DNA of 64,000 nt from the NCBI RefSeq assembly GCF_026210795.1, contig NC_089433.1:5605001-5669000 (forward strand), written 5' to 3'. The notes below the pieces were generated by a model. The model worked only from the letters and a program-made list of their open reading frames with translations. It made no database searches and was not told where the DNA came from. The translations under genes and the position numbers were made by a program. The stretch is from Rhizophagus irregularis (Eukaryota; Glomeromycota; Glomeromycetes; Glomerales; Glomeraceae). Positions 1 through 64,000 of the stretch are shown piece after piece; positions within the stretch are counted from its first letter, which is position 1; each line of letters starts with the position of its first letter.

Positions 1-189
1 AACAATTATTACAATATTTGGTAATATACGTTTTATAATTTTTTCTCAAAATAAAAAATTTATTCTCTTCTTTATACTTGTAAAAACCATTTTATATTTT
101 TAATTTTATTTGCATTAGCACTATCTTTTTGAAAATTATTACAAAAATTAGCTTTTAAAATATAAAAATTCGTACAGCAATTAGCAACT

Positions 190-700
190 TCAGAATTTAA
201 TTTCAGTACTTTGGTTAAATCAAATCATATTTTACTATCTAAGAAAGTTGTTTAGTAAGGTCGAACTACTTATATTTGAATTTTTATAGCAGTTGGAGTA
301 ATATTTATTGCATACGAGCATTTTTTTATTTTAATATTAACTTAAAATTTACGTTTTTTGTTTATTAAATTCGGAGCGTAATTTGGGCATTTTAGTCAAA
401 TGAAATCACCTTTTTAAGCTTAAGTAATATTGTTCGGCGAGATCGAAACTACCTGAATATTAATTTTCATAAGAATCAGTTTAATATTTACGGAATACGA
501 GCAATTTTCGCACTTTTAATTTTTTTTTATTTTCCCGATCAGTGATTATAGGGCGTAATTTGGGCACTTTGGTCAAATGAAATCACTTTTTCATGCTTAA
601 GTAAAGTTGTTCGGCAAGGTCGAAAATATTTAGATAAATATTTTCATAGCAGTTGGATTAATACTTATGGGGTACGAGCATTTTTTCATAATAATACCAA
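190..700. repeat. Three-unit tandem repeat, period about 178 bp
   Basis: Three diverged copies begin near 207, 388 and 566. Each starts with an ACTTTGGTCAAAT-like block, continues with a 'GTTGTT(C/T)(G/A)G(C/T)(G/A)AGGTCGAA' block, then 'ATAGCAGTTGGA(T/G)TAATA' and ends with 'TACGAGCA' followed by a T-run. The flanking 1-190 and 700-1520 are AT-rich with no convincing gene. Confidence 0.7.
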
Positions 701-2254
701 TTACGAATTTATTTTTTTTAAAAAAAATTAATTAGATTTTTTTAAAGAAAGTAAGTGAATAATAGTTTCGAAGTAAAGTTAAAGATGTGTGTCTTTAAGA
801 TTTTTTTTATAGTATTTTTGTAATTCAAAGTACTTTTTTTACTAATAAAAGTTATTTATCTTTAAAGAATAAGAATTAAACTTAGTAAAAATAAAAAATT
901 TTTAAAATTTATTGTAATGATTATAAAATATTTTGTTTATTTAATATTTAAAAAAATTTAGGTCTCTGAAAATCTAAGGTAAAATTTAATATAATTTTAA
1001 AAGGTCACTATATATATATGGTAAAATTATGAGATAAGAAAGGTTGGTAAAATTACTAGTAAATCTGAAATTTTGCCCGGAGACCTTTATTAGAAGTAAG
1101 CGGGGTCCTACGATTATTCCGATTCAGACGAGAATGATCCAAATTTGATATCTAGTTTAAAGTCTTTAAAACTGCAATCATGCAATCGATCAAGTTTATT
1201 TTCTGCTGACTGAGTTATCAATTAAGTTTGTGGCTGATTGGGTGGGTCACTGGTTTGAGAATTTTTATATTAAAAGCCATCAAAAAGCACATGATAACCT
1301 TGACATTTTAAATATGCTCATAGTAATTACGTAAAAGTTCTACAAAAGGCCTACTTCTCTTATTAGCGTTAGACATATGTAATAAACTTCACGTGATTTC
1401 TTATCAATTTGTTGAATTTCTTTTTTTAGTATCATTATATCATAAATAATTTCGATGTAACTATAATATCTTATATAATAACAATTAACGATAAAGTTAT
1501 ATTTCTTTCTAATTATTCCAATTTCTAATGCAGTAGATTGAAGATTCAATTAACAATGACTTACTCAAACTGTACAAATATGAAGAATTTAAAAATGTTA
1601 TTAAGATATACGAAGGTCATTGCTTAGAAGTATACAGCGTGGTTTACAAAACTCATCATTTTGCGATAAAATCACTACTTTATGATAATGATAAATGCAT
1701 GAATGAAATGTTCTGTGAGGTTGTTATTGCATATTTTGCTGTTTATTTTAAGATAAATTAAAAAATTTTTTCGGCATTTATTTAGATTCAACTTTATTGT
1801 CAAGTGAATTACTGTTCTGTCTCAACAATATACACTGGTCGAAATCATTTCTTTCGGCATTAATACCTTTTGTCAAAAGTTCATTATCGTCATCACGTGA
1901 TTTGTCACACATTCGGCTAATCACAAAAATCAGAAAAAGTTTGGCATAAAGATTTTTGGTCGATTTATGGTTGAGTTGTAATATAAAAAAAACCATAAAT
2001 CGACCAATACTTTTTTTTATCGATTTTTTATTAACAATGACAATCGACTTAAAACTTTTTTGACGATTTTTAACCAAATTTTTAATTAATTAATATCAAT
2101 AATATTTGACAATCAATTGTGCAATTCCGCAATTAGTCTGCAAATGTGGAACTGTAGCATTATTATAAACACATTTTACTGACAGTTTCTATCATATTTT
2201 TCAAAAAATGCATTTGAATTGGTAAAAAAATGCATTTTCGCAAATAAAGAAATC

Positions 2255-2720
2255 CAAATTCGGCCGGATAATTTGACAGATTATCCAATATCCATCAAAT
2301 TTTCTGGCCAAATCGCCTTTTTTTATCTTTTTTATCTTTTTAATTTAATTAATATAAAAATATTAATATTTAATATATATATTGTTTTTAAATTAATTAA
2401 TACATAAAAAAAAACACCAAAAAAAGGCATTTCGGCTGGATAATTTGACGGATTATCCAATATTTGTTGAATTATCCGGTTTATGACTGAATATTAAAAA
2501 AATCAAATCAGCCGGAACATCAATAACCGTCAAATTGACCGGCTGATCCATTTTTTTAAAAAAAATCGTTCTTTTTTAAAAATTATTAATGAAAAATGAT
2601 TTTTTTCTTTTACTTTAATGATAAGAAATAATCGTTTTCGATTAATAAGTTTAAAATTATATATTTTTTTGCAATTCCGCAATTTATCCGCAATTACGGA
2701 TTATTTGCCGCAATTACCTA
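2255..2720. repeat. Subterminal short repeats of the 4.0 kb element
   Basis: The motif (C/T)GGATAATTTGAC(A/G)GATTATCC recurs near 2265-2290 and 2435-2460 and in part near 2475 and 2530. CAATT(C/A)CCGCAATT-type repeats lie near 2120-2145 and 2670-2715. Similar short direct and inverted repeats sit at the other end (5600-5820: 'CAACATTC(G/A)(G/T)CAATTTGAAATTTGGA' twice). Such arrays are typical transposase-binding regions of CACTA-like elements. Confidence 0.55.
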
Positions 2721-2939
2721 TTTGCAGCACCATCTTTAACGTGAGATTATCCAGATCAAGTTAAAAAAAAAGCATGTTTTTTTAATGTGGCTCCTTCACC
2801 TCTATCTATTTCTTTCTCCCTTTTTTCCTCTCTCTTATTTCGTTATTTCCCCTCCCTTATTTCGTTCTTTTCCTTTCTTTTGCCCTTATTCTTCTATTGG
2901 CGTTGATAGGAAAAAAATTTTTTTATTTGTATTTTTTTA

Positions 2940-5080
2940 TTTTGTAGGTTTCGGCTTTTAGTTCTTGAGCTTTGGATATATGAAGTTTCGAAGTGAAAAC
3001 TTTGAAACTTTTTTTAAAAAAATTGTTGGATATATAGGTGAGTTTTGGAGTGAAAAATTTAAAACTCTAAAAAAAACTATTTTTTGTAATTTTTTCTTTC
3101 TTATATTTTGTAGGTTCTTTCGGTTATAGGGCTTTAGATATATGAGTGAGTTTCGGAGTGAAAACTTTGAAACTTTTTTTAAAAAAAATTATTAAATGTT
3201 TTTAATTTTTTTTTCTTCTATTTTGTAGGTTTCGACTTTCGGTTCTTGGGCTTTGGATATATGGGTAAGTTTCGAAGTGAAACTTCGAAACTTATTTTAA
3301 AAAAAAATTACTTTTTTAATTTTATTTTAATTTTCTTTTTCTATTTATAGGTTTCGACTTTCGGTTGGGCTTTAGATAAATAGGTGAGTTTCGAAGTGAA
3401 AGAATCGAAACTCTTTAAAGAATAATTTTTTTAATTTTTTTTTTTATTTTGTAGGTTTCGACTTTTGGTTCTTGGACTTTAGATATAAGGGTAAGTTTTG
3501 AAGTTAAAACTTCGAAACTTTCTTTTAAAAAGTATTTTTTTAATATTTTTATCTTCAATTTTGTAGATTTTAGCTTTCGATTATTGGACGTTGGATATAT
3601 GGGTAAGTTTCGAAGTAAAACTTCGAAACTTTTTTTTTAAAAAAATATTTTTTTTAATATTTTAAATTTTTTATCTTCAATTTTGTAGATTTCAGCTTTC
3701 GATTATTGGCGTTGAATATATGGGTAAGTTTCGAAGTTAAAACTTTGAAACTTTTTTTTAAAAGTAATTTTTTTTAATTGTTTCTTTTTCTATTTTGTAG
3801 ATTTCTTTCAGTTCTTGGGCGTTGGATATATAGGTGAGTTTTGAAGTGAAACTTCAAAACTTTTTTTTAAAAAAATATTTTTTTTAATATTTTAAATTTT
3901 TTATCTTCAATTTTGTAGATTTCAGCTTTTGATTATTGGGCGTTGGATATATGGGTAAGTTTTGAAGTTAAAACTTCGAAACTTTTTTTTAAAAGTAATT
4001 TTTTTTAATTGTTTCTTTTTCTATTTTGTAGATTTCTTTCAGTTCTTGGGCATTGGATATATAGGTGAGTTTCGAAGTGAAAGAATCGAAACTCTTTAAA
4101 GAATAATTTTTTTAATTTTTTTTTCTATTTTGTAGGTTTCGACTTTCAATTATTGGGCATTGGATATATGGGTAAGTTTTGAAGTGAAACTTCGAAACTT
4201 TCTTTTAAAAAAATATTTTTTTTAATATTTTAAATTTTTTATCTTCAATTTTGTAGATTTTGGCTTTCGATTATTGGGCGTTGGATATATGGATAAGTTT
4301 CGAAGTTAAAACTTTGAAACTTTTTTTTAAAAGTAATTTTTTTTAATTGTTTCTTTTTTCTATTTTGTAGATTTCTTTCGGTTCTTGGGCATTGGATATA
4401 TAGGTGAGTTTCGAAGTGAAAGAATCGAAACTCTTTAAAGAATAATTTTTTTAATTTTTTTTTCTTCTATTTTGTAGGTTTCGGCTTTTGGTTATTGGAC
4501 GTTGAATATATTATATGTAAGTTTCGATCAGAATGAAAGAATCGAAACTTTTAAAAAAAAATATTTTTTAATTGTTTCTTTATTCTATTTTGTAGATTTC
4601 GGCTTTCGGTTCTTGGGCGTTGGATATATAGGATAGGTGAGTTTTGAAGTGAAAACTTCAAAACTTTTTTTAAATAGAATTATTTTTTTTAGTTATTTTT
4701 TAATTTTTTTCTTCTATTTTGTAGGTATCGGTTTTCGGTTCTTGGGCATTAGATATACGGATGAGTTTCGGAGTGAAAACTTCGAAACTTTTTTTTTTAA
4801 AAAAATATTTTTTTTTTTAATTTATTTTAATTTTTTTTTTCTTTTTTGTAGGTTTTGACTTTCAGTTCTTGGGCTTTGGATATGTGGGTAAGTTTCGAAG
4901 AAACTTTGAAACTTCAAAACTTATTTTAAAAAAAAGATATTTTTTTAATTTTATTTTGATTATTTTTCTATTTTGTAGGTTTCGACTTTCGGTTGGGTTT
5001 TGGATATATAGGTAAGTTTCCACTTCGGATTTTTGGTTGGGTAAGTTTCGAAATATTTCGAAACTTAAATTTTTTTTATT
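2940..5080 (+). repeat. Array of about 18 intron-like hairpin units with micro-exons
   Basis: Each unit of about 105-165 bp has four parts. A short spacer of about 33-36 bp is related to GTTTCGACTTTCGGTTCTTGG plus GCTTTGGATATATG. A consensus 5' splice site GTAAGT or GTGAGT follows. An imperfect hairpin TTTCGAAGT...ACTTCGAAA then leads into a T-rich tract ending TTTTGTAG. The 3' splice-like sites fall near 2945, 3111, 3228, 3350, 3453, 3565, 3689, 3798, 3919, 4030, 4132, 4253, 4372, 4476, 4594, 4723, 4848 and 4975. Several 36-nt spacers read as 12 open codons, but others end in TATAG, so a continuous protein is not established. The same architecture recurs at 17.8-20.1, 36.9-37.95 and 51.8-53.95 kb. 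Confidence 0.8.
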
Positions 5081-5279
5081 AAAGAATTGGTTTACTAACC
5101 GTTTCTTTATTTTTTTTTGTAGATTTTCCTTTGGACTTCTATTGAATGGGTAGGTTTTGAATCTTCAAAACTTTGACCTTTTATTATTGTAATAATAACG
5201 GTTTACTAACCATTTCTTTATTTTTTTTTTGTAGGTTTCTCTTTCTTCATCTTTTTTGTCAGATAGAGTAAGTGATAGA

Positions 5280-5420
5280 TAATTTTGGATGAGTGGATGA
5301 TGGTGGACGATGGTGGACGATGGATGGTGGATGATGGGTAGTAGACGATGGATGTGGAGGATGGTTGACAATGGTTGACAATGGATGGTGAATGGTAAAT
5401 GGTGAATGGTGGATGGTGGA
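5280..5420 (+). repeat. GATGGTGGA-type microsatellite
   Basis: A degenerate tandem of GGTGGACGAT and GGATGGTGA motifs sits between the intron-like array and the right subterminal repeats of the 4.0 kb element. The open frames across it on the minus strand are low complexity and not taken as genes. Confidence 0.6.
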
Positions 5421-7001
5421 TGGTAGGTGTAAATAGACAGATACTGTAGAATGTATATATTAGATATTTAATATGATAATTTTTAATATGTAATTTTAAT
5501 AAAGCGAAATAATAAAATTTAATCAATTGATTGTTATTACAAAATTAAAAATAAGCTAAATACATAAAATTATTAACAATTAGACAAAATTAGACTTAAT
5601 TTCATCCAACATTCGGCAATTTGAAATTTGGACGAATGTCTAGTAAAAGTTGACGAATAGTTTATTTCCGATTTTTTAATGAATTTTGCCGATTTGTGAT
5701 TGCCAAGTGGCAGGCGAAGTGTGCAAATCGTCCATAATAACTTTGACGATTTTTTTGGCAATGATCAGCTGAATTTAAACCAACTTTCGTCCAACATTCA
5801 TCAATTTGAAATTTGGATGAAATGGACTATTCTGACCAGTGATATGGAGTGACTAGAAAAGGTATATTAAATTAATTTTAAAAAAATAAAAAATTTCATT
5901 AAATTAACATTTAAATTATAAGGAAAGGATAAGCCATTTTCCTTAGTATTGGAATTTGCAGAAAATGGGGAAATGATTGAGTATTTTCAAAATAGTCGTC
6001 AAACTATTTATATGGACGATTTTGTAAATATAATTGTACAAATTACGAGATTAATATTATATTTGCATGAAGAAGATATTTTTGGCATCAATATTGTATG
6101 ATAATTTCTTATAAAAATTTGCATATTATTTTAAATCAATTATTATTAAATTATTCTGATTTTCAGAGTTCCAATATTTTACTTGATAAAAAGGGAAGAG
6201 TTAAACTGTTAAGTTTGGAGCTATCAAATAGAATTTTAAAAAGTTTTCAAAGCAAAAATCAAGATATTATTGATTTTGGATCCATTTTTAAAGTTATTAA
6301 GTTTAAGGATAGAGAATATAACAAATTACTTAAAGGTAATGAATTTACTTATTATTAATTTTTATAATTATTGTACTAATCATACCAACATTATTGTGAC
6401 AGATTGTATAAATACTAGAAGGCTAGAAGATTGTATTAATAGGTTGGAATCTATGGGTCGATCTACTAAAGGTAAATGATGTAATTTATGACTATTATTA
6501 GTTCAAAAGCTAATTAATTTATGAATAGGACAGAAAGTCGAAATTGTCGTAGTGAAAAAATGAAAAAAAACATCTAGTATATTTTATAATGTATTAAGTC
6601 ATAAAAATCTAAAGTATAATAATAAGAATAGTATCGCATTTAAAGTTAAATTGAAATGAACGGAAAGCATTAGCAAAAGAGTAAAAAACCAACATATTGA
6701 AATGAAATGAAAAAAATAATACAAATGTAATTATTTGATTTAGTTAATATATGATGACAACGATTATAAGTTTGAAATTAGGCAAATATTAAATTTAAAG
6801 CACAATGCAATACAATGCAATCAACACAGTAGATTCAAAATAATACTTTGATTAATAATACAATCAGTAATGTAAAAACACTTGTTTTTAAGTATAGTAC
6901 ATAAATAAGATATATTACTTAAAGGAAAAATAAGTTGCGGAAATTACCCAGTTATTATGACAATTTTTTAATAAACGTAATTATCAAGCAATATAATTGC
7001 A

Positions 7002-7316
7002 TTGTTCATTATGTATATAAACTTAGTTATTTTCAGAAATGTAAAAATACATCAAATGAATCATAAATATAAAAAGAAGGAAAAAAAGAAAATTTCTGAT
7101 TATAGATGCCATAGATGTTGGAAAATAAGTGAGCGTTTAATTCCATGGCACGATGATGACTTTAACAACGAATTAAAAGAATGCTTTGCCAAATGTGGAA
7201 TTAAAGTAAATCATAATCATAAGTTATGCAGCAAATGCATTGAAAAAATAAATTTAGAGAAAACCAAACTCAGTGAATTAACTAGAATAATAAAAAAATT
7301 TAAATTTATTATATGA
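7002..7316 (+). CDS. Small Cys-rich protein, unknown function
   Basis: A 104-codon frame with a Lys-rich stretch (KYKKKEKKK) followed by two CxxC pairs, CHRC (about residues 38-41) and CSKC (about 79-82). A further C-x3-C (CFAKC) lies between them, suggesting a small zinc-binding module; no family is recognised. The first codons are uncertain: a TTTTCAG acceptor-like site lies at about 7032-7038, so the conserved part may be a second exon starting near 7039. A degraded relative lies at 12340-12480 with the same order of motifs, supporting that this was a real gene. Confidence 0.45.
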   Translation: MFIMYINLVIFRNVKIHQMNHKYKKKEKKKISDYRCHRCWKISERLIPWHDDDFNNELKECFAKCGIKVNHNHKLCSKCIEKINLEKTKLSELTRIIKKFKFII

Positions 7317-7695
7317 TAAATAACAAAGAAAATTTTGTTTAGCAGAAAAATTTATTGTATAGAATTTTTTTAATTATAAATATTATGTTTGGGGAAAAAA
7401 ACGGATTCGTTTATATTATAATTTATGTAATTGTTAGAAAACTATCACTATAAAGAAACGATTATAATATTTTGATGCTTTGATACTACCGATCAAATAT
7501 GGAAATATTTAGTTTATCACTTAGAAATAGGTGTAAATGTATCAAATTTGGTTGTAACTGCGTGTGATTTAAAACTAAAAAGTAAAGAAGTCATATTTCA
7601 ACTGACCGCAGCATTGATCTTTGCTGCGCAATGAAATAAAATATAAATATACTAATCGTGATACATTATTTTTTTTCTTTTTAGTTTAAAAGAAG

Positions 7696-8613
7696 ATGTC
7701 TTCACTTGGTGTTTGCAATATTAACAATAAATTTTGTGGTTGCCAAACTTATATGGAAAACGATAATAATCCAGGAAAATGTTTTTATTGCAATCATTTT
7801 AACGCGTTTCATACCGGGTTTTCCATTTTGTTTCGAAATTCTTCAACGCCATTTTTGGGAGCTTGCCAAAAAGAGGGAGCTTCATGTGGATGTCAAGCTT
7901 TTTTCGCTGTTCCTAATGACCGATTGAAATGCAAATATTGTGATCATTTTTCTGCACTTCATAAGATGACTTTTCCAAATAGTGTTTCTAGTTTGTCCGA
8001 ATCTATCAACAAAAAGTCTGTGGGCATTATTAGAAGGGAGGGAAATAAAATTTTAACTACAGGTCATCCCAAAAGCCAATCACTTACTCTTAACAATATA
8101 TTATTGTTTTTTAAAGATAGTTGGAAAAATAAATCAGCTCCAAGAAAAAATACTTCGACTTGGAAAAAAATGAAGAAAAGAGGTTTAATTATTGAACGAG
8201 TAACATTTAATAAGGATGATATTAAAAATTTTAATACTAAAATTGTTAGTTTATTTCAAATTGATATTGTTGCGAATAATATCATTATATTAAAAGGTAC
8301 TAAAGGTGAATTTAAATCTTCAATTTGTCAGGTAAAAATTATTTAATATTGGGTTCTAAATTAACAGTTTATTTTTTATATTTTAATTCTTATTTTGTGT
8401 TGTGTTTTAGAATAAAACATTAAAGAATTTGAGATCAAATATATCAAAAAGCAACAGAAAATTGTATCTTGGTAATTACATTTTTAGTTAGCATTTCTTT
8501 TTAATAATGTATTGATATTTATTAATCATGTTGCTTTAACAACAATTTTAGCATTGGTAGATAATTCCAATGACGAGTCTTCTGTGATGAATATCAAAAA
8601 CTTGATTAGTTGA
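7696..8613 (+). CDS. Two-module Cys/His-rich protein, paralogue A
   Basis: Three exons (7696-8331, 8411-8471, 8552-8613) join into an uninterrupted 252-residue protein ending in TGA; both introns are GT...AG, and the second junction splits an Ala codon. The N-terminus has two tandem modules of about 50 residues. Each begins GVC or GAC, has a CGCQ(T/A) motif, then C-x2-C-x-H-F-x-A-(F/L)-H, with further cysteines; this is probably a zinc-binding repeat. A basic, Ser-rich middle follows. The C-terminal region (about residues 140-210) contains W-x-NxSAPR-x-NTS and is shared with the paralogue at 14986-16027, which has the same exon structure and a 61-nt middle exon. Function is unknown. The paralogue conserves exon phase, length and both modules, so I consider the gene real and probably functional. 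Confidence 0.85.
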
Positions 8614-9448
8614 GATTTTATAGACTAAATTTACATAGTTATTCTAATGATTATTGGCAATTTTATTCACATAAAAGATTAACTAAAAACGGATAAATAA
8701 AATAAGAATCACGTAAATTACGACAACATTAAAAAAATTATTTATTAGTAATTAATAGAAGTGGTATAAAGAGTACATAAGCTATATAAAATAATATCAC
8801 TCTTTTCATTTTTTGATTTTAGATGAATTTTTATTAATGTTATCTATATCAAATCAAAAGTATCGAACTTGATATTGTAATAACCAGTCTTCTTGATAGA
8901 CTTATATGTTTGTACCTATACCTCTGCCTAAGAGGTTACATTCTAAAATTCATTTTTTAAAATTTTTTTCATTCTCGCGAACCTTTTAGTAGTTTTCTCA
9001 GTAAGAAATTATGAGATTTTTTAATTTCAGAAATTTTTTTATTAGCGAGAAAATCGATGCTCTCAAATTGATCTGACATGTTGCATTCTTCAACAAATAC
9101 AAAAATTAGTTGATGAATCAACAAAACTTATAAGCCTCTCAAAGAACACCAATACAAAAAATATAAGACCTTCTGTTGATTAAGAACAATTTTCCATTTT
9201 TTTATGACTGAATAATTATACAAAATATTAAAAAGAAATCTATACAACTTTTTTTTGGTTAAAGCACATTGTAATAAATATAATTATTATAGTAAATATG
9301 TATTAACTTTATGTAGTACTACAACTTAATTATGTCATAATTGCATTGCATTATTGAATTATGATTTTTAGACTCTAAGTATTATGTATTATTGCATTAT
9401 GAAATTAATTTATATATAACAACTATTTTTCCTTGAAAAGTATCAAAG
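8614..9448. other. Intergenic, AT-rich
   Basis: No gene is supported. A short open stretch at about 9050-9182 on the plus strand reads CSQIDLTCCILQQIQ followed by a helical tail and TAA. It could be an isolated exon, but nothing nearby confirms it. Confidence 0.4.
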
Positions 9449-9760
9449 ATGTTGCGAAACATATGCGATCATCAATGTCAATTATCTTCAATAACAATTA
9501 AATGGCCAAGCAATTCGATCGTTTACCAAGCTTGTTTAGTAAAAAATTGCGATTATAATTGGTATTATGACTATAAATTATGTGAAAAATGCAAAATTTT
9601 TTTAGATCGATTAAAAAAAAATACAACGACTCTGTTATTAAAAAAAAATAGATCGCGTAATAAGAGTTTAAATTCAAGTCAACATTTGTGTAGTAACAGC
9701 GTTATAAAAAAAAACATTTTTCAAATTAAGGATAGAATCAACATTAACTTGATGTATTAG
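9449..9760 (+). CDS. Small Cys-containing hypothetical protein
   Basis: A 103-codon frame starting ATG after an AT-rich leader. It has cysteines at CDHQC, ACLVKNC and LCEKC and then a basic, Ser/Asn-rich tail. The C-x-KNC...LCEKCKIFLDRLKK pattern loosely resembles the CSKC-containing end of the 7002-7316 protein (LCSKCIEKINLEK), suggesting a distant relation. No function can be assigned, and a chance frame is possible. Confidence 0.4.
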   Translation: MLRNICDHQCQLSSITIKWPSNSIVYQACLVKNCDYNWYYDYKLCEKCKIFLDRLKKNTTTLLLKKNRSRNKSLNSSQHLCSNSVIKKNIFQIKDRININLMY

Positions 9761-10900
9761 TTCATCTTCAAACATTACGGTATTTATCACAAAAATTAAA
9801 CTTAAACGATAATACAAAAAATAGTGATAAAATAAAATAGAAATTTGAGTTTCTTTAATATTGTGTTCAAACTGCTAAATAAATAAAAAAAATTTTTTTT
9901 TTAATTTTACCTTATGTTAAGACAAAAAAAACTTAATATAAAACCCGTTTTAACCCATTTAACATAGTCAACAACACATCTAACTTGTGGTAGGTCATTT
10001 TATAAGTTGTATGAATAGTTATAGTAAAAAGTTTTACTTATTTTTAAGCTTGTTTTTCTATTCTATTTCTTTCTTTTTTGTTATTTTTTTCTGAATAAAA
10101 TCTTGTTCTAACTTCTTTTTTTTCTTCTGTAGTTTCTTATTTACAAAGATGTTTTTGAAGATAAACATTGAAAGAAACTAAAATTGGCTTCTTTAATTAC
10201 TTATCGTTATCTATAGTAGAGGATTGTTTAAATAATTTTTAATTAGGATGGCAAAGCCTTAGCACGTAATATTACGGATGAAACAAAATCTGCCGATATG
10301 ATAGAGCTTTATAGTTAATAGTTAATAGTAAAGTAATGGCATTTTAAAAAATTTACTTGCAAGTTGCAAATGCAATAGTATCTATACAAATTTTGATGAC
10401 AGTAAACTATAAAGTATACTAATTGCAATTATAGATTTAGTGGAAGTTTAGTATTTGTCGAATTTGTTAAATGCAACTTTACAAATGTGAATTGTTGGTA
10501 TTGTTTTTTAATATAGTATACAAAATTATTTTAGATAATTATTCATTGCGATAAGAACCGTTTCAGAAATATAGATGTCTATTTTATTAATAAATAATTT
10601 GATTACATTACGATTCAAAAAAAATAAATAGATATTTAAACATTATAAACAATTATTTTTAAACGTCTGAGATGAAGCGATCAATATAATTTGAATATAA
10701 TAAATCTGGATGAACCAGATATAATTGAATTTACATCCAAATCGGGAGAATTCAGATTTAAATCTGAGAAGGTCAGATTCAAACCCTAGTAAAAATATGT
10801 TTTTCAGATTCGTTAAACGACATGATTAAAAGGATAAAAACTGATCGGTATTTATTTATATAAATAAAGTATGTGGTTACGATTTAAAATTATATGCCCG
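9761..10900. other. AT-rich region with no supported gene
   Basis: Long A/T runs and short pyrimidine stretches only. Nothing coding, RNA-like or clearly repetitive is seen, except the short direct repeat TAGTTAATAG near 10311-10330. Confidence 0.5.
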
Positions 10901-11520
10901 CTAATAGCAATTAACTTTATGACTACAATAATTGCAAAAGTAAGAAAAGTCATTAAATTATATTTTATATATTATCATATTTATTATATTAAATATGTTT
11001 ATTACAATGCTTTTAATAAATATCAATTAATTTTGTCATTATAACTAAAATAATTGCAATGACGAAAAAGTTATTAAATTATGCATTATGTATAATCATA
11101 ATTATATTCAATATAATTATTACAATGCCAGATGTAACTTTAATAAATATCATTTATTTTTGTGACTACAATAATTGCAAAGACAAGAAAAGTAGGATCC
11201 GAATAATACATAAAAGGTAACAATACGTAGTTTGCGTAAAATGAGCCTAAAATCGTGTAGATCATTGCTTTTTTTAGATACTTCTGACCAGCATTACATA
11301 GTGCTGGCCCTGAAGAGATGCGTACAGCTATTAGTAAATTTGTTATTACCTATATATATTGCTCGGGGTCCTAGAAAAGTAATGAAATTATGTATAATCG
11401 TTATCGTAATTAAATTATTACAATGCAATTGTAACTTCAATAAATAGTAATTAACTTTATCGTTATGACTACAATAATTGCAAAGACAAGTAAGGTTGTT
11501 AATTATGTAATCATTAATAT
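10900..11520. repeat. Diverged tandem repeats around ATAATTGCAA
   Basis: The block TTAACTTTATGACTACAATA plus ATTGCAAA(G)ACAAGAAAAGT recurs near 10911, 11030, 11153 and 11452, each followed by AATTAT-rich sequence and 'TATTACAATGC'. The first spacings are about 120-125 bp; the last is stretched by unrelated sequence (11190-11390). Open frames here are treated as chance. Confidence 0.6.
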
Positions 11521-12340
11521 ATACTATGTGTTTATTGTTAAATAATTTTATCACGCATCACTAGTTTATTAACAAATCAATGCTTACTATTTCAGATTAA
11601 ATATTATATTTTTTATTTGAGTTGGATCATTTTGAATTGCAAGAAGTTTATAATGTGGCTACAATTTCTTTACTGATTAGAATCGCTTGTATTCATCAGA
11701 ATACATACACAATTTTTATTACACATTAGTATCGTGCAAAACAAATATTTATTAAAATTAAACAAATACCGTGTGCTTGCAATAACTAATTATCGTATAA
11801 TAAAACTCAAATTTGTATTAAGTTATTAAAAATTGCAAAAATGTTTGTATTAAAGACTTAAAGTACCACATTGGCGCATTAAATTTTGTTGATGCTTAAT
11901 TTAAATAATAAATAATTAATTTTTTGAAATAAAAGTATGTACTTAACTTTTGATTTACTCATTCCATTTGAAACTTAACTTTGTCTTTTGCGATCCAAAT
12001 TATATAAAATATTTTTGTAATCAATTTCAATCATAACAAGGAATTTGCATTCTAAGTAATGAATGTAGTCTGATAATAATACTCAAAAAATGTCTAAAAA
12101 AAATTTTATAATTTGACAATTATGCTAAAAAATTAAAGATATAGTGAAAAAAAATATAATAATACCATTTTCGAATTTAAATTTTAATTTAGTTTATTAG
12201 TTTTTGTTAATTCATTAATATAAATAATAATCAATCGGACATTCGGAAAGTGTATTATATAAATAAATAAAAAACAATAAACAGCAAAAATAACAATTAC
12301 TTATTATTTGTTACTCATTCTTTTCAATTACTTTTGTTCA
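11520..12340. other. AT-rich region with no supported gene
   Basis: Nothing recognisable on either strand. Stops are frequent in all frames. Confidence 0.4.
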
Positions 12341-12480
12341 TTATGTATTTAAACTTATTTAATTTCAAAAATGCAGACATACATTAAATAAACAATAACA
12401 ATAAAAAAAAAATAAAAATGCCATAAATGTTGAAAAGTAATCAATAATTTAATTTAATGCTTAATAAAGTAAAGTGTTAA
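12340..12480 (+). pseudogene. Degraded copy of the 7002-7316 gene
   Basis: The order of words matches 7010-7140 closely (TTATGTAT, AAACTTA, TTTCA, AAATG, ACATACATTAAAT, a Lys-rich A-run, ATGCCATAAATGTTG). Stop codons now interrupt it. The gene therefore had at least two local copies. Confidence 0.6.
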
Positions 12481-13080
12481 GTATCTGAGACAAGCGGTTG
12501 TGCTGTCTACAAAGAGAAGGAAAAAAAGCTAGCAAAATTTATTTACAAATAACAAAAATAGCTGTTTCATGATCATAATAAAGATATTAAATTTTTATAT
12601 TAATTCAACTCTTTTTTTTTTAATTTGAAAAAGTTGCATACGAGATTTTTTTAGCAATTAAATTTATGAGTTGTACAAAAGGTGTGTCAATTCGCACTAT
12701 TGCCAATTGACGCTTAAAATCAACTTTAAAATCTTAGTTGCATTTATTTTAAAGTTTTGAATTTGTATACTTTCTTTAATTAATTGTTGCCAATCTGTTG
12801 GCCAAAATATTTATTTATTTAAATAAAGTAAATCATAAACCTCTAAAATTTTATTTTAGTAATTATATGACTTATTTATTATGATAATTACTAATAAAAA
12901 AGAATTGGCTACGTTCAATTCCAAATTACATTTAGCGTTGTACTATTACCTGAAAGATTTAAAAAGTACCATATTATACAAAAGAAAATACATTAACTAA
13001 TGTATTATTATTCAGTTAATATTGATAATACAGTATTATAAAAAATTCTTTATATATCAGTTAATTAAGGCTATTAATCC

Positions 13081-13479
13081 ATGATAAAATTTTTCATTAA
13101 AATGGAAAAAGTATCGAATCTGAATGAACAATTATTAAGTGATAAATCAAATGTAATCAAAGGTCTATATATCTCAACAGATGGAACAAAAAAATCCCGT
13201 TATATTATCGGAACATTTAATGATCTTAGTACACTTTTAGCAGGAAATAAAATTCGCAAATGTACTATAGAATATCTAAACGGAAGTTATAAACTTTTAT
13301 ATGATTCGCAATCAAAAGAATCACAAAACGAATATTTAGCTCGCTATGTTGATAACACAAATGTTAATGGGCCTGTCATTATAATAAACGAAGAAAGAGA
13401 TTTGAAAGATACAGAGCATAAAACGTTGGGAAAAACTGCATTAAAAAATGTAGATTGGATTGGCTTTACATTAGATTAA
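13081..13479 (+). CDS. Small hypothetical protein, first of a tandem pair
   Basis: A 132-codon frame ending TAA; a second ATG at 13102 (MEKVSNLNEQ) is an equally good start. The protein is mixed alpha/beta in character with no Cys and no signal peptide. It has a motif-rich C-terminus, ARYVDNTNVNGPVIIINEE followed by HKTLG...NVDWIGFTLD. That C-terminus is repeated in the partial copy at 13975-14115, so the frame is under some constraint. Function is unknown. Confidence 0.6.
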   Translation: MIKFFIKMEKVSNLNEQLLSDKSNVIKGLYISTDGTKKSRYIIGTFNDLSTLLAGNKIRKCTIEYLNGSYKLLYDSQSKESQNEYLARYVDNTNVNGPVIIINEERDLKDTEHKTLGKTALKNVDWIGFTLD

Positions 13480-13974
13480 TTACAAAAAGTTAAATACTTT
13501 TAATGTATAATCATTTTCATTATTATATTAAGAAAGCGGTTAATAGGTCAAATCGTGTATCAAAATTTTTTTGCTCATTAAAATATTGAGATTGTTTTAT
13601 ATTCGATTGAAAATTTAGAATATTTTAGTAGTTATTTCATTTTGTGATTGGGTTTTCATGCAATATATTGGTTTTTAATAATACATAGAAATAATAATTA
13701 ATAAAATAAATTAATATGCATATATATAATAAACTGAATTTGTGATATTTTAAAGATGCTATCAACGTTGATTCATCATTAAAACTTGGCTTGTTTAATA
13801 TTTGATATCAATTCAAGCGGTTTATCACATAGTTCTGTATCCGTATCGAACATAGGTGACTACTCAACAAACCGTCATCATTATTATACGATACTTTATA
13901 CCTTTTAAAAAAAATTCTGAAAAGATTCCGATAAATGATCATTTTTCTAGTTTTCATTCCAAAAAAACTCAGAC

Positions 13975-14115
13975 ATGAAATATGTTGATAACACGCTCAT
14001 TGATGGGTTCATAATTATTATAAATGATAAAAAAGATTTGAAAATTACTGATCACAAAACGTTAGGCGAAAAAGCATTCAAGAATGTGAAGTGGATTGGC
14101 TTTACAAAAGATTAA
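13975..14115 (+). pseudogene. Partial second copy of the 13081 gene
   Basis: The frame begins MKYVDNTLIDGFIIIIND and ends KNVKWIGFTKD plus TAA, about 47 codons aligned to the last third of the 13081 protein. A TTTTCTAG acceptor-like site lies at about 13943-13950, so it might instead be the last exon of a longer gene. No convincing upstream exon is seen in 13500-13940. Confidence 0.5.
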
Positions 14116-14985
14116 TAGGCTATCCCAGATTTCCAGTAACATTAAACGAATTGTGTAACTATGTAAATATCACCATAGTTATAAAGAAAATTTTAAATTG
14201 ACAGTAAAAACAATTTTTTTCTTTAAACTAACCTTTGTTTTAAATATGGAATTAATAATTATCAAACGTAATTTGTATAATTTTTATAAGAATAAAATTG
14301 GAATTGTTATGTGTTGAACACATCATGATGAATGTTGTAGCATAGCTTCATTAAACATATCCAACTGAATCGTTCGTAAATTTAGAAAAATTGTCAGTTA
14401 ATTTATTTGTCCTACTTTTCAAAAATTATTGAAAGAAAAATATATTGTATGAATCGCTAGTGCAATTATTTTCAATTTATTATCTAATAAACAATTTGTC
14501 ACGCTTTATAAGGATGGATGTTCAGGACTGTTGGCGCAAAACTCATGAAATTATGAAGAATTTAATTGGTTTCTTCGTTATAACAAGAGTTGTGAATAGT
14601 TAAATGTCACGTGAGAGTAAAAATTCGTTATTTTGCGAGTTCGTTATATCGAAAGCTGACTGTATGGTTTATTTTCAGATTATATATATAATTTTTTACA
14701 TCAAAAACAGACCATAACTTATTGATCACAATCGTTGCATAATCGATAATTTATTATTATTATTTTTTTTTTGATGCATCGCATAATATATTAGCAAAAT
14801 ATAAAAGCTCGAGATAAAGACATAACATTTTCTCTTTATATTGATATAAAGCTAAAACAAATCCCATCTCGTAAGAGTAACAGAATTATATCAATGGTGA
14901 TACTGGATATGTTAACTTTCTATATATACAGTATATCTATCATAAATCCTTTAAATTTGAAAATTATATTTCAAGAAACTCTGAA
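14116..14985. other. Intergenic, AT-rich
   Basis: No gene is supported. A slightly GC-richer stretch at 14511-14665 (containing TCACGTGA) has no open frame of note. Confidence 0.4.
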
Positions 14986-16027
14986 TCAATCAGTGTTTTC
15001 GCTTTTAATTTCAGAATATTTATCTTGATTATTATCCGCTTCTGCTTCACTAGATTTATCTGAGGTCAGAGCTAAAATTGATAAAAGTAAATTATTAAAT
15101 ATGTTATTTAAACAAAAAGCAATATTATTATAATTGTGATTACCAAGGTATAATCTTTTGTTGCTTTTTGACATATTTTCTCTAAAATTCTTTAAAGATT
15201 TTTCCTAAATCACAACATCAAATTACGAATTATAAAAATATTTAAATATATTTTAAGCTAGTAAAAATTTATATAATTACCTGACAGGTAGCAATTTTTA
15301 ATTTACTTGCAGAATCAGCGTTTAATAAAATCCAATTATCTTCATTAACGGAAGGAAAAGAACGGGTAATTAAATCATTAATAGCTTCAGAAGTATTTTC
15401 ATTAAATAATACATTTTCTATAATGAATCCATTATCTCTCATTTCAATCCAAGCTGAAGTATTTTCTCTTGGAGCTGAATTATTTTCCCAACTTCTTTGT
15501 GTAAACAATATTATGTGATTAAGATAAAGTGAAACGTTAGCAGGTCGACCTCTAGAAGCAACTATACTAGGTGAATTGTGATTCTGAAATTTTGACTGAT
15601 TTCTTTTCCTCTTTTTAGTAATCGGCATATGTCTATTTTTAATGGCTTCTTCTCTTAACCTAGAATCTCCAGAATTATTAATACTTGATGTTAATAAGTA
15701 TGATGGCAAATTACTTTCAATATTAATTGAGCCAGGAACGATACTTGGTGAGGTATTCTTGTGAAATGCAGTAAAATGATCACAATATTTGCATTTCAAT
15801 TCGTTATTAGGATTAGCTAAAAAAGCTTGACATCCACAGAAAACTCCATCTTTTTGACAAGCTCCTAATAATGGCGTTGAAGTATTGTGAAGTGCAGGAG
15901 AAAAACCGGTATGAAACGCATTATAATGATGGCAATAATAACATTTCTCTGGATTATTCTCATCTTCTTTATAAGTTTGACAACCACAATATTTATTGTT
16001 AAAATTACAAACACCAAGTAGGAACAT
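14986..16027 (-). CDS. Two-module Cys/His-rich protein, paralogue B
   Basis: On the minus strand, exons 16027-15281, 15204-15144 and 15071-14986 join in frame to a 297-residue protein ending in TGA. Splice positions match paralogue A (7696-8613) exactly, including the 61-nt middle exon encoding SLKNFRENMSKSNKRLYL. The two N-terminal modules (GVCNFNNKYCGCQTY and GACQKDGVFCGCQAF, each followed by CxxCxHxxAxH) are intact. Compared with A it has a longer, Ser/Arg/Asn-rich linker (about residues 105-170, with KKRKRN as a possible nuclear signal) and a longer acidic tail. The role is unknown; a zinc-dependent binding protein is the most that can be said. Confidence 0.85.
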
Positions 16028-16450
16028 TTTTCCTTAAACAAAAGAAAAAAAGAAAGAAATTCTTTGTACAATCGTTTGTTAAAGATATATTTATACTTTT
16101 AAGTAATAAATACGCATTCAGCAGATTGCAAAACTGTTAATAATGGTGGCATGGTCCGAAATATGGATTGGCGCAGTGGAAATCTGAATTGCAAATGCAT
16201 ACTGAATTGCCTTAATTGCAAACATTCCTTGTGAAAATGGAAAAACTTGTTTATTTAAAACCATATAAATTAGCTTTCATATGTTTTAGAAAAAGATGGT
16301 ACATTTAAGACAATAATGATGAGGGCAAAAGACTTAGAAAACGTCTGATTAGTGCTTCACTTACTGAATTGACGCGTCTCTTAATCAACTACTAAAAAGC
16401 AATTATGAAGCTAATCTTCTATTGACCTCAAATTAGAAACATTTGGTGAT
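16028..16450. other. Intergenic between paralogue B and the hAT element
   Basis: No gene seen. It ends in the left target-site duplication TTGGTGAT (16443-16450). Confidence 0.5.
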
Positions 16451-16919
16451 TAGAGCTCTGAACGGGTCAGGTAGGGTCAGGTAATTGACTTAACCCGACC
16501 TGTCTCATTTTTTTCAGATCGGATTAAGTGTCAACCCAAATATAAAAATAACTTGACCTGACCCGATCCAACCTGACCTGATTTTTATTAAAAAAATTTT
16601 TTTTTTTTGACCTTGCTGTTATTATATTTTATGTTGTATTTTATTACTAAATAAAAAAACCATAGAAATCATTTATGATATATAAAATGATATCAATAAC
16701 AATGCTAATTAGTTAAATTTTATACAACTGGAAAAATTTTATTATTAATAACTGTAAATTTTAATTCCCCCCTCACACACATACTACGGCCTGTTCAGCT
16801 TTCTGAGTTATCCCAAGGCCATTTTCTAAAAATTAAAAAGAAAGAAAACGTTAACACAGGTCGAACAGATGTCATTGTCGCAAAATTTGCCTGGAATTTT
16901 TCTGGCAAATTGAGAATTA

Positions 16920-17680
16920 TCCCAGTAAATTAGGGTAAATTGTGTTACAATTTTGGGATAATGTAGGTCTTACAATTTGGCAAATTTTGTCAAAATGGCG
17001 GAATTCCTACAAATGTTCCAATTCAAATGTTGAGAAATTTTTCAGTAAATTATCATTAAATTGTGGGAAATTTTAGGCAAATCTTTAGTAATGATATGCA
17101 AACGAAGTGCAAATTGTGGTGAATTTAGTTAAATTTTTAGTAATTTTATGCAAACGTAATGTAAATTGTGGTGAATTTTAGGCAAATTTTTAGTAATGCT
17201 ATGCAAACGAAGTGCAAATTGTGGTGAATTTTGTTAAATTTTTAGTAATTTTATGTAAACGTAATGCAAATTGTGGTGAATTTAGTTAAATTTTTAGTAA
17301 TTTTATGTAAACGTAATGCAAATTGTGGTAAATTATAGTGAATTTTTAGTAATTTCATGCAAAAGTAATGCAAATTGTGGTAAATTGTAGTGTATTTTTA
17401 GTAATGTTATATAAATTGTTGAAAATTTAGGTGAATTTTTCAGCAATGTTGTGCAAACGTAATACAAATTGTGGTAAATTTTGCATTTTTTCGGTAAATG
17501 TTAGCTAAACTTTTGATAATTTAGTGAAATTTAGGATAATTTCGGACAATTGAGTGAAAATGTTTTACTGATTTTGGACAATTGAGTGTAAACGGTATAA
17601 ATGCAACATTTTCGGAGATAATTTAGTGAAATTTTGGACAATTGAGTGAAATTTAGTAATAATTTTAAACAATTTAGTGT
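16920..17680. repeat. Subterminal repeats, about 60-bp period
   Basis: About ten diverged copies of a unit containing GCAAATTGTGGTGAATTT, a GTTAAATTTTTAGTAAT block and TATGCAAACG(T/A)A. They grade into 'AATTTAGTGAAATTT' and 'GGACAATTGAGTG' motifs further in. The inverted counterpart is at 54080-54880. Such dense subterminal repeats are typical of CACTA-like transposase-binding arms. Confidence 0.75.
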
Positions 17681-17799
17681 AAACGCCATGACAATTTAAA
17701 ACACTGTTTTAATAATTTCATATAATTTATTATAATTTTATTTATTAATAAATGTACAATTATTATTATTTAACGATAATCTATGGATAATCTGCACCT

Positions 17800-20100
17800 C
17801 TAATTCATTCATGTATCAAATGTCCAGTGCCAAAGTAGAAGCCGGTGTAAACCTAAAAAAAAAAGAAAAAAACGAAGCGTTAATAAACATTTCGTTGAAA
17901 AAATCAAAATAAAGAAACATTTCGAAGTATATACCTTCGAACTGTTAAATTCCATATGTTCAAGGACCATTGAACCTAAAAAATAAAAAAATGAAACATT
18001 AATATACGTTTCGTTGAAAAAATAAAAAAAATAAAAAAATGAAACATTAATATACGTTTCGTTGAAAAAATCAAAATAAAGAAACATTTCGAAGTATATA
18101 CCTTCGAAATGTTAAATTCCATACGTTCAAGGACCGTTGAACCTAAAAAATAAAAAAATGAAACATTAATATACGTTTCGTTGAAAAAATCAAATTAAAG
18201 AAACATTTCGAAATATATACCTTTCGAAATGTTAAATTCCATATGTACAAAGACCGCTGAACCTAAAAAATAAAAAAAAAATGAAACGTTAATATACGTT
18301 TCGTTAAAAAAAATCAAAATAAAAAAAATATTTCGAAGTATACCTTCAAAATATTGAATTCCGGTTTGTCCAATGAGCCGCTGAACCTAAAAAAATATAA
18401 AAAAAAATGAAACATTAATATACGTTTCGTTGAAAAATAAAAAAAATATTTTGAAGTATACCTTCGAAATGTTTCCCTTTTCCCTTTCGTTTCACCCTTC
18501 CCTTTCATCTTCTCCTTCACCTTTCGTTTTCGTTCTCAACTTTCTCTTTCGTTTTCTCCTTTCCCTTAAAGAAACAAAGAAAAAAGAAAAAAATTTTAAT
18601 AAATATAAACAAAATAACGAAATTTCTCTAATTCCCTTTACCTTATTACCTTCCACCCAAAGCCTGGTTCGTGAATTCGTTCCGGCGTTCCTACAATAAA
18701 AGAAAAAAAAATAACGTTTAAAACGTTACTAAAAAAAGCACTAAACTCCCCTCTACCCTATTACCTTTCACACAAACAAAGTCCGGTTCGTAATTTCGTC
18801 CGGAGTTCCTACAAAAAGAAGAAAGAAATGTTAGAAACGTTTCCTTACAAAAAATAATTAAAAAAAAAATTTTTTTTTTTAAAGTTTTGAAGCGAAACGC
18901 TTCGAAACTTACCACATTTTACCGATTCGGAATATTGGAGCACGGACCTATAAAAAAAAAAGAAAAAGAAATGTTAAAACGTTTCTAAAAAATTAAAAAA
19001 GAAAGAACTCTTCAAACTTTTTCTCCCAAATACCTTCAAGTCCGGTTCGTAAAAATTCATCTGGCAATTCCTACAAAAAAAACAAAAAATAAAAAAAAGA
19101 AACGTTAAGAACGTTTCTAAAATGCAAAAAAAATTGAATTATCTCTCTTTCTTTCTTTAATTATCCAAAGACCTTTCGTCCGGCGTTCCTATAAAAGAAA
19201 AAAGAAACGTTAGAACGTTTCTTAGTAAAAAATAAAATAAAATCAAGTTTCGCAGCGAGACGCTGCGAAACTTACCATATTTTATCGATTTAGAATATTG
19301 GAGCACAGAACCTACAAAAAAAGAACATTAGAAAGTTCCTTTAAAAATCAAAAAAAATAAAAATAAAGTTTCGTAACGAAATATTCGTTACGAAACTTAC
19401 CATTTCGCCGTTTCGGATCCTTGGAATACCAAAACCTACAAAAAAGAATAAAGAACGTTAGTATTTAGTAACGTTCCTTTTAAAAATAAAAAAAAAGAAT
19501 CGAAGTTTCAAAACGAAACTTTGAAACCTAACCGAAATCCAAGATCGGAAGGAATCCAGAGTGTATCTACAAAAAAAGAAGAAACATTAGCTAACGTTTC
19601 TTAAAAAAATTTAATAAAATTAAGTTTCGCAACGCAACGTTGCAAAACTTACCGGTTCGTTTCGATTCCATCATCCAAACGTCTGGCGTTTCTACATAAA
19701 GAAAAAGGAAACTTAGAAACGTTTCTTTACAAAAATTAAAAAAAAAAAATTAAAAAGTTTCAAAGCGAAACGCTTCAAAACTTACCATTTTCGTTTCCTC
19801 GTTTCCTAAGTCAAAAATACTGAAAGACTTAAAAAAAAAATAAAGGATCATTAAAAAAAATGATCCTTATAAAAGTAAAAAAAAAAAATTTATTTTAAAG
19901 TTTCGAAGCGAAACGCTTCAAAACTTACCATAATTTCAGTTCGTTTCCCAAAGTAAAAACATCGAAAATCCTACAAAAAAGAAAGAAAGGAAACGTTAGA
20001 AACGTTTTCTTGCAACAAAGATTAAAAAAAAAAAAAAATTAAAAAAGTTTCGAAGCGTTTCGCTTCGAAACTTACCATAGTTTTTCTGAAAGACGGTTCC
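17800..20100 (-). repeat. Array of intron-like hairpin units (minus strand)
   Basis: Read on the minus strand, about 18-20 units alternate micro-exons of roughly 20-45 nt with intron-like segments. Each segment starts GTAAGTTTCG-type, folds into a hairpin, contains a second hairpin (AAACGTT...AACGTTT) and ends T-rich with TTTTGTAG or TTTTAG. Hairpin stems differ between units, for example TTTCGCAGC/GCTGCGAAA near 19250 and TTCGTAACGAA-type near 19375, yet each remains self-complementary. It is the inverted copy of the 51810-53960 array. Confidence 0.8.
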
Positions 20101-20579
20101 GGGAAAGAGAAAGGGAAAGGGGGAAGGAGTGGGGATCGAAAAGAGAAGGGAAAGGGCGGAGGGGAGAAGGGGAGAAAAGAGGGAAGGTGAAGGTGAGAGA
20201 AAGAGGGAAGGAGAAAAAAGAGGGAAGGGGAAGGTGAGAGAAAGTAGAAAGGTGAAGGTGAAAGAAAGAGGGAACGGGAAGGTGAGAGAAAGAGGAAAGG
20301 GGAAGGTGAAAGAAAGAGGGAAGGGGAAGGTGAGAGAAAGAGGGGAAGGAGAAGGGCGAAAGAAAAGAGAGGTAAAGGTGAGAAAAAAAAAATTAAGCTT
20401 TTGCTAAAAAAGCTTAATTTTTTTTTCGTTATACTGCAGCCGAAGCTGCGGTAATTATTAAGTAATATCACGTGACGCACGTGATATATAATTTTATATA
20501 AATAGGGGCTTTCCCCCGCCCCAGAAATTTTTTTTTTTTATTTTAATAATTTTAAATAGATGTATATATATGCTTATAT

Positions 20580-20740
20580 ATACATATATATATATCTATT
20601 AACTAATACTTTACGAAAAGCCCTCCTCTGTAAACAGGTAGAGGCCATAAAGTACCTATAGGGGGAGAGCCATTGCTGCTCCCTCCGCCTGTTTATAGTG
20701 ACAAAAAGAGGGAGTCTTCAGTAGTAAGGTTTAGTACTAA
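20580..20740. other. GC-richer structured stretch
   Basis: In an otherwise AT-rich area this stretch has nested complementary segments. GCCCTCCTCTG (20611) faces AGAGGGAGTC (20707), AAACAGG faces CCTGTTT, and GGGAG-AGCCATTGCTG-CTCCC forms a hairpin. It could be a transcribed structured RNA, a promoter region or a remnant of one. Nothing shows which. Confidence 0.35.
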
Positions 20741-20879
20741 ATTAAACATCACAACACATCGTGTTGATACATTGTTTATATTAACAATGTGATTTAATGT
20801 TAAATAATTCATTTAGAATATAAATATTATAAATTTAATAATGTTCGTAATTTACAAATAAATAAAAATAAAAATTAAC

Positions 20880-21740
20880 AATTTTAATGTAATTAAGTGT
20901 AATGCTACGTTATCCAGTGTAATTGTAGTATTTTTTTTGTGTTTTTTAGCGCAATTCCGTGTTTTTTAGTGCAATTCCGCATTTTTTAGTGCAATTTCAC
21001 ATTTTCCAGTATAACGCAAAATTTTCTAAAAAATATAATAATTGTGGTACTTTTTAGTGTAATGCTACATTGTCTAGTGTAATTGTGGTATTTTTTAGTG
21101 CAATGCCGCATAATTTAGTATAGTGCTACATTTTTTAGTATAATTTAATGTAATGTGGAATTTTCCAAAAAATGTGATAATTGTAATGCTTTTTAGTGTA
21201 ATTTGGTGAAATGCTACATTTTCCAGTGTAATGCCATATTATTGAGCATTTTCAAAAAAAAATGTAACATTTTAATATTCTGACAAAAGTGAAACATTTG
21301 ACCAAAAAAACATAAAATTTGCTGAAAATATGCAACATTTGACAGAAAATATAGAATTTTCATAAAAAATATACCATTTGCCAGAAAATTGGAATATTTG
21401 ACAAAATTTGATTTTAATTGACAATGTTACAACAATTTTATGAAATGTTGTTACAATGATGTCACATTGGAGATAAAATGCAGCATTTTCATAAAAATGC
21501 ACCATTTGCAAGAAAATTGGAACATTTGACAGAAAAAAAGCAAAATTTGATTTTAATGACAATGTTATAACAATGTCATAACAATGTTACGAAATGTTAC
21601 ATTTGAGGTGTAATGTAGCATTTTCCCAAAATTTCATAAGATTTGCTAAATCGGACAATGTTGTAACAATGCTATTCCAAAAAATTGCTCAGCGTAATGT
21701 AGCATTTTCCACAATTTCCCACCATTTTCCAGGAAAATGG
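20880..21740. repeat. Second subterminal arm of the 4.9 kb element
   Basis: Repeats of GTGTAATGCTACATT(T/G)TCCAGTGTAAT-type occupy 20880-21240. Motifs CAGAAAATTGGAA(C/T)ATTTGACA and GACAATGTTA(C/T)AACAATG occupy 21280-21640. It ends in TTCGACCTGTG at 21789. These are unlike the left-arm repeats in detail but equal in style. Confidence 0.65.
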
Positions 21741-21929
21741 GGAATTTGCATTTTTTGAATTTTGGACAATGGTGCCCCTTCGACCTGTGTAATAAATGTT
21801 CCTTAAAAAAAATTATCAAATCTCTCTTTCTAATACACATACCGTGGCCTGTTCATTATCTAAAGGCCGTTCCTAAAAAAAAATTATCAAACCCCCTTCT
21901 CTAATGCACATACTGTCATCTAAAGGCCG

Positions 21930-22190
21930 TTCCTATACTTCATCTGATAACAAATCTAATGATAGTGACGATAGCGAACTGAAAGTGATAAAGAAAAAGG
22001 GGAGATAAAGGCACGCTATCCTATCATATGAATCACGATGAAGAACACATAATATCCAACAAAGTGACGAATAACAATTCAAATTATCAAACCGCTGACA
22101 TCCCACATGAAGAATCTATAGGCAAAACTGGTCGTTTATTTGTTAGGAATTTACCTTACATTTGTACAGAATACGATTTACTAAAAAAAA
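21930..22190 (+). pseudogene. Captured fragment of an RRM-protein gene (MRD1/RBM19-like)
   Basis: The frame from 22028 ends with TGRLFVRNLPYICTEYDL, a first RRM strand with the RNP2-type LFVRNLPY. The words match my recollection of the Mrd1/RBM19 family of rRNA-processing proteins. Just upstream, in another frame, is an acidic Ser/Asp stretch (SSDNKSNDSDDSELK) of the kind preceding that RRM. The RRM stops after about 18 residues and runs into intron-like repeats. The piece lies inside the hAT element, between the nested element and the transposase, so it is best read as a host-gene fragment carried by the transposon. Confidence 0.6.
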
Positions 22191-22520
22191 AAATAAAGAA
22201 AATGTTAATAACGTTCAGTTTATTAACATTTCTAAACGCAAAAATCCCCTATTACAACTTACCTAAGGTCTTCAAGGCCGTTCTATACAAATAAATAAAA
22301 GGAAACATTAAGAATGTTCAGTTTATTTACATTTCTTTAAATAATAACACAAAAATCCCTTTATTACAACTTACCCAAGCTCCAAAGCTGTTCCCTATAA
22401 AAATAAAACAAAAAAGAAACGTTAATAATGTTTATTAACATTTCTTTAAGTAAATGGTGTAAAACTTCCTCCATTACAACTTACCCAAGGTATAACTTGC
22501 CATTAAAAAAAAATTAGCAG
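22185..22520 (-). repeat. Three intron-like units with 20-nt micro-exons (minus strand)
   Basis: On the minus strand the micro-exons GGAACAGCTTTGGAGCTTG and AACGGCCTTGAAGACCTTA are bounded by TATAG acceptors and GGTAAGTTGTAAT donors. Each intron-like segment holds an AACATT...AACGTTTC hairpin before the pyrimidine tract. The style is that of the larger arrays but the sequence family differs. They run antisense to the RRM fragment. Confidence 0.6.
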
Positions 22521-22885
22521 TTAATCATACGACTGATACTGAAACTGCAGTTATTACCGAAACTGATCAGAGTCTGATTTTTTTTGGTCGGGTCAGATCA
22601 GGTACCCGACTCGACCTGAATATTTTTGTATAATTTCAAAGTGGCTTATGAGAATTTTAATAATAATAACGAAGTTTTTTTGCAAGTTGCAACTGATAAA
22701 AATAAAGATTATATATTTTTATTTAATTACTTAAAAGAGCTGTTTATTTATATAAACGGTAATGTGCTAGGTTTCAAAATTAACAATACAGTTATTTATA
22801 AAATCTGCCGGGATATGTAGTAATTACAATATTAATGCAATATGACAATTTATTAGTAAGTTTTGGCGTACTGCGTACATATATA

Positions 22886-25800
22886 TTATTCTACTCTATC
22901 ATTTTTTATCCAGTTTTTTAGACACATACATGCTTGAATAGTTTCTCGTCCTAAACTAGAACGTCTCTTTGTAATTAGGTCGGTTCCTCCAGAAAATATT
23001 CTTTCTACAGGTACACTCGTACCTAAAAAGTTCAAAAATTATATTAAATAAAATAAAAAAATTATAAGTTATAAAATCAAACAAATTCACACCTGGAATC
23101 GCTAAAAAATCTCTTGCCATATTCGCAAGATGTGGATAAGTTGCTTCATGTGTCTATAATGCAAATATAATTAGATGTCAGTATAATATTTATTGGAATT
23201 ATTAGAATTTTTTTATAACTTACTTTCCACCACTGTAGTGGATCAGTTTTAAATGCCACTGCAGGTTTTCGGAGATATTCTTCCAGCTCATCTTCATCCC
23301 TATCATTGTTATCCAATTCAAATATACAGAAAAAATCATTCCTGACAGATTCAACTAAACTATCGGTATTTTGAAAAGTATTTTTGTAATTATTGTTGTA
23401 TGTTTCTTTAATAATTTTTAAAGAAGCATCAATATATTCTTGTTCCCATTTTTGTTGGGTATAATATTTTAATTTTATTCGCGGATCAAGGACTAAAAAA
23501 TTACAGATGCATAAAATTTAAATAATTTAAATTTTATACAATATTATAAAGATAGTAAAATACAAAAATTTATAAATTACTCATTGCTATTGGATAAATG
23601 TATGAATCATTTGTTCTGGCATAATATTCCTTGAGTTTTTCGTACCCCATTCTTATTGCACTACGAACTTCCAGAATTGGAAGGTCGTCTAAAGCGGGGA
23701 CAAATCACGTGATTCGGTGTAATTTTAATTAGATTAATTTTTTTTAAAGAAAGATTAATAGAAACTTTAAAATCATAACATAAGCGTATTTTTATCTGCT
23801 TTGCAAGTTTACTTAAGGAAAAAAAGTGGATTATGAATATTGTTTTTGACTTTACATATGAATGAACGAAACTTTGCCGATCATATTCAAAAATGGATAA
23901 CGAAATTGAAAAAGTCAAATAAATCAAAAACAGCATTCAAAACCCTACTCTGCACTCTAAGTAAACTTGCAGAGCAGGCAAAATGCATTTAGGATGTGTG
24001 TTTAGAATGGTTGAATATATGGTAAAAAGTTTTATTTTATGAAAACAATTTTTTTTGAAGTCACGTGATTTGCTCCTGCTTTAGACGACCTCAGAATTGG
24101 GCAGTAATTTGTATTTTGTTCATCTAAAAGATTTTCTATATGTTCTAATAAGGCATTATACACAGGAATTGATGCCGAAAGCGTAATGAATTTTGATTGA
24201 GACATATATTCAGTAGCATCTTGGAAAATCTAAATTATAAAATTATACTTAATTTAATTGAATAAGTGATGATAAATTTAATAATTAATAAATATTACTT
24301 TAAGTACTCGGCATAATTCTTCTATAATTTTCCATTCATCCGATAAGATGGAAAAATCATTTAGCTCTCGGTCAATAGCTGCAATATTATCAAGAGGCTG
24401 TATAAATGTAATACTAGATAAATAAATTAATACATTATATCTAGTATATACTGTATTTATATATGTTTATTTAAATAGTTTTACCACTTGAAGTTCAAGA
24501 GCGCATTTTAACATTAGGTACGTTGAATTCCATCTCATCTTAACATCTAAAATAAGGTTTAATTCTTTAATATTTTGACTATTGCATTGGCAAAAAAATC
24601 TTTCACGGCGCTATGGTGAAACTCGGATTTTTACAATAAGCTTTCTTAGCTAAATAAAAATTAATAATAAATATTTTTATTTTAGAATAATATTAAAAAA
24701 TATTAGTGTTTTATTCTTACCTTAGGTATTATTTTATTTGTAAAAAGATTTGTATTATTCAAAATATCATCTAAAATTATATCTTCATCTTGTGGTTCTC
24801 CCGCTTTGATATATTTTAGTATCTCTTGAACTGCAAGGTTCATCATATGAGCGATACATCTGACATGATTTCATGGCGATGGAATTCAATGTGATTTTTG
24901 ATGCACATCTTTTCAAATTCCTTAAGAAAGGTATTGTTATTAGCGGCATTGTCCGTTGTTATTCCAAGGGTCTAAATTAAGTGTATTATAGTATTATCAT
25001 TAGTATTTTTATTTTGTCTTTATAATACATTATATATATTAATATATACTTAACCTTTGTGAATATTTTTTTCTTTTCAAGGCATTTTAAAAATGCATTT
25101 GCCAGATTTTCGCCTGAATGAGAACCCTCTAAATAAATAAAATCAAGAAGAATATCTCTAAGTTTCCAGTTAGCATCAATATAATGGCATGTTATGCCGA
25201 GAAATCCAAGAATATTAGGAGAGGTCCAAGCATCCAACGCAAAACTTATTTTTCCTGAAACGTTCTTCAATTTTAAGAGGTAAGTAAATTAATTTAATTA
25301 TATAATAATAATAAATTAAAATTTATAAATTCTTTACTAACCTGTAATAAATTTTGAATTTTTGTTTGATAATTTTTAAAAATTTTTAAAATATCATTTT
25401 TAACCGTATCTGCAGTCGGAATACGTGTTAATGGATTACAAATATTAATCAAATAACCAAACTCGGGAGATTCAACAGTGGTAAATGGCAGATCATCTGC
25501 AGTGATCCATATAGCAAGTTTTTTCCCGAAAAATCTCATTTGTAAATATCTATAAATAGGTTTAATTAATGAATAAATTATTACTTTAAAAATAAAATAA
25601 ATAAATTATACTTACTAATCGTTGATTATCTTCACGTAGAAAATTATTCATCAATTCTACTTGCTTCATAGTAGGAGGATCAATTTTGTTTGGATGTAAC
25701 TTAAGATGGCGATTTAAATTACCTGTTGAGCTCCCTTTGCCCATATTATATTTACCGCCACTGTTAAATAATATATTATATAAATTATAAAGGAATTTTT

Positions 25801-26315
25801 TAACTGTATTGAAATATAAAAATTCTTTACCTGCAATATCAGCATTTTGCCCATATTACGCCCTTTTCATCTTTAAACTTATCAAAATGATTTTACACAT
25901 TACTTCCTTTTTTATTTTCGTCCAATGTGCTTAAAACTGATTCATCAGCTTTATTTTCGTCTTGAATATTTTGTTCTTCTTCATTTCTACGCAGTTCTTC
26001 ATTTATACGCAGTTCTTCTTCATTTATATGTGGTTCTTCTTCATTTATATGTGGTTCTTCTTCATTTATATGTGGTTCTTCTTCATTTATACGTAATTCT
26101 TCTTCATTTATACATGATTCTTCTTCATTTATATGTGGTACTTCATTTATATCTTTTTCACTTAATATTTCTTCTTGAAGTAATATCTCATCTTCTTGAA
26201 ATAACACTTCATCCTCTTCTTGATCAAATAACATTTTTTCTTTACAAGAATGCTTTGATTTATGAATATTATTATTTTTAAACTTTTTATTGTTTTTACG
26301 TTTTTCTTTAAACAT
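22886..26315 (-). pseudogene. hAT transposase, interrupted and decayed
   Basis: Reading leftward on the minus strand: an N-terminal acidic tail with about eight INEEEPH-type repeats (26160-25990), then a BED zinc finger (about 25890-25640: WAKC..C, then GSSTGNLNRHLKLH). The transposase core follows (KISFALDAWTSPNILGFLGI at about 25260-25200, then TLGITTDNAANNNTFLKEF near 24970), and then the hAT C-terminal dimerisation block (VERIFSGGTDL and IQACMCLKNWIK, ending at 22886). At least five GT...AG introns separate these. Defects: TAA in place of a likely Trp and a TGA between the BED cysteines near 25870-25840, and a 411-bp MITE inserted in the coding sequence at 23681. It probably mobilised this element before decay. 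Confidence 0.85.
23681..24091. mobile_element. 411-bp MITE with 9-bp target duplication
   Basis: Inverted ends AAGGTCGTCTAAAGC and GCTTTAGACGACCT are flanked by CAGAATTGG (23672-23680 and 24092-24100). Each end also carries TCACGTGATT within 40 bp. It interrupts the hAT transposase frame between PIL and the preceding Cys; removing it rejoins the protein. The 9-bp duplication points to a Mutator-type (MULE) source. Confidence 0.85.
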
Positions 26316-26790
26316 TTTATATTTTATGAAGTAAAAAAAGAAAAATTTTTTTTACAAAAAAAAGGATTTTCATAGATTTATAACAAACAATTGATAATCA
26401 ATTTACTAATTTGGTTCAATTATTCTGATCAACAGGTTTATTTATTTAATAAATATTTTACATTTAAACGTAATAATAATTTAATATATGTGACCTGAAT
26501 CTGACCCAGATAGACTCGGTTAGATTAAAAAATTTACCTGATCCGATATCAGGTTAATAATTTGTCAACCTGACCTGAAAATTTCGGGTCAACCTGACGA
26601 GTCACCTGGGTTGACCTGACCTGTTCGGAGCTCTATTGGTGATCGTGTAAAAGTGATGACCATAGTAAATTTCGCTAACTTTGTAAAGTTAGAATATTTT
26701 GTGTAACATTACATGGTATGAATATAGTTGGCGATGCTTGCAATTCTTTATGATTCATTGTCAGTTGAATTCTATTAAAATTCATTTAAA

Positions 26791-29700
26791 ATGCAGTGGA
26801 TTGAAGATTCAATTAATAAAAAATTTCTCAAATTATACGAATTTGAAGAATTTAAAAATGTTAATAAAATTTATGATGGTCAATGTTTAGAAGTATACAG
26901 CGCGGTCTACAAAGTTATCATGTAGCGATAAAATCACTACTTTATAATAATAATGAATGCATGAATGAGATTGTTCGTGAGGTTGGTATTGTATGTTTTA
27001 CTGTATATGACAATTAATTTAAAATATTTTTCAGCATTAATTTAGATTCAACTTTATCACCAGTTGAATTACTGCTCTATCTCCAAAATTTATGGAGTTA
27101 CTAGAAAAGGTTTGTTAAATTAAAATTAAAAAAATGAAAAGTTTATTATATTAACATTTAAATTTTAAGGGAAAGATAAATCGTTTTCCTTAGTATTGGA
27201 ATTTGCAGATAATGGAGAAATGATTGATTATTTTCGAAATAGGTGTCAAACTATTTATATGGACGATTTTATTAATATAATTGTTCAAATTGCGAGATTA
27301 TTATTAATTTTGCACGAAGATGATATTTTTGGCATTAATATCATATAACAATTTCTCATAATAATTTGCAAATCACTTTTATTCTATTATTAAATTATTC
27401 TGATTTTAGAGTTCCAATATTTTACTTGATAAAAAGAGAAGAGTTAAACTGTCAAGTTTGGGGCTATCAAAAAGAATTATAAAAGGTTTTCAAAGCAAAA
27501 ATCAAGATATTATCGATTTTAAATCTATTTTTGAATATATAAAGTTTAAGCATGGAAGATACAACAAATTATTTAAAGATAATGAATTTACTTTATTTTA
27601 ATATTTATAATAATTGTATTAATTATGGCAACATTATTGTGACTATACTTGCCACCCATATTAAATGGGATGGGAGAATCCCCTATCCCATCCCATCCCA
27701 TATCCCATCCCTTTTGCCAAAATCCCCTCCTATTTGCCAAAATCCCATTCCAATCCCAAATCCCAATCCCACCCATATCCCATATCCCATATCCCATCCC
27801 TTATCCCAAATAATCTCATTGGTCAATTATCACGTGACGTTACACAAATTTCCAAAAAAGGAAATTTTGCTTCCCGCAAAAATTGAAAGATTTTGGTTTC
27901 ACAAGTATTCCAAAAAAGGAAATTTCTACGCCGATCATATAATTCTGGCCAGCATTGCATCCATTACCAGAATATGAGCAAAATTAAGATCCCGAACAGA
28001 TTTACGAAGTTTATATTTTAACTCCGGCCGGAATTACAAATTATAAAGGTTTAAATCCTTATCCTACAAACCCAATTTTTAAGAGATTTACTGATCAGAT
28101 TTTAATGAAATTTATATCTTTGGATTCGTCTTGATGCAAGGAATTAAATGGTAGTGAAATCATATTTCTAAAATTAATATTGACTGATTTATTATAAAAA
28201 ATGTATTTTTATACTATATATTATTTGAAAGTAACATGTTTATAGCAGTTAGTATTCAGTAATATATTGATTATTTTATTTGAATTAATAATTTTGATGA
28301 TATCTGTTGATATTGTTTTTTTAGATTAACAGTAAATTAATTCCTGGTTTGTAAATATTATTTTATGAAAAAATGTATTTGTAACGCCTGATTACGTATC
28401 TTTATTTGCAACATCCTTTTTTTATTTTTTTTAATAATAAATTTAATATGTGTTTCACAAATAAATTTTTTATATGCAAAATTTAATTTGGAAAACTTTT
28501 ACTTAATGTACTTAAGACAGTTTCATAGATAAAATTTAAGTTATAAGCAGTTTCTTGAAATTTTTTAAAAAATTCTTTTATCTTAGTTACACGACTGATC
28601 TTTTGTTTTTGTTTACATTACGCCTGATTTTAAATTTTAATTGGATAAAATTGGGGGTTGTTACAAATAAGACGCATAACAGGCTGTTACAATTAGATTT
28701 ATCCTTATTTTATTAAATATTTATGCAATAATAATAATATCTATCAAATTATATATATTAGAAATAAATAATCAAACTTTTTTTGATGAATTAATAGATA
28801 GGTTTAAGTTAATTCAAAGTTAAATTGTAATAAAAAATATAAAATAATAAATTGAATAAATATATTTTAAAAACTTTTTATATTAAAAGTAACCAATTAT
28901 TGCTTGCTTTATACATGTTATTTAATAATATATATTATAAAATACATTTTTTATAATAACTTAGTCAATATTAATGTTGGAAATATAATTTCACTGCCAT
29001 TAAATTCCTTGCATCGAGACAAATCCAATGATATAAATTTCATTAAAATCTGATCGGTAAATTTCTTAAAAATTGGGGTATGTAGGATAAGGATTTAAAC
29101 TAAATTCTGACCTGAATTAACATTAGACTTCGAAAACTAAAATATTACGGCCGGAATTATGTGATCGGCATAGAAATTTCCTTTTTTGGAATACTTGTGA
29201 AACCAAATCCGCCCATTTTTTGCGGGAGGCAAAATTTCCTTTTTTTGGAAGTTTGTGTAACGTCACGTGATAATTGGCCAATGGTAGAAATGTTACACAA
29301 GTATTTTGGGATTTGGGATGGGATGGGATTTGGGATTGGGATTTGGGATGGGATGGGATATGGGATGGGAGGGGAGGGGATGGGAGGGGATTTTAAATGG
29401 GCGGCAAGTATAATTGTGACAGATTGTATAAACTCTAGAGTCTAGAAGTTTAGAAGAATGTATTAATAAGTTGGAATCTATAGGTCGCTCTAATAAAGGT
29501 AAATGTAATTTATGTTTATTCATTATTGTAAGTACAAAAGCTAATTAATTTTTTTGATAGGACGGGAAGTCAAAATTGTCGTATTTAAAAACGAAAAAAA
29601 AACATTTAGTAAACTTTTGAATTATAACAATAAAAATAGTATCGCATCAAGAGTTAAATTGAAACATGGGGAAAGCATTGGTCAAAGAGTAAAAAACTGA
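26791..29700 (+). pseudogene. Decayed protein pseudokinase, copy 2, split by an element
   Basis: Exons are collinear with copy 1. MQWIEDSINKKFLKLYEFEE starts at 26791. The VAIK region near 26925 is shifted by a one-base indel. The hinge exon is at 27171-27344 (LVLEFADNGEMIDYF) and SSNILLDKKRRVKLSSLGLS at about 27411. The last exons follow the inserted element (29421-29500, 29561-29700), ending KLKHGESIGQRVKN plus TGA. Like copy 1 it has GIN for HRD and a Ser-containing substitute for DFG, so loss of catalytic residues preceded the duplication. The 1.77 kb element at 27644 and the N-lobe frameshift make this copy a pseudogene. Its C-terminal tail is better preserved than in copy 1. Confidence 0.75.
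27644..29412. mobile_element. 1.77 kb foldback element with CCCAT/GGGAT arms
   Basis: Ends TATACTTGCCACCCAT and ATGGGCGGCAAGTATA are flanked by an exact 8-bp duplication ATTGTGAC (27636-27643, 29413-29420). Kinase copy 1 has the uninterrupted site at about 6392-6399. The inverted arms are about 560 bp each (to about 28200 and from about 28850) and include ATCCCATCCC-type tandem repeats at 27665-27800 mirrored by GGGATGGGAT repeats at 29308-29400. TATCACGTGACGTTACAC is mirrored near 29255-29275. No transposase is present. Open frames over the repeats are artefacts of low complexity. Confidence 0.85.
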
Positions 29701-30577
29701 CATATTGAAATGAAACGTAAAAAATAATACAAATGTGATCGTCTGGAGTATAATTACAAATACTTCTTTTTCATTTTCACAGTATCTGTGTATCAATAGA
29801 ATGTAAGTTTATTACTACGGGAATTAAACTAGTTTTTAGTCATAGAGTTTCTTCGCCATTATCACGGTAAATTAAATTGTTTGCTAATTCTACATACCGG
29901 AATTAATATATCTAGTTTGTATACAATCATTTACTTCGACAATGTAATTCAACGACGTATTAAACAATAAATATTCCAAGTTAAAATAATACATTTTAGG
30001 TTGAATTGATTTGAGATTTTGAGTAAACTATAATAAGTATTGTGTATTTTAAGTAACTTATAAATTAAGGCAATTCTGTGACAACTAAATTTTGAGCTTT
30101 AAATGTAATTAGATACTCGATTAAATGACAAGACAAAAATTTAATTCGAGTCAGAAAATGTCAATTGAATTGTCATTCATTAATAATCTGACTAATTGCA
30201 TCAAAAATAAATAAATCCCTTTCATAAAACTGCAATTTGATTAATAGCTTTGATAATTTGAAACAGTTATAACGAACTTTACAGAATTCAAAAAAATTTA
30301 ATCAGAAGTTATTCAGTAAATAAATATAAACCACCTGAATCTCGAATGAATTATGCAAATAATCGCTCAATAATTAGCGTTAGCTGAAATATAAATAATA
30401 AGTATCAGAATGAGGATTAGGGCGTTGAATTAAACGAATCAATTAAATAAACTAAATTAAACATTTTACAAATATAGAAACCAGACAATTCAATAAGACA
30501 TTGAAATATAGATGATAATTTTAAACATATCTTTTCAGATGCTTGTAAAAATTCACGATAGTTTTTTATTTTATTAG

Positions 30578-30790
30578 ACGTATAAATCTACAAATTTGGT
30601 AGAAATCATCATCTTTTAGCTAACACTTTTATGGAAACATTAGAATTTACTTTTTTATAAACATGATATTTTATTACAGTCATCACTGACGTATAAATCT
30701 ACAAATTTGGATCATCATCTTTTAAAAGCTAACACTTTTATGGAAACATTAGATTTACTTTTTTATAAACATGATTATTTTATTCACAAC
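30578..30790 (+). repeat. Two-unit tandem duplication, period 110 bp
   Basis: GACGTATAAATCTACAAATT plus TGG starts at 30578 and again at 30688. Each is followed by ATCATCATCTTTT, AGCTAACACTTTTATGGAAA and TTTTTTATAAACATGAT. The copies differ by small indels. Confidence 0.85.
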
Positions 30791-32309
30791 CATTTAGTAC
30801 TAGTCTTGCGTCAATTTATTAATACTAAAAAAATATAAATACTGATTTAAAAAGTTTTACTTAGATAGAGCCTAATCTTCTGAAATGCTGGTATACTGTA
30901 TATATAATTTATGTTTATTTAGTTGAAATTTTTCAATTTACATAGATTGAAAATCCTTTTACGAATACGTATTAAGAGGATATGTTTATTTTTCTTTAAT
31001 TTTATGTATTGGGGACAAAGAACAAGGGATAGATAAGGGGGAATGGTATAATAAATATGAAAGTAAATATTTTTGGTTTATTTATAATGAAAGAAAATGA
31101 TATTGAAATTTTTTTTAGAAATTAACGAAGAAAATAAAGAAACGGAAAAGAATCGGAGAACAATAAGAACAATAAACCATGTGTATGGTGTGTATTAAGG
31201 GGGAAGGTTTGTTGCATTATGTAGAAAGAAAAAATCGGAGGATAATTTAAATCGTGGATATGAAACAAGATTCTATTAAGGTAGCTTTTAAAGAGTTTTC
31301 CACAATTAAAAATTTTTAATGATTTAATAACAAACATTAAAAATATTTCTCTTTTCGCAATGATTTTAGTATTTATTGCACATTTAGGTCCATTTATTGA
31401 TATGTCGTATTGCCAAACGCAGATGAATGTACACGTTAGTAAAGTTTACGCTTCGTAAGATAAATGGAATCTAAATGTTATATAAATCTTCATTGATTTA
31501 TTATTTAAATAAAAAAGAAACCAACAGTTAAAAAGGTTTGTAGGCTAAACTTTAATCTGTATCATGTGACTCATACTTTCCATCACGTCATACAATTACT
31601 AAATAAGTCTATGATCGACTAATAATTAACCAATTGGCTAGTACCTCGTGCAGGGTTTGTCTTATTCATTTCAAACTTCAGTCATAGCAGAAGTAGTGAG
31701 GCAAATGTTCATAGCTAAAATCCTATGTTATAAATAGGTTAAAAATTTACAGTTTGATAAATTAAAAAGTAATATTTATTATGTACGATTTTTTTGAAAT
31801 TTAATTTTTGTTATTTCTAGCACATTTATCAAATGTCACTCTAATTTATGATTTATAAAAGTTTGAAGACACCATATTTTTGTCGTTTATAGATGATAGC
31901 CACCATATAATGATAGATTTTCAAATGCTTTAGTCATTTCTTCAACCAAATTTTGATTTCTTACAACAAATTTTAATTTTCACGTTTAAAATTAAACGAT
32001 TTGACGTGTGATGTGAAAATTATACCACGTGACTTAGGATTGTGTAACTTTGTAATTTATAAAAAACGTTTTTTTAATATTATGGAGGTAATTGAATTTC
32101 TGCGAATACTTATATAATTACACCTTCAACAATTGTTTTCCGCATCATTCAGTCCCTTCAAGGAGAATTTCCAAGTTTTGATTTTATAATTTATGAAGCA
32201 AAGAAAGCAGTAGACTGGCCTTATTAAAGATAAAAGACCATGACCGCGAGTGTAAAGTGTATAAAGCGTTTATACTTCATGAAAATATATTGTAACCATG
32301 ATTAGTTTG

Positions 32310-32515
32310 TATTCGATGATGATTTGAATGATGGCTTTTGACGACCAAATAGTATATTAATTTTGTATTTGAGGTCTGAATAGAGTATCATTGATAAAAT
32401 GTATTTTGAATAAAACTTGATAATTGATATTTTGATGATAGCTTTGACGAGCATTGAATATTTTTTGTGTATTTGAGGTCTGAATAGAGTTTCATTGAAA
32501 AAGTTTATTTTGAAT
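32310..32515 (+). repeat. Two-unit tandem duplication, period about 120 bp
   Basis: GTATTTGAGGTCTGAATAGAG followed by T(A/T)TCATTGA(A/T)AAA and TATTTTGAAT occurs near 32366 and near 32470. Each is preceded by a GATGAT...TTTGACGA stretch. Confidence 0.75.
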
Positions 32516-32859
32516 TTTAATAATTATTAAAAGAATGTTATGAATATTTACAATTGAGAATAATTAATTAGTTGATATAGATCTTTAAATTAAATTTCAT
32601 AAAATTTTAAAGAAATTAACAGTATTGTTATTTTAAGTTAAAACAAGTATATGATTCTGTACAAAGCTTAAATGAAATCGGTGCTTTTGAACATTATAAG
32701 GTATTTATCTATTTATTGCAGTTGTTTAACTTTGTAAATTTATATAATAATGAGATTTCAAACGTTTTTAGAGTTCCAGTAGTGATGACGAAAGTCCAAT
32801 TGCTATCTATAAAAACATTGTTAATTTATTTAATTTAACGTAAGTAATTGATTGTTGAT

Positions 32860-34500
32860 TGAAGTCACCTGAATCAGACGAAGATGTAGAATTATGCGAC
32901 GCTATTTTAGATAAATTATCTCTTATTAATATTGAGGAACTTAGTTGGAAGGACCCTGTAGCCAGCCTTGTGCTTGATGAGAATTCGAATCTAATAAAAC
33001 CCTTAGACAAGATATCACTGCAGCAATTATCTGTATATTTTTTTTAGTATTGTCTTATCATTTGCGATCTTTCACTGTACATAATGAATGAATTAATTTT
33101 ATTATTGCACTACAATTAGGAGCCAAAAGGCTTTATCTTCCCGAAATTAGAGATGAAATAAATACAAAATGTATTATGCTTCAAACGAGTTCTTTCATAG
33201 TATTAATTTTTCACCAGTTCCTGTGAAATTTTTGCATGATTCAAAATGGAAGGAGGTTCCTTCTAAACAGAAACAAGTCGTTGATAATATTTTGCTAGTG
33301 CTGTAAGTGAATTTTTTTATTAATTTACTATAATTTGAGTAATTTAATTTAGCGCTAATTATTTTTAGTAAAGAAGTATGGAACAACCGTACTTATTCAG
33401 ATCATAAATTTACCAAAAAATTGAACGAAGGTTCATATTTCTCGGATGTAATAAATCCCTTGCTTCGTGCTTCTTTAAGTGGAATTGATCGTGACAACAC
33501 ATATTTACCGTGTAAGTATTTATTAACAATTAACATTTATTGGCAATTATAACCATTTTTTTAATTGTATTAATAGGAACTTATGTACTTAGAAACTACT
33601 CGTATTTGTTGTGCGTCACAAAAAAAGAAAGATGATTACGTGAAACTTTGGCGTCAGTGCAATGATGGAATTACATGGGTTTATAATTCTTGTTCACCTG
33701 CAAGGAATCAATTTTGCTTATTGGGATTACAGACTTTTGGTACAAATTTAATTAATTTAATTTATCAATTGTATAATTACTTGTGTAAGGTATTTAAATA
33801 CATTTTGGCTATTGTACGTGATTTATATTTGAATGCAATCCATAGCGAATCAATTTTTTTTAAAAAATATTCTATACATATTCCGGACATTTTCCGTATT
33901 AGAAGAAAATTATTAATTTTTTTTTAAAAAAAAATTCCATACATATTCCGGACATTTTCCGCATTAGAAAATTATTAATTTTTTTTTTTAAAAAAAATTC
34001 CATACATATTCCGGACATTTTCCGCATTAGAAAATTATTAATTTTTTTTAAAAAAAAATTCCATACATATTCCGGACATTTTCCGCATTAGAAAATTATT
34101 AATTTTTTTTTAAAAAAAATTCCATACATATTCCGGACATTTTCCGCATTAGAAAATTATTAATTTTTTTTTTAAAAAATAATTCTATGCATATTCCGGA
34201 CAATTAGTAATTTTCTGTACGTATTCTGGACATTTAAAAAATTATGAACAGATGATGTGATTATTTTTTAGGACGAAAAATGGTTATTTCCTGGACACGC
34301 TCAAATATACCAGGACATTTTCCGGACATTTTGTAGATATTTCCGGACAATTCTTTTTTATAGGGGTGTTTATTTTCAAAAAATTCATAATTTAGATTGG
34401 AATAAAGTTCATACCAATGTAAAAAGATTAGTAAAATACCATCATGTACAATTTATAGAGCAGTTGTAATTAAAGATTGAACAATTGGAGTGGTTAATTT
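32860..34500 (+). pseudogene. Decayed member of a multi-copy fungal family
   Basis: Successive exon-like pieces are an acidic start (SPESDEDVELCDAILDKLSL, 32865), SPVPVKFLHDSKWKEVPSKQ (about 33215), KEVWNNRTYSDHKFTKKLNE (33370) and ETTRICCASQKKKDDYVKLW followed by RQCNDGITWVYNS (33590-33690). The E..R...SQKK..D..KLWR.CNDG signature is one I recognise from a large uncharacterised family in Rhizophagus genomes. The spacing of E, D and K recalls a nuclease-like core but this is inference. Frames change between pieces, some without a good splice site, and the 3' half is replaced by a 62-bp satellite (33860-34215). I therefore call it a pseudogene. Confidence 0.55.
33855..34215 (+). repeat. Satellite of about six 62-bp units
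   Basis: Each unit has an A-run, TTC(C/T)ATACATATTCCGGACA, TTTTCCG(C/T)ATTAG and AAAATTATTAA plus a T-run. Units start near 33856, 33930, 33995, 34055, 34115 and 34178. The T-run/A-run junctions (TTTTTTTAAAAAAA) form perfect palindromes. Confidence 0.9.
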
Positions 34501-34859
34501 AGAGGAAATAAAAGATTATGAGAGCATTTTAATAAAATATAAAAAATTTTTGATTATTAATATTATAATATTTACAGGAATAAATTCTTAAGTATGATTT
34601 AAGATACGTGGAAAAGTTCTTCCGAGTCAGCAATTTCAAAAAATGAGTATGATTAGTTAAAGGGTGCTCTCTCAATGTTATTTACTAGCGCAAAAACTAA
34701 TACTGTAATGTTCATAATATTAACTCATAGTGGAATTATTTGTCTCACTGGTAAAAAAACACAAAAGCAATAATTTTTTAATAATTTAATCTCTTTAATT
34801 TTTACAAATTTAAGAATTACATGACACATGTATTGTTTAAGAAAACCTACAAAATCTAC

Positions 34860-36259
34860 TTAAGAAATTTGAAAAAACTCTTTAAATTCAGGATCTTGCT
34901 CTAATTTTTGCATGTGTTCAATAATTAAGCTTGTATAAGCTTGTATTCCATCATCATATTTAGTTCCAAGTAGGATAACTATTCCATCCAAATTTCTTCC
35001 TCTTCTCAAGCTAAATCTTAATGGAGTTCCATAACCAAAATCTAAATCATATAATGAAGATTTAGACCAATTGGTCAAGACAAGATCTTTACCACAATAG
35101 TAATTACAATTTAATTTAATTTCACTTTTATTTGGTTGTTGCTCAATCCAATCAATTGAGGATCTTATTTTTGAGTCATTTACTTTATCAATTGCTTTTC
35201 GTATTTGAAGTGCAAGATTTGGTTGAGATCCATTTATCAACTCAGAAACAAGCATTTTTGGAACCGTATTTCTAGGAAATATCAGGAATATAAATATCAA
35301 AATTTATCAGCGATTTAAGATAAGACATATCAGTTAACTTACAAGATACAATTACCAAAATAATTTGGTGGAAAGAATGGTTTGAGTCTTTTTCTTCCAT
35401 CACAAGGAAATGCACAAATAACTTCTGCATCTAAAGGAATTCCACGTGCTCTAGTTACCAATCTCCAAAGGTGAGCTACAAGTGCATCATTAGCTGAAAC
35501 CAAATTATGTTCACCAGAATAAACATTGCATAATTTTTTTAAATTATCTCTATTAATATGAAATAATTTTGTTATCATCGGTGGCATCGGTGGCATCGCT
35601 TGAGAAGCCTCAGTCGGAAGTTTAAACAGCTTGAATTCAGGATGCTCATGAGTTGGTGGGTTACCACTAGCCTTTAGTAAAGAACGGTCATGTACAGGAG
35701 GAATGATTGGTTCTTGACGAGCCTTACGTCCCCAATTATCTAAAAAACAAAATAATGAGATACCATCTGCAATTGTATGATGCATGACCGTTCCTAAAAC
35801 AACAGATCCATCAGCTAATGTGGTATGTTGTACCATAAGTAATGGCACATCCAAAGGAAGTGATATTAATCCATGAGTTACAGGTAAATCAGGTACAAGA
35901 TGATCTGGAATTGAAGAAGGCTGCCAATTTTTTTCTTCAAGTTGTTGAATTGTAATATCTGGGCTTTCGGCTATGATAAATGGAATACCTTGATCACAAC
36001 ATGCAATGCTTAATTTACCATCAATTTCTTTTTTTAAACGACCAGCCAATGGATAATAATCAGATAAAATATCTCCCAATGAATCACGTAGTTTACTAGG
36101 ATCCATAAAATCATTTTTGTTATCAACATTCTTGTAAAAATGATGAGCAAACATGTAAACCATTGGAAGTACTAAATCATGATTAGATAGAATTATTGGT
36201 GAATGTTGTGTTGGTTGAGTTGGCCTGACATTATAAGTTTCTTTAATACTAACAGTCAT
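34860..36259 (-). CDS. BAHD-type acyltransferase
   Basis: Two exons on the minus strand (36259-35343 and 35271-34860) join with no stop to 442 residues, the usual size for the transferase family (PF02458; BAHD and fungal trichothecene 3-O-acetyltransferase relatives). The catalytic HxxxD motif is HHTIADG (about residue 160) and the structural DFGWG motif is present as DFGYGTP near residue 385. YYPLAGRL near residue 70 is another family landmark. Such soluble enzymes transfer an acyl group from acyl-CoA to an alcohol or amine. The 72-nt intron is GTAAGT...TTTCCTAG and splits a Leu codon. The start is the ATG at 36259 (MTVSIKETYNVRP); the preceding codons lack another ATG. The substrate cannot be predicted. 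A P450 gene lies 3.5 kb away on the other strand. The gene looks intact. Confidence 0.9.
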
Positions 36260-36720
36260 TTTGAACAAAAATTTGCGGTAAAAAGAAACTATAATTTAGA
36301 ATAATTTTGTGAATTTATAAAGTTTACGCAGATTTTTCCCAAGCCAAATTAGGTATCGCTATCCACTGATTTTACCCAACTTGGATTTTCCCGAAATTAT
36401 TATTATGATCGGACATTTATCAATCTATAGTATAGTGGTGATCCGCTTTTCTTTTCGCAACCAACTCTTATCCTTTTTTATTTCTTTTCCCCTTACTTTT
36501 CATACCGAATTAGTTAAATTTTACTTGTGTGATATATCCCGATTTCAATCTCTATTTGCGAATAAGAGGAAGAAAAGGAGTTGCGTAAAAACGTGAAGCG
36601 GGTAATGGACGTTATTGTTGAATTATTAAAGGATAGGATAGATGTTGAGAAGGAACCAGCGATGAAAAGGCAACGGGTTCAGGGTACAGTATTTCGAAAA
36701 ACAGGAGGATTAATCGTGTA
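36260..36720. other. Upstream region of the acyltransferase
   Basis: Likely holds the acyltransferase promoter. No specific motif is convincing. The plus-strand open frame 36381-36596 has no recognisable content. Confidence 0.35.
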
Positions 36721-36894
36721 TACAGTCCCCGATTGATACTGATGTGATCATTTCCATTTTAATGTTAAAAATAAGCTATCCGAATTTAAGCTTTTTTTAA
36801 CTTTCACTAAAAAAAACTTTTTTTTTATCTTTTTTATTCCGAAAGTTTCTGAAGTTTCCTTTACTTCGGAAACATTTTTTTTTATCTTTTTTAT

Positions 36895-37960
36895 TAGGGA
36901 ATCGGCTCCAAAGTGGATAGCCGAATTCCAAGGTAAGTTTCGAAAATAATCTTCGAAACCTTTAAAAAAAACGTTTCTAACTTTTTTTTATTTCTTTTTT
37001 GTAGGAATCGGCTCCAAAGTGGATGGCCAAATTCCAAGGTAAGTTTCAAAAATAATCTTCAAAACCTTTAAAAAAAAACGTTTCTAATGTTTTTTTTTAT
37101 TTTTTTTTGTAGGAATCGCTCCGATGTGGATAGCCGAATTCCAAGGTAAGTTTCGAAACTAATTTTTGAAGCTTAAAGAAAAAACGGTTTTAACGTTTTT
37201 TTATTATGATTTTGTAGAAATCGGCCCAATAAGGAAGGAATCCGGTGAGTTTTCGAAGTTGGACTTCGAAAACTTTTAATAAAAACGTATACTAACATTT
37301 TTTATAATTGTTTTTGTCGGAAACCGGCTATAACGTAGATACCGGAAGTCTACTGAAGATAAGGAAACTGGCCCATCTTGGATACCAGAATTCCAGGTAA
37401 GTTTCCGAAGTTATTTTTTCGAAAACTTTAAAAAACGTATCTTAACTTTTTTTATGACTTTTGTAGGAAATCGGCTCCTAATATACCGAATTCCGTGGTA
37501 AGTTTCGAGATTTAATTCAGAAAACTTTAAACTAACGTTTCTAACGTTTTTTTTTATTTCACTTTTGTAGGAAATCGGCTCCGGCGTGGAATCCAGAATC
37601 CAAAGTGAGTTTCAAAAATAATTTCGAAACTTTTTTTTTTAAAAAAAAAACGGTTTTAACGTTTCTTTCATTTCTTTTTTATAGGAAACTGCTTCGGCAT
37701 GGATAATCAGCAGGTAAGTGTTAGGGGGTTTTTAAATTATTTTTAAGAAACGTTCTAACCATGATCACGTTATGTTGTAGTACAAATTAAGAAAAGTTCG
37801 AGCGAACTTTTCTTAACCATGATCACGTTAAGTTTCTTTCTTTAATTTTATAGGTTTCGGCTTCTTTAGGCGTGAGTAATCAGTAGATGAATGTTTATAG
37901 GGAAGTTTCGAAATTATCTATAAGAGACATTCTAACATTTCTTTCTTTAATTTTGTAGGT
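36895..37960 (+). repeat. Array of about ten intron-like hairpin units
   Basis: Micro-exons of about 34 nt (GAATCGGCTCCAAAGTGGAT plus AGCCGAATTCCAAG) are followed by GTAAGTTTCGAAA...TTTCGAAAC hairpins. A second AACGTTTCTAACGTT element and a T-rich stretch ending TTTTTTGTAG come next. The first three micro-exons are nearly identical; later ones diverge (AATCGGCCCAATAAGG..., AATCGGCTCCGGCGTGG...). The unit period is about 110 nt at first. Confidence 0.8.
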
Positions 37961-37964
37961 TTCG

Positions 37965-38398
37965 GCTTTTATGGGTGGATATGAGGTGGATCGGTGCAAA
38001 AAAAACTGCATAGGGATTTTTGGTGGATTTTGGCAGGGTTTTTTGTAGATTTTTAATAGGTTTTTTTTGGAGGGTTTTGGATGAGTTTTTTGGTAGGTTT
38101 TTGGGTTTTGGTGGGTTTAATTTGCTAATTTGTATCATTTTTTACAAAATATGATTTTAATAAAAATATTTCAAAATATTTCAAAATCTGTAATATCAAT
38201 TTGCTAAATCGTAATGTTGATTTTGTTAAATCGGAATTAATTCAGAATGTTGATTTGTAATGATTTAGTTCCGAATTTATATTCCGATTTGCTGCCAATC
38301 GGAACTTTTTAAATTCGGAACTTTTAACCCAAAATCGACCCAAAATCGACCTAAAATCGGACATCCGATTTCCAGCCGATTGCACCATTTTGACCGGT
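37965..38398. mobile_element. Probable right end of a DNA element (GACCGGTG terminus)
   Basis: After the array come short repeats (TTTTGG(T/C)(G/A)GG motifs to 38120, then TTCGGAAC, AAATCGG and AAAATCGACC motifs to 38370). The stretch ends TTTTGACCGGTG at 38398. The layout array, subterminal repeats, GACC(G/A)GTG matches the right end of the 1833-5841 element. No matching left end or target duplication was found, so the element is probably truncated. Confidence 0.45.
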
Positions 38399-38399
38399 G

Positions 38400-39797
38400 A
38401 AAACTATTTTTTTATTTTATTTTTTATTTTATTTAATTTTTGCTATCAAAGAAATGTTTTCACAACATTCTTATTAATATGGTTTCTAAAAAAGCAAAGT
38501 TTTTGTTAACATAACGTCATGAAATGCATTTATTATCAGCTAATTAGAATCTAACTGCAAGTTATCGATGTGAATTCGAAATCACATGCTGTGCTCTCAG
38601 ATACCAGTTCCAAAACTTTCGCAAAATCTGATTCAACAAAGTGTTACGTTATAAATACATACCAGTCAGCGGAAATGTCAGGTTTTTTTGGCTGACTTGT
38701 TTTTTGCTAATTAAAACATATTATAATCAATAAATAGTTCTAATATAACATGATTTTTTTTCTAGATAATATACTATGAACCTTAATAAACTTTTATTTT
38801 TTGAACTTTTCTCTATCTATTTTAATAATTTTTTTAATAATATAATAATTGTATAAAAAATTTCCATTACGCCAACTTTTTTCATTTTTTTTAGTTTCAA
38901 CCTCCAGATGCAACTTATTAATGGAGAATAAATATTATTTTAATTGCTCGAATATATGTAAAATTTTATGGAGAATCGAATTACTTAATACGACAAAGGC
39001 GGTTTCATTAATAAAATCTGGTGTTTTTAAAATTTCAGTTTTTCAAAAAGTTAACTAATAATAACTTTGTAAAAATTACATAATAAAGTATTAATTTATG
39101 GACATAAAAAGAATCTTAGATATAAATTATATATTATAGCAAAATAATATTAATTTGTCTAAATATATATATGTATTGATATTTACAAGCTTAGCAATTT
39201 TCATATATTAAATTAATTGTAAAGAGTTGCTATTAGTAAAAGTACTTCATTAATTATTTAATTTTAATAAAGGTTGAGTAAATAATATGAAAAATGGAAA
39301 ATAGCGGTAGTTTAATTCATAAATTCATCGATTATCCGTTAAACGCGAAAAACAATAGTACTGTACAGTACATAGCGCAATTAGCGCATGCACTGCGCAT
39401 GCCATGTGACACTACCGAATAATCAAAAATGATACATTTTTTTCAATAATCAAAAACGATACATTTTTTTTTCAACAATAGTTTGTACAACCCACTTCTT
39501 TAATCACCTCCTTAATAAAAAACGATATATTTGCGAAATTAACAGCCATCGGAAATGTCGCATCACTTGTCGATCATTAATTAAAATAATTTTCACCCCT
39601 TAGCTAAAAAGAGAAATTTCTAATACATTGCTTATACAAATTAAGGGAACTAATATAGTGTATTTTAAATTTTCTATGGGGTGCCGTAGGCATAATCAAG
39701 TGCATGATAATTTTGCATCCAGATTAGATAAAACCTTCCGAATTTTATAATTCGTAAATCTCGAAAGACAAAAATACCTTACTAAATTGGGCCTATA
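38400..39797. other. Intergenic upstream of the P450 gene
   Basis: AT-rich. It contains the palindrome GTACTGTACAGTAC (39358-39371), the repeated GCGCATGC(A) just after it, and two copies of AATCAAAAA(T/C)GATACATTTTTTT (about 39420-39470), probably MITE remnants. No gene is supported; the 38849-39058 frame has no context. Confidence 0.45.
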
Positions 39798-42119
39798 ATG
39801 TTTCATGTAACAAGTAATTATATAAATATACTGTCTGTACAGTACCTACAGCATGTACTTTTAAACAAAAAAATGTTTATATCAATATTTTTCGTTATTA
39901 TCTTGATTGTTGTTATTAATTTCATTCGTAAAATTAATAAAAAACCTGAAGGACTTGAGAGTATTCCAAATGTTTCTACATTAGAAATATTGTGGGCCAA
40001 TTTACAACAAAAGAACTATGATGAAATTGAGGATTTAATTCAAAGACGTTCAGGAGACCATGGAATTTATTTTGTAAATATCAATGTCACCCATTTTTAT
40101 CTTAATTTCTCTTATTTATTAAAAAATATATATTTATTTACTTTTATAGAGTTACTTCGGCTCAGTAAGTATCGCAAGCCCTGAATATGCTAAAATTTTA
40201 TTGACTGAATCAGGTAATTTGTTTTTTTAATGTGCGGTACAGTTAAAACATAACAAAACGTTCCCTTAAATAATTAAAATTATTTATTAGAGGATGATGC
40301 TACCAAATTCGAACCAGATCCTGGTAGTTTTTTAGATAAATTTTTCGGGTCTGGATTACCATTTGCTAATGGAGATGTATGTAATCTCGACTTCGATTTT
40401 TATAAGCATTATTCGCGTTAATGCCGTTATTCCCTAAGTAGAATCGTTAATACTTAAAGTAATATTGACTATTTTATAGAAATGGAGAACTCATAGGAAT
40501 TTAGCGAATTCTGCATTCAATATTGCCTTATCTCCAGAAATTGTTGGTGAAACTACGATGGACCTTTTTGCTTTCATGAAACCAAAATTAAATCGACCAA
40601 TTGATGTATACGAAACTATGCAACGTGTTACAATTGAAGCATTGGGAAAATTGGGCTTTGGACATAAGTTTGGAGTAAGAGTTGGAAGATATATATATTT
40701 CTTTAGTACTAATTATTACAATCTAAAAAAGATTATATTTTAGTGTTTAGAATCCGAAGGAGTTTCTCATCTTATAAGTTCTTATAAATATGTTGTTTCA
40801 ATTGTTGGATCTCCTCTCTATCGTATGGTTCCATGGGTAGATAAATTGCCTTTAAAATCTAACAAAAAATACTTGGATGCACTCAAAGAATTTGATGGAT
40901 TCATTTATGATGTTATAGAAGCAAGGAGAAATGAGATTAAGAAAAATTCTTATAATGGTCGTGATTTATTAACGAGCATGTTAAAACTTACTGAACAAGA
41001 AGAAATTAATACCGATATAAAACAATTAAGGGATGAGTTGGCGAGCATTTTTGCTGCAGGACATGATAGTAAGTTTAAAATTGTGCGTTGTAGTACGTAC
41101 ATATTAGATTAAATTAGGACATAAATTTCTGGGGACAGAAAATTTATTTATGAATTACAAAGATCTTTATTTAAAATTTCAAAAAAATTTTTTTTTAGGC
41201 ACTTCAATAGCATTGAGTGTTTCGCTTTATTTTCTTGCAAAATATCCAGTAAGTGGTAAATTTTTGTGGTTGATTTTTCAAAATTTACATCTTTTCATTA
41301 ATTTGTTTGTAATTCAAAATAAATAGGAAATGCAAGAAAAAGCACGAGCAGAAGTAATTAATATTCTTGGTAACGAACCAATTATACCAAATTCAGATCA
41401 ATTAAAGGTACTATTAAGCCATTACTATAATTTATTAATTTTCACATTTTACAATTTTACTGTATTTTACTCATATATATTATGTGTACTGTATATAACT
41501 ATATATATTAGGAATTGAAATATGTCAATGCAATTATTAAAGAATCTTTACGAGCTTATCCACCGGCACCAATAATAACTGCTAGAAGATTAAATAAGCC
41601 AGTTAAGCTTGGCCCCTATACTCTACCAACAAATACTATATGTATGGTAAATGCTTGGCAAATTCATCATAATCCAAAATATTGGAAAAATCCTAATCAA
41701 TACGACCCTGAAAGATTTTTAAGTAGCGAGAAAAGACACGCATATTCTTGGGTTACTTTTTCTTCTGGTCCAAGAAATTGGTATATACAGCATGTACTTC
41801 TTTTTACAAATATAAAATAATTTTACCACATTTTAAAATTAAATTTTTTCTTAAAAACATATAGTGTCGGACAAAATTTATCTTTAATGGAACAAAGAAT
41901 TATTCTTTCAATGATCCGTGAGTAAAATATATTTAAATTGCTTAATTTATTTATAGTTGAACCAAATAAGTAATTTATATCATTCCTTTTAAAGTGCTCA
42001 AATATAAATGGACTCTCCCTGAAAATAGCATTAATAAGGACAAATTATTATTAAACGCTCAGTTCTTACTAACCCCCCGCGATCTAAAACTTGTATTTAC
42101 CGAAAGAATTAACAAATAA
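39798..42119 (+). CDS. Cytochrome P450 monooxygenase
   Basis: Ten exons (39798-40073, 40150-40213, 40291-40376, 40480-40674, 40744-41068, 41199-41248, 41327-41407, 41512-41780, 41865-41917, 41995-42119) join in frame to 507 residues. The ATG at 39873 gives 482 residues and a better membrane anchor (MFISIFFVIILIVVINFI then a Pro-rich KKPEGLESIP), so it is the likelier start. Landmarks: I-helix AAGHDSTS, K-helix KESLR (ExxR), a PERF motif (YDPERFL) and the heme loop FSSGPRNCVGQNLS, whose Cys codon is split by an intron. These fit a microsomal fungal P450 that oxidises a small hydrophobic substrate with electrons from P450 reductase; the subfamily is not determined. All motifs are intact, so the gene is probably functional. 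The acyltransferase 3.5 kb upstream on the other strand may share a pathway, which is inference. Confidence 0.93.
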
Positions 42120-42740
42120 GATATTGGAATTATTTTGAAAATTAAAAATATTAGGAATGATTTATAAATACATTATACAGTATATATGATGATAATTAAT
42201 GCCCTATGAAAAAATTCTGTGTGATTTCTGTTGAAAAATCATCCAATTAAATTTACTACGATTTTAATACGATTTTCACTATAATTTCACTATGATCTCT
42301 GCACATTTGATCATAAAATAAAATGTGCTAAAAATTGCAATAAAATCACATCATTGTATGGTAATTCATAAATTTTTAAAGTGAAATTATAAAATTTTTA
42401 TTAGTTTAAAATATAAAAATATACAAAATACTTCATAAGTTACATTTATTAGTAATGAAAGAAAGTAAATTAGTAATGATACCCAGTAAAAATGTATTTG
42501 CATAAATTTGTACCAAATTTGTGCATCATATAAAGGATGAGCCCGTTTGGAACAAAATTTGATTGGATTGCTTAATAATTTTTTGAGATCGATTTTTCTT
42601 AAATATGAAAATTTCCCCTTTTAATCAAAATATATTCATTTCTAGGTGTAATTTAGCAAAATAATCAACTTTATTAGGTTATGAAGATATATAAAGCTCA
42701 TGTTAGACCATATAATATGAAAATTTTCGATTTTAACTAA
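42120..42740. other. Downstream of the P450 gene
   Basis: AT-rich with no gene seen. Short repeats ACTA(C/T)GATTTTAATACGATTTTCAC-like lie near 42255-42300. Confidence 0.4.
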
Positions 42741-42744
42741 ATTT

Positions 42745-43220
42745 GGCCAACATTATAAATTCGGCCAGAATCAAGATAATTTTGGCCCACCCATTCAAAA
42801 TCCCATATCCGATCCCATCCCATCCCATTCCAAATCCCAAATCCCATACCCATTCCAATCCCAAACCAGTCCCAATCCCATCCCATCCCAAATCCCAAAT
42901 CCCATTCCAAATCTCATTTAAAATATTTATAGATTGTGTAATTTTTTTAATATAAAACTTTATTTAAATAATGTAATTCTAATGTTTTAGCTATTTTCTT
43001 TTGAATTGTTAAAAAATTTTTGCTTTTTTATTACTTTATTTAAAATTAAATAATGGTTTAATTTTCTCCTACCGGCCAAAATTAAATAATTGGCATGGGA
43101 ATTTCCTTTTTGGAATCATGTGTAATAAAAAAATAAATTTTCCTTTTTGGAAATTTGTGTAACATCACATTAGTGTTACAATCCGGATGAATCCTACTTG
43201 CCACCTATATTAATATGGGA
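42745..43220. mobile_element. Fragment related to the CCCAT/GGGAT foldback element
   Basis: It has CCCATCCCAT-type repeats (42790-42920), TTTCCTTTTTGGAA blocks twice (43105, 43142), GTGTAACATCACATTAGTG and an end TACTTGCCACCTATATTAAT at about 43196-43215. The last matches the terminus of the 27644-29412 element. No target duplication is visible, so it is a remnant. Confidence 0.6.
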
Positions 43221-43299
43221 TATGGATGTTGAAAAAAACTCTCTCCCCTTTCTGTTTTTTTTACTATAAATCTGCAGTAGACACTTATTTTCACACACT

Positions 43300-43372
43300 G
43301 TTTTAAAGAGGAACTAGGACCACGGGGTGGCCTTAACGGAAAGTCCTCCTCTTATAACCCTCAGTTATTTAG
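43300..43372 (+). other. Stem-loop just upstream of an ORF
   Basis: AAGAGGA (43305) pairs with TCCTCTT (about 43345), with an inner hairpin around GACCACGGGGTGGCC. It lies directly before the ATG at 43376 in a stretch markedly richer in G+C than its surroundings. It may be a leader structure of the replicon-like block. Confidence 0.35.
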
Positions 43373-43375
43373 TCC

Positions 43376-43756
43376 TTGAGAGAGATGCAGGTCGAAATAC
43401 AACCTGCTTTCCTTAAGGCTGAACCACGCAGTTCAGCTAACGTTTTTTCTCTTTCGACACCTCAAAAAAAATTAAAAAATTCTTTTCTCATTTCTTTCAA
43501 AAAATTTCACGTGACCTGTCCTAATCGAGCAGGCAGTAACAAGATTTATGAGATCAACCGATTAAAAAGTTTCTTTTTTGAGTTTGCAGATCAACCGCAA
43601 AGCACCAATGATATTCACCTCAAGATTTACACAAATGATTACCACATAAAATCAACCCCGATTAGCTATAACTCCATGAGCCTTTTACCTAACATCAAAC
43701 TCCAAGTGAGCACAATGCTGACTCATTTTTTTTCTCATCAATATGTTATTTTCTGA
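43376..43756 (+). CDS. Hypothetical protein 1 of the replicon-like block
   Basis: A 126-codon frame with ordinary amino-acid composition and less A/T-biased codon use than the flanking DNA. It ends in TGA; if that TGA were read through, the frame would continue 12 more residues to TAG. A second ATG three codons in is equally likely as start. No family is recognised. It is separated from the rest of the block (47.5-51.4 kb) only by a later insertion of a hAT-like element. Confidence 0.5.
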   Translation: MREMQVEIQPAFLKAEPRSSANVFSLSTPQKKLKNSFLISFKKFHVTCPNRAGSNKIYEINRLKSFFFEFADQPQSTNDIHLKIYTNDYHIKSTPISYNSMSLLPNIKLQVSTMLTHFFSHQYVIF

Positions 43757-43864
43757 CGCATAAACAAAATATTTTCAACTTATCCGGTCAAAATTACTGG
43801 ATAGAATTGATATGATAAAATCTCGTGGTAACAATACACAACGCTGAAATACCTCTACAAAAAC

Positions 43865-46800
43865 TAGTGTTCCGAACGGATCGAATCAGATCGGATTTGA
43901 GATGAATCCAATCTGATCCAAATTCGGATCAAAAAAAGTTGGATTTGATCCGATCCGAATTCAGATCAAAAATAATTGGATCCGATCCAATCTGAATCCG
44001 AAATGAGCTTGATTCGATTCGGTCTAAATCCAATTCAGATAAAACCGATCCAGTCCGAATCCAATCTGAATCAGAAGTTAAAAAACATTTTGCAACATTT
44101 TTTTAAAGATTTATTTAATAAAAAACGTTGCGAAACATTTTTTATTTCAATTTAAACGAAAAAAAACTGGTGTGAAATGGTTTTTTAACGAATTTAATAA
44201 AAACTGTTGCAAAACGGTTTTTTAACGAATTTAATAAAAACTGTTGCGAAATGGTTTATTTAACTAAAAAAACCGTTTCGCAACAGTTTTTTTAACGATT
44301 TTAATATAAACTGTTGCGAAATGGTTTATTTAATTAAAAAGAACCATTTTGCAACAGTTTTTTTAATTGTTTTAATATAAACTGTTGCAAAACGGTTTAT
44401 TTAACTAAAAAAACCGTTTTGCAATGGTTTTTTTAACGATTTTAATATAAACCGTTGTGAAACGGTTTATTTAACTAAAAAGAACTGTTTCGCAACGGTT
44501 CTTTTAATTGTTTTAATATAAACCATATGTGCCAATTTTTGGAATTAGTCTAAATTAAGATTTTTATAAAAATTTAATATTTTAGTAAGATTAACATTAC
44601 ACAAATCTAAATTAAATATGTGTTACATATTTACGTAACTCATATTTAATAAAAAATAAAAAAATTTTTTTAATCAATATTCAAAAATAACGGTAATAAC
44701 CACTTCTTTTTTCCCATCACTGCCCATCACTTTTCCATCATTTTTCTATTCACTTTTATTAAATATGACAAAAAAGTTTATAAGCAAATATAGCAGTTAT
44801 TTTTAAGTGGTAAGTAAAAGAAAAAACTTAATATTTTATATACATAGATAAGACATATTTTTTCATAATTTTTAGCTTTAATTTATTGTTTTTTCTTTGT
44901 AAAAAATACATGCAAATAAAAAATAATTATGATGTAAAATAGTTGTAAAATGAATAATAAGATATTCTTTTTTTTCAAAATAACTAATTATATATTTGTT
45001 TTTTATCTTTTAAAATTATTTTATTAGATTTATTCTACTAAAATCCTTAAATGGCAAATAAAATCTTTTAAATAAAGTAAAAGAATTTGGGATTCTCTTA
45101 TGAAAGCATTTTTTGGTAAGAAATAAAATTTTCAGATCGGACTTTATGCAGGTGACAAAATCGTGCATTATTATTCCTGGAGATATGCTAACGTCATCAT
45201 TTTACATTCATTTGAAAGCTGAGAATTTGCTCTATCGTAAGAATCAAAGATCAGGAAAATTGGATCACTGGATGAGGCGTAATTAACGATCAAAGTCAAA
45301 TCAAATTTAAAAATTAAAAATAAATATATTAGACGTAATTATTCACAATCCAGTGATTCAATTCATTCGATTTTAGGCTTATTAGATAGACCTCAATTTT
45401 CTCTTTCAAATGAATATAATTTCATTCGTGTAGCTTGCATCTACAGGTATTTAATAAATTTTTTTATATCAGATTTTATCAAACTTATAAAATTTTATAT
45501 TAATAATATAATTGATGATTCCTAAACATCTACATATATTAAACGAATTATTTTAAATTTATTTTAAAGATAAAAGTTGGCATCACCTTAGGGAGCAAAG
45601 TTCATTCAAATTGAATCACTACATGTGAAGTAATTAATGATCAAATTTAGATAAAATTCAATAAATATACTGAACGTGATTACTGAACAACTAGTGATTC
45701 AATTCACTTGATTTTAGATTCATTAGATAGATCTCGATTTTCTCTTTCAAATGAATGTAAATTTATTTGTATAGCTTATTTCTACGAAGAATTATCAATG
45801 ATTTTGTCATGAGAGTTATATTTGATCTTTTAAATTTTAATGATATCTTATATTAAAAAAAAATTAAAAATTATATAATTAATTAGTTTTTTTTGCATTA
45901 CCTAGTATAAATTTATTATTCTTATATAAATGATAATTTATATTTGCTTTAATAAAATTATTTTTGTGTAAAAAATTAGATTCCAAGGATCGGCCCATAT
46001 GCTGTTGCGAAACGGTTTATTTAATTAAAAAAAACCGTTTTGCAACGGTTTTTTAAAATATTTTAATGTAAACCGTTGCGAAACAGTTTATTTAACTAAA
46101 AAAAACGTTTCGCAACAGTTCTTTTAATTGTTTCAATATAAACCGTTGCGAAATGGTTTATTTAATTAAAAAGAACCATTTTACAACGGTTTATTTAATT
46201 AAAAAGAACCATTTCGCAATTGTTTATTTAATTAAAAAGAACCATTTCGCAACGGTTTATTTAATTAAAAGAACCGTTTCGCAATGGTTTATTTAATTAA
46301 AAAGAACCGTTTCGCAATGGTTTATTTAATTAAAAAGAACCACTTCGCAACGGTTTATTTAATTAAAAAGAACCATTTCGCAACGGTTTATTTAATTAAA
46401 AAGAACCATTTCGCAACAGTTTATTTAATTAAAAAGAACCATTTCGCAACAGTTTATTTAATTAAAAAGAACCATTTCGCAACAGTTTATTTAATTAAAA
46501 AGAACCGTTTCGCAACATTTTATTTAATTAAAAAGAACCATTTCGCAACGGTTTTTTAAAATATTTTAATGTAAACCATTGCGAAACGGTTTATTTAATT
46601 AAAAAGAACTGTTTCGCAATGTTTTTTTAATGATTTTAATGTAAACTGTTGCGAAATGGTTTATTTAACTAAAAAAACCATTTCGCAATGGTTTTTTTAA
46701 TGATTTTAATATAAACCGTTGCGAAATGGTTTATTTAACTAAAAAGAACTGTTTCGCAACGGTTTTTTAAATTGTTTTAGTATAAACCGTTGCGAAATGG

Positions 46801-47379
46801 TTTATTTAACTAAAAAGAACCGTTGCGCAACGGTTTTTAAATTGTTTTAATATAAACCGTTGCGAAACGGTTTATTTAATTAAAAAGAACCGTTTCGCAA
46901 CAGTTTATTTAATTAAAAAGAACCATTTCGCAACAGTTTATTTAATTAAAAAGAACCGTTTCACAACGGTTTTTTAAAATATTTTAATATAAACTGTTGC
47001 GAAACAGTTTATTTAACTAAAAAAACCCGTTGCGCAACAGTTTTTTAAATTATTTTAATATAAACTGTTGCGAAATGGTTTATTTAACTAAAAATAACCA
47101 TTTCACAACGGTTTTTTATTGTCTTAATAAAAAATGTTGCGCAAAACATTTTTTATTTTCTAAGATTTGGATCTGATTTAGATCTGATCTGAATCCGTTC
47201 GAATCTGATTCGATCCGATCCGATTTGAATGAATAACTGATCTGATCCGATTCGATCTGAAACAGATCAAATTTTTTTGATTCAGATCGGATCACAGATC
47301 ATAAAAAGCTAATCCGATCCAATCCGTTTCAGATCAGATCCACGGATACGAATCAGATCAGATTTTTTTTGGAACACTA
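43865..47379. mobile_element. 3.5 kb hAT-like element carrying a satellite
   Basis: Inverted ends TAGTGTTCC and GGAACACTA are flanked by an exact 8-bp duplication ACAAAAAC (43857-43864, 47380-47387), as in hAT elements (TAGNG ends). Degenerate GATCCGATCCGAATC repeats line both ends (43875-44075, 47160-47370). The interior is two satellite blocks (44100-44520 and 46010-47150) around unique AT-rich DNA (44520-46010) with no gene. No transposase is present. The 46284-46559 open frame is just the satellite read in one frame. Confidence 0.88.
44100..47150. repeat. Palindromic satellite built on AACCGTTGCGAAACGGTT
   Basis: Tens of tandem units of about 35-85 bp alternate AACCGTTGCGAAACGGTT, or its variants, with TTATTTAA(T/C)TAAAAA(A/G)AACC. 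Two blocks flank 44520-46010. In the second block a simpler 35-bp repeat (GGTTTATTTAATTAAAAAG plus AACCATTTCGCAAC) is amplified about ten times (46170-46540). Variants keep pairing, for example AACTGTTGCG...CGCAACAGTT. Confidence 0.9.
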
Positions 47380-47514
47380 ACAAAAACATTTTTTAATTTT
47401 TCATACAAACGTTATCATTTTTACTTTGGGATTTATGTCTCGTGTAATCATATCACCTGACAAAATCTTTCTAATCAAATTCATTCTACGTGCGCCGTTC
47501 CTACACCATTTATC

Positions 47515-48180
47515 ATGTTCAATTTAAGACGTGCTTGTATTAATCATCAGATACACTTGGAACGATACAGCTTTACTAAAATACTTAAACCTTCATTAAC
47601 CATTCGGTCTTCAGAATTAGATACTCCAACCACTGACAACTTACAATCTTGGAATAATCACAAGATTAAGAAACCTCATAAATTACATCACGCGGCATTT
47701 CTCTTCAAATGATGGAATGATAAAACAATTAAAGAAATTCGTTCCAACAGACAAGGTACCTCATACTGTATACGTTATATGGCATATAATGCTAGACATC
47801 CAAACCGTCTCAAGAGTACTTCCATGTATCGTAAAGAACTCTTTAACTTCAACACAAACTTCAGTCACCACGCTTCAGTCAGACGTCAACAAAATGAAAG
47901 ACTTCAACGACATCAACGTTGAGTCGCAAAGTTGTTCAAAAACTCACTTGCGATTATAATAGAATCACAACTCAAACAAGACAATCGCTACAGTTTGCTG
48001 TATCACAGAAATCAAATTACCAGGAAAAGGATTCAATATCTATTTAATATAAATCACGATGAGTTTCAATTTTGGGATGATTATTTTTTTCCCATCTCAT
48101 TACCACCATCTTACACCCATACGATGTGCAACGATCTGTTTAATGACACTTTATTTACAGCCTGGTTATCTACCTTTTAA
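47515..48180 (+). CDS. Hypothetical protein 2, one frame across two TGA codons
   Basis: From the ATG at 47515 one frame runs 221 codons to TAA at 48178-48180 with only two interruptions, both TGA (after LHHAAFLFK and after RLQRHQR). No other stop of any kind occurs in this frame. The first context is K-TGA-W-N-D-K. The product would be basic and rich in His, Asn and Arg, with no recognised domain. Two readings are possible: a gene in which TGA encodes an amino acid, or a recently decayed gene with two TGG-to-TGA or CGA-to-TGA changes. Position and strand place it with the helicase block. Confidence 0.5.
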
Positions 48181-48183
48181 ACA

Positions 48184-48840
48184 ATGACTCACTCACAGCT
48201 TCAACCTCTGTCATCGGGCTGGATGTGGGAGGTGCAAACACCACCCACCTCCGGGTCTACGACCCGTCACAGTACCTATATGGCCCCTACGGGGCTCAGG
48301 CATCCCCATATATACTACCACCATGGCCACAGTGGTCATGGCTGGTCACACTACTTTCCAACTCCTTTTTTTTTCTCCATTTTTTCTTATATATAAAACT
48401 ACTATGACCACTATGACCACTATGACCAGACTACTAAAAAGTGGATAAAAACACGAATAAAGCCAAAATCAGACAGAATATCTGGTTATAGTACTAACCA
48501 CAGTTCGAAAACTTATGATAATACTATGGCTACCTTAGTTAGCTTCTTAGGCTCCAAAACCCGATTTAAGCTATGACCACCTTTTATCTACTTACCTGGA
48601 ACACTGAACTATGCTACCGAACTATGACCACCGAACTATGACCGCCGAACTATGACCACCCTTTATCTACTTACCTGGAACACCGAACTACTGACCGCCG
48701 AACTATGACCACCCTTTATCTACTTACCTGGAACACCGAACTATGACCGCCAAACTATGACCACCGAACTATGGCCACTTGTCCCGTCAGAAAAAATAAG
48801 TAATTGAACAATGGGTATACCATAAGTAATATATAAGGAC
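48184..48840 (+). repeat. G+C-richer spacer with short tandem repeats
   Basis: 48200-48400 is rich in inverted words (GGGTCTACGACCC, GGCCCCTACGGGGC, CCATGGCCACAGTGG). Two overlapping frames there (48184 and 48225) are short and neither is convincing. 48570-48780 repeats ACCTTTATCTACTTACCTGG plus AACAC(C/T)GAACTA three times, mixed with many ACTATGACC(A/G)CCGA units. On the minus strand each TTACCTGGAAC reads GTTCCAGGTAAG, a donor-like site. Confidence 0.6.
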
Positions 48841-48847
48841 AAACAAT

Positions 48848-49341
48848 ATGTATACTGCAGAAAAGTTAGCAATAATCTTCGGCTGCACAGTCCCTGATCT
48901 TATGGATATCAATAGGGAAATCCTAAAAAGCTGTCAAATCCCGCATGCAGTATCAGCAATTCCTGAACTTGTAGGCCATATCCTGGAACGCATTCCAAGT
49001 AGCAATTTCAGGCCACATCTTTTAGAAGTCAGCCCAATCTGGAGAGCCGAAGCTGAACAAGTACTCTGGAAGCGGCATAAAAAAGCCGAGGAGGTATACG
49101 ACAGGGCGATGAAAAAAAGGAAAAAAGAAAAAGCGGGGATGCTCTTGGTCAATTATATGAGGGGAGGGTATTAGAAATTGTGAACCTAGAGAAGCTTAAA
49201 TGGAAGGCATATCGAAAGGCTTGTAAAGAGTTATCGGAAGCTAGAAAAGAGCATGGTATGGTAAGGTGGGCTCTTGAGCGGTGTGGATTTCAGATATATG
49301 TGGATTGAAAAGGGGAAAAGGAAGATTTAGAGCAGTCGTAA
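48848..49341 (+). CDS. Hypothetical protein 3, probably frameshifted
   Basis: The ATG frame 48848-49174 gives 108 residues: a helical protein with a YTAEKLAIIFGC start and a basic end (DRAMKKRKKEK). A second frame overlapping its end continues ALGQLYEGRVLEIVNLEKL, then a helical, basic stretch to GFQIYVD-TGA-KGEKEDLEQS and TAA at 49341. The switch point is the A-rich run at 49109-49135. This suggests either a single gene of about 165 residues with an indel or slip in that run, or two overlapping genes. The TGA sits where a Trp would be plausible. No family is recognised. Confidence 0.5.
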
Positions 49342-49519
49342 AGGTTTGTGGTTTATAGTTTTTTTTTACCCCTAGAAGATAACCGGGTATGACCGGAGGA
49401 CCGCAGGACTACAGGACTACAGGAGGGTAACCAGGTAGGAGTGCAGATCTTTGGAAAAAATATTCGGCAATTGAAGATTAGGTAACTATAAATTAGTACT
49501 CGATTTGATAGAACAAAAA

Positions 49520-51429
49520 ATGACTGCCCAAGTTCCAGCAATCTTTAACCCTAACAACCGTTTTTTCTACGATGACCTTCTTAAAAAGTGTATAGGTACA
49601 CACACAAAAGAAAGCGTCAATTCAGCAATCTCAGCTTCTGTGGCTTTCATCACCACGAAGTCTGGCATGTGGATCAGAAAAAAAAAGGCTTATAATGAAA
49701 GCATATACTTTGAGATTGCTACAGATCTCAAGGGAATTTCTACTAAGCACAAGGTAAGTATTCGGTCAGATGCAAGAGAAGACAATGATATGATTACATC
49801 CACCAAGTTAAAGGACCTTCTTATCCAAGCCTCAGTCACAAAGATCTGTTATACAGATGTAAACTTCATGCCTTATCCCCCAAATGCACCAAAGTATAAT
49901 CCTGAATTCTTCAATCTCTTTCTAGGTTTCAGGGCTTAACCTGCTGAGCACATCAAACCAAACCTAATTAATCCAATTATTCGACATGTTCATGAGGTAT
50001 GGTGTGCAGAGGACAAGCAGTTAACCATATACATCCTTAACTGGCTCGCATTTCTGGTTCAAAATCCAGACAAAAAACCTGGTACAGCAATTATTATGCG
50101 CAGTCCTCCCAGATGTGGTAAGAATATCTTAACTGATTTTATCAGAGAACATATTATTGGTCGTGAAAACTTCCTCTCCACTACCCGTCTTGAAGATGTA
50201 ATGGGAAGGTTCAATGCAGCTGTTCGTGCCAAAAAACTCATCATCCTCAATGAATGTGATATGACAGGTAAGGAATGGCATGGAGCAAATAACTGACTTA
50301 AGAGTTTAATCACTGGGCCTTACATCTCTATTGAGGAAAAAGGAATAGATGCAAGATTATTGATGACTTTGCTGGCTACGATCCTAAGTAATCATGCTAT
50401 GCCAATCCGCATGAAATGAAATGATGAAAGATTTGTAGCCCTCAATGTATCAGCCAAATATAAAAACAATCAAGAATACTTCAGTTCTCTAGTAAAAGTA
50501 TTAGAAATCCAGATACAGCCAGTTCCTTTATGTCCTATTTACTTAGCCGAGACTTAACTATCTTCAATCCCCGATCTATTTCTGATACTCAAATGAAACA
50601 GGAGCTAATCAAAGCAAGTATTCCAAATCCCCAGCGTTTCATACAATATTACCTTGAAATGATGTGCCCCAACAATTGTGATACACTTGAAATCCCTTGT
50701 ACAAATTTCCATAGCACTTACCAGAATTGGTGCAGTGAGAAGGGTGAAAACAAAACACTTAGTGATAATAAGTTTGGTATGGAGATTAAGCAATTCATTC
50801 CTAAAACTCGACCAAGACGTTCAGGTGCTTGAATAAACTATTACATACTAGATAAAGCAAAAATCGAAAAGAATTTTAGTAGAGTAATCCAGGAGACACA
50901 AGACATACAGAATGTACAGGTAGATCAAGAGGAAGTGGAGCTAGTTGTTGAGAAACTTGTTGAAGAAAAACCTACTAAAGAACAACCAGTTTCCAAAAAG
51001 ACTCCACCACCAGTACCATCCAAGCCCGATTGCTTGAAGGTAAAACCAGCACCTGTCATCAATAAGGACCCTATTCCTGAAGAACCTCCAGCTCCCATAG
51101 AGTCAGACACTGATGAAATTATAGACAGTTTCTCAGACTGTTATCTATCTGATGAGGAACCTGATCAAGAAGATGAGCCGCCTGCTGAGGAACCTGCATT
51201 TGAAGCTGATGATGACTACGACGTTTTAGATGACTTGCTATCTGACTCAGATCCTATAACCACAACCCCAGCTCCTGAGCAACAACCCGAGTCTTTCGCA
51301 GAATCTTCTGCATCTGTTGATAAATCTAATTTAGAACCGGCTTCCGAAGAGCAACCTATCTCAGAACCTGACACAGAACCAGAAGTTGACTGGGATTCTG
51401 AACCAAAGGAAGGTAAAGCTGCGGTATAA
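49520..51429 (+). pseudogene. SF3-type helicase (DUF5906-like) replication protein, interrupted
   Basis: A nearly continuous 636-codon region. The P-loop is IIMRSPPRCGKN (about 50090), the Walker B-like block is KKLIILNEC (about 50230), then LKSLITGPYISIEEKG and a sensor-like SNHAMPIRMK-x-NDERFVAL. SRDLTIFNPRSI and an acidic, Pro/Glu-rich tail of about 165 residues follow. This order is that of superfamily-3 helicase domains in virus- and plasmid-like replication proteins. Interruptions: TAA at 49937, TGA at 50294, 50417 and 50830, and a one-base shift in the A-run near 50494. The three TGA sit at plausible Trp positions (ANN-x-LKSL, MK-x-NDERF, SGA-x-INYY), while TGG is also used elsewhere. 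It is either a decayed gene or one in a different code with two lesions. It ends exactly where the inverted-repeat arm begins. Confidence 0.72.
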
Positions 51430-51809
51430 CGAAAAAAAAAATTAAGCTTTTTTTTAGCAAAAGCTTAATTTTTTTTTTCTCACGGCCTTTACCTCTTCTT
51501 TCTTTCGCCCTTCCCCTTCTCTCTTTCTCTCACCTTCACCTTCCCTCTTTCTTTCACCTTCCCCTTCCCTCTTTCTTTCACCTTCCCCTTTCTTCTTTCT
51601 CTCACCTTCCCCTTCCCTCTTTTTTTTTACCCTTCCCCTTCCCTCTTTTTTCTTTCGCCTTCTCCTTCCCTCTTTCTTTTACCTTCACCTTCCCTCTTTC
51701 TCCTCCTTCTTCCCCTTCCTCTTCCTCCACCCTTCCCCCTTCCCTTTTTTCTCCCACTCCTTTCCCATTCCCTTTCCCCTTCCCGAAACCGTCTTTCAGA
51801 AAAACAATG

Positions 51810-53960
51810 GTAAGTTTCGAAGTGAAACGCTTCAAAACTTTTTTAAATTTTAAATTTTTTTTTTAATTCTTTGTTGTAAGGAAACGTTTTTAACGTTTCC
51901 TTTCTTTCTTTTTTGTAGGATTTTCGATGTTTTGACTTTGGGAAACGAACTGAAATTATGGTAAGTTTCAAAGCGTTTCGCTTCGAAACTTTAAATTTTT
52001 TTTATAGAATTTTCAATGGTTTGGCTTTGGGAAACGAGAAACCGAAGGGTAAGTTTCAAAGCGTTTTGCTTCGAAACTTTTTAATTTTTTTTTTTAATTT
52101 TTGTAAGGAAACGTTTCTAAGTTTCCTTTTTCTTTATGTAGGAACGCTGGATGTTTGGATGATGGAATCGAAACGAACCGGTAAGTTTTACAACGTTGCG
52201 TTGTAAAACTTAATTTTATTAAATTTTTTTAAGAAACGTTAGCTAACGTTTCTTCTTTTTTTGTAGATACACTCTGGATTCCTTCTGATCTTGGATTTCG
52301 GTTAGGTTTCAAAGTTTCGTTTTGAAACTTCGATTCTTTTTTTTATTTTTTAAAAGGAACGTTACTAAATACTAACGTTCTTTATTCTTTTTGTAGGTTT
52401 CGGTATTCCAAGGATCTAAAACGGCAAAATGGTAAGTTTCGTAACGAATATTTCGTTACGAAACTTTATTTTTATTTTTTTTGATTTTTAAAGGAACTTT
52501 CTAACGTTCTTTTTTTTTGTAGGTTCTGTGCTCCAATATTCTAAATCGATAAAATATGGTAAGTTTCGCAGCGTCTCGCTGCGAAACTTGATTTTATTTT
52601 GTTTTTTACTAAGAAACGTTCTAACGTTTCTTTTTTCTTTTATAGGAACGCCGGACGAAATGTCTTTGGGTAATTAAAGAAAGAGGGAGAGATAATTCGA
52701 TTTTTTTTTGCATTTTAGAAACGTTCTTAACGTTTCTTTTTTTTATTTTTTATTTTTTTTGTAGGAATTGCCGGATGAATTTTTACGAACCGGACTTGAA
52801 GGTATTTGGGAGAAAAAGTTTGAAGAGTTCTTTCTTTTTTGATTTTTTAGAAACGTTTTATCATTTCTTTTTCTTTTTTTTTGTAGGTCCGTGCTCCAAT
52901 ATTCCAAATCGGTAAAATATGGTAGTTTTGAAGCGTTTCGCTTCGAAACTTTAAAAAAAATTTTTTTTTTAATTATTTTTTGTAAGGAAACGTTTCTAAT
53001 GTTTCTTTCTTCTTTTTGTAGGAACTCCGGACGAAATTATGAACCGGACTTTGTTTATGTGAAAGGTAATAGGGTAGAGGAAAGTTTAGTGCTTTTTTTA
53101 GTAACATTTTAAACGTTACTTTTTTTTTCTTTTATTGTAGGAACACCAGAACGAATTCACAAACCGGGCTTTGGGTGGAAGGTAATATGGTAAAGGGAAT
53201 TAGAGAAATTTTGTTATTTTGTTTATATTTATTAAAATTTTTTTCTTTTTTCTTTGTTTCTTTAAGGGAAAGAAGAAAACGAAAGAGAAAGTTGAGAACG
53301 AAAATGAAAGGTGAAGGAGAAGATGAAAGGGAAGGGTGAAACGAAAGGGAAAAGGAAAACATTTCGAAGGTATACTTCGAAATATTTTTTTTTATTTTTC
53401 AACGAAACGTATATTAATGTTTCATTTTTTTTATATTTTTTTAGGTTTAGCGGCTCATTGGACAAACCGGAATTCAATATTTTGAAGGTATACTTTGAAA
53501 TATTTTTTTTTATTTTGATTTTTTTTAACAAAACATATATTAACGTTTCATTTTTTTTTTATTTTTTAGATTCAGCAGTCTTTGTACATATGGAATTCAA
53601 CATTTCGAAAGGTATATATTTCGAAATGTTTCTTTAATTTGATTTTTTTAACGAAACGTATATTAATGTTTCATTTTTTTATTTTTTAGGTTCAACGGTC
53701 CTTGAACGTATGGAATTTAACATTTCGAAGGTACTATATACTTCGAAATGTTTCTTTATTTTGATTTTTTCAATGAAACGTATATTAATGTTTTGTTTTT
53801 TTATTTTTTAGGTTCAACGGTCCTTGAACGTATAGAATTTAACATTTTGAAGATATATACTTTGAAATGTTTCTTTATTTTGATTTTTTTAACGAAACGT
53901 TTATTAACGCTTCATTTTTTTCTTTTTTTTTTAGGTTTACACCAGCTTTTACTTTGGCAC
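51810..53960 (+). repeat. Array of about 17 intron-like hairpin units (plus strand)
   Basis: Micro-exons of 24-42 nt, such as ATTTTCGATGTTTTGACTTT plus GGGAAACGAACTGAAATTATG, are bounded by TTTTTTGTAG and GTAAGTTTC. The 5' hairpins differ but pair perfectly: GTTTTACAACG/CGTTGTAAAAC (52190), GTTTCGTAACGAA/TTCGTTACGAAAC (52434) and GTTTCGCAGCG/CGCTGCGAAAC (52561). The 3' hairpins (GGAAACGTT...AACGTTTCC, AGAAACGTTAGCTAACGTTT) also pair. From 53360 on, the units change to ATTTCGAAGGTATACTTCGA-type hairpins with micro-exons GGTTCAACGGTCCTTGAACG plus TATGGAATTTAACATTTCGAA. Micro-exon lengths (42, 41, 39, 34, 35, 36) are not all multiples of three. Confidence 0.82.
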
Positions 53961-54079
53961 TGGACATTTGATACATGAATGAATTAGAGGTGCAGATTAT
54001 CCATAGATTATCGTTAAATAATAATAATTGTACATTTATTAATAAATAAAATTATAATAAATTATGTGAAATTATTAAA

Positions 54080-54880
54080 ACAGTGTTTTAAATTGTCATG
54101 GCGTTTACACTAAATTGTTTAAAATTATTACTAAATTTCACTCAATTGTCCAAAATTTCACTAAATTGTCTCTGAAAATGTTGCATTTATATCGTTTACA
54201 CTCAATTGTCCAAAATCAGTAAAACATTTTCACTCAATTGTCCGAAATTATCCTAAATTTCACTAAATTATCAAAAGTTTAGCTAACATTTACCGAAAAA
54301 ATGCAAAATTTACCACAATTTGTATTACGTTTGCACAACATTGCTGAAAAATTCACCTAAATTTTCAACAATTTATATAACATTACTAAAAATACATTAC
54401 AATTTACCACAATTTGCATTACTTTTGCATGAAATTACTAAAAATTCACTATAATTTACCACAATTTGCATTACATTTGCATAACATTACTAAAAATTTA
54501 ACTAAATTCACCACAATTTGCACTTCGTTTACATAACATTACTAAAAATTTGACTAAATTCACCACAATTTGCACTTCGTTTACATTACATTACTAAAAA
54601 TTTGACTAAATTTACCACAATTTGCATTACGTTTACATAAAATTACTAAAAATTTAACTAAATTCACCACAATTTGCATTACGTTTACATAAAATTACTA
54701 AAATTTTAACAAAATTCACCACAATTTGCACATTCGTTTGCATAGCATTACTAAAAATTTGCCTAAAATTCACCACAATTTACATTACGTTTGCATAAAA
54801 TTACTAAAAATTTAACTAAATTCACCACAATTTGCACTTCGTTTGCATATCATTACTAAAGATTTGCCTAAAATTTCCCA
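54080..54880. repeat. Subterminal repeats of the right arm
   Basis: More than ten copies of ACCACAATTTGCA(T/C)T(A/T)CGTTT plus GCATA(A/G)(C/A)ATTACTAAAAATTT, the reverse complement of 16920-17680. Confidence 0.8.
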
Positions 54881-55089
54881 CAATTTAATGATAATTTACT
54901 GAAAAATTTCTCAACATTTGAATTAGGAATTCTGTAGGAATTCCGCGATTTTGACAAAATTTGCCAAATTGTAAGTCCTCCATTATCCCAAAATTGTAAC
55001 ACAATTTACCCCAATTTACCGGGATAATTCTTAATTTGCCAGAAAAATTCCAGGCAAATTTTGCGACAATGACATCTGTTCGACCTGTG

Positions 55090-57647
55090 TGGAATTCGAG
55101 TAACAGGATTTTGAATTCCCACAATATTAACATTAACGTTGTTATTATTATGAAAAATTCTCTGCCTTCTTTGCTGAATTGATTGAAGAAAATTAAGAAC
55201 TTCATTATAAGTTTCTTCATCACCATCCTCGATTACATCTGATATTATTTTCCTTCCTAAGCCAAAAAGTTCACCAAATTTACGTTTTTTTAAGATAACT
55301 TTTGAAACTTCGATATCTCCTATTTGAGATAATTCCATTTGGATAGCATCTATAGAATCAGAGCTCAGAAATTATAATGGAAGTATATGGTTCTCTCTTG
55401 GTGGTAAATTTGAAATGACGACAAATTCATAACTTGATATATTTTTTCCTTGTAATAACTCTTTGTACCAACAGTTATTAATAAGACTGATATGAAATTT
55501 TGCAATAGGTGTTAAAGTCATCACACGATAAAAATGACAGCAGGGGTATCCAAGTGTCTTAAAAGCCATACACGTACAAAGAAATGTACCATTATCTAAA
55601 AGGCATATGAAATGAGATGTATTTAGGTTAACCAAATGGTTAACCTCCCAAATTTCAAGAACTTGGAAAATATCTACAAGAAATGAACTCAATTGTGCTT
55701 GTGAACAGTCAAACAAATTATCAATGCAAATTATGCAATGCTCTAACTCAACAAACTCCTATGAAAAGAAATTTGGTAACTGAAGATTTTTTTTGATGTT
55801 AACCTTTAGTGATATTTATAACTTTGAATATTATTTACCTTTTCTCTAGGAAGTGCATTTTTCAATACAATTTGTACAGCATGATAACAAAGACTTAAGT
55901 CCATTTGTTCTTCCTGTTTTTTTATAATATTTGGGAAGACGAATTCGGTTAGTTGTTTTACAACAGGTCTGAAAATGGATTTAAACACATTTTTTGAACC
56001 GATTTGTGGTACAGACTTCTTCCAACTAACGAAATCACAATAATTATTCTCCTCTTGATACCTCTCTTCTAATGCATCAAACAATTCACATAACGAAAGA
56101 CTTGAATTTTTAAAAAGCCGTTTTAATGTTGAATTTTCACCTTCACTACGAGAAGTAGATTGCACACCAGCAGTAAAATATTTATTAGTGAATGCACGAG
56201 CTTATGATTGTGGATTCTGTCCTAAAGATCTGTTTAAGTAATCTTTAGATTCTGGATAATTTTGTGATAATGTATCCCACCTTTATCGAATAAATGTATA
56301 ATTACAATATATAATAAAAAGACAAAACAAAGTGATCAATACCTTTCATAAATCAATACCTTTCATAAAACTGTCCTTCCGTTAGACTATTCCTTGCTTT
56401 ATAAAAATCTTTTATGAAATCATTATAAGTTGAACCTAACTTTGCTTTGGCAAATTTTGGCTAATATGCCAAATACAATGCATATGAAAAGTATCGGGAT
56501 ATTGTATTATCACAGCGGTATTTACAGCCGGATCGCCATCTGTTACAAAAACTGTTGGTGCAACACCTGTTGCTTCTTTTACACATTGAAAAACCCATTC
56601 ATACAAAAATTGTGATCCATCATCCACAATCGCTTGCGCTACAATTCGTGTTTTTAGATTATTATCTGGAGTAACAAAAAGAGACAATGGACGGTTATAA
56701 CAATTGGTTTACACGTATTATTATGCATTATTACGTCATGATAATGCAGCCATAAGATCTGCTGCTCAGGAGTTATCCAAAAAAGATGAGTTAATGAACC
56801 TATAGCCAAATCAAGTTTCATTGTAATTGCCCATCGTGGGTCTTCATCCTTTTTATCATAAAGTCTTTTTAGCAATGTTCCTGTGTCTTCTTCACCTGGC
56901 ATTGCTTCACGACGAAACTTATCAATAGCATTATAAAGGTCCGTTTGAAATATTCTTGTTTTAAACTTTTTCCTGATTATTCTATATTGTACAGTTGCAT
57001 TAACCTTAGCTACTACTGTTAAAAAACGTATTTCTTGAAGAATTTCCTCTGATAATTTTTGTAATGTTGGAACAAACTGACTTGCTAATGGACTAAGCTT
57101 ATGTCCAACATGCTGATCTTTAAAAGTCGTTACTTCAAGATAATTTTTATCTTTTTTAGCCCATATATTGAGCTTCCATGAACAACTTACCTTACAAAAA
57201 GTTGATGCTTTTGACTCGTCAGCATGCTGGCAAAGATAAGTTCTTTTTAATATTTGACAGGTTTTTTTGTCCACTCTTCCACCGCCACCAATTCTAACTC
57301 CATGTCCTTTAACAGAAGCGTATCTTTGCATGAATTTTTCAACATATTCCCAACTTTGAAAAGTTTTACTGACATATATAGTAATTTCTGAAGAATTGGT
57401 TCCTGAACCTAAAGTTTCTGAAGTTTCTGATTCAGAAACTTCACAACTTTTATTAGATTTATTACTAGTGCCTTTACTAATAGCATATAATAATAGCAGT
57501 ATTATAGTATTATTAGGTTTACTGATAGTAAAGATAAGTTATTTTTGACTAATTAAAGTCTATAAGCATATACCTATCACTGTCAAAAAATTCTTCTGCA
57601 CTATTGTATTCCATTAACGCTTTCAATTCAAAATTTTGTTCTTCCAT
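55090..57647 (-). pseudogene. MULE (Mutator-like) transposase, truncated and frameshifted
   Basis: Minus strand from MEEQNFELKALMEYNSAEEF (57647). An N-terminal Cys-rich region (57330-57150: VRIGGGGRVDKKTCQILKRT) is followed by the MULE DDE domain: HNNTC-(shift)-TNCYNRPLSLFV, then FVTDGDPAVN and FHMHCIWHI. A helical region comes next, then a SWIM zinc finger, CTCMAFKTLGYPCCHFY (about 55590-55540), and an IVGIQNPVTRIP tail. Introns separate some blocks. Defects: a one-base loss near 56706 in the DDE domain, Asn where the first catalytic Asp is expected (HNNT for HDNT), TAA for the likely Trp before ARAFTNKYF (about 56208), and loss of the C-terminus at 55089, where the right-arm element has inserted. 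Confidence 0.85.
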
Positions 57648-57713
57648 ATTATAGCTTTTTTTTCTCGTTAGAGTTTTTTCTCTGAGTTTTTTTTTCAAGG
57701 TGAAACACATATA

Positions 57714-58624
57714 CAGTTCTCAAAAAAAGTAATCGGAATTGCAAAAAATGCAAAAAAATAAAAACCAGTGATTAAAATAACTTCAAATTTCGAATATTTG
57801 TTGCTAAATGTGTAAAGGTTATAAATATAAAATTTCAGCCTTTTATCTTATTTCTTTGTCTCACAATCGATTTTTTAATTTGAAAAAAATATCGCTAAAA
57901 ATTTAAGCAGGATGTAAATTTTATAAAGATTTGATATTGTTCTCAGACACTTAATAATCAGCATGTATATTTGTAATAAAATATTATAAACATAAAAGAA
58001 TATCTTTTATTAATTTATTAAAATATTTTTTTTGCCATTTAATTAATCAGTTTTTCAGCAAATTTGGATTAAAGTTGACTCAAAAATCATTAATAAAACT
58101 CAATTTTAAAAGCATTAAGCTTATTTGGATTGATATTTTTTCAAATAAATTAAATGTTATTTATCTAATATTAATTAGATTTTATTATAATCCTTTATAA
58201 TTATATATTTTAAATCCAATTTTGCCTTTCAACTAATATTAAGGGTTAGGGACGGTTGCCGATCAATACGGAAAATAAACTTTGATTTCAAATTTTTCAA
58301 CAGCCAACAAATGATAAAGTGTGAAATTTTTTTATTAGAATCAACATTATGTAAGCTTTATTTTATAATCATCCAATCCTTAATAAACTACTATTTGAAT
58401 GCTATACCAGAATTTTTAGGATTTTATAGTTTAAATTTTTAATGACTTTTTTTTTCTCAATTAAAAATTGATTGAGAGACGAGGAAATGAGATAAAGGGC
58501 TGAAATTTTATATGCATAATATTTACACATTTAACAATAAATTTGGAAATTTTAAAGCGATTTTAATCATTGGATTTTTATTTTTTGCACTTTTTGTAAT
58601 TCCGATTACTTTTTTCGAGAACTG
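57714..58624. mobile_element. 911-bp foldback MITE with TA target duplication
   Basis: CAGTTCTCAAAAAAAGTAAT on the left is mirrored by ATTACTTTTTTCGAGAACTG on the right, flanked by TA. The arms extend at least 110 bp each (TCGGAATTGCAAAAAATGCA mirrored near 58580-58605), with weaker complementarity further in. CAGT...ACTG ends at TA fit the Tc1/mariner superfamily. No gene is inside. Confidence 0.82.
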
Positions 58625-59300
58625 TATGTGATACATAATATACAGATAAACTAATACGCGTAATAGCGTAATATACGTGTACACATAAACATGTGACCAA
58701 TGTGACCAAATAAACTAATTCTGATTGGTCGATCTTAAAGGGTCGCCATGGCAACAGGGTCGCCAAATACATTTTGCCTATTATTATTATTTGAAATGAT
58801 TGAGTACATTATTGTTATTATATTCGATTAGCATTTTGAAATACTCTAGCTAGAATACTTACTAATAACAAAAAAAGGTCTAAACTAATAAATAAAAAGC
58901 AAATTATAAGAACAATTTTAAATATATAAAACCTGTAATTTTAAACATGTCTGCTTATCAAATATGTATAAATAAGAGTAAATAGTTTTTGATTTATATG
59001 TAATTTTTTGTAATTTGTTTATTAAAAATTTTTCAAGTACAAATGAACTTTACTTTATATATTATGGTAAAAAAAAGATTCTTTTGTATTTTAATTTTCA
59101 TAACTAAAGTGGGTAGTGAAATAGTAATAAATACTGCAAGTGTTGGTAAAATGAATAAGAGTGTCAGTAAAATAAGTGTTGGTAAAATGTACCTGTCGGT
59201 AAAATGTGTGTCGGTAATGTGAACCAGACCCCCTGCGCATATGCGCACCCCACGTGACTTATTAAAATTAATTAAATTCGATTGGCTATGTGTCGATCTT
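58625..59300. other. Spacer with TGTCGGTAAAATGTG repeats
   Basis: 59130-59220 repeats (A/G)GTGT(T/C)GGTAAAAT-type words five times, resembling a subterminal repeat tract just before the intron-like array at 59.3 kb. 58640-58790 has TGTGACCAATGTGACCAAAT and GTCGCCATGGCAACAGGGTC. No gene is supported. Confidence 0.45.
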
Positions 59301-59329
59301 TTTAATTTTATTTTTTTATTTTTTTTTTC

Positions 59330-60060
59330 TTTAGAAACGTTTTAACGAAATGGACGAAAATAAGTGTTTCTTCATTATTTTTCATTTGCTTTGTTTAAAA
59401 ACGTTTCTTATTAATTTTTTTTTTGTAAAAAAACCTTTTGGAAGCGAAATGGGTGAAAGGCAACTAGGTAAGTCAATTTTTGTTTGCTTTGTTTAAGAAC
59501 GTTTTCTAATGTCTATTAAAATTTTTTGTAGGAACATCTCCTGGAGGCGGAATGGACCCCTGGAGATGAAAGGTAAGGGAGGAAGTCTTTTTTTCCTTTT
59601 TTTTGCTTGTTTTAGTTTAAGAACGTTTTTAACGTTCTTTTGTTAATTTTTTTCTTAGAAAAACCCTTGAAGGTGTCCCCTGAAGGTGAAATGGATTCCT
59701 GAACATAAAAGGTAAGGGAAGGAAGTCTTTTTTATTTTCCATTTGTTTTGTTTAGGAACGTTTTTTAACATTCGTTTATTAATCTTTTTTTGTAGGAACA
59801 CCCCCTGGAGGTAAAATGGACTTCTGAAGACGAAAGGTAAGGGAAGAGAATCTTGTTTTTCACTCTTTTCATTAGTTTCATTTTAGGAACGTTTTTTAAC
59901 ATTCTTCTAATAATTTATTTTTGTAGGAACACTCCTAGGACTAAATAGAAGAAGGGTGAGTGCTTCTTCCATTTTTTTCATTTTTTTTTGTTTAGAAACG
60001 TTCTTCCATTAATTTTTTTTAGGGGTACCTCTTTGAGACGAAACAGACTCCTAGAGAAAT
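59330..60060 (+). repeat. Array of about six intron-like units
   Basis: Micro-exons such as GAACACCCCCTGGAGGTAAA plus ATGGACTTCTGAAGACGAAAG are bounded by TTTTTGTAG and GGTAAGGGAAGGAAGTC. Each intron-like segment contains AGGAACGTTTTTTAACATTC-type hairpins. The 5' hairpin of other arrays is missing here, but the second hairpin and the spacing (about 120 nt) are kept. Confidence 0.65.
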
Positions 60061-60254
60061 GCAATGTAACAAAAAAAAAGATCAAAAACTAGCTTAAAAC
60101 ATTCCAAGGAAAGTCATTTTCAAATTGTTAAATAAAGAAACTTAATTTTTATTTTATTATATTTTTATTATGAAATAAAGTTATACGCGTTATAAAACAA
60201 ATAAATGATTGCTCTGATTAGCCAATCAAACTTTACTGAAACCCCCGATTTAGC

Positions 60255-60315
60255 AGCTTTGGTGCCACTTGCATGTGACTATCACATGACTCTATGGTCA
60301 CATGCAAGTGGCAAT
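60255..60315. repeat. Perfect 16-bp inverted repeat
   Basis: GCCACTTGCATGTGAC and GTCACATGCAAGTGGC are separated by about 17 bp that include ATCACATGA. It is a stable hairpin or a very small MITE, overlapping a short open frame that is not considered real. Confidence 0.7.
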
Positions 60316-60380
60316 TTTTTAAATAGTTTCTACCTTATTTCTTCACGTCAACTATATAGAGGCGATAAGAAGTGCAATAT

Positions 60381-60854
60381 AGTCAGACCCCCATATAGTC
60401 ACCTAATTGATTCCCATAAAATCAGTGATTGTATAGGGGTGTGCTTATATACAGGTACTATATCTTAATTTTGGCCGAAATTAGTAAATTATAATTTATA
60501 AAATTATGTAATCACTACGGATATTTCCTTTTTTGGTGATAGCCATTCCACAAAAATTTTTTTGCCAATTTTGTGTTGGAATGTCATGTAATATTAATTC
60601 CTAAAAAGGAAAGAAAAAATTATATGTTTCGTAATTCTGGGCGAAATTGTTTTTGGCCGAAATTATGATGTGATTAATAAAGATCTAATCACTAATAGAA
60701 ATGATATATCTGTTTGGGATTATGCGGTGATAGTAATTATAGTTGAATTGTAATTATAGAAGGGTAATTTGATAGTATTTAAAACCGTTTCTCAAAATCG
60801 AGTTCTTATAAAGAGGTGTAACTGTTTAGGGTGTGATTGTATGGGGGTCTGACT
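60381..60854. mobile_element. Pogo/Tc1-like MITE carrying a second palindromic insert
   Basis: AGTCAGACCCCCATATAGTC on the left is mirrored by GTATGGGGGTCTGACT on the right, next to TATA-rich flanks (TA duplication likely). Inside, 60470-60670 is a second foldback sequence (TTTTGGCCGAAATTA at both ends, TTTCCTTTTTT blocks), related in style to the 42745-43220 and 27644 elements. Confidence 0.6.
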
Positions 60855-60859
60855 GTATA

Positions 60860-61387
60860 TTAAATTTTTTTTTAAACAAAATATTTAATTAGACTTGTTT
60901 TCAAAAATTTTGTTTAGTTTATATCTTACTACTTCACGTTGACTGTATAGATGCGATAAAGGATCCATTTTTTAAAGTAAATTATGCATTTTTTTTCTTA
61001 TTAATTAATAGATAGTGAAATTGATAATCTTGATTACCTAATACGATGTTATGATATTTGAAAATTGCTTTAAGATATTTTTTTTAAAAAAAAAATCGGA
61101 AGAAATGACAATTATAATTAAAAAAAATGTATAAAATGTAATTTTTGAAGAATATAATATAATGTAATATTTTTTTTTTTTTTTTTGCAAGGTAGTGCAA
61201 TTTGTGAGTTTATTAATTATATAAAAAACAGAAAGTTCTGTTACATGTATAATTAATTTGTTTAAAACTCCAAACTGGTCCCCCATCTATAAGATTGCTC
61301 CCGTGCCCTACCATCACCTTATGAAATTCACCTATATCCTCCCATAGTAGCTATCAGATTATATAGGATCATCATCATCATATGGCT
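60860..61387. other. Spacer before the LINE 3' end
   Basis: AT-rich with long T and A runs. It repeats the CTTCACGT(T/C)(G/A)ACT(G/A)TATAGA(T/G)GCGATAA word also present near 60340, suggesting a duplicated short sequence. No gene is supported. Confidence 0.4.
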
Positions 61388-64000
61388 TTAGTAAATGCTT
61401 TCACTACCCTCTAAACAAAAAGAAGAACTATATTTGTATTTATATAATTTGAGATTGTTATATGCCTTCCAAATTACCCTATTTCCATTTTTAATAAATT
61501 GATTTATATATTGTCTTGTTTTTTCTAAAGTAACTGACAACTGTTCACCACATTTAAAAATTTTTCTTCCCTTCAGGTCATATGTACCATCTTCCACTTG
61601 CTGGGTTGGAATTCTTTCATATACGATACGTTGTTGTGCTGATATTTTTTTCCTTAAATCTTGCTTTTTAATTCCTTTTGTACGTTCTCAATCTGCAACT
61701 ATGTCACAACGTGGTTGCCAAATAACCTTATAAAATTCAGTAATAAACATTTCTAAAAAAAGGGAAGCAATTGTTAGTGTAGCTTTTTCTGATTTGACAA
61801 TAGACCTGAGTTCTCTATATCTTCCTTTTGGGAAAAGATTCCTTAACATTAGATGTACAAATGGGATAGGCAACTCTTGGTTAAAACCTGTTGTATGAAC
61901 AAAAGAAGTTTCTATTCCATAGATGTAGTTGTTGTATATCCTCTTGATTTAGTTGAATATATTCTTTTTTTGAGAGAAAGTCTTTAAGCATTTGTTCACA
62001 TTTGTTTATAGTATTGTTGGCCATTATTAACCATTTATCTCTGAGTTGCTGGCAATAAATTATATGATCATCATCTTCATTTTCTACAAGACATAACCTG
62101 CACTTTACATCTCCATATAAATCATATCTTCTTTCTTTCATAATTTCCAAAGTTGGTAATAGATTGTTTGTAAGCTTCAAGTGTTTGATGAAATTGTTAT
62201 TTACTGTTGTTGTTGTGCAGTTAAATCCTGTGTTTTTTTTAAATATTGCCCAAGTAACTTTCTCTTCTATCATGTGAGTTGTATCTTGGAAAATTGTTCT
62301 GTGTGTACGATTAAAGGACCATGATGCCTCTAGTGCAGACCCACATAAATTATCTATAAATTTCCTGATGTGTCTGTCAACCCTCTTACCATCCCAGTAT
62401 AAATCATATTTTAAGTCTTTCTGTTGTGAATCATTAATTGTAATGCACGTTGATTTTCCTGTGTCATTCTTAGCCACTCTGTCTGCTTCTTCATTACCTT
62501 TGACTCCTGAGTGACCTTTAACTTTTATTAGCTTTATCTCCAAATGTTTGCTGTCAATTAGATTAATTATACTACTAATTATGCTGTAATTGTTGCTTTT
62601 ACACCATATTCGAATTTTGTTTTTTCCATTTGTTAAATTTATTCTTGTGTGGTTGATGCTATCTATCGCGGCTTGAGAATCTGTAAAGATATTCGCCTCT
62701 CTGTCCTGTTTGTAAAACCAATATAGCTGATAGAATAGCTCCCAACTCTGCACGTGTAGATGAAGGCCAGTCTGTAATTGAGCTGCTGCATTCCAATATT
62801 ACCTCGTTTTTATCATTTATTATTACCCAACCTGTGCCCATATGTTTTGTAAAGTCGTTTAAATTTGTATTAAAGCGATCTGTTAGCGAGCCATCTGTAT
62901 ATATGTCAATTGTATTAGATGGATTGAATATTGATCTTAATTGGTGCAGCAGTGTTATATGTTGTGTCCTTGCTTCCTCATTTGATACTGTGTTTCGGAT
63001 GAGGGCCGTATCATAATCCTGAATTTGTATACGGTCGGATATCTGTTCTGAAATACATTGTCTCCTGGGCACTTTCTAGTCTCTATAATATCTTTAATAA
63101 CTTTGGTATCTGAGTTATTTTGGCAACTAAAGATTCTGTTAATGCAAGCCAAGTCCGAATAGTCCCTGTTGAAGTGGCAGTTATAGCTTTCTTTGTTGAC
63201 TCTTCTATCATTTAGTCTACAGCCACTACAACGTTGAATGACTTTTTGCATCATACCGCTATCCTCACTCTGGTTATTACTATTCCTGACCCAATGTTGT
63301 ATTGTAAACTTCCCTGTCTTATTGTTTTTTTTAATAATTTGTCCCCATACTAGTGTGCCATCCTGGTGTGTGTACACAAACTCCTTTTTCCTACTATCTT
63401 TAGACGGCATTTTCTTTGTCATCTTAAAAGCTTGCATGTTAATTAGGGCTTCTCTGTCAATTTCTGTTTCTCTTTCTGAATTTGAGGGCTCTATGTTAGT
63501 CTTGCAGAGGTCTTTTAGTTGGGTCGACTGTTGTATGAGGCCTGATAGCGTAGTGAACCACTTCGGAGTCCTACCTCTTGCTTGTCTCTTGTTAATGTCG
63601 CAAATTTGTTGCCATGTAATCGTGTTTGACGTGTCGTGGTTTAGTAACTGTAGCGCCCCATGTATTGAGAGGGCTGCTGCTTTCCTTATAATAAATTCTT
63701 TGTCCTTTTTTTGCAACTCTGACGCCTGTTGGTATACGAAATTCCTCACGTCTGGGCCAATTATTGGTATATTCCATTCTTCACTTTCCACTAACGGGTG
63801 AATTTTGAAAAGATAGTCATGTGCTTTCCTTATTACGTTGTACGCATGATTGTTCAACATCTTGTTAGGAACTGTAACGTCAGGGTCAGTCATTAATATG
63901 CATGATGTAATGTTTAGCGTTAGTTGCGCTTTTTTTAGTCTCATTTTGAGCATATCTGCCTGCTTCGATTGAGAGTTTAGAGCTACTAAAAATTCTGTTA
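61388..64000 (-). pseudogene. LINE (non-LTR retrotransposon) 3' half with RNase H
   Basis: On the minus strand, coming in from beyond the window: the end of a reverse-transcriptase ORF (LVALNSQSKQADMLKMRLKK onward, 63990-63070), then an RNase H domain. The RNase H residues are visible: IYTDGSL, SSTRAELGAI, NIFTDSQAAID and GNEEADRVAK. A zinc-knuckle-like C-x2-C-x8-H-x3-C (CRLCLVENEDDDHIIYC, about 62110) and a basic C-terminal domain follow to SESIY plus stop at 61388. Frameshifts fall near 63070, 62710 and 61910-61950, and an in-frame TGA replaces a likely Trp (VAD-x-ERTK, near 61690). The catalytic RT core lies outside the window. This copy cannot be active as read. Confidence 0.87.

Follow-up and report, generated by a model that had tools for sequence, protein, structure and literature searches.

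In Rhizophagus irregularis, tandem arrays of intron-like units separated by micro-exons were found in a window of 64,000 nucleotides (contig NC_089433.1, positions 5,605,001–5,669,000). Their covarying hairpins lie at fixed positions relative to the splice signals, DNA transposons with CAC..GTG ends contain the arrays of at least two families, and the arrays tested have no coding sense. We consider it about an even chance that these are non-autonomous elements of the EnSpm/CACTA type which carry a non-coding array of spliceosomal introns, with splice signals masked by structure and splicing gated by folding. A sequence-only reading of the window had described the arrays before any database search; it was largely right, and the pattern extends far beyond the window, but its statements about "every unit" were too strong. 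The features of the window are listed in Table 1.

Table 1. Arrays, hairpin examples and transposon features located in the window.
Feature	Position	Strand	Basis or remark
Array A (main finding): 17 intron-like units and micro-exons	51780..53960	+	sequence reading, folding
Donor hairpin type I, example: GTAAGT donor within the 5' arm of the stem	51810..51840	+	fold
Donor hairpin type II, example: exon end pairs with intron start, donor in the loop	53361..53383	+	fold
Second hairpin, example: palindrome around branch-point-like TTAAC	51878..51902	+	fold; genome-wide class
Pyrimidine-rich stretch before the ATG/GTAAGT junction; putative promoter or 5' leader	51480..51790	+	
Copy A: 5'-truncated EnSpm-type element with array A	51418..55089	+	homology to copy F from 51418; 3' end at 55089
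52-bp subterminal direct repeats, copy A	54377..54886	+	repeat analysis
3' terminal inverted repeat CACAGGTCGAACAGATGTCATTGTCGC, copy A	55063..55089	-	first 23 bases: 84 genome copies
Copy F: complete element of 4935 bp, both ends present, target duplication TAA	16855..21789	-	
Subterminal direct repeats, copy F	17058..17480	-	repeat analysis, copy comparison
Array of copy F, a homologue of array A	17857..20075	-	sequence comparison
Element with array B, ends CACTGGTCGAAAT..ATTCTGACCAGTG, target duplication ATA	1833..5841	+	
Array B: donor hairpins, second pattern unmatched	2948..5240	+	pattern search
Array C	36890..37980	+	two relatives elsewhere in elements with CACTGGTCGAAA ends
Array D: branch-point palindromes, donor hairpin unmatched, element ends not found	59320..60040	+	
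Array E: short; branch-point palindromes, donor hairpin unmatched, element ends not found	22160..22520	-	

All 17 introns of array A end in AG and 16 of them start with GT. Intron 17 starts with AT in copy A, and the acceptors vary (GTAG, ATAG, TTAG and TAAG). The exons are mostly 24–44 nt long, close to the 24–42 nt spacing described before, apart from a single exon of 103 nt. In A, F and the element L046, the array starts at an ATG/GTAAGT junction behind a pyrimidine-rich leader. The number of units differs between array copies.

When the units were folded individually, a check proposed in the sequence-only reading, a donor hairpin was predicted in 13 of the 17 introns and a second hairpin, around a branch-point-like motif (TAAC, TAAT), likewise in 13, with four introns lacking each. 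The donor hairpin lies immediately 3' of the donor in introns 1–7 and 10 (8/17), which is the arrangement that had been attributed to every unit; in introns 13–17 (5/17), the apical loop contains the donor and the exon supplies the 5' arm, and for introns 8, 9, 11 and 12 (4/17), folding gave no hairpin at the donor. The second hairpin, also claimed for all units, was not predicted in introns 2, 9, 12 and 14. The three distinct 5' stems proved to be real, each pairing with its partner, namely GTAAGTTTTACAACG../..CGTTGTAAAACTT, GTAAGTTTCGTAACGAA../..TTCGTTACGAAACTT and GTAAGTTTCGCAGCG../..CGCTGCGAAACTT.

A larger set of 96 introns was picked by donor motif, acceptor motif and following donor, not by structure, and thinned from 283 distinct candidates. 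Compared with shuffled sequences, excess folding was found in the donor segments (mean z -3.0; 65% below -2) and in the branch segments (mean z -1.9; 47% below -2), and 108 exons were without excess structure (mean z -0.17; 6% below -2). Exon ends of L046 and array C had seemed paired by eye, and exon hairpins were rejected, the 108 exons folding like shuffles. Seven introns (read by eye) of a P450-like gene beside array C served as a comparison with ordinary introns; one of them had a donor z of -2.5, and another had a branch part with a z of -6.5 at only -1.6 kcal/mol.

The splice signals of the 96 introns, namely donor, branch point, pyrimidine tract and acceptor, occur in order and at the usual distances. 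A branch-point-like motif was in range of the acceptor in 83 of these introns, which had been chosen by donor and acceptor motif. It fell within a predicted hairpin in 69 of the 96, whereas 20 shuffles gave 26.3 on average and 34 at most. The distance from the A of these 69 motifs to the acceptor has a median of 25 nt (range 17–50), and this A is paired in 45 and unpaired in 24. Since hairpins are found at the donors and around the branch motifs in this proportion of introns, both the donor and the branch point tend to be masked according to the predicted folds.

Covariation was evaluated in 40 distinct donor hairpins, where the search pattern fixes the outer stem and only the inner pairs count as evidence. 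Changes on both sides of the stem were found in 61 cells versus 24.9 (sd 5.6) after shuffling, with none of 500 shuffles as high, a result in favour of the pairing claimed in the sequence-only reading. The covariation score was 0.322 versus 0.179, and 0.056–0.095 with the partner slid. Two of the five measures were unremarkable: of 500 shuffles, 95 reached the observed value for double-change pairs and 194 that for pair types. In 74 distinct hairpins from chromosomes 1 and 2, among the matches listed (1103 in total; overlapping longer readings of two omitted), inner positions free of the search pattern were paired in 90.6% of cases versus 65.2% expected, the maximum of 1000 shuffles being 71.6%. 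Hairpin pairing in the arrays exceeds chance and covaries.

Pattern searches were extended to the whole assembly (146,748,485 bases, 32 contigs). The donor-hairpin pattern GTAAGTTTC-N6-30-GAAACTT gave 1103 matches versus nine for the reversed control, and the branch-point palindrome gave 1106 versus 0 for its control, palindromic sites being counted twice in these totals as they match on both strands. The matches are spread across many chromosomes, and all 33 donor-hairpin matches within the window lie in arrays; 16 of them are in array B, which has 0 matches of the second pattern. The arrays at 2.9, 17.8 and 36.9 kb had been described as distinct in sequence. The exons do differ among arrays A, B and C, but the array at 17.8–20.1 kb and that at 51.8 kb belong to inverted copies of one element that are 90.6% identical. 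At 22.2 and 59.3 kb, where the pattern had been said to recur in a shorter form, the second pattern was matched and the donor pattern was not. A search of Rfam gave nothing at gathering scores within the window. A block at 35100–39790, which comprises array C and the terminal part of a transferase-family gene (PF02458), occurs twice more on the same chromosome (L050 and L051) with 98% and 97% identity, extending to both ends of the fetched sequences.

Dispersed copies of the element carrying array A have a common sharp 3' end, ..TTCGACCTGTG, beyond which the flanks are unrelated. The reverse complement of this end, CACAGGTCGAACAGATGTCATTG, is present in 84 genome copies at up to 3 mismatches (67 exact), and the 5' end CACAGGTCGAAGGGGCACCATTG in 77; for 64 of these, a facing 3' end lies no more than 30 kb away, with one of the 3' ends used twice. 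According to length, these 64 paired-end elements comprise 44 of 4.0–7.0 kb, 16 of 7.9–9.5 kb and four longer ones, with A-like arrays in 28/44, 5/16 and 0/4, respectively. Length does not separate array-free from array-bearing elements cleanly, because five of the 16 long rows carry an A-like array; these five rows represent four elements, for which nested insertion is a possible explanation. Among the matches listed for chromosomes 1 and 2, donor hairpins were found in all five short elements and none in the 8.3-kb element. L046 and L047, fetched short elements without an A-like array, carry other arrays with 8 and 11 donor hairpins, and two fetched 8.4-kb elements, L045 and L048, gave 0 matches to either hairpin pattern.

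Target duplications of 3 bp were found for 14 of 15 elements checked (copy F, four fetched elements with AAA, TAC, CTT and GTG, and nine of a further ten, the tenth matching over 2 bp). These 15 were taken without selection for a duplication, B, L052 and L053 being excluded since their search had demanded one. The terminal inverted repeats of the A/F-type elements begin with CAC (CAC..GTG). L045 (8391 bp), the one element scanned, matched the tnp2 transposase (PF02992, E 8.9e-10), and its ends and subterminal repeats are common to the short elements. L052 and L053, the relatives of array C, are elements with duplications AGA and GCT, whose ends fall where homology between the two loci stops. 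The CAC..GTG ends, the 3-bp target duplications and the tnp2 match in a longer relative support the assignment of the array-bearing elements of A, F, B and the two C relatives to DNA transposons of the EnSpm/CACTA type. The earlier placement of the arrays inside transposons holds for these, and not for array C in the window, D and E, whose ends were not found: for D and E, CAC ends with 3-bp duplications were searched and none was found, and for C, the one AT-rich candidate, with 3 mismatches, was not believed. For copy A, an end at 48499 was rejected, as it matched imperfectly and copy F is homologous only from 51418 onward.

Other CACAGGTCGAA ends adjoin or lie inside array elements (L028, 3587–3593; L026, 2400–2751), a hint of insertion beside or into such elements. 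The interval 49475–51429 (+) holds gene fragments that match Pox_D5 (E 1.3e-6) and, below threshold, an RFX DNA-binding domain; they stop where copy A begins, and the stretch is missing from copy F.

A comparison of copies A, C15 and F revealed 139 variable array sites, of which 65 are CpG transitions, as are 25 of the 36 located in stems; CpG methylation of R. irregularis transposons is reported in PMC8647823. Non-CpG variable sites number 6/357 in donor stems, 5/212 in branch stems and 24/788 at unpaired intron sites. Of 306 donor-stem pair comparisons, 24 differ, 18 on one side and six on both; the latter include swaps of C-G to T-A and A-T to G-C (introns 3 and 4), and two of the six are comparisons of two unpaired states. 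These recent copies show decay more than upkeep. The claim that pairing is maintained was supported across distinct units, where covariation exceeds shuffles, and not among recent copies, whose changes are mostly one-sided. Since copies decay in place, any upkeep would have to occur in source copies instead of at each insertion.

The mostly one-sided stem changes also speak for a rival explanation, in which the hairpins are DNA palindromes without a role in splicing, either by-products of tandem duplication and template switching in AT-rich DNA or transposase sites, and the intron-like appearance is incidental. We regard this as the strongest of the rival explanations, although a rather unlikely one. 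The mismatch types show no clear RNA bias: G.U versus A.C mismatches number 14 to 10 in the 74 hairpins, which is not clearly unequal, and 30 to 16 in the 40 hairpins, or 21 to 16 without the nine G.U at donor +3. At this position, the distinct hairpins of the loci analysed have A-T in 111 cases, G-T in 25, A-C in four, A-A in two and G-C in one, counts that do not decide the strand because G at +3 is an ordinary donor base too. Palindromic satellites are also found elsewhere in the window (44076–44526 and 46002–47152), in tandem units of 33, 66 and 70 bp of the AACCGTTTCGCAACGGTT type that match themselves inverted. Against this explanation, the array hairpins are located at donors and around branch-point-like motifs, the exons are unstructured, and the donors and acceptors are near consensus. 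In addition, long direct repeats, as possible transposase-binding sites, are located elsewhere, in subterminal positions, and are kept in both fetched long elements, which lack arrays. The sequence-only reading had proposed structured DNA for transposition as one function of the arrays. Since the hairpins follow the splice signals and the exons are unstructured, this is less favoured and the evidence points to RNA splicing. Another tandem repeat of the window, at 33854–34202, has a 61-bp unit in 5.6 copies.

The array could also be plain decayed filler, carried passively and derived from an old gene fragment that an EnSpm element took up a single time and that then expanded by unequal exchange. 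CpG decay, closed reading frames, the varying unit number and the mostly one-sided stem changes agree with this, but neither covariation among divergent units nor the recurrence of this layout with different exons and different ends is expected for a passenger, and we find the explanation improbable.

Still less credit can be given to a protein-coding micro-exon gene, for example one for a secreted effector in which each exon contributes a repeat, although a micro-exon gene had been suggested by the sequence-only reading. In spliced array A, the ATG frame is open for 48 codons and then closes, many exons of array B are 33 or 36 nt long, and repeat effectors are known in this fungus (PMC11333574). 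However, the lengths of the 108 exons show no preference for a frame (41/31/36 modulo 3). Stops occur in all three frames of spliced array A, in all three frames of five spliced exons of L046, where the ATG frame closes after 7 codons, and in all frames of ten spliced exons of array B. No open frame of more than 186 aa was found in F, L046 and L047; the longest in F (171 aa) is of low complexity, as is the longest in L046. The non-CpG variable sites of copies A, C15 and F amount to 36/733 in exons versus 35/1357 in introns, a comparison of raw counts. Because the exon lengths ignore the frame, the tested frames are closed and the exons vary more than the introns, a protein gene in the arrays is unlikely. 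An SP7-like effector, described in PMC11333574 with a signal peptide, hydrophilic repeats and a conserved intron before the first repeat, was ruled out by the closed frames and the many introns in the gene layout. Two cysteine-rich open frames, at 7690–8346 (+) and 15269–16033 (-), are related to each other (481 aligned columns, 69% DNA identity), and a Pfam search with the latter gave no match.

Least probable of all is the suggestion that the units are introners, mobile introns multiplying into genes and caught here in tandem: stretches of ~60 nt from the donor on are 77–87% alike between the A-type arrays (A, F and L046) and B though the exons differ, and matches are scattered over many chromosomes, but ten of 11 isolated matches fetched (a sample from roughly two dozen, by eye, among the matches listed) lay in arrays, and the termini and target duplications identified are those of whole elements. 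The eleventh match is a lone hairpin intron unit (around position 1440 of L037), directly behind what by eye resembles an SF3B4-like gene remnant; the introner-like reading thus found no support in this sample.

We prefer the reading of a non-coding intron array whose splicing is gated by folding. Each unit offers a near-consensus donor and acceptor, most units having the donor, the branch-point motif or both within small self-complementary hairpins, and the differences in unit number between copies are as expected from tandem duplication. In this model, the element would be transcribed by the host. A hairpin that ties up the donor from position +3 onward is in competition with U1 and U6, and U2 would be hampered by a stem across the branch point; the hairpins may in this way gate the access of the spliceosome to both sites. 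The transcript would consequently be spliced slowly, in order or conditionally. The benefit of the array is not obvious, because strong donor and branch stems would be expected to hinder splicing; speculatively, the element might gain through an effect of spliceosome engagement on RNA silencing. A more far-reaching version, which we put forward tentatively and would not call probable, is that a non-autonomous transposon lineage keeps a dedicated non-coding device of tandem introns whose donor and branch point are locked in covarying hairpins, in which folding of the transcript sets splicing or its order. Such a device would be retained despite wide divergence between families, and it would counter host RNA surveillance or soften insertion into host transcripts.

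If splicing is indeed controlled by the hairpins, DNA transposons would carry an RNA-structure device built from host-type introns, and a single genome would offer more than 1000 natural variants, many of them compensated, for the effects of donor and branch structure on splicing. This would also aid the classification of some repeats in a fungus for which PMC11075540 reports two thirds of the transposable elements as unclassified. If they are never spliced, the arrays would be a striking intron-like sequence kept for another reason.

Schistosome micro-exon genes have many tiny exons in a row, which are protein-coding and symmetric; the arrays resemble them in the many tiny exons and differ in exon lengths that ignore the frame. 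Introners, introner-like elements and symmetrical stwintrons (PMC9860276, PMC8469720) are similar to the units in being repeated introns with self-complementary structure. As described there, they enter genes singly, whereas the units found here are in tandem inside a larger transposon, with hairpins at the donor and the branch point and not joining two intron ends. The main text of the introner survey PMC9860276 contains neither Rhizophagus nor Glomerom, and the word intron is absent from the main text of PMC8647823 and PMC11075540, which deal with the transposons of this fungus. Among the literature matches listed, there was no description of such arrays, an absence that is not proof of novelty. 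A possible context is provided by SCANR in Cryptococcus, where poorly spliced transposon transcripts feed RNAi, so that poor splicing is tied to silencing (PMC5851062). Plavaka transposons, which PMC11075540 describes as prevalent in R. irregularis, have a transposase of a related group, but PMC12730594 lists TGT..ACA or CATCA..TGATG as their termini, with 2–3 bp duplications, unlike CACAGGTCGAA here; the distinction is drawn by termini. The closest likeness is to fungal EnSpm/CACTA (CMC) elements, for which CAC..GTG ends and 3-bp duplications are described (PMC12730594) and with which the elements share these features, subterminal repeats and, in a longer relative, tnp2. Unlike them, the short elements of R. 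irregularis carry arrays of hairpin introns and micro-exons.
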